Part shown: positions 1 to 64,000 of the stretch, piece by piece
Layout of the letters: the number at the start of each line of letters is the position of its first letter
Position numbering within the stretch: position 1 is the stretch's first letter
Assembly: GCA_018822805.1 (NCBI GenBank)
Contig: JAHJJU010000097.1
Location: 1-64,000 of the forward strand
Source: a bacterium
Lineage (GTDB): Bacteria; Campylobacterota; Campylobacteria; Campylobacterales; Sulfurovaceae
Reading direction: 5' to 3'
DNA length: 64,000 bases
Translations under genes and position numbers: made by a program
The notes under the pieces: model-generated
Database searches by the model: none
What the model was told of the DNA's origin: nothing
The model's input: the letters and a program-made list of their open reading frames with translations, nothing else

Positions 1-346
1 ATTTTATTAAAAAATAGAAAAAATATGTCAATTTGTCATATTTAATTAAAATATTTTTTATTTCACAACTTTAAAATTTGATTTTTGTCTCATGTGATTT
101 TATCATAATTGTTTATAGAAGACCTCAAACAAAATACTATTAAATTAAAAAACTATACTTTTTTCCTCTTCTTAAAAAGCAATTTATCTTCCACTCCCCT
201 CAACCAACATATTTACAATCAAAGCAATCAGCGTATCTTTTTTGTTGTGCAAGACTCTTGCCTATCATTAGAGCCAATGCAACCAATAACGCGTTCTCGT
301 TAATCTTTACTATGTAATATTACTAATACATAACTACCATACAAAT
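1..346. other. AT-rich region without a recognisable gene
   Basis: This stretch is strongly AT-rich and precedes the 3' end of a minus-strand gene. A 64-codon open frame at 109-303 begins with a non-ATG codon, has no clear ribosome binding site and has a composition without domain character, so I do not call it. No RNA gene, strong hairpin or repeat was recognised. Confidence 0.5.
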
Positions 347-1300
347 TTATTTTTTACTCAAAATATGCGTAACAATTCGATACCCATGATTTAATGCAAT
401 AGCAATACTCCCACCTGAAGCAAAAGCAATATCACCGGCAATATAGAGTCCTTTTTGTTCACTCTCGTAGTTCTCATCAAAAATAGGCTCTCCTAACTCA
501 TCAAGAGTAATACCACATGCTTTTAAAAAGTCTTTTGGTGTGGTTCCACCTATGGCATAAATGGCTCTGTCATACAGTTCATGCGTTCCATCTGCAAAGT
601 TCATACGCAACAGTCCATGCTCACTCTCAACACTTTCAATATCAATTCCAAGTTTTAAACATACTCGTTCATCTTCTGCATACTTATAAATCATCGCTTG
701 ATTGGTAGGATTAGGTCTACTTAAATCGTCTCTACGGTAATTTAACGTCACCTCATTGGTATCGCTCAACTCACAAGCATACTCCACAGCAGAGTCACCA
801 CCCCCAACGACCAAAATATTTTCACCATTTCCACACTTGTCTAAATTGTAACTCACTTGTGAACGTAATGAAGCCGGAATTTTATAATGGGGTTTATTCG
901 GTTTGCCCATACGTCCAATGCTTACAATGACATTTTTAGACCGATACGTACCACAATTGGTCTCAACATTAAAAATATCATCTACTTTTTGTACCTTTTG
1001 GACTTCACAATTAAACCTACTATCTATCAACTCATCATCCAATAAATTGTCAAAATAATCCAAGGTACTCTCTTTGGTTCCATCTACAAACGCAACATTC
1101 CCTTCAAGCTCAACAGCTTGTCCTTGCCAATCTTTATCAACACGTTTTTTGTCTTTATAAAACTTACGAATGGTATGCGAATGGTTCTCTGTTTTTTCTA
1201 TGAGTAAAACTTTTTCAAGTCCCAACTCTTTAGCTTCAACTACAGCTCCAATCCCACCTGGTCCACCACCAATAATAATTAAATCATATACATCATGCAT
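347..1300 (-). CDS. FAD/NAD(P)-dependent oxidoreductase, thioredoxin-reductase fold
   Basis: A 317-residue flavoprotein. The N-terminus has the FAD dinucleotide motif IIIGGGPGGIGA (about residues 8-19). A second Rossmann motif, VVGGGDSAVEYA (about 164-175), should bind NAD(P)H, and the C-terminus has the FAD motif GLYIAGDIAFASGGSIA. The CxxC redox pair of thioredoxin reductase is absent: the six cysteines are scattered. It therefore belongs with the YpdA / ferredoxin-NADP reductase-like branch of the family rather than with TrxB. Its substrate cannot be read from the sequence. It is transcribed alone, divergent from the pel operon, and an AAGGAGC ribosome binding site supports this start. The family call is firm; the role is open. 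Confidence 0.8.
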   Translation of the reverse strand: MHDVYDLIIIGGGPGGIGAVVEAKELGLEKVLLIEKTENHSHTIRKFYKDKKRVDKDWQGQAVELEGNVAFVDGTKESTLDYFDNLLDDELIDSRFNCEVQKVQKVDDIFNVETNCGTYRSKNVIVSIGRMGKPNKPHYKIPASLRSQVSYNLDKCGNGENILVVGGGDSAVEYACELSDTNEVTLNYRRDDLSRPNPTNQAMIYKYAEDERVCLKLGIDIESVESEHGLLRMNFADGTHELYDRAIYAIGGTTPKDFLKACGITLDELGEPIFDENYESEQKGLYIAGDIAFASGGSIAIALNHGYRIVTHILSKK

Positions 1301-1539
1301 AAAGTGCTCCTTATCTAAATTTTAATATTGTACCTACTTATTACAAAATATTATAATCAATTCTAAAAAAATGCCTCTTTAATCATATTTTTTAGTATTT
1401 TTTCATAAAAAATTCTTTAACATAAATCAAATTAACACGAAGAATAGAAGCAACCAGCATTAATAATTCATTAACTTAGATTTTTAAGATTATTTCTAAT
1501 AGAATAGAGCATCTAATCCAATCTTATGGGGGCTCTCTT

Positions 1540-2055
1540 ATGTTTAAACGACTGTTTATACCACTAACGATACTTTTATTTTCTTTTACAGCATGTTCAT
1601 CTATGATCAATAAAAAAAGTGTTCAACTCCCCTTAACTAAGAAGTATGCCATCAGTTCATTTTGGAACTATACCGAAACACCTATGGCTGGGCTGAGAGC
1701 TGCAAGCATTGTTGAGAGTGTTTTATCTGAAAAAAATATTTTACTTTTTTCTTTAATCGATGGAAGTGATGAGATTGAATTAAGCAGTACAAAAACAGAT
1801 TTTTTAACACGTAAAATAGATGCAGCAAAAAGCATGGGTGCAGACTATCTTATTACGGGAAATGTCCAAGAGTGGCGTTATAAAACAGGGATTGATGGTG
1901 AACCTGTAGTGAGTTACAGTATTAAGGTACTAGATCTAAAACAAAACAGTGTGGTTTTTAATGCTGTGGGTGCCAAAAGTGGTTGGGGACACAAGTCTAT
2001 CGGTGTGGTCGCTCAAGAGATAGCTGAGAATATTGCTCCTAGATTTTTTCCCTAA
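1540..2055 (+). CDS. pelC: PelC, outer-membrane lipoprotein of Pel export
   Basis: A 171-residue lipoprotein with a signal peptide ending in the lipobox FTAC (Cys at about residue 19), followed by a compact alpha/beta domain of PelC length. In Pseudomonas, PelC forms a ring at the inner face of the outer membrane that guides the polysaccharide to the PelB barrel. It is the first gene of a seven-gene pel operon with short gaps or overlaps, which strongly supports the assignment. The start is preceded by a G-rich ribosome binding site (ATGGGGGC). Recognition rests on length, lipobox and context; sequence identity to the Pseudomonas protein is probably low. Confidence 0.85.
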   Translation: MFKRLFIPLTILLFSFTACSSMINKKSVQLPLTKKYAISSFWNYTETPMAGLRAASIVESVLSEKNILLFSLIDGSDEIELSSTKTDFLTRKIDAAKSMGADYLITGNVQEWRYKTGIDGEPVVSYSIKVLDLKQNSVVFNAVGAKSGWGHKSIGVVAQEIAENIAPRFFP

Positions 2056-2070
2056 ACAGTTTTTACCATT

Positions 2071-3411
2071 ATGACACTTAAAAAAGGTTCACCCCTATTT
2101 CAGGGGTTTGAGGTTACTGTTTTTGCCTTAATCATCTCATTTATTGGCTACTATATTGATGCTAAAGATCCTCTTTTAGTGCACTATTCATTTAGTTTTA
2201 TGGTCTTATGGTTGGCCATAGTTACCCTTTTTTATGGTTTGGCAATGGGCTTAGTCATGTGGATTGTCTTTGGAGCTTTTGCCTCCATTATCTATGTTGA
2301 TGATCCCCTATTTATCTCTATTCTTTTAGAAAATCTCTTTTTTGTATTTCTTTATGGACTTTTTTTCGCAAATTTACACAGTCGAATTGACAAACTGACC
2401 ATTCGTACCAACTATTTACAGTTACGCCTAAAAGAGCTGACCAATGCTTTTTTTACGTTAAAAATATCTCATGATAAATTAGAATCCATCTACATTACCC
2501 AACCTGCATCATTTAGGTTTGTTATTTCAGAAGTATTAGAAAACTGGACAGAAGATCAAACGCTAGAACATAGTGCAGACAATACCCTGAAAGTTTTAGA
2601 GAAATTTTTTTCTGTTAAAAGTGCCACCATATGGAAAGTAAAAAATGAATCACTTCACTATGAACTCGCTTCACTGGGACACATAGAAAAACAGATCAAT
2701 CCTTTAGATCCACTGATTCAAGAAGCCCTACTGTTACGACGAGCCATCTACTTAAAAGATTTAGAAGATAAAGAACAGACCTCCTATATTTATGCCGTTC
2801 CATTTTTAGATAAAAGAGACAAAGTGGTCTCTATTTTGATTATTAAAGATATCCCTTTTATGTTTTATCATGAAGATACCCTCTTAAAAATTAACGTGGT
2901 CTATACGTATATTTGGACAGAGTATAAAAAGAGAGTTTCTTTAAATGAGATTCATCAAAATCAAAAAGAGGAGCTTACACTTAGAAAACATCTTGTTCGA
3001 CAAGATGTTGTTGACTTTAAACTTGAAGTTTCACGCTTAAGCACTATTTTAAAAGATTTTAATATCGAAAGTCGAATTTACTCAGTAAGCACTAAAAATT
3101 TTTATTTGCATGAATCAATTACTGACTACTTTTATCAATCAGAGGTTTTAGAAGTATTAGACCAATACATCAGTATTCAATGTGGCAATCGTTACCTCCA
3201 TCTTGTCCTCTTTCCATTTGTGTCCAAAAGTGGTGTCTTCCAACCGGCTAAAGATTTTGATAATGCTTTAAGGGATATAGAAAATCAAATTAAAATGCAA
3301 GCCATCGATGAAGGATTAAAACACTACATTAACAATACTCCTCTTAACTCAAAACATGTCAGTGTACAAAACTTCAACGAACTCTTAAAGGAGTATGGCT
3401 GTCATGATTAA
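2071..3411 (+). CDS. pelD: PelD, inner-membrane GAF/degenerate GGDEF protein
   Basis: A 446-residue protein with four predicted N-terminal membrane segments (about residues 10-100), a helical linker (about 105-140), a GAF-like domain (about 155-290) and a C-terminal domain in the position of the degenerate GGDEF domain of PelD. In Pseudomonas, PelD binds c-di-GMP through an RxxD inhibitory-site motif and activates polymer synthesis. Here no RxxD occurs anywhere in the protein, and the GG(D/E)EF segment is unrecognisable (around GNRYLHLVLFP). It starts 15 bp after pelC and its end overlaps pelE. Identity as PelD is firm from architecture and synteny; c-di-GMP binding is doubtful. Confidence 0.87.
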   Translation: MTLKKGSPLFQGFEVTVFALIISFIGYYIDAKDPLLVHYSFSFMVLWLAIVTLFYGLAMGLVMWIVFGAFASIIYVDDPLFISILLENLFFVFLYGLFFANLHSRIDKLTIRTNYLQLRLKELTNAFFTLKISHDKLESIYITQPASFRFVISEVLENWTEDQTLEHSADNTLKVLEKFFSVKSATIWKVKNESLHYELASLGHIEKQINPLDPLIQEALLLRRAIYLKDLEDKEQTSYIYAVPFLDKRDKVVSILIIKDIPFMFYHEDTLLKINVVYTYIWTEYKKRVSLNEIHQNQKEELTLRKHLVRQDVVDFKLEVSRLSTILKDFNIESRIYSVSTKNFYLHESITDYFYQSEVLEVLDQYISIQCGNRYLHLVLFPFVSKSGVFQPAKDFDNALRDIENQIKMQAIDEGLKHYINNTPLNSKHVSVQNFNELLKEYGCHD

Positions 3412-4360
3412 TTTCAATATAAATGATGTGCTACGCTTCTTACAAGAAACCAACAGCAGTAAACTCTTACTTTTTATCGCTGCCATGTTACTTTTTTGGA
3501 TGTTTGTTTTTAGTATACTTATTCCACTTCTTCCTAAAAAGTATCAAGTGTATAAAAAAGAGATCTTTATTTTTATGGTCATTATGAACATTGGTTTACT
3601 TTTTATGGGCATACTCCTCACTTTAATTATGTTACTCTTCGGATTGGCATGGGCAACCAATCGAGTGAGCAGACCTCGTTACGAAGTGCTCAATATTGAA
3701 GAGTATGTGGTTGATGAATTTCCCATGATTACCAGTCACTTTTCCGAAGGAGTCTTAGCCATTGAGAGTCATCATAATCGTACCATTGCTACCGATGAAA
3801 AGATTAAAGCACTACGTATTCTTTATGAGAGCAATGTTCAAAACAACATTGGAAAAATAAAACTCTTTTTATCCGACAGTTCTGATGAGACCCGACTTTA
3901 TGCCTTTTCACTTATTTCCTCTTTTGAAAAAAAACTCAATGATGAAGTAAAAAACTTTCATAAAAAAATTGAATCGGCAAAAAACAAACATGACCTTGAG
4001 ATGTTCCACTTACGATTGGCACAAAGTTACTGGCAATTTATTTTTCATGGTGTTGCCAATGAACAGTTGGCTCGTTTTTACACCACAAAAATTGAACAGA
4101 CCTTGAGCCATGTTGAACACTCGGCTAAAGCTTCCATGCTTTTAGGAAAAATTCACCTCTTTAACAAAGAGTATGAAAAAGCAGAAGATGCTTTTTTAAA
4201 ATCGGTCGAACAAGGAACCCCTAAAAAATACATCGACACCTATCTGGCTGAAATATGTTATGGACAAAAAGCCTACAATCAAATAGCACAATTTATGGAA
4301 AAAGAGTTCGTTATTGATTTACGACTTAAACCTCTCTATCAAACATGGAGAAGTGCATGA
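3404..4360 (+). CDS. pelE: PelE, membrane-anchored TPR protein
   Basis: About 318 residues. Two N-terminal membrane helices (about residues 16-35 and 50-80) are followed by a cytoplasmic helical region with TPR-like repeats near the C-terminus (AKASMLLGKIHLFNKEYEKA). In known Pel systems PelE sits with PelD, PelG and PelF in the inner-membrane synthase complex. An in-frame ATG at 3395 is only one base from the AAGGAG site, so I prefer ATG 3404, which has normal spacing; it overlaps the pelD stop. The start of pelF overlaps its own stop as ATGA, indicating translational coupling. Confidence 0.86.
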   Translation: MINFNINDVLRFLQETNSSKLLLFIAAMLLFWMFVFSILIPLLPKKYQVYKKEIFIFMVIMNIGLLFMGILLTLIMLLFGLAWATNRVSRPRYEVLNIEEYVVDEFPMITSHFSEGVLAIESHHNRTIATDEKIKALRILYESNVQNNIGKIKLFLSDSSDETRLYAFSLISSFEKKLNDEVKNFHKKIESAKNKHDLEMFHLRLAQSYWQFIFHGVANEQLARFYTTKIEQTLSHVEHSAKASMLLGKIHLFNKEYEKAEDAFLKSVEQGTPKKYIDTYLAEICYGQKAYNQIAQFMEKEFVIDLRLKPLYQTWRSA

Positions 4361-5925
4361 GAGTTGTACACCACACGGGTGAACCCGACATCATCATTCC
4401 TTCAGAAGGAACCTACCCTTATGTTCGAGGGGGTGTTTCATCCTGGATTGCCCAACTGATTGCAGGTCTACCTCAGTACACTTTTGGTATCGCCTTTATT
4501 GGTAGTCGTAGCATTGACTACTCCCCTGATCCCCTATTTGAATTTCCTGAAAATTTGGTCTATGTGGTCGAAGTTTTTATGTTTGATGCTGATGAAAAAC
4601 CAAGCATTAAAAGTACCAATGGAGACCCAAAAGCATTTGAAGAGCTTGAGAAACTTTACCGATGGTTTAAAGGAACCAATGAACAAAAATCGTTCCCAAA
4701 AAATGTTAAAAGTTTGGATTTTTATCTCAATACCATAGATGAATCCATGTTCCTTTACAGCCGTGAAGCATGGAATTTTATTAGTGAAAAAAACCAAAAA
4801 AACTGTAGTCAAGTTCCTTTTATTGATTACTTTTGGACGGTTCGAAACATTCACCTTCCCGTATGGAAAATGGCAAAACTTGCAAAGTTCATAGGCAATA
4901 AAGGCAAAATCATTCATGCTCCCTCCACAGGTTATGCCGGTTTTTTAGCAGCCCTTATCTCCCATGACCAACAAAAACCTTTTATTTTAACGGAACATGG
5001 TATCTACACCAAAGAGCGAAAAATTGACCTTATGTCGAGTGCCACACACCTCTACAACAAACTGGATCTCTTTACCGAATCAGGTGAAGAGAACTACATT
5101 CAAAATATGTGGATTAACTTTTTTGAAGGTTTAGGAAAAATGAGTTATGCTCAAGCCAATCCCATTTTATCACTTTTTGGTGTGGCAAAAGAGACACAAG
5201 TTGCTTATGGAGCCGACATAAAACGATGTACCGTTATTCCAAATGGAGTAGATGTACATACCTTAGGAGCTACGCTTAAAGAGCGTCCCAAAGGGGTTCC
5301 ACAAGTTATTACCCTCATTGGACGTGTGGTCTCCATTAAAGACATTAAAACCTTTATTCGAGCCATGCGTATCACTGTCTCTGCCCTACCCGATGTCGAA
5401 GCATGGATTGTAGGGCCTCAAGATGAAGAGAAAGCTTATGCCCAAGAGTGTTATGAACTGATTGATATTCTGGATTTAAAAGATAAAATTAAATTCTTAG
5501 GTTTTCAAAAAATTACCGACATCCTACCAAAAAGTGGTCTCTTAACGCTCACCTCTATTAGTGAAGGGATGCCTTTGGTTATTTTAGAAGGATTTGCAGC
5601 CGGTGTTCCTTGTGTCAGTACCGATGTGGGTTCCTGTAAGGAGCTGATTTATGGAGGAGAAAACCCTGAAGACCAAGCACTAGGACAAGCTGGAGTTGTA
5701 TGTCAAATCGCCAATGTAGAAGAGTTAGCCAACGGTTATATTGAATATTTAAGTAATGAAGAGAAGTGGTTTAAAGCTCAAAAAATTGCCATAGAACGGG
5801 TCAACAAATTTTATACCCAAGAGCTTTTTTTAAAAAACTATCAAACTATCTATGAAGAGGTCTTTGCACAAATAGAAGCATCAAGCAGCACGAAATCCGA
5901 GGAGAATCACCGATGGCAGGAATAG
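4357..5925 (+). CDS. pelF: PelF, cytoplasmic GT4 glycosyltransferase
   Basis: About 522 residues, near the length of Pseudomonas PelF. The N-terminal half carries the PelF-type motif PSEGTYPYVRGGVSSW. The C-terminal GT-B half has the GT4 signatures VITLIGRVVSIKDIKT and an EX7E motif in SEGMPLVILEGFAAGVP. PelF polymerises amino sugars from UDP-linked precursors in the cytoplasm and hands the chain to PelG. The start ATG overlaps the pelE stop (ATGA) and has GGAG six bases upstream, which is better placed than an in-frame ATG at 4345. Confidence 0.95.
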   Translation: MRVVHHTGEPDIIIPSEGTYPYVRGGVSSWIAQLIAGLPQYTFGIAFIGSRSIDYSPDPLFEFPENLVYVVEVFMFDADEKPSIKSTNGDPKAFEELEKLYRWFKGTNEQKSFPKNVKSLDFYLNTIDESMFLYSREAWNFISEKNQKNCSQVPFIDYFWTVRNIHLPVWKMAKLAKFIGNKGKIIHAPSTGYAGFLAALISHDQQKPFILTEHGIYTKERKIDLMSSATHLYNKLDLFTESGEENYIQNMWINFFEGLGKMSYAQANPILSLFGVAKETQVAYGADIKRCTVIPNGVDVHTLGATLKERPKGVPQVITLIGRVVSIKDIKTFIRAMRITVSALPDVEAWIVGPQDEEKAYAQECYELIDILDLKDKIKFLGFQKITDILPKSGLLTLTSISEGMPLVILEGFAAGVPCVSTDVGSCKELIYGGENPEDQALGQAGVVCQIANVEELANGYIEYLSNEEKWFKAQKIAIERVNKFYTQELFLKNYQTIYEEVFAQIEASSSTKSEENHRWQE

Positions 5926-7313
5926 GATTTCAACTCAAACAAATTCTAAAAGAACAGTCACTTACCTCGGTGTTTAAAACCTTTGGGTACTCAGCAGTGC
6001 TTAGCAGTGGACCATGGGTTATTTCGATGATCATCATTCTAGGTATTGGTCTAAGTAACATCTACCTCTCAACGGCCGGAGACTCCAAAGACATCATGCT
6101 AAAAGCCTCTGTGACCTATGTTTCAGCCTTAGCATTGAGCTCAATTTTTACAGGATTTCTACAACTCCCTTTTACCCGTTTTACGGCTGATAGAATCTAT
6201 GAAAAACGTGATTACCTCATTTTGCCCAATTTTTTAGGTACGTTGATAGTAACCATTACATTGGCATTTGCTATTGCCATGCCTTTGGGACTTTTTCTTT
6301 TCGATAGCCAAAGTAACCTCTTTGTTCTGCTCTATATTTCACTCTTTGTGATTCTCTCTTGTGTCTGGATGGCAAACATTTTAGCTGCAAGTCTTAAACT
6401 CTATAAACTGGTCATACTCTTCTATCTGATTGGGTATGCAAGCATTTATGGCTGTTCTATTCTTTTTAAAGAGTATGAGATTATTGGATTACTGCTCTCT
6501 TTTTTGATTGGAAACAGCATACTTTTTATGTTGCTTTTTTTGGGTATAGTCTACTACTACCCCTCATTTAATCCTAAAAACAAAACGTTTATCCGTTTTG
6601 ATATGTTTAAACAAAATTATGGAAAATTTTACTGGAAACTGGGTTGGTCAGGGATGTTCTACAACATCGCCATTTGGATTGATAAAGTGATCTTTTGGTA
6701 CACGCCCATTGTCGGGTACATGGTTATTGATAAACTGCATGCCTCTATGGTGTATGATTTTCCTATTTTTTTAGCCTACCTCTCTATTATTCCGGGGATG
6801 GCGATCTTTTTCTTTCGACTTGAAGTCGATTTTGCTTCAGCTTATGATAAGTTCTACCGAGCGATTGTAAAAAATGGTACTTTGAGTCAAATCAAAAAGT
6901 TCAAACAAGAGATGATTTTAGCCGTAAAACGCAGTACGCAAGAGATCCTGTTTGTACAAGGATTGTTTAACATTTTACTTTTTTTATCGGCTGAAACGCT
7001 CTTTGAACTCTTGAAGTTACCTAAACTCTATTTGCCTCTTTTTTATGTTGATGTTATCGGAGTTCAATTACAGTTGGGCTTCATGTCCGTGTTGGCATAT
7101 CTTTACTATTTAGACCGACAAAAAGAGGCACTGATCTACACCTTTTTGTTTGTTCTATTAAATATTGTACTCACGGGAATCAGTATTCAATTGGGTCCGT
7201 ACTTTTATGGCTATGGATTTTCCATTACCCTTTTAATCCTTTTCGTCGCCAGTATTCACACGCTCAATAACATTTTACAGGAGTTAGATTATGAAACTTT
7301 CATGTTGCAGTAA
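5913..7313 (+). CDS. pelG: PelG, polysaccharide transporter of the inner membrane
   Basis: A 466-residue polytopic membrane protein with about 12 hydrophobic segments and the PelG opening MAGIGFQLKQIL. It belongs to the PST/MOP flippase superfamily and is thought to move the Pel chain across the inner membrane with PelD, PelE and PelF. It overlaps the end of pelF by 13 bases and has a GAGGAG ribosome binding site. It also overlaps pelA. Length and N-terminus match PelG well. Confidence 0.95.
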   Translation: MAGIGFQLKQILKEQSLTSVFKTFGYSAVLSSGPWVISMIIILGIGLSNIYLSTAGDSKDIMLKASVTYVSALALSSIFTGFLQLPFTRFTADRIYEKRDYLILPNFLGTLIVTITLAFAIAMPLGLFLFDSQSNLFVLLYISLFVILSCVWMANILAASLKLYKLVILFYLIGYASIYGCSILFKEYEIIGLLLSFLIGNSILFMLLFLGIVYYYPSFNPKNKTFIRFDMFKQNYGKFYWKLGWSGMFYNIAIWIDKVIFWYTPIVGYMVIDKLHASMVYDFPIFLAYLSIIPGMAIFFFRLEVDFASAYDKFYRAIVKNGTLSQIKKFKQEMILAVKRSTQEILFVQGLFNILLFLSAETLFELLKLPKLYLPLFYVDVIGVQLQLGFMSVLAYLYYLDRQKEALIYTFLFVLLNIVLTGISIQLGPYFYGYGFSITLLILFVASIHTLNNILQELDYETFMLQ

Positions 7314-10035
7314 AATAGTTTTTCTATTTTCATTGCTCTTTTCAAGCGTCATGGCAGAGGAACGCTACGCTTTTATCTACAGCAACAACATCGACGATCA
7401 ATTTATTAACTTTTATGACAAAGTTGTGGTTGAAGCCGATGCCATAGACAACATTTATGCTCTAAGATACCCTAAAAAAATGGTGGCATATGTCAGTGTG
7501 GGTGAGATAGAACCGTGGCGAAAAACAAAAACCAAATATGATCCTTCATGGATTATTTCTGAAAATAAAACATGGAACTCACTGATTGCTGATTTACGAA
7601 AAGATGCTTATCAAAACTTTATTTTTGAGCGTATTGAGCAGCTTTATAGCAAAGGATATCGAAATTTTTTCTTAGATACCATGGATGCCTATCATGTTAC
7701 TGCCAAAGATAAAGAGCTCTTTGGACTGCAACAAAAAGCCTTAATTAAATTTATACGTACCCTACACAAAAAGTATCCTAAATCTAAAATCATTGTTAAT
7801 CGTGGCTTTGAACTGCTAGAAAAGATCCATAAAGATATCGATGCCATTGTTGCCGAGAGTCTCTTAAATCGTTACAATCATGACCAAAAAGCTTATGTTG
7901 AAGTACCAAAAGCTGACAGAGAGTGGCTCATTGCCAACTTTAACAGAGCAAAATCTTATAACTTAGATGTAATCTCCATAGAGTACAGCAATAAAAGTAC
8001 CAAAGAGCGTATGAGCATTGCAAAAAGAGTAAAAGAGCTAGGATTTATTGCTTACGTTACCGATGGTCTACTCCAAGAACAAGGGGAATGTGATCTCAAA
8101 CGTGTACGCAGGGATGTTTTAATTCTATTTAACCAATCCCTCTATAAAGATAAAAATGCTGCTTACTCCGATGTGCATCGTTTAGCCTCCATGCCTTTAG
8201 AGCATCTTGGTTATGTTCCTATTTTATACGACATTTCAACCAAAGATTTACCACAGAGAGTAGAAGATCGATACCATTCTGTCATTGTCTGGAGTAATGG
8301 AAAAACCAAAAATGATGAAAAACTTTACGCATGGACACAAAAACTCAAAGAGAAAAATATAAAAATACTCTTTCTTAACAGTTTGGTTTTCACTCCTTCA
8401 AAAGAGCGACTCTCCTATTTTGGACTGAAAGAAGAGGTGAATGAAAATGACTTTCTTAGTAAAACAACAGTCCACTATCATCAGCCCTATACCCAGTATG
8501 AGATACCTGCATCCATCAATTACGAAGAGCGTATCATCAAGGCTAAAGAAGCCCAGGCTGTTCTTTCTATTTCTTATGAAAATGGTCAAAACAGTACGCC
8601 CATTGCCATTACCTCTTGGGGTGGTTATGCCCTTAATAATTCACTTTTATATTCTATTGGAGATGAGATTTTTTGGAATGTTGATCCCTTCAAATTATTT
8701 AAAGATGCACTTAGCTTAGATACTATTCCTCTGCCTGACCCCACTACGGAAGCCGGTAGACGAATATTATTTGTACATGTCGATGGTGATGGATATGTAG
8801 AGCAGTCACGAACCAATAGAGAACAACTTGCCTCAGATACTTTGATAGAAGAGATTTATAAAAAATATCCCATTCCTCAAAGTGTCTCACTGATTCAAGG
8901 GGAAGTTGACAGCATTGGAATGTTTCCTCAACTGAGTCCACGCATGAAAGAGAGTGCCAAAGAGCTCTATAGAATTCCATGGATTGAACCGGCCAGCCAT
9001 ACCCTATCGCACCCCTTTTTTTGGAACAAAGTGACCAAACCTGAAAATGCCAAACCCGAAGTAGGGAAAAACTATCACTTGCCGATTCCCAACTACCACT
9101 TTTCATTAGACCAAGAGATTACAGGAAGCATTCGTTTTGCCCTCTCTTTGGCTCCGAAATCAAAACAGAAAGAGAAGGTAATCTTTTGGACAGGCGATTG
9201 TCTACCCACCAAAAAGATCTTGGGCTACATTGAACGCAAAAACATTTTAGCCATTAATGGAGGCGATACCAACATTCAAAAGAATGCCCCATGGTTGAGC
9301 CACATTGCCCCCTTTGGACTGCAACATGATGCGTATTGGCAGATCTACACAGCCCAACAAAATGAGAATGTCTTTACCCATGAGTGGACAGGCCCATTTT
9401 GGGGCTATCGTAATGCCATTGAGACCTTTGAGATGACTGAAGAACCACGAAGAGTTAAACCTATTAATATCTATTACCACTTCTATTCAGGTTCTAAATT
9501 GGCTTCACTTAAAGCACTAGATGAGGTCTATTCTTGGAGCATAAAACAGAAAACATCCAAACTCTATACCTCACAATACATTAAAAAAGTCAAAGATTTT
9601 TACGCCACATCCCTTGCTAAAGTAGCCGGTGGATATGAAGTACGAAACTCCGGTCATCTTCGTACCCTACGTGTAGATAAAGAAGTTTATGTCAATATGC
9701 AAAAAAGTCAAGGTGTTGCAGGATTTATTCATAATAAAGGTAGAACCTACATTACTTTAGATCAACAGACACAACATACCATTATTTTATCTGATCATAA
9801 ACCTTCCTTACCCTATCTTAAAGATGCCAATGGATGGGTAGAACGTGTTGAACAGCAGCAACATAAATATATTTTTACATTAAAAGCCAATATGCCTCTA
9901 AAAGCCAATTTCTATCTGCCGTCAAACTGTAACGTCATGGTAGAAAAAGGAATAAAACAGAAAAAAATGAACCATCGACTTTCACTGAAAAGCACGACTA
10001 AAAAAGGAAGCAACGTTGTATTTATCTGCCAATAA
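7291..10035 (+). CDS. pelA: PelA, periplasmic Pel hydrolase/deacetylase
   Basis: A 914-residue protein with a signal peptide (cleavage near VMAEE, about residue 23). The first 270 residues form a GH114-like hydrolase barrel (motifs MVAYVSVGEIEPW, YRNFFLDTMDAY and VAESLLNRYN, the last containing the likely catalytic Glu). The middle resembles the PelA reductase-like domain. From about residue 490 a carbohydrate esterase 4-like deacetylase has the metal-site elements FVHVDGDGY and SHTLSHPF (HxxxH). In Pseudomonas, PelA deacetylates and trims Pel in the periplasm. Unlike the pelABCDEFG order of Pseudomonas, pelA here follows pelG and precedes pelB. Confidence 0.94.
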   Translation: MKLSCCSKIVFLFSLLFSSVMAEERYAFIYSNNIDDQFINFYDKVVVEADAIDNIYALRYPKKMVAYVSVGEIEPWRKTKTKYDPSWIISENKTWNSLIADLRKDAYQNFIFERIEQLYSKGYRNFFLDTMDAYHVTAKDKELFGLQQKALIKFIRTLHKKYPKSKIIVNRGFELLEKIHKDIDAIVAESLLNRYNHDQKAYVEVPKADREWLIANFNRAKSYNLDVISIEYSNKSTKERMSIAKRVKELGFIAYVTDGLLQEQGECDLKRVRRDVLILFNQSLYKDKNAAYSDVHRLASMPLEHLGYVPILYDISTKDLPQRVEDRYHSVIVWSNGKTKNDEKLYAWTQKLKEKNIKILFLNSLVFTPSKERLSYFGLKEEVNENDFLSKTTVHYHQPYTQYEIPASINYEERIIKAKEAQAVLSISYENGQNSTPIAITSWGGYALNNSLLYSIGDEIFWNVDPFKLFKDALSLDTIPLPDPTTEAGRRILFVHVDGDGYVEQSRTNREQLASDTLIEEIYKKYPIPQSVSLIQGEVDSIGMFPQLSPRMKESAKELYRIPWIEPASHTLSHPFFWNKVTKPENAKPEVGKNYHLPIPNYHFSLDQEITGSIRFALSLAPKSKQKEKVIFWTGDCLPTKKILGYIERKNILAINGGDTNIQKNAPWLSHIAPFGLQHDAYWQIYTAQQNENVFTHEWTGPFWGYRNAIETFEMTEEPRRVKPINIYYHFYSGSKLASLKALDEVYSWSIKQKTSKLYTSQYIKKVKDFYATSLAKVAGGYEVRNSGHLRTLRVDKEVYVNMQKSQGVAGFIHNKGRTYITLDQQTQHTIILSDHKPSLPYLKDANGWVERVEQQQHKYIFTLKANMPLKANFYLPSNCNVMVEKGIKQKKMNHRLSLKSTTKKGSNVVFICQ

Positions 10036-13000
10036 TAACACGCCTAAAACCTCTATACTCTCACTTAAAGAGATTCTAGGAATTGTTATTGTCTTCTCGT
10101 TTGTACTTTACTTGCTCTTTCCAAAAGGAGACATTGAGAACATCATGATCGAAAGTCATGAAAACACCAACCTCTCCATCAACTACTTAGAGAGTATGTT
10201 ACTCTACTACCCGGACAACAGTAAACTGCAAATGAGTTTGGTTAAAAACTACCGTTTCCGAGGTGATCTTGAAAAAGCCATACAACTAAACAATGAACTC
10301 ATGGAAAAAGAATTGAGTCAAGAGCTTTTAGATCAAGTGCATAAATACAGATACCTTTTACTAAAAGACAGTTACTTTCAAGAGCCATCTAAAATAAAAC
10401 AAAAAACATTATTGGTCGAAGTACAACAAACCCTTTTAGATTACTTTAACCATCAACAACAGAACCAAGATTACTTTTTCTTTTTTTCAGAAGCGACACA
10501 AATGAACATTCCCAAATTGGAATACAGTGCACTTCAAGGACTTATGAACCAACGTAAAGATTTAAGAATCCACGAACTAGAAGAACAAGCATTTTATTTA
10601 GCCATCAGCCTAGAAAAAAAAGAAGATGCTTATGCCTATCTACAAAAACTATTGCAGTACAAAGAGCTCAATCCTAGAATCGCAGAAGATGCCCTCAATC
10701 TTCTAATGGAACATAAAGCGTATGAGCAAGTTGCCGACATCGCAACCAAGCTTTTTTTAACTGCCAAAAATAATAAAGATGAAATTCGATTTTTCAACAT
10801 TGCACTCTATGGATTATCACAAAACCCTAAAAATCAACACGATGCGATTCAAGATCTTATTCAACACTATCTAGCACGTCATGAACTGAAGTCTTACGAT
10901 ATTATTATTATCATCAACAGCTTTTTACAAGTGGGTGCTTTAGATGAAGCCAACAAGTTTGTTGAACAAACGTTTAAAACTTACCTCAAAGAGTTTAATG
11001 AAGCAGCCCTAGAACTTGCTATTAACAGTTTTGTCTTCAACAGTAAACTCCCTTTTGCACAAGAGCTTGTAGCCTTTACGTATGAGAAGTTCCCCACACA
11101 AAAATGGCTCGATAAAAAGATACAAATTGCCACATGGTTAGGAGATGTTGAAGAAGCCGTTGGCTCAAATATAGAAGGCTACCGAGTGTTTGGCGATGAT
11201 AAATATGAAACCTATCTGTTAGAGTCCGGTACCCTTGACACAGCTTATGAAATTTTAGGAGAAATCTACCAAAACAAAGTCGAAAGTGGTGCCTACCAAT
11301 TTGTAGAGAAATTGGCTGAATATTTTGAGTATATCGGCGAAATTCCAAAAGCAGAAACTTACTTTTTAAATCTCTATCAACGTATACAAAATGAGCCCAT
11401 ACAGAAACAAGCCATTCTATTTTCATATAAAAACAGTCACTTTGCACAGGGTATTGCTCTTTATGAAAACTATAAAAAGCATTATGGCATAGATAAATGG
11501 TTGCATGAACTCAGCATAAAAAAACTGATGGCACTCAAAGAGTTTAAAAAATCCGAACTTTATGCCCAAGCATTGGAACCGACAAAGGTCTACAATGCTA
11601 CAGCCCAAAAGCTTTTAGAAAAGCTTTATCTTCCTAATGATTCAGATTTTTACACCCAACTCATAGACCTCTCTTGGATGCATAAAAGCTACCCATATCT
11701 TTATAAAATTTTATGGAAATTAGAGAAACAAAAGAGCTTAAAACAGAGAGGTTATGAGAAGTTGGTTCAACTCGAAGATGCCATCAACAAAGGTAAACGC
11801 ATTGCTTACCTCTATGAAAATCTATGGGAAAAAACTAAAAACGACACTTACCTCTTTGCACTCTTCTACAAATATAGTGAAGATAAAAACTTTGATGCCT
11901 TGACGAAACTGATTGGCACACTTAACCCTACTATAAAAAAAGCTTTAGAAAAGAGTATTCAGTACCAAATACTTCTAGCCAACTACTACGCACAAACAAC
12001 CCAAATGAACAAAGCCCTAAGCACGTTTAAAAAAGCACTAAAATTGGATAAAAGCAACGCTACAACCCATCAAGCTTATTTATGGTTTTTACTCGACAAT
12101 CATAATACCAAAGCCCTATTAACAGAAGTAAATCTTCTTAAAAAAAGCCCCCAACTACAAAGTCAAGTCGGTTTTCCTTCAGTGGTGGCTGCTATGGAAT
12201 TGCAACAGAGTGACCTTGCCCTGCGTTGGCTAAAACCTCTTTTAAAATTCGATAAAAAGAACATTGAGTACCAAGTACTGTATGCCGATATTTTAGAACT
12301 TCAAGACCGAAGCAATGGTGCTAAGAAAATTCGTATGCATCTTTTTAAAGTTTTGAACAGCTTAATTAAACAATCGCCACAACGCTTAAAAGAAAAAGAT
12401 TTTGCACGCGTTTACCTGCGATTGGTTACCCTCTATGTTACCCCTTATGGTAAAAAAAGCATCTACTTTAAACAGTTACAATCGCTCTTTAAAGAGGAAG
12501 ATTATATGCAGATGAAAATCGGTTGGCATACCATGAACAACAGTGAAGACAAAGTTAAATATTTGGCTGATAAACATCACATAAATATTCCTTGGCTAAA
12601 CCTTTACCTAGCGATAAGCCGAGGTGATGACACTACAAAACAACAGCTCCTGCAAGAGCATAAAAATATTTTACCATTCAGAGACAGGGTTATGGCTGCA
12701 TTGGATATCGGCGATAGAGCTACTGCCTACACCCTTGCTTTTAAAGGATTGGAAGAGAACAGCCGAGATACAGACCTCTATAGTATCTATTGGAACATGA
12801 TTAAAGAAGATGATTTTAAGGGTCAGATTCGTTCAAAATATACCCATTTATCTGATAACCTTACTGCTATTGAGAGTGAAGTTTACCACCGATGGCATCT
12901 CTTTAAAGGAATAGAGTCTAAACTCTCCTTTACACAGTACCGTTACCAACAGAGACCGACAACTACCGATAATACACTTGCTTTAACATTAAAAAATAGT

Positions 13001-13654
13001 CATACAAAATTCTTATGGGATTTCACACTGGAACAACATAATTCCGACCATGATTTTCTATCAGCATCATTAGAAACCCAATACAGCCTTAGCGATCTTA
13101 CCCTAGGTTTGAATGCCCACTATCAAACCAAAACCCTACAAACACCTGAGCTTCAAACCAATGCCATGATGGACTCCTTTGAAGTAAGCTTACAAAAACC
13201 ATTAAGTCATCGTATTCAAGTAGGAGCATCCTATAAAGAGAACAGCTATAGCTATCAAAACAAAACAAAATTGGGTGATTCAAAACACCTCCAATTCAAT
13301 GGAAATTACATTCTTCGTGCTGCTTATCCTGACATCAATATCAACAGTTATCTCAATGTTAACCGATACGATTTCCTAGTCGAAAACCATCTACTGCCTC
13401 AAGACTTCTGCGAACTGGGTTCACAACTGAGCATTGGAACCAATGCAAAAGAGAGTTTCCATCGAAGTTGGCGACCGTTTGGTAGCATTGGTCTGGCTGT
13501 AAACAATCACCAAAATATTGGTAGTTCCCTCTCTTTTGGGGTAGCCGGTATGGTCAATCGTGAAGATGCATTAAGTCTACAATTCGACTACAGCAATGGT
13601 ATTGGTGCCATCTCCAATCCTGTTTATGGTGCTTCAATGAATTATCGGTTCTAA
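10016..13654 (+). CDS. pelB: PelB, TPR scaffold and outer-membrane export barrel
   Basis: A 1212-residue protein, close to Pseudomonas PelB (about 1190). A single N-terminal membrane helix (about residues 16-33) is followed by a long periplasmic TPR superhelix (about 45-900) and a C-terminal beta-barrel of alternating strands (about 950-1212) ending in aromatic NYRF. PelB is the outer-membrane exit pore, and its TPRs contact PelA. The start is TTG at 10016, overlapping pelA by 20 bases, with AAAAGGAAG upstream; no ATG fits as well. The stop codon overlaps the left arm of a long palindrome (13652-13698). Confidence 0.93.
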   Translation: MYLSANNNTPKTSILSLKEILGIVIVFSFVLYLLFPKGDIENIMIESHENTNLSINYLESMLLYYPDNSKLQMSLVKNYRFRGDLEKAIQLNNELMEKELSQELLDQVHKYRYLLLKDSYFQEPSKIKQKTLLVEVQQTLLDYFNHQQQNQDYFFFFSEATQMNIPKLEYSALQGLMNQRKDLRIHELEEQAFYLAISLEKKEDAYAYLQKLLQYKELNPRIAEDALNLLMEHKAYEQVADIATKLFLTAKNNKDEIRFFNIALYGLSQNPKNQHDAIQDLIQHYLARHELKSYDIIIIINSFLQVGALDEANKFVEQTFKTYLKEFNEAALELAINSFVFNSKLPFAQELVAFTYEKFPTQKWLDKKIQIATWLGDVEEAVGSNIEGYRVFGDDKYETYLLESGTLDTAYEILGEIYQNKVESGAYQFVEKLAEYFEYIGEIPKAETYFLNLYQRIQNEPIQKQAILFSYKNSHFAQGIALYENYKKHYGIDKWLHELSIKKLMALKEFKKSELYAQALEPTKVYNATAQKLLEKLYLPNDSDFYTQLIDLSWMHKSYPYLYKILWKLEKQKSLKQRGYEKLVQLEDAINKGKRIAYLYENLWEKTKNDTYLFALFYKYSEDKNFDALTKLIGTLNPTIKKALEKSIQYQILLANYYAQTTQMNKALSTFKKALKLDKSNATTHQAYLWFLLDNHNTKALLTEVNLLKKSPQLQSQVGFPSVVAAMELQQSDLALRWLKPLLKFDKKNIEYQVLYADILELQDRSNGAKKIRMHLFKVLNSLIKQSPQRLKEKDFARVYLRLVTLYVTPYGKKSIYFKQLQSLFKEEDYMQMKIGWHTMNNSEDKVKYLADKHHINIPWLNLYLAISRGDDTTKQQLLQEHKNILPFRDRVMAALDIGDRATAYTLAFKGLEENSRDTDLYSIYWNMIKEDDFKGQIRSKYTHLSDNLTAIESEVYHRWHLFKGIESKLSFTQYRYQQRPTTTDNTLALTLKNSHTKFLWDFTLEQHNSDHDFLSASLETQYSLSDLTLGLNAHYQTKTLQTPELQTNAMMDSFEVSLQKPLSHRIQVGASYKENSYSYQNKTKLGDSKHLQFNGNYILRAAYPDININSYLNVNRYDFLVENHLLPQDFCELGSQLSIGTNAKESFHRSWRPFGSIGLAVNNHQNIGSSLSFGVAGMVNREDALSLQFDYSNGIGAISNPVYGASMNYRF

Positions 13655-13698
13655 GTACCTGACCATAATAAATGACATTTATTATGGTCAGGTACTTA
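13652..13698. repeat. 47-nt perfect palindromic element
   Basis: A 23-bp perfect inverted repeat with a single-base centre, beginning AAGTACCTGACC and ending in the reverse complement GGTCAGGTACTT. It overlaps the pelB stop codon. The left arm recurs with one mismatch at 23035-23056 and at 62231-62252, so this is a dispersed sequence rather than a private terminator. There is no T-tract after it, although it could still stop or stabilise the pel transcript. A nosL promoter box begins directly after it. Confidence 0.85.
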
Positions 13699-13731
13699 AT
13701 TAACAGATATTTAACACTCTAGGGATATAAT
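13699..13731 (+). promoter_or_regulatory. Direct-repeat promoter of nosL (33-nt layout)
   Basis: ATTAAC-N5-TTTAAC-N10-TATAAT. Two related hexamers 11 bp apart end exactly 10 bp before a perfect -10. This is the layout of a PhoB/OmpR-type activator site that replaces the -35. A start about 7 bp after the -10 would leave a very short leader before the nosL ATG at 13750. Confidence 0.55.
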
Positions 13732-13749
13732 GATATAAAGGAAAACTTG

Positions 13750-14475
13750 ATGTTTATAAAAAAAATTTTATTGCCAATTCTACTTATAATCGGTCTTCTA
13801 TCTTTGACTCATGCCGATGAGCCCATACCCACCCAAAAGCAAAAAGAGAAAAAAATCTATCCAATGGGTCAAAAACTCTTTGAGAAAAAATGCAAAACTG
13901 ATATAAATTTCAGTACCTATAGTGAAATCAATGCTCTAAAAGCAAGTCTGATTAATGATAAACTCTGTACCACACTCAAAGAGCAACAGCTTCAAGCTGT
14001 TACCCTCTACCTATGGGAAGTTAAAAGAGTTAATCTTATGAGTAAAAATAATAAACGTATAGAAGTAGCAAAAGATGAAAAATGCCCTGTCTGTGGTATG
14101 TTTACCTACAAGTACCCCAAATGGGCTACTCAAATATTTTACAAAGAGGGTGAACATGAACAGCACTACTCTTTTGATGGGGTTAAAGATTTAATGAAAT
14201 TCTACTTCGATCCAATGGCATGGGGAAACCATGGAAACGCCAAAAAAGAACATATTTCCAAAATTTTAGTCACCGACTACTACACGCAAAAAGCCATTGA
14301 TGGAACAGAAGCATTCTATGTTGTGGGTTCAGATATTTTAGGACCTATGGGAAATGAGTTGATACCCTTTGCACAACAAAGTGATGCCAAAACCTTTTTA
14401 GACGACCACAGTGGAAAAACCATCGTTACTTTTGATAAAATAACCAAAGAAGAAGTCTATAAATTAGATCAATAA
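13750..14475 (+). CDS. NosL-family copper-binding protein, secreted
   Basis: About 241 residues with a signal peptide (cleavage near LTHAD). The first half is family-poor. The second half is a NosL domain with the signature CPVCGMFTYKYPKWATQIFY (about residues 116-135), whose Cys and Met residues bind Cu(I) in NosL. NosL delivers copper to nitrous oxide reductase, but no nos structural genes are in this window. Together with the next two genes it may form a periplasmic copper-handling unit. I chose ATG 13750 over the TTG one codon upstream because of spacing to AAAGG. Confidence 0.8.
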   Translation: MFIKKILLPILLIIGLLSLTHADEPIPTQKQKEKKIYPMGQKLFEKKCKTDINFSTYSEINALKASLINDKLCTTLKEQQLQAVTLYLWEVKRVNLMSKNNKRIEVAKDEKCPVCGMFTYKYPKWATQIFYKEGEHEQHYSFDGVKDLMKFYFDPMAWGNHGNAKKEHISKILVTDYYTQKAIDGTEAFYVVGSDILGPMGNELIPFAQQSDAKTFLDDHSGKTIVTFDKITKEEVYKLDQ

Positions 14476-14496
14476 ACAAAAAAAGAGGAGAATCAG

Positions 14497-14811
14497 ATGC
14501 ATCAAAAAAGTTATACCCTCTTTTATATTCTCATCGGACTTGTTAGCATTTTCATAATCCAACTCTTCTATTTACAACAAACAAAAAGCATGACTCCGAC
14601 CCAACAGCTAAAAAAAGAGTACTTTGTCACCATAGCAGGTCTACCTGACCTTGCTTTGGTTACTGAAACCTCATCGGTTCGACACCGAACACTCAGTGAT
14701 TTATTTTCACTCTACCGAGATGATGCCAACTTAAGAGAGTATTTCCCCTCAACTTTTGCCTACGCACACTCACCTATTTTAAACAAGGATTCCTCCATTG
14801 AAAAACATTAA
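14497..14811 (+). CDS. Small single-pass membrane protein in the nosL cluster
   Basis: A 104-residue protein with one hydrophobic N-terminal segment (about residues 7-26) and a periplasmic tail. I do not recognise a family. It has a strong AGAGGAG ribosome binding site, starts 21 bases after nosL and overlaps the following permease gene by 14 bases, so the three genes are almost certainly cotranscribed. A role as accessory subunit of the permease is an inference from position only. Confidence 0.7.
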   Translation: MHQKSYTLFYILIGLVSIFIIQLFYLQQTKSMTPTQQLKKEYFVTIAGLPDLALVTETSSVRHRTLSDLFSLYRDDANLREYFPSTFAYAHSPILNKDSSIEKH

Positions 14812-15982
14812 CCTCTATTTGGTTGAATTCGCCATCAATGCCCTACTAAGAGCCAAAAGTAAAAATATTTTTATTCTGGTTGTTTTCACTCTTTTAACTT
14901 CCCTACTGACAGCTGTTTTTCTAATAACAGGTTCTATAAAACATGAACTCCAATCGACCGTTCAGGCTCTACCTCAAATAACCGTACAGAAAATCAAAGC
15001 AGGACGGCACTACGATATTGATACGATAATTGCAGATGATATCATCAACATTGCCGGAGTCAGTGAAGCAACGCCTAGAGTATGGGGGTATTACTACTTT
15101 GAAAATGCCGGGGTAAACTTTTCACTGCTTGGCATAGACCAATATGAACAGCAGTACAAAGAGAGTCTTAGTAAAGTGGTTGAAACGTACGATTTTGACA
15201 CTCCAAACAGCGAAGCTCAAATGATTGTAGGTCAAGGGGTTCAAAAGATTATGCAAGAGAACTACTATAAGGACTATTTTAACTTTATCAAACCCGACGG
15301 AAGTTTCAAAAAAGTAACGCTAGCAGGAGTTTTTGATGCCCAGACGCAATTAGAATCCAACGACATGATTCTTATGTCAAAAGAGAACGTACGAGAGATC
15401 TTCGGTATCTCCGAAAACAGAGCCACCGATATTGTGGTTAAAGTTCCCAATCCAGAAGAGGTAAGCACCATTGCTTCTAAAATCAAAATGATGTACCCCG
15501 ATACCCGAGTGATAAGCTCAAACGATTTACAAGTAAGTTATCAAAATATCTTTGACTATAAATCAGGTGTTTTTTTAGCCCTCTTTACCATTGCTCTCTT
15601 TACATTTTTTATGATTATCTATGACAAAACAAGTGGATTAAGTTCTGAAGAGAAACGAGAAATAGGGATACTAAAAGCGATTGGATGGAGAGTAGATGAT
15701 ATACTCAAAGAAAAATTTTATGAAGCCTTCATCGTCTCATTTTTAGCATATACCTTAGGCGTCATTTTAGCTTTTGGGTTTGTCTACCTTTTTCAAGCTC
15801 CACTTTTACGCGAAATCTTTGTGGGTTATTCACAGTTAAAGACCTCGTTTGAATTGCCCTTTATTTTTGACCTTCAAATGCTCTTTTTGGTCTTCTTTTT
15901 GTCGGTTCCCATTTACATTGCTGCAACCATTATCCCCTCATGGAGGGCTGCAACATTAGAAGTAGATGAAATTATACGTTAA
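14798..15982 (+). CDS. FtsX/MacB-type ABC transporter permease
   Basis: A 394-residue protein with the FtsX/LolC-like layout: an N-terminal membrane helix (about 20-42), a large periplasmic domain (about 45-250) and three C-terminal membrane helices. The conserved cytoplasmic loop EEKREIGILKAIGWRVDDIL precedes the second of these. Such permeases need a LolD-like ATPase, normally encoded next to them, but none is here: the gene is followed after 24 bases by a convergent gene. The start is TTG 14798 with AAGGA upstream, inside the previous gene. It may help deliver copper or a lipoprotein together with NosL; the substrate is unknown. Confidence 0.82.
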   Translation: MKNINLYLVEFAINALLRAKSKNIFILVVFTLLTSLLTAVFLITGSIKHELQSTVQALPQITVQKIKAGRHYDIDTIIADDIINIAGVSEATPRVWGYYYFENAGVNFSLLGIDQYEQQYKESLSKVVETYDFDTPNSEAQMIVGQGVQKIMQENYYKDYFNFIKPDGSFKKVTLAGVFDAQTQLESNDMILMSKENVREIFGISENRATDIVVKVPNPEEVSTIASKIKMMYPDTRVISSNDLQVSYQNIFDYKSGVFLALFTIALFTFFMIIYDKTSGLSSEEKREIGILKAIGWRVDDILKEKFYEAFIVSFLAYTLGVILAFGFVYLFQAPLLREIFVGYSQLKTSFELPFIFDLQMLFLVFFLSVPIYIAATIIPSWRAATLEVDEIIR

Positions 15983-16006
15983 ATTCATCCACTTCTCAAC
16001 TTATTT

Positions 16007-16477
16007 TTACTCGTTAATTGCTGCTTTTGATGCTGCCTCTTCTTCTTTCATTATGGCTTCTTCTTCCCGATCGGTAACATCTTCTGCTTCTTGCATTAAC
16101 GCTTCTTGTTTTTCAAGCATTGCCTCTTCAGCAGAAAGTTGTTCAATGGCATTATCTTCTACTGCCTCATCCGGCATATCTTCTGATACTTCCATCTCTT
16201 CTGTTTCATCTAAAGTTTCTTCTTCATAATTAACTTGTGCATCTGCTATTTCTTGACTCTCTATCTCTTGACTTAAGGCTTCTTGCTCTTCCATCATTTT
16301 ATCTATATCGAGAGTGTTTTCTTCTATATTCTCTTGTACAGCACGATCTGCTTCTCTTACTACCGTACTCTTTTCCATTGTTGCATCATCACTATTTTTA
16401 TTAATATTTAGACCATAGATATAAAATGCTATGACACCTAACATTAATATGGCTATAAAAACGGCTACTCTTTTCAT
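16007..16477 (-). CDS. Membrane-anchored acidic coiled-coil protein
   Basis: A 156-residue protein with one N-terminal membrane helix (about 5-24) followed by a very acidic Glu/Ala/Met-rich region predicted as coiled coil (about 40-150, e.g. EAMLEKQEALMQEAEDV). I recognise no family. It has an AAAGGATT ribosome binding site and is convergent with the ABC permease gene. Low complexity makes similarity searches unreliable. It could be a periplasmic structural or anchoring protein, but nothing in the sequence decides this. Confidence 0.65.
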   Translation of the reverse strand: MKRVAVFIAILMLGVIAFYIYGLNINKNSDDATMEKSTVVREADRAVQENIEENTLDIDKMMEEQEALSQEIESQEIADAQVNYEEETLDETEEMEVSEDMPDEAVEDNAIEQLSAEEAMLEKQEALMQEAEDVTDREEEAIMKEEEAASKAAINE

Positions 16478-16648
16478 GTGAATCCTTTCTCTTTATTATA
16501 GAGCATTATATATTTTTTTCAGATAAATTAATGCATTAATTTATAATAGCATCTGCTACATATAATAACATTAGCTAACGATATCAAGTTACCTATAGTA
16601 TCAAAGGGAGAATATGAAGGATTTTTGTACATTTTTACCTGAATACAA

Positions 16649-16731
16649 TGTTTCCTATTGTTTCAAACTTTTAAAATGGTAACATTTTAAACAAATAATG
16701 TTTCAACTTTGTTACCTATTCAGGCTATAAT
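16649..16731 (+). promoter_or_regulatory. mdh1 promoter with repeated TGTTTC boxes
   Basis: TGTTTC occurs at 16649 and 16659, then TGTTTC-N5-TGTTAC at 16699-16715, followed by N10 and a perfect TATAAT at 16726-16731. The proximal pair has the same 33-nt layout as several other promoters in this window. The upstream pair lies 50 bp away, about five helical turns. This suggests two bound activator dimers on one DNA face. The predicted transcript has an unusually long leader of about 120 nt. Confidence 0.6.
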
Positions 16732-16738
16732 ATCAAGC

Positions 16739-16836
16739 TTGTTTAAATTTCTTCGTTCCCAAACTGTGTTTGGTAATGTATATACACCAATTACTATATA
16801 TATTCCCAAGCTCTCGGTTGGGAACCATTTAAACAA
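16739..16836 (+). repeat. Nested inverted-repeat element in the mdh1 leader
   Basis: An outer inverted repeat pairs TTGTTTAAAT (16739) with ATTTAAACAA (16827), and GTTCCCAA (16755) with TTGGGAAC (16818). Between them lie smaller hairpins such as CCAAAC/GTTTGG and TTCCCAA/TTGGGAA. By position it fills the 5' leader between the -10 and the mdh1 start. It may be an RNA structure or a small mobile palindromic element of the CGTTCCCAA...TTGGGAACG kind. The 383 bases between genes here hold nothing else I recognise besides the promoter. Confidence 0.6.
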
Positions 16837-16860
16837 ATCATTTCAAAAACAAGGATTACA

Positions 16861-17817
16861 ATGGCAAAAGGTAAAAAGGTAACGGTTATCGGGACTGGTA
16901 ATTTTGGTTCAACAGTAGCATTTATATTGGCAATGAATGGGGTATGTCATAATGTTGTACTACGAGGTAGAAACTATGATATAGCAAAAGGTAAAGCCCT
17001 AGATATGTCTCAAGCTGCTAATGCAGCAAGACAACATACTATTGTAAAAGCTGCAAAAGGTCCGGAAGATATGGCTGATTCAGATATAGTAGTCATCACA
17101 GCAGGAGCACCAAGAACACCGGGTATGCATCGTGATGATTTATTATTAAAAAATGCTGAGATTGTAAAAAGATATTCTGAAGAGATTAAAGAGTATGCTC
17201 CAAATGCAATTGTAGTTGTTGTCAGTAATCCACTTGATGTTATGACCTATGTTGCTTTAAAAATAACCGGTTTTCCAAGAGAGAGAGTTCTAGGAATGGC
17301 AGGTATTCTTGATGCTGCTAGAATGGCTCATTTTATCTATGAAAAACTTGAAGTAGGTGCCGGACAAATTAGAGCAACGGTTATGGGTGGACATGGTGAT
17401 ACGATGGTTCCACTTAAAAAGTTTACTACGGTTGCAGGTATTCCGATTAGTGACCTATTAACGGCTGAAGAGATTGATGACATTGTTGAAAAAACTAAAA
17501 ATGGTGGTGCTGAAATTGTTCAACTATTGGGTAGTGGCTCAGCCTACTATGCTCCTGCAAAATCAACAGCAATTATGGTTGAGTCTATGTTAAAAGACAC
17601 CAATCAAGTCCACTCATGTGCTGTTATGCTCAAAGATGAATTTGATCACAGTGACATTGTTAGTGGCGTTCCGGTTATGATAGGTGGCAATGGTGCTGAA
17701 AAAATCATGAAAAACTTCAAGCTTGATGACTGTCAAAAAGAGAGATTTAGAAAATCTGTTAAATCTGTTCAAGAGATGGTCGATAAGCTCTATGAATTAA
17801 AATTCTTTGACAACTAA
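16861..17817 (+). CDS. mdh: Malate dehydrogenase, LDH-like type (paralogue 1, possibly NADP-preferring)
   Basis: A 318-residue LDH/MDH-fold enzyme converting malate and oxaloacetate. It has the nucleotide motif VIGTGNFGS, the mobile loop PRTPGMHRDDL with MDH-type arginines, NPLDVMTY, and the active-site His in GGHGDTMVPL. The conserved Asp at the end of strand beta-2, which selects NAD, is replaced: the segment reads VVLRGRNYD, whereas the two paralogues below read LLYDI and VLFDI. Gly plus Arg there is typical of NADP-dependent relatives, so this copy may use NADP(H). It has its own strong promoter and a downstream hairpin. Confidence 0.92.
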   Translation: MAKGKKVTVIGTGNFGSTVAFILAMNGVCHNVVLRGRNYDIAKGKALDMSQAANAARQHTIVKAAKGPEDMADSDIVVITAGAPRTPGMHRDDLLLKNAEIVKRYSEEIKEYAPNAIVVVVSNPLDVMTYVALKITGFPRERVLGMAGILDAARMAHFIYEKLEVGAGQIRATVMGGHGDTMVPLKKFTTVAGIPISDLLTAEEIDDIVEKTKNGGAEIVQLLGSGSAYYAPAKSTAIMVESMLKDTNQVHSCAVMLKDEFDHSDIVSGVPVMIGGNGAEKIMKNFKLDDCQKERFRKSVKSVQEMVDKLYELKFFDN

Positions 17818-17834
17818 TTAACGCCTTCTTTTAA

Positions 17835-17862
17835 TCATTTGTATGGGGTTCCATACAAATGA
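17835..17862. terminator. Hairpin after mdh1
   Basis: A perfect 12-bp stem, TCATTTGTATGG paired with CCATACAAATGA around a GGTT loop, lies 18 bases after the mdh1 stop. There is no T-run directly after it, so termination would be weak or factor-assisted. Confidence 0.6.
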
Positions 17863-18112
17863 CCTCCCTTCTTCAATAATATAACTATTTTTTATACTAA
17901 CCATCAACTATATTAATGTATGTTACACTTTTCTACAAGAGACTTATTTTTAAACATTTAATCGAATCAAAATGATACATTTGGATAAAAATATGTTATG
18001 TTAAAAGACATTCATAAGTTTAACTAATTGTACTGATAAATAAAATTTATTCTTATTTGTTTCTATAATGTTTACTTATTTGTGACTTAAAACTATAAAG
18101 GGAGAGTACTTA

Positions 18113-19774
18113 ATGAATAATCATGATGTTATTTCAACCGATGTGCTGATTGTAGGAGGTGGACCTTCCGGTTTAGCCACTGCAATTGAACTTGCCAACA
18201 AGTTAGAGCAAAAAGGGGTGAAAAAGAGAATAATGCTTCTTGAAAAAGGAGCATCAATTGGTTCACATATACTTTCAGGTGCTGTTATACGACCGAAAGT
18301 ATTTAAAGATTTATTAACAACCAAGGAGTATGATGGCATCCCCTTTGACTCAAAAGTCACTACAGATGTTACTGTTAAGTTAAACGATCATTCTCAGATG
18401 GAATTGCCCTTTCATCCACCCTATATGTCAAATGATGGAAACTACATTGCTTCACTGGCACAGGTATGTAAGTATCTAGCCGGTATCGCTGAAAGTAAAG
18501 GGGTAGAGATTTATACCGGATTTGCTGTGGATGATATGCTCTACAATGAAGAGGGTAAGGTAGCTGGCGTTAAAACCAAAGATACAGGGGTTGACCATCA
18601 TGGTGAAAAGCAGAAAAACTATCAAGCAGGAACGGTTGTTGAAGCTGACATTACTGTTTTAGCAGAAGGTACACGGGGAAGCCTTGCTAAAAAAGTGATT
18701 GAACGATTTAATTTGGATTCTGGAAAAAATCCACAAATCTATTCACTTGGTGTTAAAGAGATTTGGAGTGTTCCTGAAGGAAATATTGAAGCTGGTGCTG
18801 TCTATCATACCTTTGGTTATCCATTAAAAGACAAATCAGAGTTTGGTGGTGGATTTATCTATGGACTTAGCGACAACCGAGTGGCTCTTGGTTTGGTGGT
18901 AGGGCTGGATTATGCAGACCCCCGTTTTGATACCCATGCAGCGATGCAGATTTGGAAGACCCATCCCTATGTTTCAAAGTTTTTAGAGGGTGGAAACATT
19001 ATTGAGTTTGGTGCCAAAACACTGCCTGAGGGTGGATGGAACTCTATACCTAAATATTATGAAGATAATCTCATGATAGTGGGTGACAGTGCCGGTTTCT
19101 TAACGACGGCTAGACTCAAAGGAGTACACTTGGCTGTTCGTTCAGGTATCTGTGCAGCTCGAACAGCCATGAGTGCCTTTGAGAAAGGTGATACCGGTAA
19201 AAAAACACTGGCTGAGTATGAAGAGCGTGTCAATAAGAGCTTTATCCACAAAGAGATGTACCCTATTCGAAACATGCGTGCCGTGATGCAAGATGGTATG
19301 CTCCTTGGTGGATTAAAAATGGGCGTACAACTTGTAACAGGGGGAACTTGTCTCTTTGTTCCAAAAGTTCACGCTGATGCTGATGAGACACAAAAGCTCT
19401 CTGAGTATCAAGGTGTTCCGTTTAAAGAGCGTTTTTCAGGAAAATTGGAGTTCGATAAAAAACTCACTTTTGATAAAGTAACCGATGTCTTCTACTCAAA
19501 AGCAATGCATGATGAGCATCAACCGGTTCACTTGGTTGTGAACCATCCTGATGAATTCCAATTATCGAATATCGAAAAGTATGGTCTATCTGAAGAGGCA
19601 TTTTGTCCTGCAGAGGTCTATGAACTCCATATTGACAAAGAGGGTCATAAATCATTACGACTCCATGCTGAAAACTGTGTACACTGTAAAACCTGTGACA
19701 TTAAATCACCAAACGGTGGAATTACTTGGACAACACCTTACGGTGGTGATGGCCCAGAATATAACTATATGTAA
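18113..19774 (+). CDS. Electron transfer flavoprotein:quinone oxidoreductase (ETF-QO)
   Basis: A 553-residue flavo-iron-sulfur protein. It has the FAD motif LIVGGGPSGLATAIELA near residue 10, a second FAD segment (MIVGDSAGFLTT, about residues 322-333), and a C-terminal ferredoxin-like part with four cysteines (about C498, C522, C525, C528; CVHCKTC) for one 4Fe-4S cluster. ETF-QO sits on the cytoplasmic membrane and passes electrons between ETF and quinone. In FixABCX systems the same two parts are separate proteins (FixC and FixX). It lies 14 bases upstream of the fused ETF gene, clearly its partner. No acyl-CoA dehydrogenase is nearby. Confidence 0.93.
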   Translation: MNNHDVISTDVLIVGGGPSGLATAIELANKLEQKGVKKRIMLLEKGASIGSHILSGAVIRPKVFKDLLTTKEYDGIPFDSKVTTDVTVKLNDHSQMELPFHPPYMSNDGNYIASLAQVCKYLAGIAESKGVEIYTGFAVDDMLYNEEGKVAGVKTKDTGVDHHGEKQKNYQAGTVVEADITVLAEGTRGSLAKKVIERFNLDSGKNPQIYSLGVKEIWSVPEGNIEAGAVYHTFGYPLKDKSEFGGGFIYGLSDNRVALGLVVGLDYADPRFDTHAAMQIWKTHPYVSKFLEGGNIIEFGAKTLPEGGWNSIPKYYEDNLMIVGDSAGFLTTARLKGVHLAVRSGICAARTAMSAFEKGDTGKKTLAEYEERVNKSFIHKEMYPIRNMRAVMQDGMLLGGLKMGVQLVTGGTCLFVPKVHADADETQKLSEYQGVPFKERFSGKLEFDKKLTFDKVTDVFYSKAMHDEHQPVHLVVNHPDEFQLSNIEKYGLSEEAFCPAEVYELHIDKEGHKSLRLHAENCVHCKTCDIKSPNGGITWTTPYGGDGPEYNYM

Positions 19775-19788
19775 GAGAAGGAGGAAAT

Positions 19789-21726
19789 ATGGCTTTAACA
19801 ATAATCAGTTTAATGAAACAAGTTCCACTACCATCCGAGATGCGAATGGGTGATGATGGTTTAATGGACAGAACCAAAGCAAAATCAATTATCAATGTTG
19901 ATTGTGGCTACGCCCTTGAAGCCGGTCTTCAAATGAAAAATGACAACCCCGATGCCAAACTTATCGTCTGTTCAATGGGACCTCCTTCTTTTGAAGAGTC
20001 TCTTAAAAAAGCCCTCTCTTTGGGGTATGATGAGGCCTATCTCTTAAGTGACCGACGACTCGGTGGATCAGACACCTATGCGACGGGTTTGGCTATCTCA
20101 ACCATGCTCAAACACTTAGGCTATGGCAAAGGTCTTAACGAAGACTTTATCATCGTAGCAGGTCGTCAAACTTCTGATGGAGATACGGCACATGTTCCTT
20201 CACAAGTGGCTGAAAACATGCACATACCACAAGCAACTTTTATTGAAGTGGCAAACTTGGTTGATGGCAAGATTGAAGCAAAAAGAATCATCGAAGGTGG
20301 GTACCAAATGATGAAACTGCCTCTTCCTTGTGCCCTGTCCTTTACCCCAACAGGTATTAGTCCAAGACGTGCAACCTTATCGGGTGCTGTTAAAGCACGT
20401 AATACTGAAATCACGGTCTTTAATATTGATGATGTCAACCTCAGTGATGAAAATATTGGACTCAGTGGAAGCCCTACCATTGTTGCAAAAGTAGCCAATA
20501 TTAAGAGTGAGCGAGCTCCAATAAAAATGTCTGAAGGACACAATGAATCGGAGTTGGTATCAAGTTTAATTAAAAATCTCAAATCCGGTAAAAACACCAT
20601 TGAAGTCAAAGAGAAAAAAGAGAAAAAAGAGAAAAAAAGACCTGAAGGGTATGAAGAAGTTGACTTTAGAAATGGAGCATCAGGCATCTTAACATGGGCT
20701 GAAGTGGTCAAAGGTCAAATTTCAAGACCATCATTAGAGCTTTTAACACCTGCAAGAGAGCTAGCCAACCAACTTGAAGAGGGAACCAAAGTTGTCACTC
20801 TACTTATTGGTAAAGATATTGGGCATTTGGCACAAGAGTTAATTGCTCATGGTGCTGATGAAGTGGTTGTTGTTGATGATGAGCGATTAGAAGAATATAG
20901 AATTTTACCGTTTGCTTCTATTTTTGAACTGGTCATTAACGATAAAAATCCTGAAATAGCCCTCTTTGCAGCCACCACGGCTGGTCGGGAATTGGCTCCT
21001 AGAATTGGGGTCAAAGTAGATGGTGGAGTAACAGCCGACTGTACAGCTTTAGAGATTGGTGAACACATTGACCGAAAAAATAAAAAGATTTTTGCACCTA
21101 TTTTAGAATCACGACGACCAACCTATGGGGAGTCTAAACTGGCAACCATTTTAGGCTTTGTTTGTCCACAAATTTCGACAGCACGGGCAGGAACATTTGA
21201 AGTACCAACACCTGATGCCAATCGAGAAGGCATCATTACTCACTTTAAACCAGAGCTTAGTGAAGAAAATTTTGTATCAGAAATCATTGAAACCGTTATT
21301 GGAGAGGGTGGGTTACAAAATCTCTTTGAAGCCGATGTGATTGTCTCAGGTGGAAGAGGAACGGTCAGTGATGACATGCAATTGGTTAAAGAGTTGGCAA
21401 CAGCACTCAATGAACAAGGCATTAACGCCGAGTGGGCAAGTAGCCGTCCTGTGGTTGATGAGGGTGTGGCTGAATATGCACGACAAATTGGACAAACGGG
21501 GAAAACGGTACGACCAAAAGTTTATGTTGCTATTGGTATCTCAGGTGCTGTTCAACATATTGCCGGAATGAAAGAGGCTGAAACCATTGTTGCCATTAAC
21601 TCCAATGCCAAAGAGAGCATTTTTGCCAATGCTGATTTTGGAATTGTAGGTGAGTATCAAGATGTGGTACCTGAACTGATAGAAAAAGTGAAAGGTGGAT
21701 TTACCTTTGGACTTGAGGTAAAATAG
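19789..21726 (+). CDS. Fused electron transfer flavoprotein, EtfB-EtfA single chain
   Basis: A 645-residue protein joining EtfB (about residues 1-260) and EtfA (about 290-645) through a Lys/Glu-rich linker (KEKKEKKEKKRPEG). ETFs are normally two genes. The beta part has VCSMGPPSFEESLKKAL, LLSDRRLGGSDTYATG and GRQTSDGDTAHV, which resemble NADH-binding, bifurcating-type EtfB rather than the AMP-binding mitochondrial type. The alpha part has CPQISTARAGTF and the C-terminal FAD site (GGRGTVSDD, SSRPVVDEG, GISGAVQH). It should receive electrons from a dehydrogenase or NADH and pass them to the adjacent ETF-QO. The ribosome binding site AAGGAGG is strong. Confidence 0.93.
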   Translation: MALTIISLMKQVPLPSEMRMGDDGLMDRTKAKSIINVDCGYALEAGLQMKNDNPDAKLIVCSMGPPSFEESLKKALSLGYDEAYLLSDRRLGGSDTYATGLAISTMLKHLGYGKGLNEDFIIVAGRQTSDGDTAHVPSQVAENMHIPQATFIEVANLVDGKIEAKRIIEGGYQMMKLPLPCALSFTPTGISPRRATLSGAVKARNTEITVFNIDDVNLSDENIGLSGSPTIVAKVANIKSERAPIKMSEGHNESELVSSLIKNLKSGKNTIEVKEKKEKKEKKRPEGYEEVDFRNGASGILTWAEVVKGQISRPSLELLTPARELANQLEEGTKVVTLLIGKDIGHLAQELIAHGADEVVVVDDERLEEYRILPFASIFELVINDKNPEIALFAATTAGRELAPRIGVKVDGGVTADCTALEIGEHIDRKNKKIFAPILESRRPTYGESKLATILGFVCPQISTARAGTFEVPTPDANREGIITHFKPELSEENFVSEIIETVIGEGGLQNLFEADVIVSGGRGTVSDDMQLVKELATALNEQGINAEWASSRPVVDEGVAEYARQIGQTGKTVRPKVYVAIGISGAVQHIAGMKEAETIVAINSNAKESIFANADFGIVGEYQDVVPELIEKVKGGFTFGLEVK

Positions 21727-21735
21727 ATAATCGGT

Positions 21736-21764
21736 ATCGAATGGCATACTTGATGCCATTCGAT
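21736..21764. terminator. Hairpin after the fused ETF gene
   Basis: A perfect 12-bp stem, ATCGAATGGCAT with ATGCCATTCGAT around ACTTG, lies 9 bases after the stop codon. It probably ends the ETF-QO/ETF transcript, although no long T-run follows. Confidence 0.6.
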
Positions 21765-21891
21765 GGTTTAAATTCACTTAAAAAATAATAACTTTTACAC
21801 AACTGCCCTATGTTACGCTATAAATAGTAACATACTTACATAGCATTAAAGTAGCATTAGATAAAATAAAATCAAAAAAAGGAGATTATAG

Positions 21892-22836
21892 ATGGTCGGT
21901 AGAAAAGTAGCAATTGTAGGAGCAGGTGCCGTGGGTGCCAGTGCAGCATATGCGTTAGCATTAAGTGGAACATGTCATGAGATCTTGCTTTATGATATCG
22001 TTCCGGAGGTCGCCATAGGAAAAGCAATAGACATTGCACAATCAACCAACTACTCTCCTAGAGGTACGGTGGTTCGAGCAGCAGTCAAACCTGAAGATTT
22101 AAAAGATTGTGATGTTGTCGTGATTACAGCAGGAGTACCACGAAGAAAAGAGATGACCCGTGCCGATTTATTGAACATTAATGCCGGTATCGTAAAAGAG
22201 GTTTCAGGATACATTAAAACCTATTCTCCTAATGCTGTAATTCTCTGTGTCTCTAATCCTTTGGATGTAATGACCTATGTGGTACACCAAGTAACGGGTT
22301 GGGAAAGAAACCGAATTATTGGAATGGGTGGAGCTTTAGACAGCTCACGGATGGCATATCAAATTTACCAAAAAACAGGATTTGGTGCAGCACAAGTCCG
22401 AGCCATGGTGATTGGTGATCACGGTGAAAACATGATTCCTTATCCGGAAATCACCAATGTTGGTGGGGTACCTCTTTCACAAATTATCTCAAAAGAAGAC
22501 ATGGATGACATTGTTGCCAAAACCAAAGATGGTGGTGCAGAAATTGTCAAATATCTGAAAACTTCTGCCTTTTATGCTCCGGGTCGTGCCATTTCAGCCA
22601 TGGTTGAATCGATTTTGAGTGATGAAGAAAAAGTCATCCCAAGTTGTGCGATGCTCGATGGTGAATATGGCTACAGCGATGTCACGGTAGGTGTACCTTG
22701 TGTTATCGGTGCCAATGGTATCAGAAAAATCATTGAACTTGAATTTGATGAAGCAACCAAAGCAAAATTTGCAAAATCAGTTGCATCCATCAAGGAAAAT
22801 ATTGCCATCTTAAGAGATGGTGGATTTTTTGATTAA
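21892..22836 (+). CDS. Malate dehydrogenase-family enzyme (paralogue 2)
   Basis: A 314-residue LDH/MDH-fold protein with the nucleotide motif IVGAGAVGASAAYAL and an Asp in LLYDIVPEV that predicts NAD specificity. It has NPLDVMTYVV and the catalytic His in GDHGENMIPY. The mobile substrate loop reads PRRKEMTRADL: the MDH arginines are kept, but the usual PGM is replaced. It is closer to paralogue 3 than to paralogue 1. A malate/oxaloacetate role is most likely; another 2-hydroxy acid cannot be excluded. It lies between ETF and mdh3, has AAAGGAG upstream, and is followed by a good terminator. Confidence 0.88.
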   Translation: MVGRKVAIVGAGAVGASAAYALALSGTCHEILLYDIVPEVAIGKAIDIAQSTNYSPRGTVVRAAVKPEDLKDCDVVVITAGVPRRKEMTRADLLNINAGIVKEVSGYIKTYSPNAVILCVSNPLDVMTYVVHQVTGWERNRIIGMGGALDSSRMAYQIYQKTGFGAAQVRAMVIGDHGENMIPYPEITNVGGVPLSQIISKEDMDDIVAKTKDGGAEIVKYLKTSAFYAPGRAISAMVESILSDEEKVIPSCAMLDGEYGYSDVTVGVPCVIGANGIRKIIELEFDEATKAKFAKSVASIKENIAILRDGGFFD

Positions 22837-22851
22837 AAAACAGCTCTTGAT

Positions 22852-22886
22852 ATAGCTTGAGATTAACTCAAGCTATGCTCTTTTTT
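22852..22886 (+). terminator. Rho-independent terminator of mdh paralogue 2
   Basis: A 10-bp stem ATAGCTTGAG/CTCAAGCTAT with an ATTAA loop is followed by GCTC and six Ts, 16 bases after the stop codon. This is the clearest intrinsic terminator in the block. Confidence 0.85.
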
Positions 22887-23034
22887 AAATATGGGCTATT
22901 TTCTCTCCCCTCATAACTTTAATTTCCATAAAAAACATTAAACTCTTACTATAACTAAGTTAAATAGTATAAACTTCCTAAAACTTATAAGAGAAAGAAT
23001 GATACTATTTCTTAAACTTTTACAACTGTTTAAT

Positions 23035-23056
23035 AAGTACCAGACCATAATAAATG
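23035..23056. repeat. Half copy of the 13.65-kb palindrome
   Basis: AAGTACCAGACC followed by ATAATAAATG matches the left arm of the palindrome at 13652-13698 at 21 of 22 positions; no right arm follows. It lies in the leader of mdh paralogue 3 and supplies an upstream ATG (23054) in frame with it. Confidence 0.75.
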
Positions 23057-23083
23057 GCATATTTTAATTTTAAAGGCATAATT

Positions 23084-24028
23084 ATGAGAGAACGAAAAGT
23101 AGGAATTATTGGTGCCGGTTCAGTAGGGGCAACAGCAGCGTACAGTTTAAGTATGATGGGAACTTGTAAAGAGATTGTTCTTTTTGACATTGTCAAAGGA
23201 ATTGCGCAAGGTAAAGCCATAGATATAGAACAATCAACCCATTATGCACCACAAAGAACCATCATAACAGCTGCTCAAACTCCTGCTGATATCAAAGACT
23301 GTGACATAGTAGTGATTACAGCCGGTGTACCACGTACAGGGGACATGACACGAGCAGACCTTTTGATGATAAATGCAAAAATTATGAAATTGGTTGTAGA
23401 AGATGTAAAAATCTACTCTCCAAATACTGTTATTATCTGTGTTTCAAATCCTTTGGATGTCATGACGTATCTCATTCATAAACTAACGGGCTGGGAAAGC
23501 AACCGAATCATCGGTATGGCCGGAGCCTTAGATGGCTCACGCATGGCGTATCAGATTTATAAAAAACTGGGTTATGGTGCCGGTCAAATAGGTACACTGG
23601 TCATTGGTGACCATGGGCAAAACATGATACCCCTGCCACAACAAGTTAAAGTGGGTTCTGTTCCAACCACCGATGTTTTAAGCCGAGAAGATATGGAAGA
23701 GATTATTGAACGTACCAAAAATGGTGGAGCTGAGATTGTAAAACATTTGGGAACATCAAGCTATTACGGGCCAGGACGTGCTGTTGCCTTTATGGTTGAA
23801 GCGATTTTAAATGACACACAAACGGTGGTTGCTTCATCCGTACTGCTGAATGGTGAATATGGTTACTCCGATGTTTGTGTTGGTGTGCCTGTGGTACTTG
23901 GGCGTCATGGTGTCGAGAAAATTATTGAAATCTCTTTAGACAAAGAGACCCAAACAAAATTTAAAAAATCGGTTGAGAGTATTCAAGAAGGTATTCATAT
24001 TCTTAACAACAATGGATTATTTGAGTAG
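23084..24028 (+). CDS. Malate dehydrogenase-family enzyme (paralogue 3)
   Basis: About 314 residues, starting MRERKVGIIGAGSVGA. It is an LDH/MDH-fold enzyme with Asp in VLFDIVKG (NAD-type), the substrate loop PRTGDMTRADL, NPLDVMTYLI and the active-site His in GDHGQNMIPL. An ATG 30 bases upstream comes from a dispersed repeat, whereas 23084 has AAAGG at proper distance, so I chose 23084. Its similarity to paralogue 2 along the whole length points to an in-place duplication. It is followed by a hairpin and then the fumarase genes, in keeping with a malate-fumarate pathway. Confidence 0.88.
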   Translation: MRERKVGIIGAGSVGATAAYSLSMMGTCKEIVLFDIVKGIAQGKAIDIEQSTHYAPQRTIITAAQTPADIKDCDIVVITAGVPRTGDMTRADLLMINAKIMKLVVEDVKIYSPNTVIICVSNPLDVMTYLIHKLTGWESNRIIGMAGALDGSRMAYQIYKKLGYGAGQIGTLVIGDHGQNMIPLPQQVKVGSVPTTDVLSREDMEEIIERTKNGGAEIVKHLGTSSYYGPGRAVAFMVEAILNDTQTVVASSVLLNGEYGYSDVCVGVPVVLGRHGVEKIIEISLDKETQTKFKKSVESIQEGIHILNNNGLFE

Positions 24029-24062
24029 TATTTGTGGGAACCCTCTTCCCACGCTACAAATA
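24029..24062. terminator. Imperfect hairpin after mdh paralogue 3
   Basis: TATTTGTGGGAA pairs with TTCCCAC and ACAAATA, with a GCT bulge, directly after the stop codon. The TGGGAA/TTCCCA core resembles other hairpins at 16.8 and 48.6 kb, so it may be a small dispersed palindrome acting as a terminator. Confidence 0.5.
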
Positions 24063-24100
24063 TTCCCATTATAACCAACCTTTATAACTCCCCCTATTCC

Positions 24101-24134
24101 ATTCATACACTCTTAACAGCTCAAACAGTACACT
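24101..24134 (+). promoter_or_regulatory. Probable fumarase promoter with direct repeat
   Basis: ATTCAT-N5-CTTAAC-N11-TACACT. It is the same hexamer type as the efflux promoters at 26.9, 29.9 and 33.0 kb, but with 11 instead of 10 bases before the -10. The predicted transcription start lies about 20 bases before the fumarase alpha ATG. Confidence 0.4.
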
Positions 24135-24161
24135 ATAGTCAATATTTAAACAGGAGCTTTT

Positions 24162-25013
24162 ATGAGAGAAATTGAATTTGACGTTGTCGTCAAAGCCGTT
24201 AAAGACATGATCATGCATTGTGGTACCGATTTACCACAAGATACCTATGATGCACTGGAAACAGCCATGGAAAATGAAAAATCACCCGTGAGTAAAGAGG
24301 TGATTCGCCAAATACTTGAAAATGCCAACATTGCCAAAGATGAAAAAAGACCCCTCTGCCAAGATACAGGTTTGGCCGTATTTTTTGTCAATGTGGGTGA
24401 AGAGGTACGTATTAACGGTGGTCTTTTACGAGATGCCATTAACAAAGGAACAGCACAAGGTTATGAAGAGGGTTACTTAAGAGCTTCTACCTGTGAACCA
24501 TTTAGCCGTGCCAACCTCAAAGATACCGTAGGGTACAATCTTCCTGCTATTATTCACTTTGACATTGTGGCTGGTGATAAAATCGACATCGAATACGCTG
24601 CCAAAGGTGGTGGATCGGAAAATGTATCGCGTGCAAGAGTCTTCCCACCTGCTGCCGGTAAAGATGGAATTGTTGCCTATGTAAAAGAAGTGATCTCTGA
24701 TGCAGGTGGAAACCCTTGTCCTCCGATAACGGTGGGTGTAGGAATTGGTGGAACCTTTGAAAAAGCATGTATCTCATCGAAACATGCCCTCTTTAGAAAC
24801 TTAGAAACCAAAAACCCTGACCCGGAGATGGCTGAACTAGAAGAGCGTATGTTAACCGAGATCAATAACTTGGGTATCGGTGCCATGGGTATGGGTGGAA
24901 CCAAAACAGCGTTGGCTGTTCATATTGAGTCAAATCCTTGTCACATTGCGTCACTTCCTGTTTCGGTTAACGTTCAGTGTCACAGTTCACGACATACACA
25001 CATTACCATATAA
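24162..25013 (+). CDS. Class I fumarate hydratase, alpha subunit
   Basis: A 283-residue protein of the TtdA/FumA N-terminal family, an oxygen-sensitive 4Fe-4S hydratase converting fumarate and malate. Cluster-ligand regions are visible in RPLCQDTGLAVFF (about residues 64-76), STCEPF and GGNPCPPITVGVG. The beta subunit follows after 9 bases. Two-subunit class I fumarases are usual in anaerobes and microaerophiles with reductive or branched TCA cycles. L(+)-tartrate dehydratase is the main alternative, but the malate dehydrogenase neighbours favour fumarase. AGGAG precedes the start. Confidence 0.9.
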   Translation: MREIEFDVVVKAVKDMIMHCGTDLPQDTYDALETAMENEKSPVSKEVIRQILENANIAKDEKRPLCQDTGLAVFFVNVGEEVRINGGLLRDAINKGTAQGYEEGYLRASTCEPFSRANLKDTVGYNLPAIIHFDIVAGDKIDIEYAAKGGGSENVSRARVFPPAAGKDGIVAYVKEVISDAGGNPCPPITVGVGIGGTFEKACISSKHALFRNLETKNPDPEMAELEERMLTEINNLGIGAMGMGGTKTALAVHIESNPCHIASLPVSVNVQCHSSRHTHITI

Positions 25014-25022
25014 GGAAAAGCC

Positions 25023-25580
25023 ATGGCAACCTATACATTAACAACCCCACTCACTTCTGAAGACACTAAAAAGTTGGTAGCCGGTGACACGGTACTCCTA
25101 AACGGAACCATCTATACAGCAAGAGATGCAGCCCATAAAAAATTGGTCGACCTTATTGAAGCTGGGGAAGAGCTTCCTTTTGATTTAGAGGGTTCAATCA
25201 TCTATTTTGTTGGACCTACCCCTCCTAAACCGGGTGACCCTATCGGAAGTGCCGGACCTACCACCTCCTACCGAATGGATACCTATTCTCCTACCATGCT
25301 CAAAAATGGTTCAAAAGGTATGATAGGCAAAGGAAACCGAAACCAAGCTGTAAAAGATGCTTGTGTGGAATACGATGGAATCTATTTTGGTGCCACAGGT
25401 GGTGCAGGTGCACTGCTTGGTAAACAGATTCGTTCTGCCGAAGTCATCGCCTACCCAGAGTTAGGACCTGAGGCTGTACGAAAAATTACGGTTGAAAACT
25501 TTCCTGTAACCGTTGTAAACGACACCAAAGGTAATGACCTTTATCAGATGGGTCGTGAACAGTATGAGGTGAAAAGCTAA
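25023..25580 (+). CDS. Class I fumarate hydratase, beta subunit
   Basis: A 185-residue protein matching the C-terminal domain of class I fumarase (FumA C-terminus/TtdB). It has the signature PTPPKPGDPIGSAGPTTSYRMD (residues about 60-81, abbreviated family motif PxPxGxxxGSAGPTT) and GKGNRN. It forms the catalytic heterodimer or tetramer with the alpha subunit and supplies part of the substrate site. The gene is translationally close to alpha (AAGGAAAAGCC before ATG). The first of three covarying hairpins lies just after its stop. Confidence 0.9.
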   Translation: MATYTLTTPLTSEDTKKLVAGDTVLLNGTIYTARDAAHKKLVDLIEAGEELPFDLEGSIIYFVGPTPPKPGDPIGSAGPTTSYRMDTYSPTMLKNGSKGMIGKGNRNQAVKDACVEYDGIYFGATGGAGALLGKQIRSAEVIAYPELGPEAVRKITVENFPVTVVNDTKGNDLYQMGREQYEVKS

Positions 25581-25593
25581 ATCATCCATTAAA

Positions 25594-25800
25594 GGGTAGA
25601 GACATGGCTCTACCCCTACATACCCTTGACTCGATGATATTACAATATGACCCGATTTTTAGGGGGATTTTATACACAACAAACATTAATTTTATGCGAA
25701 CAAAGGGCAGAGACACGGCTCTGCCCCTACGGGTTCAATAGGTTGTAAAGATTTTTTAACCTATGCGACCTGTAGGGGTCAAGCCATGTCTTGACCCTTT
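25594..25800. repeat. Three covarying hairpin repeats
   Basis: Copy 1 (25594-25620, +) has stem GGGTAGAG/CTCTACCC, copy 2 (25705-25730, +) GGGCAGAG/CTCTGCCC, and copy 3 (25771-25800, -) GGGTCAAG/CTTGACCC. All share the loop ACAYGG and the 3' flank CCTAC. Stem differences are always paired changes. The first copy probably serves as the fumarase terminator. Confidence 0.85.
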
Positions 25801-26009
25801 GCCCGACATGTTAACGAATTTGAATTTGAATGTTTGAATGTTTTTTTTGATGGGGATATTTTTAAATGTAGCTAGAAAAATAAGAAAATAAGGAAAATAA
25901 GGGTCAGGTGAACGTAATCTATGAGAAAGTAGTACGAAACTACAATCTTATAGATTGATGCCATCATATCTTGAGTTAACATAGATAAAAATTTAAATTT
26001 GCAACAGAC

Positions 26010-26189
26010 CTAAACCGTCTGACTGCTATCACTATGACGCTTCTTCCCTCGTCCCAAAGCTGGGCTTTTGGACGAGGGAATTCTTGCTCTTCTTGCTATA
26101 TTCTGTGCTGTTGTCTGTTTTCTTACTATGGCTTCCAACGTTTCTTTTTCTTCTAGTCTTAGTTCTATTTTATATTTTTTTGATGTCAT
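26010..26189 (-). pseudogene. N-terminal remnant of an IS630-family transposase
   Basis: A 59-codon frame starting MTSKKYKIELRLEEKETLEA. It continues as IVRKQTTAQNIARRARI, the typical N-terminal helix-turn-helix start of IS630-type transposases. After about residue 37 the match stops at the hairpin 26044-26080 and the frame runs to a stop through unrelated sequence. The catalytic DDE domain is missing, so this is a decayed or truncated element. Neither terminal repeats nor a target-site duplication could be identified. Confidence 0.7.
26044..26080. repeat. Strong hairpin interrupting the transposase remnant
   Basis: A stem of 9 perfect pairs (CCCTCGTCC/GGACGAGGG), extended outwards by two A-T pairs and inwards by AAAGC/GCTTT after one mismatch, around a TGG loop. 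It sits exactly where similarity to the transposase ends. It looks like an inserted palindromic repeat rather than a terminator. Confidence 0.65.
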
Positions 26190-26319
26190 TTTTTATTGGC
26201 ATTATATACTATTTTGGGGGGGTTAGTTGGTTTTAGGGGTACTAGGATGTAAAATTTATGCTGTTATATTTTTCATATTGTAATGTTATAATAAAAATAA
26301 AATATTACAAGTGATTTTT

Positions 26320-26883
26320 ATGGTAGAAATATATTTAGCTCGACATGTAGAAAGTGAAGGAAACCTTCAAGAGATATTCACAGGAACAATCGATTCTCCT
26401 TTAACAGAAAAAGGGGTATTACAAGCTGAAGATTTAGCAAAGCATATATCTGAAGAAAAATTTACAAAAATTTATTCTTCTCCATTAATTCGTGCAAAAG
26501 AAACAGCTTCTATTATCTCAAAGAAATTAAACATACCTCATTCTACTATTACTGGTATTCAAGAAGTATCGTTTGGTGATTTTCAAGGAAAAAAGAAATC
26601 GCTAATAGTAGACACTCCACTTGAACTGGCTTTTAAATTATTTGAAGCTCCAAATGGAGAAAGCACAGAAAAAGTTTATCAACGAATTTTAGACTTTTTA
26701 TCATATTTAAGAGAAAATATTAAAAGCTTATCTCCTGATGGAAAATACTTATTTATTGGACATAGTAATTTTTGGTTATACACCATTGCTGTATTAGAAG
26801 GAAAAAATGCTCATGATTTCCCTTTTGTCAGAGCAAGTGGTAATAAATTTAAAAATGGAGAGATTAGAAGAATTTATATATAA
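26320..26883 (+). CDS. Histidine phosphatase (phosphoglycerate mutase-like)
   Basis: About 187 residues. It has the catalytic motif LARHVESEGN (the family usually reads RHGET) with the phospho-accepting His near residue 8, SSPLIRAKETA with the second phosphate-binding Arg, and the second His in IGHSNFW. It belongs to histidine phosphatase clan branch 1 (GpmB/CobC-like); the substrate is not predictable. Base use is more AT-rich than in the neighbouring metabolic genes, and it lies beside a transposase remnant, which suggests acquisition. I prefer ATG 26320 over the upstream GTG 26311. Confidence 0.8.
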   Translation: MVEIYLARHVESEGNLQEIFTGTIDSPLTEKGVLQAEDLAKHISEEKFTKIYSSPLIRAKETASIISKKLNIPHSTITGIQEVSFGDFQGKKKSLIVDTPLELAFKLFEAPNGESTEKVYQRILDFLSYLRENIKSLSPDGKYLFIGHSNFWLYTIAVLEGKNAHDFPFVRASGNKFKNGEIRRIYI

Positions 26884-26894
26884 TTAAATGTGTA

Positions 26895-26927
26895 ATTCAC
26901 ATTCAATTCATCTATAAGTACTATACT
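26895..26927 (+). promoter_or_regulatory. Promoter box of the cytochrome/two-component operon
   Basis: ATTCAC-N5-ATTCAT-N10-TATACT, the 33-nt direct-repeat layout. The predicted start lies about 33 bases before the cytochrome ATG. It closely matches the boxes before the tolC-like (29930) and RND (33035) genes. Confidence 0.6.
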
Positions 26928-26966
26928 GTTTCAAATAAAATTCTTGAAACATAAGGATACCAACCC

Positions 26967-27767
26967 ATGAACATTACAAAACTTTTACTTTTACCTATTA
27001 CGGTGGCGACCTTTGGCTCATCGGTTTATGCTACGCCGACAGGGGAAGAGCTTGTAAAAGCGAACTGTGCCTCTTGTCATACTTTAGATATGCCATCTCC
27101 CCAGACCATGCCAACATTTAAAGCCCCTGCTATGGAAGCTGTGCTGTTCCATGTTAAAGATGCGATGAAAGATGACAACAAAAAAGTAAAAGACTTTATT
27201 GTTGATTATGCACAAAATCCTATGCGCTCTAAGACGGTTTGTGAATCGGACAAAGTTCAAAAGTTTGGGCTTATGCCATCGTTAAAAGGTAAAGTTTCTC
27301 CTGAAGATTTGGCGACCATCGCTGACCATCTTATAGAGACTTACCCTACTAAAGGTTTTGTTACAATGCTTACAAAGATGTTAACCAATGACAAGATGAA
27401 TACGCTTAAAAACTCTCCATTTTTAATGAACCAAGATGCCCTGCCTCATCTTACAAAAATTCTTATAGAAAATTGGGACAAAGGAACATTGGGGCTAACA
27501 GCTGAACAAAAAGAGAAACTTTTAGTGGTACGCACTGAAACCATGACAGGTGTAAAAAAAATCAAAGACGCACTTAATGTTTTAGAAACAGAAATTATTG
27601 AAATGACGGTGGATGATGAAGCACTAAAAACCATACAACCCAAAGTTGAAGAGGTTGCCAAACTCAAAGCCCAAGCAACCATGATACAACTCAAATGTCT
27701 AAAAGATAGCCTTAAAATTTTAAATGATGAACAAGTCGAACTGCTTCTACCATTTTGGGGTGTGTAG
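26967..27767 (+). CDS. Periplasmic monoheme c-type cytochrome-like protein
   Basis: A 266-residue protein with a signal peptide (cleavage near VYATP, about residue 23) and one heme c motif CASCH at about residues 34-38. The remaining 200 residues are helical, with no second CxxCH and no recognised domain. It heads an operon with an OmpR-type regulator, a sensor kinase and a second small CxxCH protein. A role in redox sensing for that two-component system, or as a small electron carrier, is plausible but inferred. Start ATG with AAGGATACC upstream. Confidence 0.8.
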   Translation: MNITKLLLLPITVATFGSSVYATPTGEELVKANCASCHTLDMPSPQTMPTFKAPAMEAVLFHVKDAMKDDNKKVKDFIVDYAQNPMRSKTVCESDKVQKFGLMPSLKGKVSPEDLATIADHLIETYPTKGFVTMLTKMLTNDKMNTLKNSPFLMNQDALPHLTKILIENWDKGTLGLTAEQKEKLLVVRTETMTGVKKIKDALNVLETEIIEMTVDDEALKTIQPKVEEVAKLKAQATMIQLKCLKDSLKILNDEQVELLLPFWGV

Positions 27768-27776
27768 GTTACAATT

Positions 27777-28448
27777 ATGGCACAACAACATATCTTACTG
27801 CTTGAAGACGACCTACAACTGAGCGATACGGTTAAGCAGTTTTTAGACTATTCAGGGTACAAAGTTTACCCTGCTTATGATGCCCATCAAGCCAAAGATA
27901 TCGTCTATGAACAGCACATTGATTTGATGCTCTTGGACATTAAAGTACCCCATCAAAACGGCTTTAATTTTTTGGCAGAACTTCGAGCAGAGGGCAATAT
28001 GACCCCTGCTATTTTTATCACTTCACTTAATTCGGTTGATGATGTTACCAAAGGGTTTGATATTGGCTGTGATGATTATATTCGTAAACCCTTTGCCCTT
28101 AAAGAGTTACGGGCTAGAATAGAAGTGCTTTTTAAACGAAACTTTGGAACCCATCAAGAACAAGTTGATTTGGGCAATGGCTACAGTTTCGATATTAAAG
28201 GACTTTTTTTAAACCACAACAACAAAAAAGTTTCCCTTAAAACCAAAGAGGTAAAACTTTTGGCTCTTTTTTTAAAGAATCCCAATAAACTGTTAAGTTA
28301 TGACAGCATATTCGAAGTACTTTGGGAATACGATGAAACGCCAAGTCAAGGAAGTTTACGAGCGTACATCAACACCCTACGCCATGCTTTGGGTAAAGCC
28401 AAAATAGAAACTGTAAAACATAGTGGGTACCGTTATGTTACAAGGTGA
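27777..28448 (+). CDS. OmpR-family response regulator
   Basis: A 223-residue protein with a receiver domain (acidic pair at residues 11-12, phospho-acceptor Asp54 in LLDIKVP, conserved Lys in YIRKPF) and a C-terminal winged-helix DNA-binding domain. The latter has the motif GSLRAYINTLRHALG and ends HSGYRYV. It lies 9 bases after the cytochrome gene and overlaps the kinase gene, its cognate partner. It is the best candidate to bind the direct-repeat boxes before this operon and before the two neighbouring efflux units, an inference from position and box type. Confidence 0.93.
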   Translation: MAQQHILLLEDDLQLSDTVKQFLDYSGYKVYPAYDAHQAKDIVYEQHIDLMLLDIKVPHQNGFNFLAELRAEGNMTPAIFITSLNSVDDVTKGFDIGCDDYIRKPFALKELRARIEVLFKRNFGTHQEQVDLGNGYSFDIKGLFLNHNNKKVSLKTKEVKLLALFLKNPNKLLSYDSIFEVLWEYDETPSQGSLRAYINTLRHALGKAKIETVKHSGYRYVTR

Positions 28449-29595
28449 AAAGCGAAGTCTATTTCGTTTTCTTGGTATCTATTTAAGTTCTACTTTTTTA
28501 CTTTTTTTTCTAGCAACCTTTATATTTTATAATTTTCAAAAACATCAAATCATTGATGCACAAAATGCAGAACTTGACTTAGAAGCCAAACGAATAAGTC
28601 AGCAACTACGTAACCTCAATGAAACCTTTACAACGCCGTTAATCTACCCTCAACAAAAGCCCTTTTACTCAGCCATTTATAATTTGGATAAAGCGTATAT
28701 TTTTGGTTCGTTTCAACCTAAAAATATCGTATGGGAAAGCGAATATTATCAACTAGAAAATCAACTTTTTCATATACATGCCCTCTATCCTTACTATCTT
28801 GGTGCCTCTCATTTGGTCATTTCTAGAACCATTGACCAAAAACCCATTAATGATTTAATGAAAATATTGCTTCTTTTCTTATTCATTGCAGGTATTTTTT
28901 TTACACTGTTGGGGCTTTTTTTAGGTAAACTTTTTATTGCACCCATGAAAGAGTCCCTAGAAAGAATGAACCGATTTATCGAAGATACCACCCATGAGTT
29001 TAACACTCCTATTAGTACGATTTTGACCAATATTGAACTGCTTGATACGCTCTATGACTGTGAAGGGAAACAAGAGATGCAACGTATTGAGATTGCTTCA
29101 AAAACTTTAAGTCGTCTCTATGAAGATTTAACCTATTTAAAACTCAACCATAACTACCATCGAGAAATTGAACGGCTCAATGTATCTCAACTTTTAGAGA
29201 ATAGAATTGAGTATTTCAACACCTTAATTGAAGCAAAAAACTTAGATATGACACGTGAAATAGATGAAGATGTTTTTTTAACTATGGATAAAAATGATGC
29301 CATACGTTTAATGGACAACCTTTTATCCAATGCTGTTAAATACAACATAAAAAAAGGTCTGTTAAACATTCATTTAAGCAAAGAAAAACTCACTATTTAC
29401 AACTCTGGCATAGGCATCAAAAAAAAGAACATCGACCTAATTCATGGTCGTTTTAAACGTGCCAATAAAAATGAAGGGGGTTTTGGAATTGGACTGGACA
29501 TTGTAGGACAAGTGGTAGAACGTTATGATTTTACATTTAAAATCGATTCAAACTACAAAGAACATACGGAGGTTACTGTGTTATGGAAAAAATAA
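28435..29595 (+). CDS. Sensor histidine kinase of the cytochrome operon
   Basis: About 386 residues with two membrane helices (about residues 11-34 and 141-167), a periplasmic sensor domain of about 105 residues between them, a dimerisation domain with the phospho-accepting His in TTHEFNTPIS, and an ATPase domain with the N box NLLSNAVKYN and the G motif GGFGIGLDIV. The catalytic part is short, as in other Campylobacterota kinases. ATG 28435 overlaps the regulator gene by 14 bases. Cytochrome genes on both sides suggest a redox or metal-related signal. Confidence 0.9.
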   Translation: MLQGEKRSLFRFLGIYLSSTFLLFFLATFIFYNFQKHQIIDAQNAELDLEAKRISQQLRNLNETFTTPLIYPQQKPFYSAIYNLDKAYIFGSFQPKNIVWESEYYQLENQLFHIHALYPYYLGASHLVISRTIDQKPINDLMKILLLFLFIAGIFFTLLGLFLGKLFIAPMKESLERMNRFIEDTTHEFNTPISTILTNIELLDTLYDCEGKQEMQRIEIASKTLSRLYEDLTYLKLNHNYHREIERLNVSQLLENRIEYFNTLIEAKNLDMTREIDEDVFLTMDKNDAIRLMDNLLSNAVKYNIKKGLLNIHLSKEKLTIYNSGIGIKKKNIDLIHGRFKRANKNEGGFGIGLDIVGQVVERYDFTFKIDSNYKEHTEVTVLWKK

Positions 29596-29930
29596 TAATA
29601 ACGATGACACTCTTTATAACTCTAGCAACAGCCCAAAACCCCAATACTTTACTAGAAAAAAATTGTATGGAGTGTCACATTAAGCAGCAAATTCCCTCTG
29701 AACTGATTTATCGACGCTATTTAACAAAATACAGTACGCATACTGCCATAGAAAAAACTCTTTTAATCTATTTAAAAAATCCTAAAAAAGAGAATTCTAT
29801 TATGCCAAAACCATTCTTTTTAAAATTTCCCGAGAAAGAGGCTTTGGATTTAAATAAGACGGAATTAAGTGAAAGTATCAAAGCTTATTTAGAGTATTTT
29901 GATATTAAGAAGAAATTGGTTTTACCTTAA
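29583..29930 (+). CDS. Small periplasmic heme c protein
   Basis: A 115-residue protein with a signal peptide (cleavage near ATAQN) and one CMECH heme c motif at about residues 28-32. The rest lacks known domains. It overlaps the kinase gene by 13 bases, so it is the last gene of the cytochrome-regulator-kinase-cytochrome operon. It may tune the kinase or pass electrons from the larger cytochrome; neither can be shown from sequence. Confidence 0.78.
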   Translation: MEKIIITMTLFITLATAQNPNTLLEKNCMECHIKQQIPSELIYRRYLTKYSTHTAIEKTLLIYLKNPKKENSIMPKPFFLKFPEKEALDLNKTELSESIKAYLEYFDIKKKLVLP

Positions 29931-29962
29931 TTCACTCACAGTTAACATGCATTAGATACGCT
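29930..29962 (+). promoter_or_regulatory. Promoter box of the tolC-like/MFP genes
   Basis: ATTCAC-N5-GTTAAC-N10-TACGCT. The -10 match is weak (TA...T), but spacing and hexamers equal those at 33035. The first base overlaps the stop codon of the preceding cytochrome gene. The predicted start lies about 16 bases before the GTG start at 29985. Confidence 0.5.
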
Positions 29963-29984
29963 TCTGTAATCAAAGGAGCAGCCA

Positions 29985-31274
29985 GTGCAAAAAAACATAC
30001 CAATTATTCTAACCATACTCCTCTTAACCATTCCCTTAATAGCAACCACCTTACCCGAACTCATTGAAAGTGGACTACAACACAACTCGGTCATAAAAAA
30101 GACCAACTTACAGATAGAACTCATGAAAGCCAAAAAAGAGGAAAGTCAAGCCAAACAGTTTGGTTCAGTCGATGTTGTGGGGTCGTATACGCATTATAAT
30201 GTACCACGAACTTTAGCCCCTATTGTTCCTTCGTCGCTCTCTTCAGGTGCTTCGATTGACACGACACAAGACCTTTTTAGCACAGGTGTTCAATATTCCG
30301 TTCCCCTTTTTACAGGTGGGGCATTGGAGCAACAAGTTAATATAGACAAGCTTAGCCAAAGTGTGGGTGAAAGCAAAAAGAGACTCAGTCGTGAAGAGTT
30401 GATTTACAACATTCGTTCTCTCTACCTTTCAGCCCTTTCCCTCCAAGAGGTTGGCACGTCACAAGAGGCATATGTTTTAGCCTTAACAAAACTTCGTGAC
30501 ATGATTGCTTATGAACTAAAACTGGGAAGAAAAGCCAAAATAGAACTCCTAAAAGCAGACAATAATTTACAAGAAGCCAAAGGAGAGGTGGCTGTAACAC
30601 TTAGTTCACTTCAAATGGTCAAACTAACCTTAGAATCATTAACATACAGCAAAAAGATTGGTCATCTTGAACCTTTAGATGTTACCATTGATACGCCAAA
30701 CACTTCTATAGATTTAGAAAATTTAGATGCATTGGAACGTTTTAAATTGCAAGATTTAGAGATAAAAAAAGGAGCTAAAATGGTCTCAAAAGTTGAAGCC
30801 CTACAAAAACCACAAGTGGGATTAAACTCCTATATGGGATACAACTATGATATTGACCAACGTGACCCATTAGAAAAAGAGCAACTTTGGCAAATCGCCG
30901 TTAATGTCACATGGAATGCCTTTGATTTTGGAGCCACCTCTGCAAGAGTACAACAAGCCAAAATAGCCAAACTTCAAGCCATTGTTGAAAAAGAGGCAAC
31001 CACCGAAGGGTTCAAAAAACTTTTTTCCAAAGCCAGAGGAGAGATAAGCACAGCCTTTGCCAACCACCAAAGCAATCAATCCCAATACCATCTTTTAGCA
31101 GAAAGTGAGAAGATTGAAGAGGCACGATATAACGCAGGAGTAGCAACACTTAATGATTTGTTGTTGGCAAAATCAAAAACGCAATTAGCCAAATCAAAGA
31201 TGATACAAAGCAGGTATGCCTATCAAAATGGGGTCTATTATTTAGATTATTTATTAGAACGAGGAGAGAGATAG
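29985..31274 (+). CDS. TolC-family outer-membrane efflux protein
   Basis: A 429-residue protein with a signal peptide (cleavage near LIATTLP) and the two-repeat long-helix pattern of outer membrane efflux proteins. Typical segments are LYLSALSLQEV, KIELLKADNNLQEAKGEV and ARYNAGVATLNDLLLAKS. It should form the exit duct for the MFP and RND genes that follow. The start is GTG at 29985 with AAAGGAGC upstream. The gene is contiguous with the MFP gene. Substrate unknown. Confidence 0.9.
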   Translation: MQKNIPIILTILLLTIPLIATTLPELIESGLQHNSVIKKTNLQIELMKAKKEESQAKQFGSVDVVGSYTHYNVPRTLAPIVPSSLSSGASIDTTQDLFSTGVQYSVPLFTGGALEQQVNIDKLSQSVGESKKRLSREELIYNIRSLYLSALSLQEVGTSQEAYVLALTKLRDMIAYELKLGRKAKIELLKADNNLQEAKGEVAVTLSSLQMVKLTLESLTYSKKIGHLEPLDVTIDTPNTSIDLENLDALERFKLQDLEIKKGAKMVSKVEALQKPQVGLNSYMGYNYDIDQRDPLEKEQLWQIAVNVTWNAFDFGATSARVQQAKIAKLQAIVEKEATTEGFKKLFSKARGEISTAFANHQSNQSQYHLLAESEKIEEARYNAGVATLNDLLLAKSKTQLAKSKMIQSRYAYQNGVYYLDYLLERGER

Positions 31275-32342
31275 ATGAAGAAGATATCACTAATAATTTT
31301 AGGATTAATGGTTGTGGCATTTATAGGATTTAAAGGCAAAAGCCTTTTAGAGCAACGAAAAACAGAAATCACAGAAGAGCCACTGCCAAAACAAGAAACG
31401 ATAAGTGTCTCCGTCGTCAATGCCAAACAGGGAATGCTAAAAGAGATGCAACCCTATTTGGCACAAGTAGCCTCTGATAAGAGCATTCAACTCTCCACAA
31501 AAATGGCAGGATATATCCAAAAAATTCATGTCAAAGAGAGTCAAAAAGTAGAAAAAGGTCAGCTCGTAGCCACCATTGACGCTGAAGAGTTACGCTCAAA
31601 TATTGCTCTGCTTCAAACCACCCTAACCCAACAATACAACGACCTAACCCTTGCCCAACAAATCCACAATCGTAATCAAAAACTCTACCATGTCGGTGGT
31701 CTAGCCAAAGAACAACTTGACACCTCACGGGTGATGATGCAAGGAAAAACAACGCTTATTAAAAGCACCAAAGAGAAAATAGCACAACTGGAACATCAGA
31801 AAATCTACCTGCAAATTAAAGCCCCGTTCAGTGGAGAGATTGATACCATTACGCAATATGAAGGTGATTTAGCCACTGCAGGACGACCCATTTTAAGCAT
31901 GAGTAACGGAACTAAAAAACTTATTTTCTCTTACGTTGCAGGGAAAGGAAACATTCAAAAAGGTCAAAAAGTCTATGCCAACAATGAACAAATTGGAGCC
32001 ATAACACAGATACGAACCCTAGCCAAACAAGGTCTTGTTCAAGCTGAAGTAGCATTGAGTAATCCGTTAAACTTACCTCTAGGAAGTAGCCTAACCATCA
32101 ACGTATTAACCCAAGAACAAAATGGTTGTATTGTCCCCATTGGTACGATTTTGCATAAAAAAGAGGGAACCTTTGTAATGCAATACACCAACGGTAAATT
32201 TGTGGCAATGGGCGTTAAGCGTTTGATGAGTGAAAAGGAAGATGTATTGATTACACCTTGTCCTACTTCTCCTATTGCTTTAGAGAGTGAGGTTAAGTTG
32301 AGTCTTTTGCCTATTTATGAGGAGCTTGAGATTTTACAATAA
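31275..32342 (+). CDS. RND efflux periplasmic adaptor (membrane fusion protein)
   Basis: A 355-residue protein with an N-terminal membrane anchor (about residues 4-20) and the HlyD/AcrA layout. A biotinyl-lipoyl half motif (GYIQKIHVKESQKVEKGQLVATID, given here as positions 76-99), a helical hairpin (about 105-175), a second lipoyl half (IKAPFSGEIDTI) and a beta-barrel domain follow in order. It links the TolC-like protein to the RND pump. It starts directly after the tolC-like stop codon. The pump gene follows only after an inserted toxin-antitoxin pair. Confidence 0.92.
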   Translation: MKKISLIILGLMVVAFIGFKGKSLLEQRKTEITEEPLPKQETISVSVVNAKQGMLKEMQPYLAQVASDKSIQLSTKMAGYIQKIHVKESQKVEKGQLVATIDAEELRSNIALLQTTLTQQYNDLTLAQQIHNRNQKLYHVGGLAKEQLDTSRVMMQGKTTLIKSTKEKIAQLEHQKIYLQIKAPFSGEIDTITQYEGDLATAGRPILSMSNGTKKLIFSYVAGKGNIQKGQKVYANNEQIGAITQIRTLAKQGLVQAEVALSNPLNLPLGSSLTINVLTQEQNGCIVPIGTILHKKEGTFVMQYTNGKFVAMGVKRLMSEKEDVLITPCPTSPIALESEVKLSLLPIYEELEILQ

Positions 32343-32344
32343 TC

Positions 32345-32373
32345 TTGACATAAATATTGTACCGTGTTATAAT
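32345..32373 (+). promoter_or_regulatory. Canonical sigma-70 promoter of the MazF module
   Basis: A perfect TTGACA, 17-bp spacer and perfect TATAAT precede the antitoxin start at 32399. TGTA...TACA half sites flank the -10 and could be an autoregulatory operator. The promoter is unlike the direct-repeat promoters of the surrounding efflux genes. Confidence 0.8.
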
Positions 32374-32398
32374 ACAGCAAAAAGATAAGGAGAATAGT

Positions 32399-32656
32399 AT
32401 GGTAAATACACACAGTAATTCTATTGAAAAAGTAACTTTTAACATCCCCACCGAATTAAAAGAGCAAGTAATGCTACTTAAAGATGAATTGAAAGTCTCT
32501 CTCTCTTCTATTTACAATGAAGCCATTGCCAACTACTTAAAACAAAAAGAGTTGGATAAATGGCAAAAAGGTGCCTCTCTTGCACTTGAAGACAAAGAGT
32601 ATATGTCATTGGCTAAAGAGTTAGGAGATGACAATGGGGACATTTATGCGTATTAA
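32399..32656 (+). CDS. Ribbon-helix-helix antitoxin
   Basis: An 85-residue protein with an N-terminal RHH segment (KVTFNIPTELKEQVMLLKDE) and a C-terminal toxin-binding tail ending GDDNGDIYAY. It overlaps the MazF-type toxin gene, the normal antitoxin-first order, and probably represses its own promoter. I start it at ATG 32399, which has AAGGAG, rather than at an upstream codon at 32357 that lies inside the promoter. Confidence 0.85.
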   Translation: MVNTHSNSIEKVTFNIPTELKEQVMLLKDELKVSLSSIYNEAIANYLKQKELDKWQKGASLALEDKEYMSLAKELGDDNGDIYAY

Positions 32657-33005
32657 CCAAGGAGAAATTTGGATGGTTGAGTTTTTTCCAAAAATTGGAA
32701 GTGAAATTACAAAACTTAGACCTGCCATTGTTGTAAGCCACAATACAATAGGTAGACTTCCCCTTAAAACTATTGTTCCTATTACTGATTGGAAAAACAA
32801 CTATGCTTACTACCCTTGGATGCTAAAAATTGAGAATGATGCTTTGAATGGCTTATCAAAAACATCTGCCATTGACTGTTTTCAGATTAAAAACTTTGCG
32901 AATGAACGATTTGTTAAAAAAGTTGGAAGTGTTGATGAGACCATGATTAAAAAAGTTCATAAGACGATTGCTAAAACGCTGAACCCTCTTTACAATTTAC
33001 AATAA
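32646..33005 (+). CDS. MazF/PemK-family toxin (endoribonuclease)
   Basis: About 119 residues with the MazF fold pattern: RINQGEIWMVEF at the start, the conserved KLRPAIVVS strand with Arg-Pro, and LKTIVPIT. MazF toxins cut mRNA at short sequences when the antitoxin is degraded. It overlaps the antitoxin gene by 11 bases. The pair lies between an efflux adaptor and its RND pump, so it has split or joined an efflux operon. It is probably intact, since both partners have normal length. Confidence 0.88.
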   Translation: MRINQGEIWMVEFFPKIGSEITKLRPAIVVSHNTIGRLPLKTIVPITDWKNNYAYYPWMLKIENDALNGLSKTSAIDCFQIKNFANERFVKKVGSVDETMIKKVHKTIAKTLNPLYNLQ

Positions 33006-33034
33006 CACATAAAAAAAATTAGTAATTACTCCAA

Positions 33035-33067
33035 ATTCACACACAGTTAACCCCAACCCACTATCCT
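33035..33067 (+). promoter_or_regulatory. Promoter box of the RND pump
   Basis: ATTCAC-N5-GTTAAC-N10-TATCCT, sharing both hexamers with the box at 29930. A palindrome, TATCCTAC (33062) with GTAGGATA (33084), spans from the -10 to the ribosome binding site. The predicted start lies about 22 bases before the ATG at 33096. Confidence 0.6.
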
Positions 33068-33095
33068 ACAATAAAATAATCTCGTAGGATAAATC

Positions 33096-36000
33096 ATGCC
33101 ATCCAAAAAACTATCCCTCATAGAAAAAATCTTAACAAAACCCCATCTCATTATCTCATTTATAGCTCTTTTTATCTTTGCTGGAATTATGAGTTATGGG
33201 AAAATTCATCGTAATCTTTTTCCTAACTCTAACTACCCGGAAGTGGCTGTGGTAATCGTGGAGGCTGGGGCGAGTGCTAAGCGTATGGCGACCAATATTG
33301 CTGTGCCTGTGGAGGAAGAGCTTTATACTTTGGACAATATTCGCAGGGCTTACTCTTCTACCATTGATGAAGTAACCGTTATTCGAGCAGAATTTGAGTA
33401 TGAAAAAAATATTGACACGGCTGTTAATGATGTGAGCAATGCCCTCTCTAAGATTCGTGAGAAGTTGCCCAAAGAGATTCGTGAACCTCAGATTATTAAA
33501 ATTACCGAGGCTACTGCTCCTATTTTGGTGGTTGCCATGACGCCAAAGGGTGAGGATTTGAGCTTGGAAGAGGTTCGAGATTTGGCAAGTTCGCAGATAC
33601 GACACAGGCTCATTAAGAGTCAAGGTATAGCCAATGTGGACATTTTTGGTGGGTATGAAAAAGAGTTACAGATTATCGTAGACAAAGATAAACTTGACCG
33701 TTATCAGCTTTCATTATCAGAAGTGGTGGCAACGCTTCAAAAGAACAACAAAGAGTATGCGATTGGACTCATTAGCAATCAAGAACACGCCTATTTGCTT
33801 AAAGCAGGTGGACAAAAAGAGCAGGTTTCAGCCATTAAGTCGATGCCCATTACCACCGATATTAAACTTTCCGATGTAGCAGAGGTCTATTTTGGGCATT
33901 ATGAAAACCATTCGGCGTATTATGGAAATGGTAAAAAAGCGATTGCCCTTTCTATTCAACGGACACGTACAGCTGATGTTATTTCAACCATTAAAAACGT
34001 TAAAACCATCATGGAAACGTTTAGAACCCAATACCCAAATATTGACTTTAGTATCACCGACACCCAAGAAGAGACCATTGCTCAAAGTACCGACAACATG
34101 TTTGAATCTTTACGTGATGCCATTATTATGTCTACCTTGGTGGTCTTTTTATTCTTGGCAAGTTTCCGTCAAATTTTGGTGGTATTGGTCACCATTCCGA
34201 TTGTCTATGCCTCAACCATTGCTCTTATGTGGCTTGTGGGCATTGACTTTAATGTGGTCACACTAACAGCAATTATCTTAGCCCTTGGACTGCTTTTAGA
34301 CGATACCGTGGTGGTGATGGAAAATATTGAAAGGCACTACCGTGAACTGGGGAAAAACATTCATGACGCTGTGTTTGAAGGTACCAAAGAGATTATGTTT
34401 GCCGACCTTAGTGGAACGGTCACCACCATGATAGCCCTTGCCCCCATGCTCTTTATTGGTGGGTATCCTCAAACCGTATTTGCTCCTTTGGTAGGAACAC
34501 TGCTTTTAGCATTGGTCGCTTCATACATCATCTCTGTAACGGCTGTGCCTCTTTTATCTCTTTATTTCTTGAGTCTAAAAAACCCTATTTTATTGAAAAT
34601 AGAAAATGTTTTTCACTCAGTAGTAAGTCGTGTTAATGATACCATTCAAGCTTTTTTTGCTTCTATTGTTCAAGCAGGAATTCGTTTAAAATCAGTAGCT
34701 CTGCTTTATGGTGTTGTGCTCATTGCCCTTTTTATTACTTCAGTTAAACTTGTCATGCCCGTGGTGGGGCAAGAGCTTATGCCTCCTATGGACACGGGTG
34801 GAGTAAGCATCAAAATCACAACCGATGCCAACCTACCCATAGAAAAAAGTGAAGCGATAATGGAGCGTGTTAACACCATTATTCAAAGTCAAAGTAAACT
34901 CTTACGATTGTCGGGAAGCATTGGAAGTGAAGCAGGAGTTTTAAGTATTGGGAGTGGTAGTGGCGTTGACCATCTGTCCATTATCGCTACCTACATTGAC
35001 CGACACCAACGCGAAGAGAGCGTGTGGGATATTTCGGATTATTTACGCAAAGAGATTGCTAAAATACCCAATGTAAAACAGCTAGAAGTTACCCCAAGTG
35101 GTTCAACAGCCATGGCAAGTATTAGGGCTTCTGTCAATACGCTGTTAAGCTCTTCAAATTACGAGTCACTCCAAGAAGCAGGAGCCAAAGTAGAATCAGC
35201 CATGCAAAAGACCCAAGGCGTAGTATCGGTTGCTAAAACGTGGGACATGGATAAAGTAGTTTACAACCTAGATATCAATGAACAAGAGGCAATGGAGTAT
35301 GGTCTAAAACGCTCCGATATTACGGCTCAAATTCAAATGATGCTTCGTGGTGTACCTGTTGCAACTTTCCCAAAAGTAAACAGCATGGACTATACCGTTA
35401 GGGTTTGGTTACCCAAAAAACAGATAGATGATTTTAACAGCATGCTTAGTACCCTCATTGTGACCCCAAAAGGGAAAATACCTCTAAACAAAATAGCCAC
35501 ACTCAGTTCAACCAAAGAACCAAGTATCATCACGAGAGATGGCTTAAACTATACCCTTGAAGTCTATGGAAACAGAGAAAAAGGAGCTATCTCTCATATT
35601 ATGAACAACCTTGAAAAAGAGCTTGAAATGGTGACCATTGATTCCAATATAGAAACAGAACAAATAGGTGACATCAAACAGTTTCAAGCCTCAGCAGAGC
35701 GTATGATTGGAGCAATTATTATGGCTGTGGTATTAATTTTCTTTACCCTTATTGCGATGTTTAACTCCATTAAAATATCGCTCATGGTTCTTTTCTCCAT
35801 TCCATTAACCATCATAGGAGCTTCATGGACAATGTTAGCTCTTGGGTACCATGTCTCCATGCCTGCCATGATGGGCTTTATGTTGCTCTCTGGAATTATT
35901 GTCAACAATGCCATTTTACTCATTCACTTTGCACTCGAACAGATAAAAGCCGGTATGCATAAAACAGAAGCGATGTTGGAGTCCATAAAAATACGAACCC

Positions 36001-36200
36001 GACCTGTACTCATGACAGCATTTGCTGTATCTGTCGGAATGTTACCTGTGGCTCAAGGCTCTGCTATTGGATTAGAAAGACTCGCACCTCTTGGAGCTGT
36101 AGCAATTGGTGGACTTGTGGTCGGAACCATTATGACGTTAGTTTTTATTCCCTTGGTTTTTGTTTGGGTGATTGATGAAAAAGGAGTTAGGAAAGATTGA
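33096..36200 (+). CDS. RND-family efflux pump, inner-membrane subunit
   Basis: A 1034-residue proton-driven transporter with the RND plan: one N-terminal helix, a large periplasmic loop, six helices (about 335-545), a second periplasmic loop and five C-terminal helices. The proton-relay region in TM4 reads ILALGLLLDDTVVVMENIER (Asp-Asp). It is an AcrB-superfamily member closer to the MdtB/NolG-like branch than to heavy-metal pumps. With the TolC-like protein and adaptor upstream it makes a tripartite pump. It has its own direct-repeat promoter, probably needed because of the toxin-antitoxin insertion. Confidence 0.93.
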   Translation: MPSKKLSLIEKILTKPHLIISFIALFIFAGIMSYGKIHRNLFPNSNYPEVAVVIVEAGASAKRMATNIAVPVEEELYTLDNIRRAYSSTIDEVTVIRAEFEYEKNIDTAVNDVSNALSKIREKLPKEIREPQIIKITEATAPILVVAMTPKGEDLSLEEVRDLASSQIRHRLIKSQGIANVDIFGGYEKELQIIVDKDKLDRYQLSLSEVVATLQKNNKEYAIGLISNQEHAYLLKAGGQKEQVSAIKSMPITTDIKLSDVAEVYFGHYENHSAYYGNGKKAIALSIQRTRTADVISTIKNVKTIMETFRTQYPNIDFSITDTQEETIAQSTDNMFESLRDAIIMSTLVVFLFLASFRQILVVLVTIPIVYASTIALMWLVGIDFNVVTLTAIILALGLLLDDTVVVMENIERHYRELGKNIHDAVFEGTKEIMFADLSGTVTTMIALAPMLFIGGYPQTVFAPLVGTLLLALVASYIISVTAVPLLSLYFLSLKNPILLKIENVFHSVVSRVNDTIQAFFASIVQAGIRLKSVALLYGVVLIALFITSVKLVMPVVGQELMPPMDTGGVSIKITTDANLPIEKSEAIMERVNTIIQSQSKLLRLSGSIGSEAGVLSIGSGSGVDHLSIIATYIDRHQREESVWDISDYLRKEIAKIPNVKQLEVTPSGSTAMASIRASVNTLLSSSNYESLQEAGAKVESAMQKTQGVVSVAKTWDMDKVVYNLDINEQEAMEYGLKRSDITAQIQMMLRGVPVATFPKVNSMDYTVRVWLPKKQIDDFNSMLSTLIVTPKGKIPLNKIATLSSTKEPSIITRDGLNYTLEVYGNREKGAISHIMNNLEKELEMVTIDSNIETEQIGDIKQFQASAERMIGAIIMAVVLIFFTLIAMFNSIKISLMVLFSIPLTIIGASWTMLALGYHVSMPAMMGFMLLSGIIVNNAILLIHFALEQIKAGMHKTEAMLESIKIRTRPVLMTAFAVSVGMLPVAQGSAIGLERLAPLGAVAIGGLVVGTIMTLVFIPLVFVWVIDEKGVRKD

Positions 36201-36269
36201 TCTCATCCTAAATACCCTCACAGTCAAGACGCTGTATAATAAAAGATAAACCAAAAAAAGGAATTTAAC

Positions 36270-36782
36270 ATGCGATTAGTATTAATAGCTATTTTTCTAT
36301 TCTCTTCGCTCTATGCCAAGAGTGGAATACTTGATATCCAGTGGCCAAAGCCCAATCCGAAACATCAAAAACCTTCTATACCTTACCCGGATGTTTTAAC
36401 AAAAAATATTGGCAATACAAAATTACCTGTCTACATTCCAAGTTCTTATGCTTATGATGAAAATATGTCTGTGATTGGTAACGAAAATTTTTATACCATC
36501 AGTTTTTTACTTGATGGAGCTACCGTTGCAATTACCGGAGATAAAACCTACCAAGAGAGTGTCCCTGCAAGCAATCCTGAATTTAAAGCGATTATGAAAG
36601 CCTCTCCTCCGGTTGAATTCATTCGAGCAGAAGGAATAATGATGGCTGAATTTAATCGTCATGGAGTCAACTACTCTATGGTTATCGAGTGCGATAAACC
36701 GAATAAAGATGAACGTTGTACGCAAACAACCTTAATCAAAGAGCTCTACACACGACTTATAATGGTAGGAGGACGACCATGA
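36270..36782 (+). CDS. Secreted protein of unknown function
   Basis: A 170-residue protein with a signal peptide (cleavage near LYAKS). The mature part has mixed strands and two late cysteines (VIECDKPNKDERC). No family recognised. It overlaps the start of the M23 peptidase gene by four bases (ATGA) and is therefore cotranscribed with it and probably with the next regulator. A perfect TATAAT at 36235 precedes it. It may be an envelope partner of the peptidase. Confidence 0.75.
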   Translation: MRLVLIAIFLFSSLYAKSGILDIQWPKPNPKHQKPSIPYPDVLTKNIGNTKLPVYIPSSYAYDENMSVIGNENFYTISFLLDGATVAITGDKTYQESVPASNPEFKAIMKASPPVEFIRAEGIMMAEFNRHGVNYSMVIECDKPNKDERCTQTTLIKELYTRLIMVGGRP

Positions 36783-37507
36783 GACTCTTACTAATTATCA
36801 GTATTTTACTTTTTTTCACAGCATGTACCAAACAAAATCAAACTGAAACTTATACCAATTATTCAGGTGAAGTAAAACGCTTCTCCTACTATCCACCCGG
36901 AGAATTAAAACCGGAGACCAGTGGTCCAGGGCGTGAAGATGACAACCGTATTTATGCCCCCGATATCCGTTTTCCGTTGGAGTCTGCACCTGCTTATATT
37001 AACTCACAAGTTTATGGTGTAGGAGGTATGTATGGTCCAAATGGTAGCTTATGTGATCAACGCAACTATAAATACCCTTGGAATGACAACTATTGTGAAA
37101 AACGTTCTTGGAGTATGCCATTATGTAGTGGAGGCAAAGGACACCAAGGGGTCGATATACGCTCAAGCACCTGTGAAAAGAGAAAATATTATGCCGTTGC
37201 AGTTGAAGATGGAATCATTACCTACATCGGTACCTACAGTATTTCACTCAGAGGAAACTCAGGAAGAACCTACCGTTACATGCATTTAGATGGGTATACA
37301 CTTCAAGTAAGCGTAGGACAAAAAGTTAGCCGTGGACAAAGAATCGGTTTGGTTTCTGACAACATGGGAGGAACCAGTACCTCCATTCACTTACATTTTG
37401 ACATAAGACAAACCATTAAGGTTGGAGGAGAATCAAAACAGATATTTGTGCCTCCCTACTCCTCATTGGTCGATGCTTATAAACGTTTATTACAGGGTCG
37501 ACCTTAA
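36779..37507 (+). CDS. M23-family peptidase, lipoprotein
   Basis: About 242 residues. It has a lipoprotein signal with lipobox FTAC (Cys at about residue 18), then a Cys-rich region, then a LytM/M23 zinc peptidase domain with HQGVD (HxxxD) and the HLHFD motif, both required for Zn binding and catalysis. Such enzymes cut peptidoglycan cross-links and act in cell-shape or division control. ATG 36779 overlaps the preceding stop and has AGGAGG, so the longer frame from 36716 is rejected. An OmpR-type regulator gene follows after three bases. Confidence 0.88.
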   Translation: MRLLLIISILLFFTACTKQNQTETYTNYSGEVKRFSYYPPGELKPETSGPGREDDNRIYAPDIRFPLESAPAYINSQVYGVGGMYGPNGSLCDQRNYKYPWNDNYCEKRSWSMPLCSGGKGHQGVDIRSSTCEKRKYYAVAVEDGIITYIGTYSISLRGNSGRTYRYMHLDGYTLQVSVGQKVSRGQRIGLVSDNMGGTSTSIHLHFDIRQTIKVGGESKQIFVPPYSSLVDAYKRLLQGRP

Positions 37508-37510
37508 GTC

Positions 37511-38179
37511 GTGCATATACTCATTATTGATGACAATCAGGAGCTTCTCTTTGGATTGGAGAAACTCCTCAATGAATCCAGCTTTACCACACATACGGCA
37601 AGTACTTTAAAAGAGGGGCAAAAAGCCATTGACAACTGTACCTATGATTTAATTATATTGGATTGGTTACTACCCGATGGTTCCGGTGTTGATTTTTTAG
37701 CTGAGATGCGAAAAACTTACCTAGCCACTCCGGTACTTCTACTCTCTTCAAAATCTGAAATTAATGAAAAAGTAGAAGCTCTTGATAATGGTGCCGATGA
37801 TTACCTTCAAAAACCTTTTTCCAACATTGAGCTTATGGCACGCATAAGGGCTTTGTTACGCCGAGAGAGTTCCTATAAAAAATCTGAAATAAGCATTCAA
37901 AATTTAAAAGTCGATCTGGCAACACGAGAGGTTTATGTTGAGGAGAAAGCCATTGAATTAACTAAAAAAGAGTTCGAACTTTTAGAACTTCTACTCCTTA
38001 ACCAACAAGTTGTTTTGACCCGTTATCAAATCAATGACCATCTCAATCGTGACTTTGATGCTCTAAAAGGAAGTAATCTGGTTGATGTACATATTAAAAA
38101 TCTGCGTAAAAAATTGGGGTCTGCTTCTATTTTAATTGAAACTGTTAGAGGTGTTGGGTTTAAAATTAAAGCAATTTAA
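37511..38179 (+). CDS. OmpR-family response regulator
   Basis: A 222-residue protein with a receiver domain (Asp7-Asp8, phospho-acceptor Asp51 in LDWLLPDG, Lys in YLQKPF) and a winged-helix output domain ending VRGVGFKIKAI. It starts with GTG three bases after the M23 gene and has no kinase gene beside it on the same strand. The kinase at 38696-40150, convergent with it across one small gene, is a possible partner. Confidence 0.9.
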   Translation: MHILIIDDNQELLFGLEKLLNESSFTTHTASTLKEGQKAIDNCTYDLIILDWLLPDGSGVDFLAEMRKTYLATPVLLLSSKSEINEKVEALDNGADDYLQKPFSNIELMARIRALLRRESSYKKSEISIQNLKVDLATREVYVEEKAIELTKKEFELLELLLLNQQVVLTRYQINDHLNRDFDALKGSNLVDVHIKNLRKKLGSASILIETVRGVGFKIKAI

Positions 38180-38302
38180 GCCCTATATACAACCAAATGG
38201 TAACCATCTTTAGCTCTACTTTTTAATATCATTACATTAATTTATAAATCTAAGTTTTTCAATAGTATAATATTTCGTCACAAATCAAATAAAGGGGTCA
38301 AA

Positions 38303-38644
38303 ATGACAAAACAAAAACTACTTAAACTAAGTTTAGGTGTATCTACCATACTTTTTTTAGGAATGGGTCAAGTATCATTCGCAAATGGATTCGTAGAAAA
38401 CAACACCAAACTTTCTGAAACATCCAAACCGGTAACAGCATGGATTACTACAAGAGTTCCATACGACATTTCAGCTAAAGAGTTGGCACAAAACTACTAT
38501 GGTGATGAAAATGAGTATCAACTCATTGTTGATGCCAATAAAGGAATAATTGGGAAAAACTTAATGTTCAAAAAAAACACTGAAGTTAAAATTCCAATCA
38601 CTGAGAAATTTAAAGATCAACCTGAAATTATTGGCTGGAATTAA
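38303..38644 (+). CDS. Secreted LysM-like protein
   Basis: A 113-residue protein with a signal peptide (cleavage near SFANG, about residue 29). Its core resembles a LysM/BON-associated fold: DISAKELAQNYYGDENEYQ, then ANKGIIGKNLMFKKNTEVKIP, matching the pattern of LysM motifs (ALA..YYGD......I..AN, then a closing ..IP). It could bind peptidoglycan. It has its own promoter (TATAAT near 38265) and AAAGGGG before the start. It ends at a terminator shared with the convergent kinase gene. Confidence 0.7.
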   Translation: MTKQKLLKLSLGVSTILFLGMGQVSFANGFVENNTKLSETSKPVTAWITTRVPYDISAKELAQNYYGDENEYQLIVDANKGIIGKNLMFKKNTEVKIPITEKFKDQPEIIGWN

Positions 38645-38653
38645 ATATAAATT

Positions 38654-38692
38654 AGAGGCTAAAATCACCAAATTATAGCCTCTTATCTTTTA
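38654..38692. terminator. Bidirectional terminator
   Basis: The stem AGAGGCTA/TAGCCTCT is followed on the plus strand by TATCTTTT and preceded by A-rich sequence on the other. It lies between two convergent genes (38644 and 38696) and can serve both. Confidence 0.7.
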
Positions 38693-38695
38693 AGG

Positions 38696-40150
38696 TTAAA
38701 ATGACCTAAATCTAAAACTTGCTCGACACCCTTTCCCTACTCCTTCACTCTCTATAACAATCTTACCATTTATCAGTTTGGCTACTTTTTGGCTAAGTGC
38801 TAAACCTAAACCCGTACTGTGTTTAATATCCTCTTCACCCATATGTGCTTGGTAAAATGCCGAAAAGAGAGAAGCTTGTTTCTCTTTGTCAATTCCAATT
38901 CCAGTGTCAATGACGATAAAGTTAAATACTTCACCTTCTTTGCTTAAGTCAATAGTAATACTACCTTCATGGGTAAACTTTATCGCATTTGAAAGCAGAT
39001 TAATAATCACCTGCTTAAAGAGATTACTGTCCGTTACAATGCTGTTTTCACCCTTTAAAAGAGTCTGATGTAGCGTTAAATCTTTCTCCTCAATAAGAGG
39101 TTCTACCATCTCAATCATCTCTTCTATCACAGTAAGCAGATCCATACTGTTTTTCTCAACACGCATGGTGTTTGACTCCAGTTTAGAGAGTTTTAGAAGA
39201 TTATTAATCATCGCTAAAAGATGTTCCGATGCACTTTCGATTCGTCGTAACATCGAAGCATTCGCATCGGTTATTTGAGGACTGTTCATAAGATGTTGCG
39301 TCAAATTTAAAATAGACCCTAAAGGGGTACGTAACTCATGTGACATGGTTGAGAGAAACGTACGTTTTAAATCCAAAACTTCTTGGGTATGATGTAAAAT
39401 ATTTATCTGCTTTTTAGAAAGTATCCAGACCACCACTAAGAGTAAAAACAAAGAAAATAAAAAAGCAAAAAAGAGTATTCGTTCTATCTCGTCTATAATC
39501 AAAAAAGCATACTCTTTTTCATATGCCAAATATAACTCCCAACCTTCTAAAATAGCACTGAGCTTCTGAGAAACAATGATGCTCTCTTTAAGAAGAGGTA
39601 AAGAAAAACCAACTTTATGAGCAGGAGGTTTTAACCATAACTGCTGATGAGGATTGTCCATTTTTAATGCCATTAAATTTTTTAATGGATACAAAAGAGA
39701 GAGCTCACCAATCTTTTTTTCTCTATTAAATGAGGCATAAAGGGTCACTTTAAATTCTAAAAAATCTCTGCGATTATACTTTTCACGTGAAGAAGAAACA
39801 ACCGTCTCTCCTCTCGTTGCTACCAATACAATATCCTGAGCTAAATCTTTAGATTTTTTATCCAACAAAATACTTATACGTTTGTCAATATCGTTCACCA
39901 ATACATCATCCATCACTTCTAAGATGGCTAAAAACTCTACCTCTTTTTTTAAAGAATTCAAATGATTCAATAAAAGTTTTGCATCAATATCTAACTGATA
40001 CTTAAGATTTTTTCGTTCTTTTTCTAAGAGTATTTGAGACTCAATTTTCCAAACATACAGCAATGTACCCAACTGAATAAGCATAATAAAAAAGAGCATA
40101 CTTATAAAAATTTTATACGTTGAAGAGAGTCTTTTCCATGAGTCGAGCAT
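38696..40150 (-). CDS. Membrane sensor histidine kinase
   Basis: A 484-residue protein with a first membrane helix (about 12-32), a periplasmic sensor domain (about 33-215), a second helix (about 222-245), a HisKA domain with the phospho-accepting His in STMSHELRTPLGSI, and an ATPase domain with NLLSNAIKFTHEG and GLGLALSQ. It is the third gene after a porin-like protein and a periplasmic binding-like protein on the same strand. The binding protein may present a ligand to the sensor domain. No regulator gene follows; the OmpR-type gene at 37511 is nearest. Confidence 0.9.
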   Translation of the reverse strand: MLDSWKRLSSTYKIFISMLFFIMLIQLGTLLYVWKIESQILLEKERKNLKYQLDIDAKLLLNHLNSLKKEVEFLAILEVMDDVLVNDIDKRISILLDKKSKDLAQDIVLVATRGETVVSSSREKYNRRDFLEFKVTLYASFNREKKIGELSLLYPLKNLMALKMDNPHQQLWLKPPAHKVGFSLPLLKESIIVSQKLSAILEGWELYLAYEKEYAFLIIDEIERILFFAFLFSLFLLLVVVWILSKKQINILHHTQEVLDLKRTFLSTMSHELRTPLGSILNLTQHLMNSPQITDANASMLRRIESASEHLLAMINNLLKLSKLESNTMRVEKNSMDLLTVIEEMIEMVEPLIEEKDLTLHQTLLKGENSIVTDSNLFKQVIINLLSNAIKFTHEGSITIDLSKEGEVFNFIVIDTGIGIDKEKQASLFSAFYQAHMGEEDIKHSTGLGLALSQKVAKLINGKIVIESEGVGKGCRASFRFRSF

Positions 40151-40197
40151 TCATCGTTCCTTTTTGGCTAAAAAGTTATTTTATGATGATCAGATAA

Positions 40198-40617
40198 TTA
40201 AAAGAGACATTCTGATTTATAAAGTATTTTAACTTCTTTATTTTTTGTTGAATTGGTATCACTATAACCAATCGAAGGTTGTACATTATCAAGATAACTA
40301 AAAAGCATCTCTGTAGATTTCACTATCTTAGGAGGTCGCTTTCCATGATAATACGCCTTTCGCCAATATTTTTCCAAACTTCTCTGTGTTTTTTCTAAAA
40401 TATTTTTTTCAAAACAGATACGAAGAGGATGATTAAATTCATAATTCATCACCAATATCTTTTCCCCTCCAAAAAAATGCTTTTTATCTAAAAAAATTGC
40501 TTTAATCTCAGCAGATGTCAACTTCTCTTTAGGAAAATTTTTATCCCCTATAATTAGAATCTCCTCTGCAACTAAAAGTTGCATGAACAATAAACAAGTA
40601 ATCATTATCCTTTGCAT
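40198..40617 (-). CDS. Periplasmic binding-protein-like small protein
   Basis: A 139-residue protein with a signal peptide (cleavage near LLVAEE). The mature part resembles the short PstS-like domain often annotated as phosphate ABC transporter substrate-binding protein (LTSAEIKAIFLDKKHFF, RSLEKYWRKAYYHGK, IGYSD). It is much shorter than true PstS and has no ABC transporter beside it. Its ATG overlaps the stop of the porin-like gene (TAATG), which fixes the start. It probably works with the adjacent kinase as a ligand sensor; this is an inference. Confidence 0.75.
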   Translation of the reverse strand: MQRIMITCLLFMQLLVAEEILIIGDKNFPKEKLTSAEIKAIFLDKKHFFGGEKILVMNYEFNHPLRICFEKNILEKTQRSLEKYWRKAYYHGKRPPKIVKSTEMLFSYLDNVQPSIGYSDTNSTKNKEVKILYKSECLF

Positions 40618-41570
40618 TAGAACATCACCGAAAAAGAGTAGACAAAACGGTTTAAAGGTAACTCCGTATGATGAACATACTCTCCTTTTAACGCCATATT
40701 TGCCCAAGGTCGATAGACATATCCCAAAAGAGAAATTCCCTCGTTAACTCCTAATGCCTCATCATTGTATCGTTCTAAACGCAATACCATATCTTGCTTA
40801 CATGCAAAGTGCCAAACAGATTGTACATAAGCACTATAAGGTTTGTTGTATCCCTCTTCACTCTTTTGAGTAAACAATTCAGCTTGTACACTAAACTCAT
40901 CTTTGTCATACTCACCTCCTAAGCCAAAATAGTGAGCTTCAATACCTGTTGATTCTCTATAAAACCCTCCTGCCATACGCCAAGAAAATTCATTGTGTAC
41001 TTGATGATAACCCAAACTTATATGTCTATCAACCACCACAGAGTGATCAGCTTGACCAAAATCATTGTTGTGCTGTACGGTCACAGAAAAAGAGTCTTCA
41101 TCATTAAAATAATTTTGGTACATAAATCCCGTGGTCGCTTTAGGAAAAACATGTTTAATCATATGTGGTTCGGTGGTTGTATCTTGTAAAATATTGATAG
41201 GAGCTTGGTTCCAATACCCGATATCTGAATTAAATCGTCCCAGTGTAATATGATCTTCATCACTAAAAGCATAGCCTATTTGCAGTCGCTCTAAATTAAT
41301 CTCGGTAGTGGCATTACTACGCTTACCCTCTAAAGAAAGGTGTGATATCTCTACTTCACCCAACATATCAAAATGGTTTTGATTGGCAGAGAAAAGTAAC
41401 GCGATATCATCAACAAAAAAAGTATCTTCTTTATTTTCATCATACATCACATCAATATAACCACCCACTAGTACAGGTGTGTTAGGAATATTCCAACCAT
41501 ACGTTACAGGTTCATCAGCCAAAAGTAAAGAGACAAAGAAACATACTATACAATATATTATTTTTTTCAT
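40617..41570 (-). CDS. Outer-membrane beta-barrel (porin-like) protein
   Basis: A 317-residue protein with a signal peptide (cleavage near LLLADE) and alternating polar/hydrophobic strands through the whole mature part, ending in NRFVYSFSVMF with the C-terminal aromatic residue typical of barrels. I recognise no specific porin family. It is first in an operon with a small binding-like protein and a sensor kinase, so its expression and substrate are probably linked to what that kinase detects. Confidence 0.78.
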   Translation of the reverse strand: MKKIIYCIVCFFVSLLLADEPVTYGWNIPNTPVLVGGYIDVMYDENKEDTFFVDDIALLFSANQNHFDMLGEVEISHLSLEGKRSNATTEINLERLQIGYAFSDEDHITLGRFNSDIGYWNQAPINILQDTTTEPHMIKHVFPKATTGFMYQNYFNDEDSFSVTVQHNNDFGQADHSVVVDRHISLGYHQVHNEFSWRMAGGFYRESTGIEAHYFGLGGEYDKDEFSVQAELFTQKSEEGYNKPYSAYVQSVWHFACKQDMVLRLERYNDEALGVNEGISLLGYVYRPWANMALKGEYVHHTELPLNRFVYSFSVMF

Positions 41571-41677
41571 GACAACTCGTTTTATTGAAGATTATAACAA
41601 AATTATCTCATAACTTTATGAAATGTTAATGAAGAAAAGTTAGAGATTTAACTTAAATTCTAAATCATAAAATCTAT

Positions 41678-41710
41678 TTTATCTTCTAATTAACCAAAAA
41701 AGAATATAAT
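41678..41710 (+). promoter_or_regulatory. Possible direct-repeat promoter of the Usp gene
   Basis: TTTATC-N5-ATTAAC-N10-TATAAT. The -10 is perfect and the second hexamer fits, but the first hexamer is a poor match, so this is a weaker member of the 33-nt promoter class. Confidence 0.35.
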
Positions 41711-41727
41711 AAAATAAAGGACATATC

Positions 41728-42540
41728 ATGAAAAATATACAAACAATCCTAGCTGTTATCGATGATTCAAAATTGAATAGTGAGGTCTTAAAAAAGTCCA
41801 TTGAGTTGGCAAGTAATTTTAATGCAAAAATTATTGTATTACATACCATTCATATCCCTTTTCTTGATCTAAAACTTTATAGTAGTGAGGTTCCTATTGA
41901 TAAAGAGGAGATTAAAGAGAAAATTGATACTGTTTTTGATACTTTAAATGAAGAGGCTCAAGTCAAACACCATACAATGGTCTATTTTGGTGATCCTAGT
42001 GACCGAGCCAATCTAGAAGCCAAACGTGATGATGTTGACATGATTATTGGTGGAAGCAACATCAACTTTGAAAAGCTTATACGTGCTGTGAACAAACCTA
42101 TCCTAGTCATTAAAGAGTCTTGTAAACCCTACAACAGCATCTTGATTCCTACCGATTTAAGTGAGAAGTCTAAAGAGGCTATTGGTTTTGTAAAAACTCA
42201 TTTTCCAAGCGATGATTTAAAATTGGTCTATGGGTATGAGAGTATTGCAATGGTAACAACCATGTATGATATCAACTACACCGAGATGGTTAACTACCAG
42301 CAAGAGAACCAAGAGATAGCTGCTAAACTATTGAAGAAGTTTGAAGAAGAGGTTGGAGTAAGTGGAACCTTAACCGATGCAACATTCTCTCTTTCGAGTG
42401 GGATTTTAGACTATGTAGAAAAGAAAAATCCCGACTTGGTTGTGGTCGCATCACACAGTGGAGATAATGATTTTTTTATAGGTTCAACATCCGGTTACAT
42501 TGCTAAAGAGTCAAGGAGTGATGTGTTGATATATTGTTAA
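41728..42540 (+). CDS. Universal stress protein, tandem UspA domains
   Basis: A 270-residue cytoplasmic protein made of two UspA folds (about residues 1-132 and 134-270). Each begins with a beta strand and an Asp (LAVIDDSKLN; ILIPTDLSEKS), and the second ends with the nucleotide-binding type loop VVASHSGDNDFFIGSTSGYIAKES. The usual G-2x-G-9x-G(S/T) pattern is approximate here. Such proteins respond to starvation and oxidative stress. It stands alone before a perfect palindromic terminator. Confidence 0.88.
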   Translation: MKNIQTILAVIDDSKLNSEVLKKSIELASNFNAKIIVLHTIHIPFLDLKLYSSEVPIDKEEIKEKIDTVFDTLNEEAQVKHHTMVYFGDPSDRANLEAKRDDVDMIIGGSNINFEKLIRAVNKPILVIKESCKPYNSILIPTDLSEKSKEAIGFVKTHFPSDDLKLVYGYESIAMVTTMYDINYTEMVNYQQENQEIAAKLLKKFEEEVGVSGTLTDATFSLSSGILDYVEKKNPDLVVVASHSGDNDFFIGSTSGYIAKESRSDVLIYC

Positions 42541-42545
42541 CCTGA

Positions 42546-42567
42546 GTAGAGTGAACGTTCACTCTAC
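42546..42567. terminator. Perfect 22-bp palindrome between convergent genes
   Basis: GTAGAGTGAAC paired with GTTCACTCTAC without a loop, six bases after the Usp stop and before the convergent gene ending at 42580. It is probably a bidirectional terminator. Confidence 0.65.
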
Positions 42568-42579
42568 GGCGTAAGAGTA

Positions 42580-43035
42580 CTATTTTAAAATGCTACTTAA
42601 TGCTTTTGGCTCTACAAAATCAATGGCTGTAATCGTATTGTTTTTTAATGCAAATACCGAAACTTTTCCTTCTTGACGAGCAATCTCTTTTCCTGCCTCT
42701 TCATCATAAATAAGTGCCACTTTAAAGTCAAACTTTTTCATTTTAGGCAGTGCAAACCACGACGTAACCAATGATGGCATTTTACTGATATCAGAGATGT
42801 AAGTAAGGTTGTTATCGTTTAAAAAGTTTTTATCTTTTCCCTCTAAAAATGCTTTAATTTCTGATGAGACATCTTTTTCAAATGAGATAATGAGTTTGGT
42901 CTCACCCTCTTTTTGTACTTCTACCTTTTCATCAAACTGGTCTACCAATGTTAACGCCGGAAAAGTATCACCTACTTTGAGCTCTGCAAAGAGAGAACTT
43001 ACAAGCACTAAACTTGCGATAATAATTTTTTTCAT
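42580..43035 (-). CDS. Secreted YtfJ-like / thioredoxin-fold protein
   Basis: About 151 residues with a signal peptide (cleavage near LFAEL, about residue 19). The opening LKVGDTFPALTLVDQFDEK is like peroxiredoxin/YtfJ proteins, but the catalytic cysteine is missing: there is no Cys in the mature part. It is therefore a redox-inactive thioredoxin-fold protein of the YtfJ type; function unknown. ATG 43035 has AAGGATTG; the longer frame from 43065 lacks such a site. Confidence 0.75.
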   Translation of the reverse strand: MKKIIIASLVLVSSLFAELKVGDTFPALTLVDQFDEKVEVQKEGETKLIISFEKDVSSEIKAFLEGKDKNFLNDNNLTYISDISKMPSLVTSWFALPKMKKFDFKVALIYDEEAGKEIARQEGKVSVFALKNNTITAIDFVEPKALSSILK

Positions 43036-43160
43036 ATCAATCCTTAAAATAATTTTTTGCATCATACTGAAAAATATAAAATCTTGGCTTATAAAAAATA
43101 TAACTATAAATTCACATTATTTTTGTAGAATGAAGCACTTTAAACAGACAAAGGAAAAAA

Positions 43161-43352
43161 ATGAAACAGATAATTATATTGACTCTTTTAGCTTTGCTAA
43201 TGAATGGGTGTATCCTACGACATCCATTTTATGGTCATAGAGGTGGGTATTATAATGATAGCTATCGTGAACACAGCTACCATGAACATAAGTATGACAG
43301 GAAAAGAGATAGAGGTCGACTACATAGAGATTCTCATGATTATAGACGTTAA
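43161..43352 (+). CDS. Small His/Tyr/Arg-rich lipoprotein
   Basis: A 63-residue precursor with a lipobox (LMNGC, Cys at about residue 17) and a mature part of only about 47 residues. The latter is very rich in His, Tyr, Arg and Asp (REHSYHEHKYDRKRD). The composition suggests metal binding or surface charge, but no family is recognised. A good AAAGGAAA site and the intact lipobox argue that it is real. Confidence 0.7.
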   Translation: MKQIIILTLLALLMNGCILRHPFYGHRGGYYNDSYREHSYHEHKYDRKRDRGRLHRDSHDYRR

Positions 43353-43364
43353 TAGATTTGTATA

Positions 43365-43397
43365 GTAACATTGAAGTAACAATAGTATTATAATATA
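43365..43397 (+). promoter_or_regulatory. AGTAAC-type promoter box
   Basis: AGTAAC-N5-AGTAAC-N10-TAATAT: two identical hexamers exactly 11 bp apart, about 37 bases before the start of the TSP3/barrel gene. A TATAAT two bases further upstream could also serve as -10. The same box precedes the genes at 44379 and 60352. Confidence 0.6.
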
Positions 43398-43433
43398 TGG
43401 TGTTATCAATCAATAAAAAAAAGGATTTAAATT

Positions 43434-44315
43434 ATGAAATATACATCTATAACCCTCACCTTGTTACTTTTTTCAAGTATAAGTGTTGCCGATCAAGATT
43501 ATGATATTGATGGGGTAGAAGACAGTCTTGATGCTTGTCCCAATACCCCTTTTGATGTTTTGGTTGATGCACAAGGTTGTCCAAGCAGTGGAGAAATATC
43601 TTCAAACACAGCAAATAAATATCTAGGTCAATTCACCTTTAAAGTCGGTACCGACATCCGTACCGATGAGACTTATGAGAATACAAATGCTCTCAATCTC
43701 TATGCCAATTATCGTTATCGTCAGTGGGATGTCTCTGTTTCCAACTCTAGAACGACCACCAACAACAGTTACACCGAAGACAACTCCGACAGTGACAATG
43801 ATATTTACTTAGCCACAGGATATACCTTTATGCTACCACAATCTGCGATTAAACTCTCGGTAGGTACTAAACTTGTGAATGATGATACGCAAAATGTCAC
43901 CACCACAACGAGAGGTCGTAACTTTGTAAATGTGAACCCCATCACCCAAACCATTGCCTCACGAGACAATGATTACTTTGCATCACTTAACTTTAATTAT
44001 CTGCTAAACAGTAAACAAGATATGTTTCTTTACTATGGGTATACCCTTAGTGGAGACAGTACCGATACCGAGTATGAAGATTACTCCTCGTTCTCACTAG
44101 GAACAGGATATGCTCTAACAAACGCATGGTACTCTGCCCTATCGTATAACTATACAGGCTCTATCTATCCTACCGGTGAGGCAGAACAAGGTCTTTCTTG
44201 GTTTAACAGCTATAGCTTTAACAAAAATCTTTTTGCTACAGCAGCCTACACCTATGCCTTAGAAGATTTCTCGTATGACAATACCTTCTCTTTGGCACTG
44301 GGTGTTCGTTTTTAA
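43434..44315 (+). CDS. Outer-membrane barrel with thrombospondin type 3 Ca repeat
   Basis: A 293-residue protein with a signal peptide (cleavage near SVADQ, about residue 20). One TSP3-type calcium-binding repeat (DYDIDGVEDSLDACPNTP, then VDAQGCP) is followed by a beta-barrel of about 230 residues ending in LGVRF with the C-terminal aromatic signature. The repeat suggests a Ca-stabilised N-terminal plug or linker as in OmpA-like proteins. No OmpA peptidoglycan-binding domain is present. It shares its promoter box with the EF-hand gene downstream. Confidence 0.82.
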   Translation: MKYTSITLTLLLFSSISVADQDYDIDGVEDSLDACPNTPFDVLVDAQGCPSSGEISSNTANKYLGQFTFKVGTDIRTDETYENTNALNLYANYRYRQWDVSVSNSRTTTNNSYTEDNSDSDNDIYLATGYTFMLPQSAIKLSVGTKLVNDDTQNVTTTTRGRNFVNVNPITQTIASRDNDYFASLNFNYLLNSKQDMFLYYGYTLSGDSTDTEYEDYSSFSLGTGYALTNAWYSALSYNYTGSIYPTGEAEQGLSWFNSYSFNKNLFATAAYTYALEDFSYDNTFSLALGVRF

Positions 44316-44316
44316 A

Positions 44317-44349
44317 AGTAACAATCAGGTAACACAAACATGTTACCAT
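44317..44349 (+). promoter_or_regulatory. AGTAAC-type promoter box of the EF-hand gene
   Basis: AGTAAC-N5-GGTAAC-N10-TACCAT. The second hexamer is also the left arm of a small hairpin (GGTAACA/TGTTACC, 44328-44347), which may double as terminator of the preceding gene or as an operator. The predicted start lies about 23 bases before the ATG at 44379. Confidence 0.55.
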
Positions 44350-44378
44350 TACACATCTAAAATAAAAAAGGATACATT

Positions 44379-45278
44379 ATGACAAGAACAATTTTAACAA
44401 TGGGATTTTTAGCCATGAGTTTAATGGCAACCGATTTTACACAAATGACAACTGAAGAGCTTACAGCCTTAAGAGGCACTGTAGCTGTTGAGGATAGAGA
44501 AGCATTTAGAGCTGAAATGCAAAGTCGTATTGCCGATATGACAGCCGAAGAGAGAGCAACATTTAGAGCCACACGCCAAGCAACAGGTCAACAACTTAGA
44601 GATGGTTCAGGCGTCGGAAAAGGTCTAGGTAAAAGCATGGCTCAAAAAAATATGCCAACCTTTGCCGACTTTGATACAGACAGCGATGGCAAAATCACCC
44701 AAGCCGAACTTGAAGCAGCCCGAACAGCTCGAATGACTGAAAATGCAGAAGCAGGAAAATTGCTAAAAAATGCAGCCAATGCTCCGGAATTTTCTACACT
44801 CGATACCAATGGTGATGGTTCACTCGATGCCACAGAGTTCCAAGCTCATCAAACAACACAGATGGAAAATCGTGTTAAACAAATGGGTGGTCAAGGCATG
44901 GGTCAAGGTGCCAATCGTGCTCAAAATATGCCAACCTTTGCCGACTTTGATACAGACAGCGATGGCAAAATTACCCAAGCAGAACTTGAAGCAGCCCGAA
45001 CAGCTCGAATGACTGAAAATGCTGAAGCAGGAAAACTGTTAAAAAATGCAGCCAATGCTCCTGAATTTTCTACACTCGATACCAATGGTGATGGTTCACT
45101 CGATGCCACAGAGTTTCAAGCTCATCAAACAACACAGATGGAAAATCGTGTTAAACAAATGGGTGGTCAAGGCATGGGTCAAGGTGCCGGCATGATGGGT
45201 CAGGGTCAAAGACTCCAAGATGGCTCAGGTGCAGGTAGCATGATGCAACGTGGTGGACAAGGTCAAGGTCGACCATAA
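44379..45278 (+). CDS. Secreted DUF1104/EF-hand protein with duplicated unit
   Basis: A 299-residue protein with a signal peptide (cleavage near LMATD). A DUF1104-like helical domain (about 18-70, TTEELTALRGTVAVEDREAF) is followed by two nearly identical 92-residue units. Each contains two EF-hand loops, DTDSDGKITQAE and DTNGDGSLDATE, so four Ca sites in total. The tail is Gly/Gln/Met-rich. The nucleotide repeat has a period of 276 bp with very few changes, indicating a recent duplication. It is likely a periplasmic or surface calcium-binding protein. Confidence 0.85.
   Translation: MTRTILTMGFLAMSLMATDFTQMTTEELTALRGTVAVEDREAFRAEMQSRIADMTAEERATFRATRQATGQQLRDGSGVGKGLGKSMAQKNMPTFADFDTDSDGKITQAELEAARTARMTENAEAGKLLKNAANAPEFSTLDTNGDGSLDATEFQAHQTTQMENRVKQMGGQGMGQGANRAQNMPTFADFDTDSDGKITQAELEAARTARMTENAEAGKLLKNAANAPEFSTLDTNGDGSLDATEFQAHQTTQMENRVKQMGGQGMGQGAGMMGQGQRLQDGSGAGSMMQRGGQGQGRP
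44652..45188 (+). repeat. 276-bp tandem duplication within the EF-hand gene
   Basis: Unit 1 (44652-44912) and unit 2 (44928-45188) are offset by 276 bp and nearly identical, differing at a few mostly silent positions. They keep frame and encode two EF-hand loops each. Confidence 0.9.
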
Positions 45279-45300
45279 ATCAAATTTCAACAATTCTCCT

Positions 45301-45325
45301 CTTTCCCATCATTTTGATGGGAAAG
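45301..45325. terminator. Bidirectional terminator
   Basis: The stem CTTTCCCATC/GATGGGAAAG around ATTTT lies between the convergent EF-hand gene and the TRIC-family gene (45330-45941). Confidence 0.75.
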
Positions 45326-45329
45326 CCAC

Positions 45330-45941
45330 TTAGTTTAAAAACGGCACATACCACTTTTTATAATATGCCCACAATCGTAACGCCAAAAAGAAGACAAATG
45401 TAGTGAGAATAATCAAAAAATCTACAGCTATACATCGGTTAAGATAATAGAGAAAAACAGCAATCAAAATAGCAATAATCGCATAAAAATCTTTGGACAT
45501 AAAAAAGGGTATTTTATTCATCAGAATATCGCGTACACTCCCCCCACCAACGGCTGTAAGCAAGGTAATAATAATCGTGCCTAATAAGTTTACTTCTTCT
45601 CGAATGGCAATCAATACCCCCATAATACTAAACGCCACCAACCCAATGGAGTCGCTGAGTATATAAATAAAATGGGTCTCCAGCTCCTTAATACGGTGCA
45701 GTTTAAAAATCATCATAATCGTAATGGTTCCTAAAATCACATAAAAAGGATAATCATGCGTAAAAGCAAAAGGCATCTGACCAATCATTCCATCACGAAT
45801 AATCCCTCCACCCAATGCCGTTGAAATGGACGAAATAAAAATCCCCACCAAATCAAACTTATAATAGACAGCAATAATAAATCCACTAATAGCAAAAGAG
45901 ATAATACCGATGATGTCGGTGATGATGAGGAATTTTTCCAT
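45330..45941 (-). CDS. TRIC-type (UPF0126) membrane channel protein
   Basis: A 203-residue protein with about seven hydrophobic segments arranged as two repeats. Each repeat carries the family's glycine-rich motif (STALGGGIIRD near residue 40; LTAVGGGSVRDIL near residue 125). The family, related to YicG/YadS of E. coli, forms trimeric cation channels in known structures. In some species it is annotated as a glycine transporter, so the substrate is open. It is followed downstream by no same-strand gene and preceded by the ankyrin gene at a four-base gap. Confidence 0.88.
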   Translation of the reverse strand: MEKFLIITDIIGIISFAISGFIIAVYYKFDLVGIFISSISTALGGGIIRDGMIGQMPFAFTHDYPFYVILGTITIMMIFKLHRIKELETHFIYILSDSIGLVAFSIMGVLIAIREEVNLLGTIIITLLTAVGGGSVRDILMNKIPFFMSKDFYAIIAILIAVFLYYLNRCIAVDFLIILTTFVFFLALRLWAYYKKWYVPFLN

Positions 45942-45944
45942 TTA

Positions 45945-46322
45945 TTACGAAAAATACTTCACCATTGAGCTACGCCCAAACTTCTGAACCAACATCGGAG
46001 CTGTTCCCCCTCGTGCATTGGCGATGGTCACATCAGCCCCATTATCTAAAAGAAGTTTACACAGCTCTGGCATATCATCCATAACAGCTTCCATAAGAGG
46101 TGTCCAACCGGCACCATCTACTCTATCGATGTCAGCACCTTGTCCTACAAGATACTCAACCATCTCTCGTCGGTCACGTCGTATTGCCATATGTAGGGGT
46201 GTCCAGCCATATTTGTTTTGAAAATTAACATCCATGTTACCACTCTCAATTGCTTGTTTCAGTGCCTCCAAATCGTTGTCGTATACGATTTTTTCTAATC
46301 TGTCAAATTGTGTATCTGCCAT
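45945..46322 (-). CDS. Ankyrin-repeat protein
   Basis: A 125-residue cytoplasmic protein with about three ankyrin repeats (GWTPLHMAIRRDRREMVEYL, then GWTPLMEAVMDDMPELCKLL). It is a protein-interaction module without a catalytic domain. The start MADTQFDRL at 46322 has AAGGAAAC; the upstream extension to 46460 is AT-rich and unlikely. It lies just before the TRIC-family gene and is probably cotranscribed with it; partners are unknown. Confidence 0.85.
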   Translation of the reverse strand: MADTQFDRLEKIVYDNDLEALKQAIESGNMDVNFQNKYGWTPLHMAIRRDRREMVEYLVGQGADIDRVDGAGWTPLMEAVMDDMPELCKLLLDNGADVTIANARGGTAPMLVQKFGRSSMVKYFS

Positions 46323-46416
46323 GTTGTTTCCTTGTTTTTTTATATGTATTGTAATGAAATATAGATTAGATATGGATATTGAGATATAATTTTCAATAAT
46401 AGATATGGAATAAATA

Positions 46417-47445
46417 ATGAACATAAAAACCCTAATCAAAAACTTCGAACAACAACACAACTGCCGTGTGGTCTACATCACAAAATTTGGCTCAAAACTC
46501 TATGGTACGGATAACCCTAATTCTGATACAGATTACAAGGGTATCTTTATTCCTAGTCGTAAAGATATCCTCCTTAAACGCGATATAGAACATTTTAACT
46601 TCAACTCCAATGATAACAATACACGAAACTCAAAAGAAGATATTGACTTACAGCTCTTTTCTATCTATAAGTTTTTTCACCTCTTGAAAAAGGGAGAGAC
46701 AGGAGCGATGGATATCCTCTTTTCAATGTTTCGCCAAGATACACAAATCTATAGTGACCAAAAGTTTACTCAGATAATAATGAACAACTATACGAAATTC
46801 TATAACCGAAACCTTCACTCCTTTATCGGCTACTGTGTGGGACAAAGTAAGGTCTATAATGTTCGAGGGGAACGATTTAATGAGTTGCATCAGTTTGTAG
46901 AGTACTTTGGTACTTTGGCTCAAACACAGAAAAACGATAAACTCTCTACCATTTTCCCAAAAGTAGAAAAGATGTTTCAAGAGTATTCTTATAAATACAT
47001 TCAATTTGTTATGGCTCCTACCTCGCGAGGCAGTGGCACAACCCAAGAGGGGCAATATATCGAAGTATTGGGCAAACGCTTTTTAGGCACAGTGACCGTA
47101 GGCTACTTTTTAGAAAAAATCACCGATATGGAGCAACAGTTTGGCAACCGAGCCAAAGCAAGTTCTGAAGGGGTGGACTACAAATCCCTCTCTCATGCTG
47201 TACGGGTCATTAGCGAAGTAGAAGAGCTGATTGATGATGCATTTATCACTTTCCCTCTCAAAGACAGAGCCTATATCACCTCCATCAAAGAGGGAAATGA
47301 GACACTTGAAAGTGTCATGGAGTATATCGACCATAAACTGACAGTGGTACAGGAGAAGTTAACCCAAAGTGAGTTACCTGAGAGGTCAAATGAGAGGTTT
47401 ATTGATGAGTTGATTTTGGAGTTACTAGCTGAACATAAAAAATAA
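46417..47445 (+). CDS. RlaP-like nucleotidyltransferase domain protein
   Basis: A 342-residue protein with the polymerase-beta type nucleotidyltransferase motif FGSKLYGTDNPNSDTDYKG (residues about 24-42; GS plus DxD). It matches the DNA polymerase beta superfamily members sometimes linked to RNA repair (RlaP type). The C-terminal two thirds are helical. The substrate is unknown. No RNA ligase or kinase-phosphatase gene is beside it, so a repair role is not supported by context. It sits among small toxin-antitoxin-like genes. Confidence 0.75.
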   Translation: MNIKTLIKNFEQQHNCRVVYITKFGSKLYGTDNPNSDTDYKGIFIPSRKDILLKRDIEHFNFNSNDNNTRNSKEDIDLQLFSIYKFFHLLKKGETGAMDILFSMFRQDTQIYSDQKFTQIIMNNYTKFYNRNLHSFIGYCVGQSKVYNVRGERFNELHQFVEYFGTLAQTQKNDKLSTIFPKVEKMFQEYSYKYIQFVMAPTSRGSGTTQEGQYIEVLGKRFLGTVTVGYFLEKITDMEQQFGNRAKASSEGVDYKSLSHAVRVISEVEELIDDAFITFPLKDRAYITSIKEGNETLESVMEYIDHKLTVVQEKLTQSELPERSNERFIDELILELLAEHKK

Positions 47446-47484
47446 TATCTGCAAGAAAAGCAAATATAAATGAAAGGAACCGTT

Positions 47485-47730
47485 ATGAAAAGTGTTGAAG
47501 AGAAAGCAAAGTTTGACGATTATGAGATGTTAGATGAGTATGACTTTTCTGATGGAGTACGAGGTAGATTCTACAAACCTACCAAGATACCAACCAGTAT
47601 GCGACTCGATAATGATGTACTACTCTTTTTGAAAAAACAAGCCAGTGAGAAAAAGATAGCCTACCAGACGCTTATCAATAACTTACTTCGTGAGTACATG
47701 CAAGAGGGGTTGAAACTAGAAAATAAGTAG
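47485..47730 (+). CDS. Orphan CopG/BrnA-like antitoxin
   Basis: About 81 residues. The segment YDFSDGVRGRFYKP followed by a ribbon-helix-helix part (MRLDNDVLLFLKKQASEKK, then TLINNLLREYM) is typical of antitoxins paired with BrnT or HigB-type toxins. No toxin gene lies beside it, so it is an orphan. ATG 47485 follows AAAGGA. A dispersed repeat begins seven bases after its stop codon. Confidence 0.75.
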   Translation: MKSVEEKAKFDDYEMLDEYDFSDGVRGRFYKPTKIPTSMRLDNDVLLFLKKQASEKKIAYQTLINNLLREYMQEGLKLENK

Positions 47731-47736
47731 TTTTGA

Positions 47737-47784
47737 AAACTGTAACCTCATAGACACTACCCAATCTTAGATTGAGAGTGAGAA
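47737..47784 (+). repeat. Dispersed 48-nt repeat, copy 1
   Basis: It runs from AAACTGTAACC to GAGAGTGAGAA and contains the inverted core CCCAATCTTAGATTG. It matches 48179-48226 at 44 of 48 positions in direct orientation. Confidence 0.85.
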
Positions 47785-47828
47785 GAAATTTAATTTTTAT
47801 TAGATATACTAAAAAAAAGGAGTCAACC

Positions 47829-48113
47829 ATGCAAGTATCATTAAACCTTGGTACAATTGATATCAACGATAAAGAAGTAGCCAACTTTATTCAAAACAGA
47901 AGCGTTGATGAAATCAAAAGTATGCTTGTAGACTTTCTAAAAAATCAAGTTCAAGTCAATACATCCCAAAACTTAACCAAGCCAAAAGGAAAATGGGGAG
48001 CTTTTGCTGATAGAATGAGTGGACTAACCACACCTGAAATTACAGAACATATTCAAAAAACAAGTTTGGAGATGAGAGATGGTTTTGAATTTAGAGATAT
48101 AGAGAAAAAGTGA
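47829..48113 (+). CDS. Orphan VapB-like antitoxin
   Basis: A 94-residue protein. The N-terminus is an alpha/beta segment (SLNLGTIDINDKEVANF) and the C-terminal part GKWGAFADRMSG...LEMRDGFEF resembles the toxin-wrapping tail of antitoxins that partner PIN-domain toxins. A normal PIN gene does not follow: only a 25-codon frame starting at the overlapping GTG remains. The start at 47829 has AAGGAG; the longer frame from 47772 runs through a repeat. It is flanked on both sides by copies of a 48-nt repeat. Confidence 0.65.
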   Translation: MQVSLNLGTIDINDKEVANFIQNRSVDEIKSMLVDFLKNQVQVNTSQNLTKPKGKWGAFADRMSGLTTPEITEHIQKTSLEMRDGFEFRDIEKK

Positions 48114-48187
48114 ACAGATATATTTTACTTTTTTGGTTACCAATGAGTTCCAACAGTTATTGGACAATTAAACTCAATAAACTATAA
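48110..48187 (+). pseudogene. Possible remnant of a PIN-type toxin gene
   Basis: A GTG overlapping the antitoxin stop opens a 25-codon frame beginning VNRYIL, like the common PIN start MxRYILDTN. It then diverges and ends inside the 48-nt repeat copy. Only about six residues fit, so the assignment is tentative; position and overlap are the main support. Confidence 0.35.
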
Positions 48188-48226
48188 TCTCATAGACACT
48201 ACCCAATCTTAGATTGGGAGCGAGAA
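48179..48226 (+). repeat. Dispersed 48-nt repeat, copy 2
   Basis: It matches 47737-47784 with four substitutions and contains the inverted core CCCAATCTTAGATTGGG. It ends three bases before the stop of the minus-strand gene at 48229 and may act as its terminator. Confidence 0.85.
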
Positions 48227-48228
48227 AA

Positions 48229-48549
48229 TTAACCTTTATAACCAGAAAAAATGAACAATAGTGCAAGTGGTCCAGCTATCAGTGTAATCATAAGCAAGCC
48301 AAAACGTACAATTTTTATCACTATAAGAAAAAGAGAATCTGTAATGATTTTATCTAATCCAGTCCAAGATATATAGTTGAACAAAACAAGTATATAGAAA
48401 ATCAATAACTCAAATTTCTCATTTGATATATCTAAAAATATTTTTAATTGAATAGCGAAGTATAACAGTATCCATGGCAAAATACTATATCTCCATAATG
48501 TTTGCTCCAGTGGAAGTTTACCGTTATAAAGCTTTTTTAGAAACTCCAT
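48229..48549 (-). CDS. Small integral membrane protein of unknown function
   Basis: About 106 residues with three hydrophobic segments (about 20-38, 44-60, 75-100). ATG 48549 has a strong AAGGAG site, so the longer frame to 48633, which would read through a 13-bp hairpin, is rejected. I recognise no family. It lies downstream of the heavy-metal pump operon on the same strand, separated by that hairpin, and might be a weakly expressed last gene of it. Confidence 0.65.
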   Translation of the reverse strand: MEFLKKLYNGKLPLEQTLWRYSILPWILLYFAIQLKIFLDISNEKFELLIFYILVLFNYISWTGLDKIITDSLFLIVIKIVRFGLLMITLIAGPLALLFIFSGYKG

Positions 48550-48573
48550 TGCTATCTCCTTATCCTCTTTCAA

Positions 48574-48606
48574 TATAGATTCCCACGATTTTTGTGGGAA
48601 TCTATA
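48574..48606 (-). terminator. Hairpin after the cus-type operon
   Basis: A perfect 13-bp stem, TATAGATTCCCAC/GTGGGAATCTATA, lies just after the cusA-like stop. On the minus strand it is followed by only a few Ts, so readthrough to the small membrane gene is possible. Its TTCCCA core resembles other palindromes in the window. Confidence 0.65.
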
Positions 48607-48608
48607 AC

Positions 48609-51600
48609 CTACACCTTCTCCCGATAAACCCACCCATACAAAATCGGCAAAATAATCAAAGTCAATAGTGTAGAGGTGATTAATCCTGCAATGACCACTA
48701 TCGCCAATGGTCGCTGTATTTCAGAGCCAGGTCCTGTGGCAAAGAGTAGAGGTACCAAACCAAAGGATGCAATGAGCGCTGTCATAAGAACAGGGCGTAA
48801 ACGTTTTACTGAACCTTCTATCACAGCCTCTTTAATCGCCACACCTCTTTGGATAAGGTAGTTAAAGTAGTTGACCATGACCACGCCGTTTAACATGGCA
48901 ATTCCTAACAAGGCAATAAACCCAACCGAGGCAGGAACCGAGAGGTACTCACCGGAAAAGTAGAGTCCTGCGAAACCTCCTATGAGGGCTAACGGGACAT
49001 TCATGAAAACAATGGTCGCTTGTAGCAGTGAACCAAAGGAGATGAAGAGCAGTAGAAAAACCAGTGCAAGGGCAATGGGTACAATGAGTTGTAATCTATC
49101 GGCTGCTCGTTGTTGGTTTTCGAACTCTCCTCCATAGCTTAGGTAGTATCCTGCTGGGAGTTTGACACTTTGGGCTACTTTGGCTTTGACCTCATCAACA
49201 AACCCTACCAAATCTCTACCTTGTACATTACTCTGTACAACGGTTTTTCGGTAGCCGTTTTCGTGTTCTATCTGCACAGCTCCACTGGTCTGTTTAAAGG
49301 TTATAAAGGTACTTAAAGGAACACTTTTCCCATTGGCTAGTGGGTAGTAGAGTTGGCTGATTTGGTCGAGTGAATTTTGTAGATTGTACGCACCTTTGAC
49401 CACCAAATCAATCCGTCGCATCCCCTCCTGGATGATGCCTACTTGCGTCCCACTCACCATGGTGTTTAAAAATTGGTTTACTTCATCTTGGGTGATGCCG
49501 TGATAGCCCATCGCTTTTTGGTTGAAGCTTAGTTCAAAGTAAGCGACCCCCTCATTGGCTTTTTTATAAACATCAGAGCTTCCTTTGGTTGATTCTAAAA
49601 CAGTTTTTATCTCTTCTGCGATGCGTTCCAGTTCTGCGTGATCACTTCCAAAAATATCAACGGCCAAATCACCACGAACCCCTGTTAACATCTCGGAGAC
49701 ACGCATCTCTATAGGTTGGGTAAATACACCTTCAATTCCCTTAATGCTCTCAATGACTTCTCGAATTTTTTCAACAACAAAGGCACGAGAGGGTTCACGC
49801 CATTGCGACTCCGGTTTTAAAATAAAAAAGGTATCCGTATCATTCAAACTCATTGGGTCTAGACCCAACTCATCGGTTCCAGTTCGAGCAATAATGTTCT
49901 TAATTTCCGGAACCTCTTTAAGCAGTTTTTGTTGTATTTTTAGGTTCAGCTCCACACTTTCATCTAAAGAGATGGAGGGGAGACTCTCTATCATTACAAT
50001 GGTGGTTCCCTCATCCATGGTTGGCATAAAGGTCTTTCCTGTCTTGGAGGCTAAGTAGAGTGACCCGGCAAAAAGAAGAAGGACAACAGCCATCACAATT
50101 TTAGAAAAACGCATACTCAAAAGAAGTGTTGGACGATAGAGTTTAATCAGCATTCTAACCAACCATGACTCTTTGTCAGGACGTTTGCTTAAAATAAATG
50201 AGCTTAAAACCGGAATCAGCGTCAGTGCCAAAACCAGCGACGAAAAAAGTGCAAAAACAATACTCAATGCCACAGGAGCAAAAAGTTTACCCTCTAAGCC
50301 TTGCAGTGTCAGCAGTGGCATAAAAACAATGATAATAATCAATACCCCAGAGGCAATTGAAGGAGCCATCTCAATAGAGGCTTGTCGGATAATCTCTAAC
50401 TTACTTTTTTGTTGCTGTTTAGGATTGCCTAGTTCGGCTGTAATATGCTCGACCATCACCACGGCAGAGTCGACCAGCATTCCTATGGCAATGGCAAGTC
50501 CTCCAAGGCTCATAAGGTTGGCAGAGAGTCCAAAATATTGCATGGCAATAAAACTCATTAGAAGGGCAAAAGGTAAAATCAAGGCAACTGAAACAGCTGA
50601 AGCCAAATTTCCTAACATCAGCAACAGCACCACCATAATGAGTATAACAGCTTCAAAAAGGGCCGTTTTTACCGTACCTGTTGCCAAATCAACCAACTTG
50701 GTTCTATCGTAGAAGATATCGAGTTTTGTCCCTTGAGGAAGCATCGACTCAATGGCTTTTAGTTCATCTTTTACAATGGTCAGAACCTCTTTAACATTAG
50801 CACCTTTAAGTGCCAAGACCAATCCTTGTACAGCCTCAGCCTCTCCATTTTTAGTTGAGAAACCGGCACGGGTAATGTTTCCTATTTTAACGGTTGCAAC
50901 ATCAGCAAGAGTAATGACTCTGTTCTCTATCTTTTTAACAGCCAAACGCTCAATCTCTTGTATGTTTTTAAGCTTTCCTAAACTACGCACCAAAATAGAC
51001 TCTACCCCTTGTGTCACCCGTCCTGCTCCACCATTTTGGTTGTTCGATTCAAGAGTTTTAAAGATATCATCAAGCGTAATACCAAAGGTTTGCAGGGCAT
51101 TTAGGTTGGGAACCACTTCATAAGTTTTTACCTTTCCCCCCAACGCATTAACCTCGGCTACGCCCGATATGGCACGAATTTTAGGGGCAATAATCCAATC
51201 TAAAAGGCTTCTTTTCTCGGTCAAGCTCAAACTGTCCGACTCAATGGTAAACATCAGAACCTCACTCAAAGGTGACGAAATAGGGGCTAATCCCCCCTCG
51301 ATATTGGAGGGTAAATCATCTTTAATGTCAGCAAGTCGTTCACTCACCTGCTGTCTTGCCCAGTAGATATCGGTTCCCTCTTCAAAATCAATCGTCACAT
51401 CACAAAGACCATATTTGGAGGTCGAACGCATAATGGACTGCCCCGGGATACCCACCATGTTCATTTCAATAGGAATGGCAATGCGTGACTCTATCTCAGA
51501 GGGGGTCATGCCGTTGGATTTGATAATCATCTTGACTTGTGTTGGTGAAATATCAGGAAATGCATCGATGGGTAGCTCTTTGTAGGACTTCACCCCAAAG

Positions 51601-51671
51601 CCCAAAATGCTCAGGGCTAAGATAATAATAAAAAGACGTTGAGAGAGAGCAAAGCTAATAAGACTATTCAT
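48609..51671 (-). CDS. Heavy-metal RND efflux pump (CusA/CzcA family)
   Basis: About 1020 residues with the RND plan: TM1, a periplasmic loop, TM2-TM7 (about 340-540), a second loop and five C-terminal helices. The heavy-metal branch is indicated by the opening LSQRLFIIILALSILGFG with ELPIDAFPDISPTQV and the TM4 motif GMLVDSAVVMVEHI. Whether it exports Cu/Ag or Zn/Co/Cd cannot be decided here. ATG 51671 is correctly spaced from GGAGG and overlaps the adaptor gene's end. It is third in an operon behind adaptor and outer-membrane genes. Confidence 0.93.
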   Translation of the reverse strand: MNSLISFALSQRLFIIILALSILGFGVKSYKELPIDAFPDISPTQVKMIIKSNGMTPSEIESRIAIPIEMNMVGIPGQSIMRSTSKYGLCDVTIDFEEGTDIYWARQQVSERLADIKDDLPSNIEGGLAPISSPLSEVLMFTIESDSLSLTEKRSLLDWIIAPKIRAISGVAEVNALGGKVKTYEVVPNLNALQTFGITLDDIFKTLESNNQNGGAGRVTQGVESILVRSLGKLKNIQEIERLAVKKIENRVITLADVATVKIGNITRAGFSTKNGEAEAVQGLVLALKGANVKEVLTIVKDELKAIESMLPQGTKLDIFYDRTKLVDLATGTVKTALFEAVILIMVVLLLMLGNLASAVSVALILPFALLMSFIAMQYFGLSANLMSLGGLAIAIGMLVDSAVVMVEHITAELGNPKQQQKSKLEIIRQASIEMAPSIASGVLIIIIVFMPLLTLQGLEGKLFAPVALSIVFALFSSLVLALTLIPVLSSFILSKRPDKESWLVRMLIKLYRPTLLLSMRFSKIVMAVVLLLFAGSLYLASKTGKTFMPTMDEGTTIVMIESLPSISLDESVELNLKIQQKLLKEVPEIKNIIARTGTDELGLDPMSLNDTDTFFILKPESQWREPSRAFVVEKIREVIESIKGIEGVFTQPIEMRVSEMLTGVRGDLAVDIFGSDHAELERIAEEIKTVLESTKGSSDVYKKANEGVAYFELSFNQKAMGYHGITQDEVNQFLNTMVSGTQVGIIQEGMRRIDLVVKGAYNLQNSLDQISQLYYPLANGKSVPLSTFITFKQTSGAVQIEHENGYRKTVVQSNVQGRDLVGFVDEVKAKVAQSVKLPAGYYLSYGGEFENQQRAADRLQLIVPIALALVFLLLFISFGSLLQATIVFMNVPLALIGGFAGLYFSGEYLSVPASVGFIALLGIAMLNGVVMVNYFNYLIQRGVAIKEAVIEGSVKRLRPVLMTALIASFGLVPLLFATGPGSEIQRPLAIVVIAGLITSTLLTLIILPILYGWVYREKV

Positions 51672-52737
51672 CTTCACCCTCCATTAGACTTTTGAGAATA
51701 GCAGTAGAAGTGGTAACAATAGGGTTTTGTAGTTTTGGGCTATCTTGAATATAATAAAAGTCGCTCTCTTCTCCTACAATCTCCACGGTCATTGGTGCAT
51801 AGCCTTGTGCTGTTTGAACAAAGACAATGTTTTTATTCCCATGGTTAATCACCGATTTTTTAGCAACTTTAAGGGTTTTACTTTCGATGCTTATGGTCGC
51901 CGTATTGCGTAAACCTGAAAGAAATGTTCTATCGGTTGGCAAAGAAAATCGTACCTTTTGGGTTTGGTTTTCAGGGTTGATGATTGGGGAATGGAGGAGG
52001 AGTTGGCTTTCAAAAGTTTGGTTATTGAAGGCTAGTTGAACTTTTTGACCTTCTGTTAACTGCATCGCTTTTTGTGCCAATATTTGCGTCTCTAACCACA
52101 ACGCTCCCTCTTTTTGAATAATAAACAGAGCATCACTTGGCAGGGTACTTTTACCCACTTGAATATTAAGCTCCAACAGTTTTCCATCAACGTCAGAACG
52201 AATTTGAATGCTTTGTGCAATTTTTAACTTTTTAAAAAGGTCATCTATCATCTGATCCGTTGCTCCATAACCTCGCAATAAGGCTTTCGAGGCAGAGACC
52301 TTTATCTTGTCGGCTTGGTGTTCGGCATTGGCATCGATACACTCTTTTTTAGGAATAATCTCTTCACGACAAAGACGGTTTTTACGCTCGGCAATGTGTC
52401 CATGATGTTTCAGCTCAATCGCATCAGCAATAAAACGTTGTTGAATCTCAATCCAATCTCGTCCTGTTACCTCAGCTAAGAGTTGACCTTTTTTAATGTT
52501 CTCATACGACGCCACATAAAGTTTTTTCACCTGTGCTTCAAAAGGTAAAGTAAGGGTATGCAAATTTTGAGGAGGAGTCGTCACTTCTGCTATGAACTCA
52601 CCTAAGGGTAAGCTGTTTGATGACGCTGCTATTTGTGTTTTTATTTGCCAATCATTTTTCTGTTCGTCTGTTAAGCTAATGATTTGAGCGTTAAGAAAAG
52701 TACCTATCCCTAAACCAATCCATAATAATTTTTTCAT
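51664..52737 (-). CDS. Heavy-metal efflux adaptor (CusB/CzcB-like)
   Basis: A 357-residue protein with a signal peptide (cleavage near LNAQI). It has membrane fusion protein features: an early lipoyl half (VKKLYVASYENIKKGQLLAEV), a helical segment (about 105-165) containing two cysteines (LCREEIIPKKECID), and beta-barrel domains. The usual N-terminal Met-rich metal site of CusB is not obvious. It joins the TolC-like gene (one-base gap) with the pump gene (overlap). Confidence 0.88.
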   Translation of the reverse strand: MKKLLWIGLGIGTFLNAQIISLTDEQKNDWQIKTQIAASSNSLPLGEFIAEVTTPPQNLHTLTLPFEAQVKKLYVASYENIKKGQLLAEVTGRDWIEIQQRFIADAIELKHHGHIAERKNRLCREEIIPKKECIDANAEHQADKIKVSASKALLRGYGATDQMIDDLFKKLKIAQSIQIRSDVDGKLLELNIQVGKSTLPSDALFIIQKEGALWLETQILAQKAMQLTEGQKVQLAFNNQTFESQLLLHSPIINPENQTQKVRFSLPTDRTFLSGLRNTATISIESKTLKVAKKSVINHGNKNIVFVQTAQGYAPMTVEIVGEESDFYYIQDSPKLQNPIVTTSTAILKSLMEGEDE

Positions 52738-53925
52738 CTATTTATCCTTCTGTTCGCTCATACTGTAGAGCTGAAATAGGGTTTCGTAATAACCCTTTTG
52801 GTTTTCTAACAACGCTTGCTGAAGTTGATTTAGTTTTTGTTGGCTTAAGAGGTACTCTATGACGGAACTCTCTCCATAATCGTAACTCTTTTTCATGAGT
52901 GGCAGTAAGCTGTTGGTGAACTGTTCTATATTTTCCTCTTCGGAATGTATGGTTTGAAAAAGACGACTAAGCCGTGCTTTTAGTTCTCGAAGTTCATACT
53001 TTCTGTTTGCCATCTGATGCTCATTTTGAAACATTAAAGCAGAGCTTTGATGCATCAGTGCAGCACGTTCTTGTTCCGATTTATTGGTAGAAAAGTTTAG
53101 AGGAATGGAAACACCCACGGTGTATAAATCGGTCTCTAACTCTTTGGTGTACCCCATAGAAACTTCTACCGATTCTAACTTTTTACTGTAACGGTTCAAT
53201 CCTACTTGGGTACTCTCAATGCGTTTTTCATGAGCTTTTTGTGAAAGCTGAAACGTATCATTTTCTAAATTAACCTCTTGGACAATCGGATACATATCTT
53301 GACAGGAAAAAGCATCACTACTATCAAGTGTGGTTAACGAAAGCAGTTGTTCTTTTGAACTGTTCTCTTTTTGCTTCAAATTCTCCAACTCTGTATGCAG
53401 TCTCTTCTTTTCCAGTTCCAGTTGTAAAAGCTCGGTTTTGGCAATCTCATCATGCCCATAAGCACTCTTTTTTTTCTCATAAAGCGTTACAAAATTGTCA
53501 TGGCTTTTTTGAAAGTTGGTTCTATAATTGCTTTCTAAACAGTACTGATGATAAAAGTTTTTTAAACGATTTGAAGCTTCTATAAGGTACTTCTCTTGTT
53601 CCAATTTATAGGCTTGGTTATTGAGTCTATTTTGTTGCTGTTCTAAGCCTTGAATGTTGCCCAGTTTTAGCTCTTTAGAGATGGCAACATCATACTCGTA
53701 ACCTGAAAGGACTTTACTCTTGGCTCGTGTCATGCCATTGTGCAACACAAAAGGTGCATCGGCACTGTTGGCTAGGTTTTTAGCTTCTAAAGCCTGTTGT
53801 TCCTCTTCAATGGTTTTAGAAAGCAAGGTAGGCTCTTTGGCATGTTGTAAAATATCGGTCAAGGTAAGCACCGATGCTTCACTGTATGTTACAAAAAGTA
53901 GGGCTGTAAGGATATATTTTAACAT
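52738..53925 (-). CDS. TolC-family outer-membrane protein of the cus-type operon
   Basis: A 395-residue protein with a signal peptide (cleavage near YSEASV, about residue 18) and the long-helix pattern of outer-membrane efflux factors. Examples are LLSKTIEEEQQALEAKNLAN and YGESSVIEYLLSQQKLNQL, the latter with the usual conserved GExSxxEYL motif of CusC/CzcC types. It forms the exit channel for the metal pump. It overlaps the preceding small gene by one base and touches the adaptor gene. Confidence 0.88.
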   Translation of the reverse strand: MLKYILTALLFVTYSEASVLTLTDILQHAKEPTLLSKTIEEEQQALEAKNLANSADAPFVLHNGMTRAKSKVLSGYEYDVAISKELKLGNIQGLEQQQNRLNNQAYKLEQEKYLIEASNRLKNFYHQYCLESNYRTNFQKSHDNFVTLYEKKKSAYGHDEIAKTELLQLELEKKRLHTELENLKQKENSSKEQLLSLTTLDSSDAFSCQDMYPIVQEVNLENDTFQLSQKAHEKRIESTQVGLNRYSKKLESVEVSMGYTKELETDLYTVGVSIPLNFSTNKSEQERAALMHQSSALMFQNEHQMANRKYELRELKARLSRLFQTIHSEEENIEQFTNSLLPLMKKSYDYGESSVIEYLLSQQKLNQLQQALLENQKGYYETLFQLYSMSEQKDK

Positions 53926-54245
53926 TAATTTAAAACCTTTTTACTCATGGTAGAGCCATCTAAGGCATCTACTTTTATAAGACACTTTTGGGTTCTAATG
54001 GCATAAAAGAGTCGCTTTCCATGACGCATTAGTCGGGTGTTTTTTATGGCTGCATCACAGCTTTTACTGGCAATCTCTTGGGCTTCTTCTTCATTAACGT
54101 TTGCCATATTTTGTAACAATCGTCGATATTTTACTTTCATTGAAAGCTTATGGTTATAGGTATGGGTTGAGGCAACTTGCTCAGGTGTTAACTCTTGGGC
54201 ATGTAGTGCTCCAAAAAGCACACAGGCTAAAACTAGGTATTTCAT
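53925..54245 (-). CDS. Small secreted protein of the cus-type operon
   Basis: A 106-residue protein with a signal peptide (cleavage near LHAQE, about residue 16) and two cysteines (SCDAA; KCLIK) that could form a disulfide. No known family is recognised. Its overlap with the TolC-like gene shows that it belongs to the metal-efflux operon, so a periplasmic metal-related role is plausible but not shown. Confidence 0.7.
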   Translation of the reverse strand: MKYLVLACVLFGALHAQELTPEQVASTHTYNHKLSMKVKYRRLLQNMANVNEEEAQEIASKSCDAAIKNTRLMRHGKRLFYAIRTQKCLIKVDALDGSTMSKKVLN

Positions 54246-54309
54246 AACAGTTCCTTTAAATTGTAAAAGTCTAAATATTTAGGGCGTAAAAATAGGATGG
54301 GTTTAAACG

Positions 54310-54618
54310 TTAGACTATTGGTGGCTTAAAGGTGGTTTGTTCAATAAAAATAGGAGAGATGGTACTGATAAAAAGAACTTTTAGCGATGAAAATTCAGAT
54401 GTTTCCATGTTTGAGAAAGTAGCAAGAATTCCTGAAAAATGAAATATTTCATGTAGTTCACTGAATGTATTACAGCATTCCGTATCGACGATATTTGTAC
54501 TCTCTTGAACACTTAAAGTAGTATGACAAACAGCTGTTTCATGGGCAATAAGTATGTCATGTGAGATATTAAAGAACAGTGAAAATAGTAGTACAATAAA
54601 AATAGCTTTTGACTTCAT
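54310..54618 (-). CDS. Secreted Cys/His-containing leader gene of the cus-type operon
   Basis: A 102-residue protein with an N-terminal hydrophobic segment (about 5-20). The mature part holds CH, ECC and several His residues (HETAVCH; ELHEIFHF), which could bind metal. I recognise no family. It is the first gene after a direct-repeat promoter on the minus strand, with GAAGGAG before the start, and the other cus-type genes follow in the same direction. Confidence 0.65.
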   Translation of the reverse strand: MKSKAIFIVLLFSLFFNISHDILIAHETAVCHTTLSVQESTNIVDTECCNTFSELHEIFHFSGILATFSNMETSEFSSLKVLFISTISPIFIEQTTFKPPIV

Positions 54619-54642
54619 TTTAACTGCTCCTTCTTTTTTCGT

Positions 54643-54675
54643 ATCATACCATGATAAGATTAACCAAATATGAAT
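54643..54675 (-). promoter_or_regulatory. Promoter box of the heavy-metal efflux operon
   Basis: Read on the minus strand: ATTCAT-N5-GTTAAT-N10-TATGAT, the exact 33-nt layout. The predicted start lies about 18 bases before the ATG at 54618. It is back to back with the box at 54730 for the divergent heme lipoprotein gene. Confidence 0.6.
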
Positions 54676-54729
54676 TATAAAAATTCTAAATTCAAACTCA
54701 TTTTGAAAATTAATTTATTTTTTTATAAA

Positions 54730-54762
54730 CTTCATAAAAAATTCATAAACATCTCATACAAT
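54730..54762 (+). promoter_or_regulatory. Promoter box of the heme lipoprotein gene
   Basis: CTTCAT-N5-ATTCAT-N10-TACAAT, the same 33-nt layout. The predicted start is about 23 bases before the ATG at 54792. The 54-bp gap to the divergent cus-type box allows joint regulation. Confidence 0.55.
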
Positions 54763-54791
54763 GACATAAAATAAATAACAAGGAGCCATGT

Positions 54792-55793
54792 ATGAAAGTA
54801 CATAATAAACTTTTTTTAACCGGTTACAGTCTGACCCTTTGCTTCGCTTTAGTAGGTTGTGGTGGAGGTGCTACATCCACTGCAGCAAGTGATGATAGCA
54901 CTCCACCTGTATCAAAAACAACCTATTCCGTATCGGGTACCGTTCCGGGTACGCTTATAGAAGCATTTTGTAAAAATGGAAGCTACTACAGTGTAAACTC
55001 AACCGATGATGGCAGTACGAATCACCCTTTTACTTTGGAATTACCAAAAGAGGTCGATTGTAAATTTATCATGACCACCAATGAAAAAGATGTTGATACC
55101 TCAAAACATATTGTTACGCCTTTGCTCTTCAATAATGGAACAACCACCTCAAGCTATTTTCAGCTCTCGGATGATCTCGATATTGGTCATGTTCCACTTC
55201 CTATGTCGGGAGAAGGAATACAAGCACCTCTTACCGTCTCAAATTCAAAGGTTCAGGTCAACTCTTTTTCTTATGATCCGTTAGATACAGACAATGATGG
55301 AATACCAAATGTCTATGAAGATGATGACAATGACGGCGTAGTCAATAAGTATGATGAAGATGATGATAACGATGGAATCTTAGATACTGAAGATTCAGAC
55401 TATGCAAATGATAGCGATGGTGATGGCATTGAAAACAGTTATGATCAAGACGATGATAACGATTCACTAAACGATTCTGATGACGATGACGATGATAATG
55501 ATAACATCAAAGATACTGACGATGACGATTATGACAGCAGTAACACCACGACTACGACCACTGTAGTTCTCCCTATCACCTATAAAGCAGATGCAGGAAG
55601 ACTTTTAGGGTCTCAATGTGCTCAGTGTCATGGTACCAATGGTATATCAGTTAATGAGTGGGATAGCATCGCAGGTGAAGGTGACCTTGCAAATGAGATT
55701 TTCGAAGATGATGAACCGATTATGTCTGCTCAAGCTCATGGATACACCAGCGAAGAGATAACACTTATTGGCAATTGGCTAAAAACACTTTAA
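54792..55793 (+). CDS. Heme c lipoprotein with Asp-rich Ca-repeat domain
   Basis: A 333-residue lipoprotein (lipobox LVGC, Cys at about residue 23, followed by GGG). A middle domain (about 160-250) consists of TSP3-like DxDxDG repeats ([18 protein letters not shown]). The C-terminal c-type cytochrome domain has CAQCHG at about residue 276 and a Met-containing tail ([17 protein letters not shown]). This is the layout of a membrane-attached electron acceptor. The flavoprotein gene 16 bases downstream makes it the likely heme subunit of a flavocytochrome c sulfide dehydrogenase-like complex. Confidence 0.85.
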
Positions 55794-55809
55794 TAAGGAG
55801 AATAACAAA

Positions 55810-57063
55810 ATGAAAACAACACATTCAAATTCAAGACGAGATTTTATGAAATTTGTAGGAGTAAGCTCACTTTTTGCAATTACTCCTAGCATCGCAAATG
55901 CTGCAACCATTCCACACATCGTTGTGGTTGGTGGTGGATTTTCAGGGGCAACCTGTGCTAAGTATTTAAAAATGTGGGGAGGAAGCAGTGTTGATGTGAC
56001 CATTATTGAACCAAACGCTACGTATGTGTCGCCCATACTCAGTAACTTGGTACTTAATGGTCAAAAAACAACTGCCAACCTGTCGTTTACCTATGGAACT
56101 TACAGCAGTAAATATAGTATCAATATGGTTCACAGCACCGTAAATTCTGTCGATAAAACCAACCAAAGCCTTACCTTGGCAAATGGAAACACCGTCAAAT
56201 ATGATAAATTGGTTTTAGCACCAGGAATTGACTTTATCAAAACAAATGACTATGACATAACCAAAATACCTCATGCATGGAAAGCAGGAGAGCAAACCAA
56301 TCTACTCAAAGCACAGATTGATGCAATGGTTGATGGCGACACCTTTACCATGACCATTCCAGCAGCTCCTTATCGTTGTCCTCCTGGACCGTATGAGAGA
56401 GCTTGTGTGGTAGCAGACTATCTAAAAAACACCAAAGGGTACAGCAACTGTAAAGTGGTTGTATTGGATGCCAATGCGAAGATTATCGTAGAAGAGGAAA
56501 CTTTTGCTGCAACCTTTGCCAGTTATGGGGTAGATTACCGACCAAGTACCACCCCAACAGCTGTTAATGACACGACCAAAACCGTTACCTATACCGAAGG
56601 TGGTACATCAAAAACATTAAGTTCAACGGTGTTAAATGTTATACCAAACCAAAAAGCAGCACCTGTTATCTTTACAGCAGGAGTAAACTCTGGAAACTGG
56701 GCGCCTATTAATCCATTGAGCTATGAATCGGTACTGAATAGTGGTATCTACATCATCGGTGATTCACAAGCCACAGGACAACCCAAAGCTGGACACATAG
56801 GAAACTCTGAAGCCAAAGTGTGTGCTGATGCGATTTTAAGAACCCTAAGTGGTGTTGCTCTATACGCTTCACCAAAGACCAACTCGGCATGTTACAGCCC
56901 AACCTCGGCAACATCAGCCTCTTGGTTAACGGGTGTCTATAAATATGATGCCACGACGCAAACCATGGTATCGTCAAGTTTCGAAGCTGGAGCTCCATCG
57001 ACTTCTAACTATGCTAAGATGTTCAACTGGTCTGGGAATTTATTTTCAGATACATTTGCGTAA
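55810..57063 (+). CDS. Flavocytochrome c sulfide dehydrogenase-type flavoprotein
   Basis: A 417-residue protein with a twin-arginine signal (NSRRDFMKF, ending near ANAAT) and an FAD motif [17 protein letters not shown] Cys in [12 protein letters not shown] (about residues 195-206) corresponds to the family's active-site cysteine region, and the C-terminal half has the FCSD flavin-binding fold. Such proteins oxidise sulfide to polysulfide or sulfur in the periplasm and pass electrons to a heme c subunit, here probably the preceding lipoprotein. The substrate could also be another sulfur compound (SoxF-like). Confidence 0.9.
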
Positions 57064-57075
57064 AAAAATTTTAAG

Positions 57076-57107
57076 ATAAGAGATTTTTTAATCTCTTATT
57101 TTGTTTA
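57076..57107 (+). terminator. Terminator of the heme lipoprotein/flavoprotein operon
   Basis: A perfect 10-bp stem ATAAGAGATT/AATCTCTTAT with a four-T loop is followed by TTTTGTTT, 12 bases after the stop codon. Confidence 0.85.
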
Positions 57108-57228
57108 ACACTAAATTAACACTACTGTTCTATACTACGGCATTGCATTGAAAATTTGATTCACATTTTCCTCGTTTTATGTTTGATAGAATATACACCC
57201 TCCTCTTTTAGCATCATTTTTTCTGCAA

Positions 57229-57255
57229 AAACACCATTTTGTACCAATGGTGTTT
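57229..57255 (-). terminator. Hairpin downstream of the GNAT toxin
   Basis: The stem AAACACCATT/AATGGTGTTT around seven bases lies about 70 bases past the minus-strand toxin stop. It probably ends the toxin-antitoxin transcript. The rest of 57108-57327 shows nothing recognisable. Confidence 0.5.
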
Positions 57256-57327
57256 ATTATCTCAATTTTATATTCACCTACGTTTGAAAATTTTATCTTG
57301 ACTTTTGGGGTATTCTTGTCTCTTTCA

Positions 57328-57822
57328 CTACACAAAACTAGCCCGAACATCAGCCACACTGATGAACAACTTGTTCTCTTCATCGACAAAAGAGCTAAAT
57401 CCAAACTGCTCATAAAAAGTAGAAGCTCCCTCTTTGGCATCAACAACTATCATAGGAAAACCTACCGTATCACTTGCCATAAGCAGTTTCTTTAGTGCGT
57501 CAACAAGTAGCCAAGCTCCAAAACCTTTTTTAGCATATCGTTTATCAACAGCCAAACGGGCTATGCGTCCTGCTGAGTGATTGTTTTGATGTCTCTTCTG
57601 TAAATTGTTAGGCAACGAACTTAAATCAATAGATACCATTGTTAATGTGTAAAAACCTATGATTTGATTGGAATTTTTAGTATCTTCCAATAGATACGTT
57701 CGGCTATTGTCTTTTATGGACTGTTGATTTGCCATAAGTTTCAAATAGTTATTTAAAGCTTCAACCCCACAATCGAAATTTTTACGGTCGTGTCTCTTCT
57801 TATCGAGTTGAATACTCTGCAT
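57328..57822 (-). CDS. GNAT acetyltransferase toxin (TacT/AtaT-like)
   Basis: A 164-residue GNAT-fold protein with the toxin-type N-terminus (DCGVEALNNYLK), the acetyl-CoA loop RYAKKGFGAWLLVDAL and the C-terminal AKEGASTFYEQFGFSSF. Toxins of this kind acetylate the amino acid on charged tRNA and block translation. Its ATG overlaps the end of the DUF1778 antitoxin gene, the standard arrangement. Both partners look intact, so the module is probably functional. Confidence 0.92.
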   Translation of the reverse strand: MQSIQLDKKRHDRKNFDCGVEALNNYLKLMANQQSIKDNSRTYLLEDTKNSNQIIGFYTLTMVSIDLSSLPNNLQKRHQNNHSAGRIARLAVDKRYAKKGFGAWLLVDALKKLLMASDTVGFPMIVVDAKEGASTFYEQFGFSSFVDEENKLFISVADVRASFV

Positions 57823-58094
57823 TAAACTGTTTTCTTTTCATAGGTAACAAATGCCTCATTCAATTTTTTATTTGGCTTAGCAGGTCTATCTAAAGCATCC
57901 ATAAAAAGCATGGCATCTTTTTTACTAAGCGTTAAAGCTTCTTCTTCAGCCATAATTTTTTTGGCTTTCTCTATGGCAGCTGAGACAACAAAAGAGTTAA
58001 TACTCGATATACCCATCAAAGCAGCTGCTCGACTTAACAGTTCTTGAGTGTCAACACTAACTCTAGCTGTAATACGAGGAGATGATACCATCAT
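57822..58094 (-). CDS. DUF1778 antitoxin (TacA-like)
   Basis: A 90-residue protein. The N-terminal ribbon-helix-helix (RITARVSVDTQELLSRAAAL) and helix SINSFVVSAAIEKAKKIM are followed by the tail that blocks the GNAT toxin (FMDALDRPAKPNKKLNEAF). It probably represses its own promoter with the toxin. Start ATG with AAAGGAT. It directly precedes the toxin gene. Confidence 0.92.
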   Translation of the reverse strand: MMVSSPRITARVSVDTQELLSRAAALMGISSINSFVVSAAIEKAKKIMAEEEALTLSKKDAMLFMDALDRPAKPNKKLNEAFVTYEKKTV

Positions 58095-58269
58095 AGTTTA
58101 TCCTTTTATGTGTCATTTTGGCACATTTTAAATTAGTATATCATTTTTTAGTATGGATGTCAATCTGCTTTTACTGATTAAGCAATGGTTACTATTTATA
58201 GTGTAATTTCTATCTGTGCTAAAATAGAATATAATGCAAATATAATTAAATCAATATTAGGTAAACATT

Positions 58270-58899
58270 TTGAACAAACTACTCTTACTAGAAGATGACC
58301 CCAATCTCTCTAAAACGTTAATCAAATATTTAACCTTAAATGGCTATCAAGTAGACTGGGCAAAAAATGGAGAAGAGGCAATTGACTTAGCGTATGATAA
58401 TAAATATGCCCTCTATCTGTTTGACATCAATGTCCCTTTGATGAATGGAGTAGATGTTTTAACGGCTTTGCGTGAAGCCGAAGATTTTACACCGACGATT
58501 ATTATCTCAGCTCTTATTGATATCGAATCCGTGACAAAAGGATTTATAGCAGGAGCTGATGATTATGTTAAAAAGCCTTTTGACCCTGAAGAGTTACTCA
58601 TACGCATTAAAGCCAAAACAGCAACACTCAAAGAAAAAATCAAATTTAAAGCCTTTGAAATTGACCTGCAAAGCCAACAGATTTTCTATAAAAAAGAGCC
58701 TCTTCACTTGGGTAATGTGCAAAAAAACTTGCTTGTCTCACTCATTAAAAATTCCCCTAACCCTGTGACCCAGGATGAGTTACTGCTTCTACTCGACAAA
58801 CCAACCGATGTAGCCCTACGTGTCAATATCGCCAAACTAAAAAAACTTTTTGACATAGAGATTCAAAATGTACGAGGAGTGGGTTATAAAGTTATCTGA
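58270..58899 (+). CDS. OmpR-family response regulator
   Basis: A 209-residue protein with a receiver domain (Glu8-Asp9-Asp10, phospho-acceptor Asp52 in LFDINVP, Lys in YVKKPF) and a shortened winged-helix domain ending VRGVGYKVI. The only fitting start is TTG 58270, in a weak context (TTAGG). It overlaps the kinase gene. It is a candidate reader of the AGTAAC boxes, one of which lies 2 kb downstream; this is an inference. Confidence 0.9.
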   Translation: MNKLLLLEDDPNLSKTLIKYLTLNGYQVDWAKNGEEAIDLAYDNKYALYLFDINVPLMNGVDVLTALREAEDFTPTIIISALIDIESVTKGFIAGADDYVKKPFDPEELLIRIKAKTATLKEKIKFKAFEIDLQSQQIFYKKEPLHLGNVQKNLLVSLIKNSPNPVTQDELLLLLDKPTDVALRVNIAKLKKLFDIEIQNVRGVGYKVI

Positions 58900-59908
58900 A
58901 AAAGAATCCCTGATTAAGGGGTTTACCCTTTTTTTTGTGGTCATAGAGCTATTTTTAGCCTTTATATTTTACAACTACTATCGCTTAGAAGAAGAGCATT
59001 TAAGTGAACAACTTTTTTTAGAGATGAAAAACTACAGTTTCTTTTTTGATGACAAACGTTTTGAAATAGACCTTGTCCCCAAAGTCGCAGAGAATCAACT
59101 CTATGAACTCTATTTTGATAAAAAAAACCTCTACATTTTAGTGCCATTTTTACAAGACAATGAAAGTTCACTGCAAGTGATGTACCCTTTATCTTCTTAT
59201 CAAAAACTTTTAACCCAAATTAAAAGCACCCTACTTTGGCAGTTTGCTTTGCTTTCATTGATTGCTGTTTTAATCTCTCTGCTCTTTGCACTCTATGCCC
59301 TGTCACCTCTAAGAAAGTCGTTAAAACTGCTAGAAGAGTTCATCAAAGACATTATCCACGACCTCAATACGCCCATTACCTCCATACTGATAAACCTAAA
59401 AATGATGGAAAAAAATGAAGAAGTAGAGAGCATCGCCCAAAGTGCCAAAACCATCTCGATGTTGCATAAAAACTTGGATGTCTATCTAAAAGATAAGGTC
59501 TTTGAAAAAGAGAACTTCTCCATTAAAAAAGCCGTTGATGATCAGGTCAATTTTTTCGCTCCTCTTTACGACTACCTAACATGGGAAATCGATGTCTTAG
59601 ACCAAGTTATTTTCTCTAACGAAAATGCCTTAAGCCGAATACTCTACAACCTCATCAGTAACGCTTGTAAATACAACACCTCAAACGGTTTCATAAAAAT
59701 AGCAATGCACCAAAACATTCTTAGCATAGCCAACAGCTCTTACGGCATCAAAAACCCTGCTAAAATTTTTGACAGATTCTACAAAGAGGGAGAGAGAGGT
59801 TTAGGCATAGGACTACACATTGTCGAGAAACTTTGTGATGAGTTGGAAGTCAAGAAAAAGTTGGAAGTTCAAGACAATGTGGTAACGATATCTTTAATTT
59901 TTTCTTAA
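58868..59908 (+). CDS. Sensor histidine kinase
   Basis: A 346-residue protein with two membrane helices (about 16-36 and 119-144), a small periplasmic region of about 80 residues, a His-containing motif KDIIHDLNTPITSI and an ATPase domain with NLISNACKYN and GERGLGIGLHIVEKL. It overlaps the regulator gene by 32 bases. It has the same short-kinase architecture as the 28.4-kb protein, and the two systems may be paralogues. The signal is unknown. It converges with the next gene after only seven bases. Confidence 0.9.
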   Translation: MYEEWVIKLSEKESLIKGFTLFFVVIELFLAFIFYNYYRLEEEHLSEQLFLEMKNYSFFFDDKRFEIDLVPKVAENQLYELYFDKKNLYILVPFLQDNESSLQVMYPLSSYQKLLTQIKSTLLWQFALLSLIAVLISLLFALYALSPLRKSLKLLEEFIKDIIHDLNTPITSILINLKMMEKNEEVESIAQSAKTISMLHKNLDVYLKDKVFEKENFSIKKAVDDQVNFFAPLYDYLTWEIDVLDQVIFSNENALSRILYNLISNACKYNTSNGFIKIAMHQNILSIANSSYGIKNPAKIFDRFYKEGERGLGIGLHIVEKLCDELEVKKKLEVQDNVVTISLIFS

Positions 59909-59915
59909 CGTGACG

Positions 59916-60215
59916 CTACTGTTTTCCAGGAAAATTCTCAACATATTTAATGGTAAAATCAGGAAAACTATCAACCAATTGAATGGTATAGTCTGGGAAG
60001 TTTTGTACTATTTCCCATTTTCCTTCTTTGTCCGAAAAGCTCTTAACCTTTTGAACATGCAGGTCAGCAAAGTTTGTCACTACTTTTACTTTATAATCAG
60101 CAAAATGTTCAACAAATTTAATTTTTCCATAAATTTTAGAGACATCCACACTTTTTTGCTCGGCAAAAACTAAAGTGGAAAACAAAAGAAAATAGAGAAC
60201 AAAAAATCGTTTCAT
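59916..60215 (-). CDS. Secreted repeat protein, probable septoil-knot family
   Basis: A 99-residue precursor with a signal peptide (cleavage near VFAEQ, about residue 19). The mature part is a series of about 11-residue repeats of the form V..F.D..V..V (FADYKVKVV, FADLHVQKV, FPDYTIQLV, FPDFTIKYV, ending ENFPG) around a GKWEIV segment. This pattern matches what I recall of the family named 7(1) septoil knot domain, predicted to form an unusually deep seven-crossing knot. Function unknown. AAAGGATT precedes the start. Confidence 0.65.
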   Translation of the reverse strand: MKRFFVLYFLLFSTLVFAEQKSVDVSKIYGKIKFVEHFADYKVKVVTNFADLHVQKVKSFSDKEGKWEIVQNFPDYTIQLVDSFPDFTIKYVENFPGKQ

Positions 60216-60285
60216 TTGGAATCCTTTAAATTGTATCTACATCATTCATTATAATCTACTTTCCATTAATGCAAAGAGCTTCAGA

Positions 60286-60318
60286 AGTAACACTCAAGTA
60301 ACAAATCTATTCTATACT
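60286..60318 (+). promoter_or_regulatory. AGTAAC-type promoter box of the DUF2202 genes
   Basis: AGTAAC-N5-AGTAAC-N10-TATACT, with hexamers identical to the 43365 box. The predicted start lies about 27 bases before the DUF2202 start. Confidence 0.6.
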
Positions 60319-60351
60319 TAGATTATCTTATAACAATTAAAAGGATAGATG

Positions 60352-60942
60352 ATGTTAAAACAAAGCATTCTTATTTCAACTGTGATCGCTCTACTTACTG
60401 TATCGGGTTTTTCAGAAAATTTTGCTAGACAAAACGCTAAGCAAAACGTATCTAAACCCTATAAAAAGAGTCAAAGTCAAAACACTACAACTTTATCGAC
60501 TACCCTTTCTACTGAACAAAAAGAGGGACTAATCTTTATGATAGAAGAGGAAAAAGTAGCCAGAGATGTTTATATTCACCTCTATAAAACTTGGGGAACA
60601 AGGGTATTTACCAACATTGCTAAGTCGGAACAAAAGCACATGGATGCTGTTCACAATCTACTCAATAAGTACAATTTAGAAGCACCTTTAACCCTTGATG
60701 ATGAAGGAACATTTGAAAACGAAGAACTTCAAGCCCTTTATGATTCACTGATTGCTAAAGGAGATAGCTCATTAATCGATGCTCTTGAAGTGGGTGTTAT
60801 GGTTGAAGAAACAGACATTGCTGACTTGAAAGAGCTCATTGAAGCAGGTCTTCCAAGTGATATTGAACGTGTTTATAACAACCTGCTCAAAGGAAGCTAC
60901 AACCATTTGGCTGCATTTAACCGTCAGTTAGCACGACAATAA
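60352..60942 (+). CDS. Secreted DUF2202 ferritin-like protein
   Basis: About 196 residues with a signal peptide (cleavage near GFSEN) and a DUF2202 four-helix domain. Conserved Glu/His positions are seen in FMIEEEKVARDVYIHLY, SEQKHMDAVHNLL and ALEVGVMVEETDIADL, a pattern that recalls a diiron site. The family is common but has no settled function. A second DUF2202 gene follows after 11 bases. An ATG three bases upstream is too close to the AAGGAT site, so I use 60352. Confidence 0.85.
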   Translation: MLKQSILISTVIALLTVSGFSENFARQNAKQNVSKPYKKSQSQNTTTLSTTLSTEQKEGLIFMIEEEKVARDVYIHLYKTWGTRVFTNIAKSEQKHMDAVHNLLNKYNLEAPLTLDDEGTFENEELQALYDSLIAKGDSSLIDALEVGVMVEETDIADLKELIEAGLPSDIERVYNNLLKGSYNHLAAFNRQLARQ

Positions 60943-60953
60943 AGAGCCTAAGC

Positions 60954-61676
60954 ATGACAAAAACATTAAGTTCAAGCATCGTAATACTTTTAGCAACACT
61001 TTCATTTTCAGCCTGTGGAGGTGGCTCATCTCAATCAGGAACAAGTACGTATGCTGATGATGGATACACAAAAGAGACGACACCTATTGTCGTCACTGAT
61101 GCAATAAATGCAGAAAAGAGTACACTCTCTCAAGCGTTAAAAGACTCCATTACCTATATGTACAACGAAGAGAAATTGGCAAAAGATGTTTACTTAAATA
61201 TTTATGCCCTGCAACCTCTAAGACAGCTTTATAACATTGCTAGTAAATCGGAAGTAAAACATGAAGAGGCTGTTAATGATTTAGCGATTAAATATGACCT
61301 TAACATCACGCTTTATCCTGATACGGAAGTTCCTTATGATGAAGCCTCTTTAAACCTTTATGGAAGTGGTCAATTCCCTGTTGTAAAGATTCAAGAGCTC
61401 TATGACATGCTCTACGACAAAGGAATTCAATCTCAACAAGATGCTTTAGAAGTAGGATGTTTGGTCGAGGTAACCGATATTGATGATTTGGATATCCACA
61501 TTACCCAAGCTACCGACTCTAATGCATCAGATGTTTTAGCCGTGTTCGACTTTTTACGTGATGGAAGTTACAAGCACTACTGGGCATTTGATAAAGGGTT
61601 AAAAAGTATGGGCATCACCGAGGGATGTTGTTCTTTAGGAACAGAGTATTGTCACCCTGAGTACCCTCAAAACTAA
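60954..61676 (+). CDS. DUF2202 lipoprotein
   Basis: A 240-residue lipoprotein (lipobox FSAC followed by GGG, Cys at about residue 21) with the same four-helix DUF2202 domain (MYNEEKLAKDVYLNIY, SEVKHEEAVNDLA, ALEVGCLVEVTDIDDL) and a C-terminal cysteine cluster (EGCCSLGTEYCHP). It is a diverged tandem paralogue of the preceding gene, one soluble and one membrane-anchored. Ferritin-like metal chemistry in the periplasm is plausible, not shown. Confidence 0.85.
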   Translation: MTKTLSSSIVILLATLSFSACGGGSSQSGTSTYADDGYTKETTPIVVTDAINAEKSTLSQALKDSITYMYNEEKLAKDVYLNIYALQPLRQLYNIASKSEVKHEEAVNDLAIKYDLNITLYPDTEVPYDEASLNLYGSGQFPVVKIQELYDMLYDKGIQSQQDALEVGCLVEVTDIDDLDIHITQATDSNASDVLAVFDFLRDGSYKHYWAFDKGLKSMGITEGCCSLGTEYCHPEYPQN

Positions 61677-61715
61677 AATAAGGTATAATCTGATTAAACA
61701 TCAAAAGGAGCATCT

Positions 61716-62228
61716 GTGAAATCATTTAAAGTACTATGTTTATCTTTGATGCTCTTCTCTTTGACACTCTTTGCCCAAGAAGCAACAGAGCAAACTCAGA
61801 TAGAGACAGAGGTTGTGAAAGAGCCTACAAGTACCGTTGAAACTGAAACAAGTACTACAGAAAACGTCAATGAAATTAAAGAAGAATTGTCTACGGAAAA
61901 TGTCGAGACAAAAAGTGTTCAACTAAATGAAACGGATTCTATAACAACATTAATTGCTCAAATTAAAGTTGCAAAAGTTGAAGATAAACACTTACTAATG
62001 AATCAACTCAAAGTTCAATTACGACAAATGAACAAAGAGAGCCGACACAAAGCAATGATGGAGTTAAAAAAATCTTTTGCTTCACAAGGAAATGGTCAGC
62101 ACAAACACCAATCGCAACAAAACCTACAAGAGCAACAGTCTAAACATCAACCCCAGTACCGACAACTTCGTAACGGGCAAGGTCAAGGGGTCGGTCGTGG
62201 CAATGGGCAAGGAAATGGTCATAAGTGA
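61716..62228 (+). CDS. Secreted low-complexity Gln/Gly-rich protein
   Basis: A 170-residue protein with a signal peptide (cleavage near LFAQE, about residue 20), a Thr/Glu-rich segment (about 22-70), a charged helical segment (about 80-125) and a Gln/His/Gly-rich tail (NGQGQGVGRGNGQGNGHK). No family recognised; the tail resembles that of the EF-hand protein at 44.4 kb. Start GTG 61716 with AAAGGAG; a TATAAT at 61684 gives it its own promoter. Confidence 0.7.
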   Translation: MKSFKVLCLSLMLFSLTLFAQEATEQTQIETEVVKEPTSTVETETSTTENVNEIKEELSTENVETKSVQLNETDSITTLIAQIKVAKVEDKHLLMNQLKVQLRQMNKESRHKAMMELKKSFASQGNGQHKHQSQQNLQEQQSKHQPQYRQLRNGQGQGVGRGNGQGNGHK

Positions 62229-62230
62229 GT

Positions 62231-62252
62231 AAGTACCTGACCATAATTAATG
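62231..62252. repeat. Half copy of the 13.65-kb palindrome
   Basis: AAGTACCTGACC followed by ATAATTAATG matches the left arm at 13653-13674 with one substitution. As at the pelB end, it lies directly after a gene stop codon (62226-62228). Confidence 0.75.
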
Positions 62253-62293
62253 TGTCACACTCTCAGGACAGTAACCAGAGGATCCCTCCTTAC

Positions 62294-62719
62294 TTATTTA
62301 ATTTTGATTGATTTTGGTTTTAACTTCTCTTCTTTTTGAAGCTCTATTACCAATTGCCCATCATTAAGTTCTGCTGAGATTTTCTCTCGGTCTACCCCTT
62401 CAGGTAAGGTAAACTTACGCTCTATCCGTCCGAAAGCACTTTCACAGAGGTAGTAATCCTCTTTTTTTACCTCTTTTTTCATTTGACGCGTACCCGATAC
62501 ACTTAAAAGATTACCATCAATATCTACTTTGATGTCCTCTTTTTTAATACCCGGCATATCTATCTCTATATGAAAATCTCCGTTATCTGTTTTAGCCAAG
62601 TTCAGAAACGGAAGATGACTGGCTACATTGTCTAACACTTCACTAGCCTTCTCGATTCCTTGCTCAACACCTTTTTCAATCTCTGAACCTATTTTTTTGA
62701 CATTTTTTACAATTTCCAC
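62294..62719 (-). CDS. Small heat-shock protein (Hsp20), copy 1
   Basis: A 141-residue protein with an alpha-crystallin domain (DFHIEIDMPGIKKEDIKVDI, FTLPEGVDREKISAELNDG, LVIELQK) and a C-terminal KPKSIKIK. The N-terminal region is helical (VEQGIEKASEVLDNV). It is an ATP-independent holdase. It lies 10 bases after the second Hsp20 gene and is cotranscribed with it; the two are paralogues with differing N-termini, which usually means different oligomers or partners. Confidence 0.93.
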   Translation of the reverse strand: MEIVKNVKKIGSEIEKGVEQGIEKASEVLDNVASHLPFLNLAKTDNGDFHIEIDMPGIKKEDIKVDIDGNLLSVSGTRQMKKEVKKEDYYLCESAFGRIERKFTLPEGVDREKISAELNDGQLVIELQKEEKLKPKSIKIK

Positions 62720-62729
62720 AACCTACTCC

Positions 62730-63179
62730 TTAGTTTATTTTAATACGTTTGATTTTTTCAACTTCACTCTTTTCAAGCTTTGGAATGGTGACTTCCAATA
62801 CCCCATCTTTTGACTCGGCATGAATATTTTCTACATCAACCCCTTCAGGTAGTGTAAAACTACGTTTGAACTCACCATAGAAACTCTCTACTTTATAATA
62901 GTTCTCTTCTTTTAGTTCTTCTTTTAGCTTTTTCTCACCGGAGATAACAATCTTATTCTCTTCGATACCTACTTTAATGTCCTCTTTTTTGACACCCGGT
63001 AAATCAACTTCTACATGATAAGCATACTCACCCTCTCGTGTATTGACAGCCGGAGTAAATCCATACTTATCCTCTACACTCTGTGCTGTTTCAATATTGC
63101 TTAACATAGAATTAAACAAATCAAAACTTCGTCTAAAATCATTGAATGAATCTCTTGGTCTATAACGTGTAACTAGCAT
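62730..63179 (-). CDS. Small heat-shock protein (Hsp20), copy 2
   Basis: A 149-residue protein with an alpha-crystallin domain (YHVEVDLPGVKKEDIKVGI, FTLPEGVDVENIHAESKDG, LEVTIPK) and the usual aromatic N-terminal arm (RDSFNDFRRSFDLFNSML). The C-terminal IxI-like tail IKRIKIN fits assembly contacts. It is first in a two-gene heat-shock unit with AAAGGAAC upstream. A palindrome at 63265-63280 lies about 85 bases upstream and might be an operator. Confidence 0.94.
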   Translation of the reverse strand: MLVTRYRPRDSFNDFRRSFDLFNSMLSNIETAQSVEDKYGFTPAVNTREGEYAYHVEVDLPGVKKEDIKVGIEENKIVISGEKKLKEELKEENYYKVESFYGEFKRSFTLPEGVDVENIHAESKDGVLEVTIPKLEKSEVEKIKRIKIN

Positions 63180-63264
63180 AACAGTTCCTTTTTTAACAAA
63201 TTATTACCTAAACAATTTATGATTTAGATAGGTTGTAATCTTAGTCTATTTGATGCATTTTGTC

Positions 63265-63280
63265 TGCCACTAAAGTGGCA
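63265..63280. promoter_or_regulatory. Inverted repeat upstream of the Hsp20 genes
   Basis: TGCCAC-TAAA-GTGGCA, perfect 6-bp arms. It lies between a minus-strand gene stop (63293) and the Hsp20 start (63179). It may be a weak terminator or an operator; it does not match the CIRCE or HAIR heat-shock elements. Confidence 0.4.
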
Positions 63281-63292
63281 AAAGTAGGTATT

Positions 63293-63886
63293 TTACTTAG
63301 AATCAAGGTCTTTAAAATTTGATCTTCGCTTTTCTATCTCTTTTCTATAGCGATTGTAATCTCCAAAATCAAAAAAACTATTGTACCTTGAGTGCATATC
63401 TTTGAGTCCTCTTGCATGTTTAATCGGACACCAAAACTGTTCTGTTCGTGCTGCAATTTCACGTACATAGCCAATAACACCGTTAAAGTATTCACAATAA
63501 AGACAATTCATTCTTTCTACTTTGTCGAGATAAAAAAGGTTGTATCGGTCTAAAACCACATAATCCGAACGTTTCACTTTAGGAATTTTATAGATAGGAA
63601 AACAGACAAACTGATAAATCGTTACACAAACATCAATAATGAATGCAGGAATAATCATCATCCATATAAAAGGCATGGTAATAATGGTCAAAATAGGAAG
63701 GCTAGAAAGATACCTAAACGAACCCACCACTTTGGCTCTACCTTCATTGATTACTTCTTGTTCAAATTTTACTTTTTTATTTTTTATATGGTAAAAAAAC
63801 TCTTGCTCTTTTTCTTTAAATTCATCTATGAGTTCATCTTCAAGCCTCTGTATCTCTTCTAAAATTTCATCCATTCTACTGTTCAT
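63293..63886 (-). CDS. Conserved membrane-associated protein with Cys motifs
   Basis: A 197-residue protein with an N-terminal coiled coil (about 4-45), two hydrophobic segments (about 58-95) and a C-terminal conserved region with cysteines MNCLYCEYFNG and EQFWCPIKHA. I have seen this conserved pattern in hypothetical proteins of many proteobacteria, but no function is known to me; the CxxC plus late Cys/His could bind a metal. The start overlaps the stop of the Crp-type gene (ATGA), so they are translationally coupled. Confidence 0.75.
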   Translation of the reverse strand: MNSRMDEILEEIQRLEDELIDEFKEKEQEFFYHIKNKKVKFEQEVINEGRAKVVGSFRYLSSLPILTIITMPFIWMMIIPAFIIDVCVTIYQFVCFPIYKIPKVKRSDYVVLDRYNLFYLDKVERMNCLYCEYFNGVIGYVREIAARTEQFWCPIKHARGLKDMHSRYNSFFDFGDYNRYRKEIEKRRSNFKDLDSK

Positions 63887-64000
63887 TTATTTAACCTTTC
63901 AAGTAATTCGTGTCTGTTTCTTAAACGTATATTTTTACGGTCTACTTCAATAATGTTGGCTTTTTTAAGCTCTTGAATATGACGATTGATCACTTTTCTA
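63883..64000 (-). CDS. C-terminal end of a Crp/Fnr-type regulator (partial)
   Basis: The last 38 codons of a gene entering from the right edge: RKVINRHIQELKKANIIEVD then RKNIRLRNRHELLERLNK. This is the recognition helix and closing wing of a Crp/Fnr-type winged helix-turn-helix. The sensor domain lies outside the window. Its stop overlaps the start of the next gene. The family call rests on this short end only. Confidence 0.7.
   Translation of the reverse strand, partial: RKVINRHIQELKKANIIEVDRKNIRLRNRHELLERLNK

Follow-up and report, generated by a model that had tools for sequence, protein, structure and literature searches.

What does an ETF do when its two subunits form a single chain, its gene stands in a TCA operon, and its classical electron donor is missing? 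The question is raised by a gene of a Sulfurovaceae member (phylum Campylobacterota), located in the 64,000-nucleotide stretch of contig JAHJJU010000097.1 that was analyzed here and is hereafter called the window. The initial annotation had described EtfB and EtfA as joined by a Lys/Glu linker, and this was borne out: the gene is a single uninterrupted ORF (Table 1), and the same single chain, at 58–87% identity, was found in independent genomes. An alignment of the fused relatives showed that the flanking halves are conserved and that the linker, which reads NTIEVKEKKEKKEKKRPE around residues 267–286, is variable. An assembly or frameshift artefact was thus ruled out as the source of the fusion. 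The host genome (2.79 Mb, 99.8% complete) encodes this ETF as its only one. In one relative (locus L058, G031:C323), the EtfBA frame is broken at residue 93/94, which reflects either a pseudogene or a sequencing error. An AlphaFold model of EtfBA, computed from 19 close homologues, was poor (mean pLDDT of 55.6), and no claim made here rests on it.

Table 1. Features of the etfBA locus and of the surrounding TCA operon (positions in the window; residue numbers refer to the encoded protein).
Feature	Position	Strand	Characteristics and basis
MDH1, operon-native malate dehydrogenase	16861..17817	+	Canonical NAD Asp replaced (LRGRN); sequence, operon comparison
ETF-QO, mitochondrial type, 553 aa	18113..19774	+	FAD, quinone-binding, and one 4Fe-4S domain; PF21162, PF05187; 2gmh 365 bits
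Fused EtfBA ORF	19789-21726	+	Single uninterrupted ORF, 645 aa; ETF domain x2 + ETF_alpha
EtfB half, residues 1-266	19789..20586	+	PF01012; top PDB match CarD 6fah_B 162 bits vs AMP-type 1efp_B 44 bits
NAD-site motif RRLGG, residues 89-93	20053..20067	+	Counterpart of RXFXG; motif defined in PMC9232219
Beta-FAD motif DGDTAHV, residues 130-136	20176..20196	+	Discriminating Gly131; PMC9232219, PMC12630350
SPT anchor of the EtfB arm, residues 228-230	20470..20478	+	PMC9232219
Linker, Lys/Glu-rich, residues 267-296	20587..20676	+	Length and sequence vary among aligned linkers of relatives
EtfA half, residues 297-645, with alpha-FAD domain and stop codon	20677..21726	+	PF01012 + PF00766; top PDB 5ol2_A 217 bits, 6fah_A 210 bits
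8-residue insertion KNKKIFAP, residues 430-437	21076..21099	+	EtfA hairpin, directly before the beta-FAD Arg; alignment, family-wide
RPTYGE, residues 443-448	21115..21132	+	Arg443 aligns with the beta-FAD N5-contacting Arg of RPXFGG; PMC10734219
MDH2, NAD-type malate dehydrogenase	21892..22836	+	Third gene of etfQO-etfBA-mdh; NF004863; LLYDI Asp, MDH-type Arg
MDH3, NAD-type malate dehydrogenase	23054..24028	+	Also in ETF-negative TCA operons; operon comparison, sequence
Fumarase alpha (24162-25013) and beta (25023-25580)	24162..25580	+	Downstream end of the TCA operon

The EtfB–EtfA fusion is conserved at about 25 loci in Campylobacterota and Bacteroidales. Its direct relatives come from MAGs of Sulfurovum, Sulfurimonas, and other Campylobacterota, and relatives at about 70% identity were found in Bacteroidales MAGs, including Paludibacter. 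The fused gene was detected in 11 of the 34 genomes of the window's genus and in one genome of the same order. An order-wide sample of Bacteroidales contained it in three of 295 genomes (70–73% identity); the other Bacteroidales matches listed, which show 34–40% identity and a stop codon between the halves, are thus ordinary split genes. This patchy distribution indicates that the fused ETF is dispensable for the reductive TCA (rTCA) cycle and, together with the spread over two phyla, suggests horizontal transfer of the fused gene. Within the part of the open literature that was covered, we found no earlier description of a fused Etf, and nothing on an ETF-based ferredoxin source or on ETF bifurcation in Campylobacterota, Sulfurimonas, or Sulfurovum. 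A fusion as such recurs in Rhodococcus sp. WAY2, in which a plasmid (NZ_CP046573.1; L045:2477-4288) encodes, beside a rubredoxin, an ETF-like "FAD-binding protein" of about 603 aa that resembles EtfBA in its single EtfB–EtfA chain and in its DGATAQVGP and SPT motifs. However, this protein has about 25% identity to EtfBA, its alpha-FAD motifs are degraded, and it forms a distant branch that grouped weakly with LctBC; the two fusions are probably independent. 

From SMGPP, SDTYAT, and DGDTA segments in its beta part, the protein had been likened to NADH-binding rather than AMP-binding ETFs. All three segments are present in the EtfB half (residues 62–66, within GGSDTYAT at 92–99, and 130–134, respectively), and both phylogeny and structure matches agree with the assignment. 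The trees were built on a small custom set of ETF references that differs from the published five-group set, and the group names follow later open papers. In the combined tree, the fused members formed one clade (support of 100/100), the AMP ETFs split off at 100/100, and the fused clade was placed among known bifurcating ETFs, as sister to CarDE of Acetobacterium woodii (6fah) and Bcd-EtfAB of Clostridioides difficile (5ol2) (84/89). When the longest branches were left out, the EtfA half fell inside Group 2 (97/99) and the EtfB half was separated from the AMP-type proteins (95/94), with no finer resolution. CarDE and Bcd-EtfAB were also the closest solved sequences for both halves: after CarD (Table 1), the EtfB half matched C. 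difficile (117 bits) and A. fermentans (115 bits), with AMP-type EtfB at 58 bits or less, and the EtfA half matched C. difficile EtfA and CarE at more than twice the score of mitochondrial EtfA (97 bits). By these comparisons, the fused clade is separate from the AMP-binding ETFs and lies either within or next to "Group 2", whose members bind two FADs and oxidise NADH. At the residue level, a Gly at position 123 of A. fermentans EtfB separates beta-FAD ETFs from AMP ETFs, in which this residue is bulky (PMC12630350), and its counterpart, Gly131, is invariant in 19 members of the fused family. EtfBA is thus, as judged from its sequence, very probably a two-FAD, NADH-oxidising ETF.

A canonical ETF of fatty-acid oxidation would be expected to look otherwise, as EtfBA does not show the EtfB signature of the AMP type and no acyl-CoA dehydrogenase donors were found in the genome. 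The initial annotation had reported no acyl-CoA dehydrogenase nearby; this extends to the whole genome (PF00441, PF02770) and none was found in four other Campylobacterota ETF holders, so that the classical ETF donor is missing. Its absence is lineage-specific, since most Bacteroidales holders possess acyl-CoA dehydrogenases. EtfBA might still act as a conventional ETF if another dehydrogenase, for example a GlcD/Ldh-type FAD-dependent 2-hydroxyacid dehydrogenase, reduced the alpha-FAD and ETF-QO delivered the electrons to menaquinone, the beta site being redox-inactive. The ETF-QO is of the conventional type, the genome encodes a GlcD-type flavoenzyme from the same family as the Etf partner in Ldh-EtfAB, and a canonical ETF of Fusobacterium is fed by a D-lactate dehydrogenase (PMC12630350). 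However, 55 out of 60 relatives carry GlcD-type genes, whether an ETF is present or absent, and none lies in the cassette, and the GlcD-type dehydrogenase was rejected as a specific donor. Moreover, the beta-FAD residues, notably Gly131, are unlike those of AMP-type ETFs and the protein is placed outside the AMP clades. We consider a conventional role very improbable.

The partner of EtfBA is encoded 14 nt upstream. The two parts of this ETF-QO had been equated with FixC and FixX, and the reaction described as FixABCX-like. By domain, the first statement is correct, as the ETFQO_UQ-bd and Fer4_ETF_QO profiles were matched in one chain (107 and 120 bits, respectively, far above the cut-off). 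By subfamily, it is not: the protein scored 365 bits against pig ETF-QO (2gmh) versus 107 bits against Thermotoga FixC, its identity is 40% to Legionella ETF-QO versus 24–28% to FixC, and the quinone-binding profile was matched weakly by rhizobial and E. coli FixC. Its cluster cysteines (498/522/525/528) correspond to one 4Fe-4S cluster, in contrast to the two described for FixX. The second statement holds as an analogy. In FixABCX/EtfABCX of Azotobacter, Thermotoga (7koe), and rhizobia, a Group 2 ETF gene also adjoins that of a membrane flavoprotein:quinone oxidoreductase that contains an iron-sulfur domain, and electron transfer from NADH to quinone and ferredoxin has been proposed, but these systems are made of four separate subunits rather than two chains. 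Thermotoga and rhizobial Fix formed a separate branch (98/94) with which the fused clade did not group. On the basis of this tree and of the partner, a one-cluster ETF-QO of the mitochondrial type instead of FixC plus FixX, membership in FixABCX was rejected. The type of ETF-QO, its quinone-binding and 4Fe-4S domains, and the alpha-FAD motifs retained in the EtfA half (SR, QIGQTGKTV, SGAVQH, and AIN) are those of mitochondrial and aerobic ETF plus ETF-QO (ETFA/ETFB, 1efp; 2gmh), from which the pair differs in that EtfBA is not of the AMP type and the genome is devoid of acyl-CoA dehydrogenases. Electrons very probably reach the quinone pool via ETF-QO, and the NADH-to-quinone part of the reaction is likely. 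In Nitrosophilus labii, ETF alpha and ETF-QO are reported to be more abundant during N2O respiration (PMC11539149).

The residues around the beta-FAD were compared with those of characterized ETFs, in which DGDTAQVGP forms the beta-FAD site, RXFXG the NAD site, and SPT the arm anchor (PMC9232219), and in which bifurcation requires the Arg of RPXFGG, located beside the beta-FAD N5 (PMC10734219). The SPT and TADCT features are kept in EtfBA and Arg443 (in RPTYGES) is invariant. Deviations at RXFXG, QVGP, and FGGN are common to all fused members: the first motif reads RRLGG or RKLGG (Phe to Leu), the second has become DGDTAHVPS, in which DGDTA and V are kept, Q is replaced by H or Y and GP by PS, and next to Arg443, FGG is changed to YGE and FGGN to YGES. 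In addition, all fused members that were examined carry the insertion at residues 430–437, in a hairpin that leads into Arg443, and none of the reference sequences has it. Most, though not all, of the published positions are thus kept in EtfBA. It has beta-FAD, Arg, SPT, and TADCT features in common with CarDE and Bcd-EtfAB, but is unlike them in its fused B–A chain, its ETF-QO partner, the lack of an acyl-CoA partner and of a ferredoxin-like domain, its RRLGG, HVPS, and YGES motifs, and its hairpin insertion.

In C. difficile, the counterpart hairpin partly shields the beta-FAD (PMC5691135), and the enlarged EtfA hairpin over the beta-FAD, together with the changed motifs, could block ferredoxin. 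The Etf of C. propionicum, which carries two FADs, apparently does not bifurcate (PMC5861303), and an insertion region has been invoked to explain why it does not reduce ferredoxin (PMC9232219). In relatives, changes of the SPT or Arg residues abolished or nearly abolished bifurcation and left NADH-dye activity partly or fully intact (PMC9232219, PMC10734219). These observations bear on a reading in which EtfBA would be a non-bifurcating NADH:menaquinone oxidoreductase with two FADs, accepting a hydride from NADH and passing both electrons on via the alpha-FAD and ETF-QO. It would then serve as an outlet for NADH from the malate dehydrogenase of the cassette in a cell in which NuoF was not found in the genome and complex I is thus without its ordinary NADH entry, as also described for Nautilia (PMC2628731). 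The insertion and the substitutions at the hairpin, which occur throughout the family, the precedent of C. propionicum, the absence of NuoF, and the link to an NAD-type malate dehydrogenase favor this reading, as does the acryloyl-CoA reductase AcrA profile, which ranks among the top NCBIfam matches of the EtfA half, at a score far under its cut-off. However, Arg443 and SPT, both critical for bifurcation, are invariant here, and a ferredoxin-dependent OOR shares one operon with the ETF. We regard a purely non-bifurcating enzyme as unlikely. Bifurcation by EtfBA has an about even chance, and is not put above this because of the shared deviations, the hairpin insertion, and the apparently non-bifurcating two-FAD Etf of C. 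propionicum.

The genomic context was also informative. The proposed connection with the rTCA cycle turned out stronger than first noted, as relatives place the gene pair in the TCA operon and once beside a ferredoxin-dependent OOR. Members of the genus that lack the ETF have the operon mdh1-mdh3-fumA-fumB; its form in other families is idh-mdh1-fumAB, once preceded by oor genes. ETF-positive genomes carry mdh1-[etfQO-etfBA-mdh2]-fumAB, with mdh3 retained in the window. A three-gene cassette, etfQO-etfBA-mdh, is thus inserted between mdh and fumAB of the TCA operon. MDH2 is linked to etfBA at nearly all Campylobacterota loci; the three-gene cassette stands by itself, apart from the TCA operon, in two genomes (G016 and G046), and a Sulfurovum contig (L003) carries fumC-etfQO-etfBA-mdh2-sucC-sucD-oorD-oorA-oorB (Pfam-confirmed). 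It follows from these operon comparisons that the ETF module travels with an NAD-type malate dehydrogenase and lands in TCA operons. This link is strong but not absolute, since G033 (L065) and G002 (L073) have mdh2 within or close to the TCA operon but yielded no ETF pair, owing either to a clean loss of etfQO-etfBA or to a separate arrival of mdh2. Bacteroidales holders have the ETF without TCA linkage. The NAD-specific Asp is lost in MDH1 of the genus (LRGRN) and kept in MDH2 (LYDI), in MDH3 (LFDI), and in MDH1 of other families (LRDRN), which suggests that MDH1 of the genus may prefer NADP.

Upstream of the operon, the window contains a pel-type exopolysaccharide operon (4345-13654), which encodes a PelF-like glycosyltransferase (DUF3492), PelG, a GH114 protein (PelA-like), and PelB (TPR and beta-barrel), followed by genes for a NosL copper-chaperone-like protein (13747-14475) and an FtsX-like permease (14798-15982). 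A similar NosL is encoded near the etf cassette at another locus (L006), on the opposite strand.

The presence of ATP-citrate lyase in the genome supports rTCA autotrophy of the host. In the mechanism that we propose, NADH would reduce the beta-FAD, presumably bound between EtfB and the first EtfA domain. The swinging domain of EtfA would carry one electron, on its alpha-FAD, to ETF-QO and thereby to the menaquinone pool, and the other electron, of low potential, would reduce a soluble ferredoxin or flavodoxin. Reduced ferredoxin would then feed the 2-oxoglutarate and pyruvate:ferredoxin oxidoreductases of the rTCA cycle and, in some hosts, nitrogenase, and the NAD-type malate dehydrogenase of the cassette would connect the NADH pool with the cycle. 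With potentials of -320 mV for NADH, -74 mV for menaquinone, and about -450 mV for ferredoxin (PMC10734219), the two acceptors average -262 mV, so that the bifurcating reaction would be downhill. Coupling to ferredoxin or flavodoxin, in one direction or the other, is somewhat favored, and a net direction towards ferredoxin has slightly less than an even chance. The same grade, a little short of an equal chance, is given to EtfBA plus ETF-QO forming a membrane-linked NADH:menaquinone and ferredoxin/flavodoxin oxidoreductase. In its favor stand the trees and the retained residues, the missing acyl-CoA dehydrogenase and NuoF, ATP-citrate lyase, the cassette in the TCA operon, the pattern of nifH in the genus, and the downhill sum; the changed motifs and the hairpin insertion, the single cluster of ETF-QO, the patchy distribution, the ETF-positive genomes without nifH, and the Bacteroidales holders count against it.

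Because the potentials are near balance, the reverse reaction is conceivable. Confurcation would combine reduced ferredoxin, supplied by reverse complex I or a hydrogenase, with menaquinol from sulfide oxidation to produce NADH for biosynthesis and for malate dehydrogenase operating in the reductive direction. Ldh-EtfAB works both ways and is faster in confurcation (PMC9232219), and a lithotroph without NuoF needs a source of NADH. On the other hand, the potential of menaquinol (-74 mV) makes it a weak co-donor, and the Bacteroidales holders are probably heterotrophs with a surplus of NADH. We consider confurcation improbable.

The host genome also contains nifH. In the genus, all four nifH-positive genomes are ETF-positive, compared with 11 of 34 genomes overall (Fisher p of 0.007, uncorrected for relatedness). 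Seven ETF-positive genomes of the genus have no nifH, some of them at 93–96% completeness, and nitrogen fixation was thus rejected as the sole role of the ETF.

In its complete form, the bifurcation proposal is that a horizontally spread, single-chain bifurcating ETF works with a mitochondrial-type ETF-QO from an rTCA operon of Campylobacterota and provides NADH-derived reduced ferredoxin for the fixation of CO2 (and N2), driven by the reduction of menaquinone; taken as a whole, it is tentative and on the unlikely side. The cassette nevertheless represents a compact two-protein candidate source of ferredoxin in one rTCA lineage, directly testable in vitro. If EtfBA does not bifurcate, natural two-FAD ETFs that fail to do so would have a second example, for which the hairpin insertion is the obvious structural candidate. 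If it does, this would show that the high-potential branch can be formed by an ETF-QO of the mitochondrial type and that EtfB and EtfA function when joined in one chain, and a convenient single-chain bifurcase would be at hand. Were the single-chain bifurcating reading true, it would answer, for these lineages, how rTCA autotrophs reduce ferredoxin.
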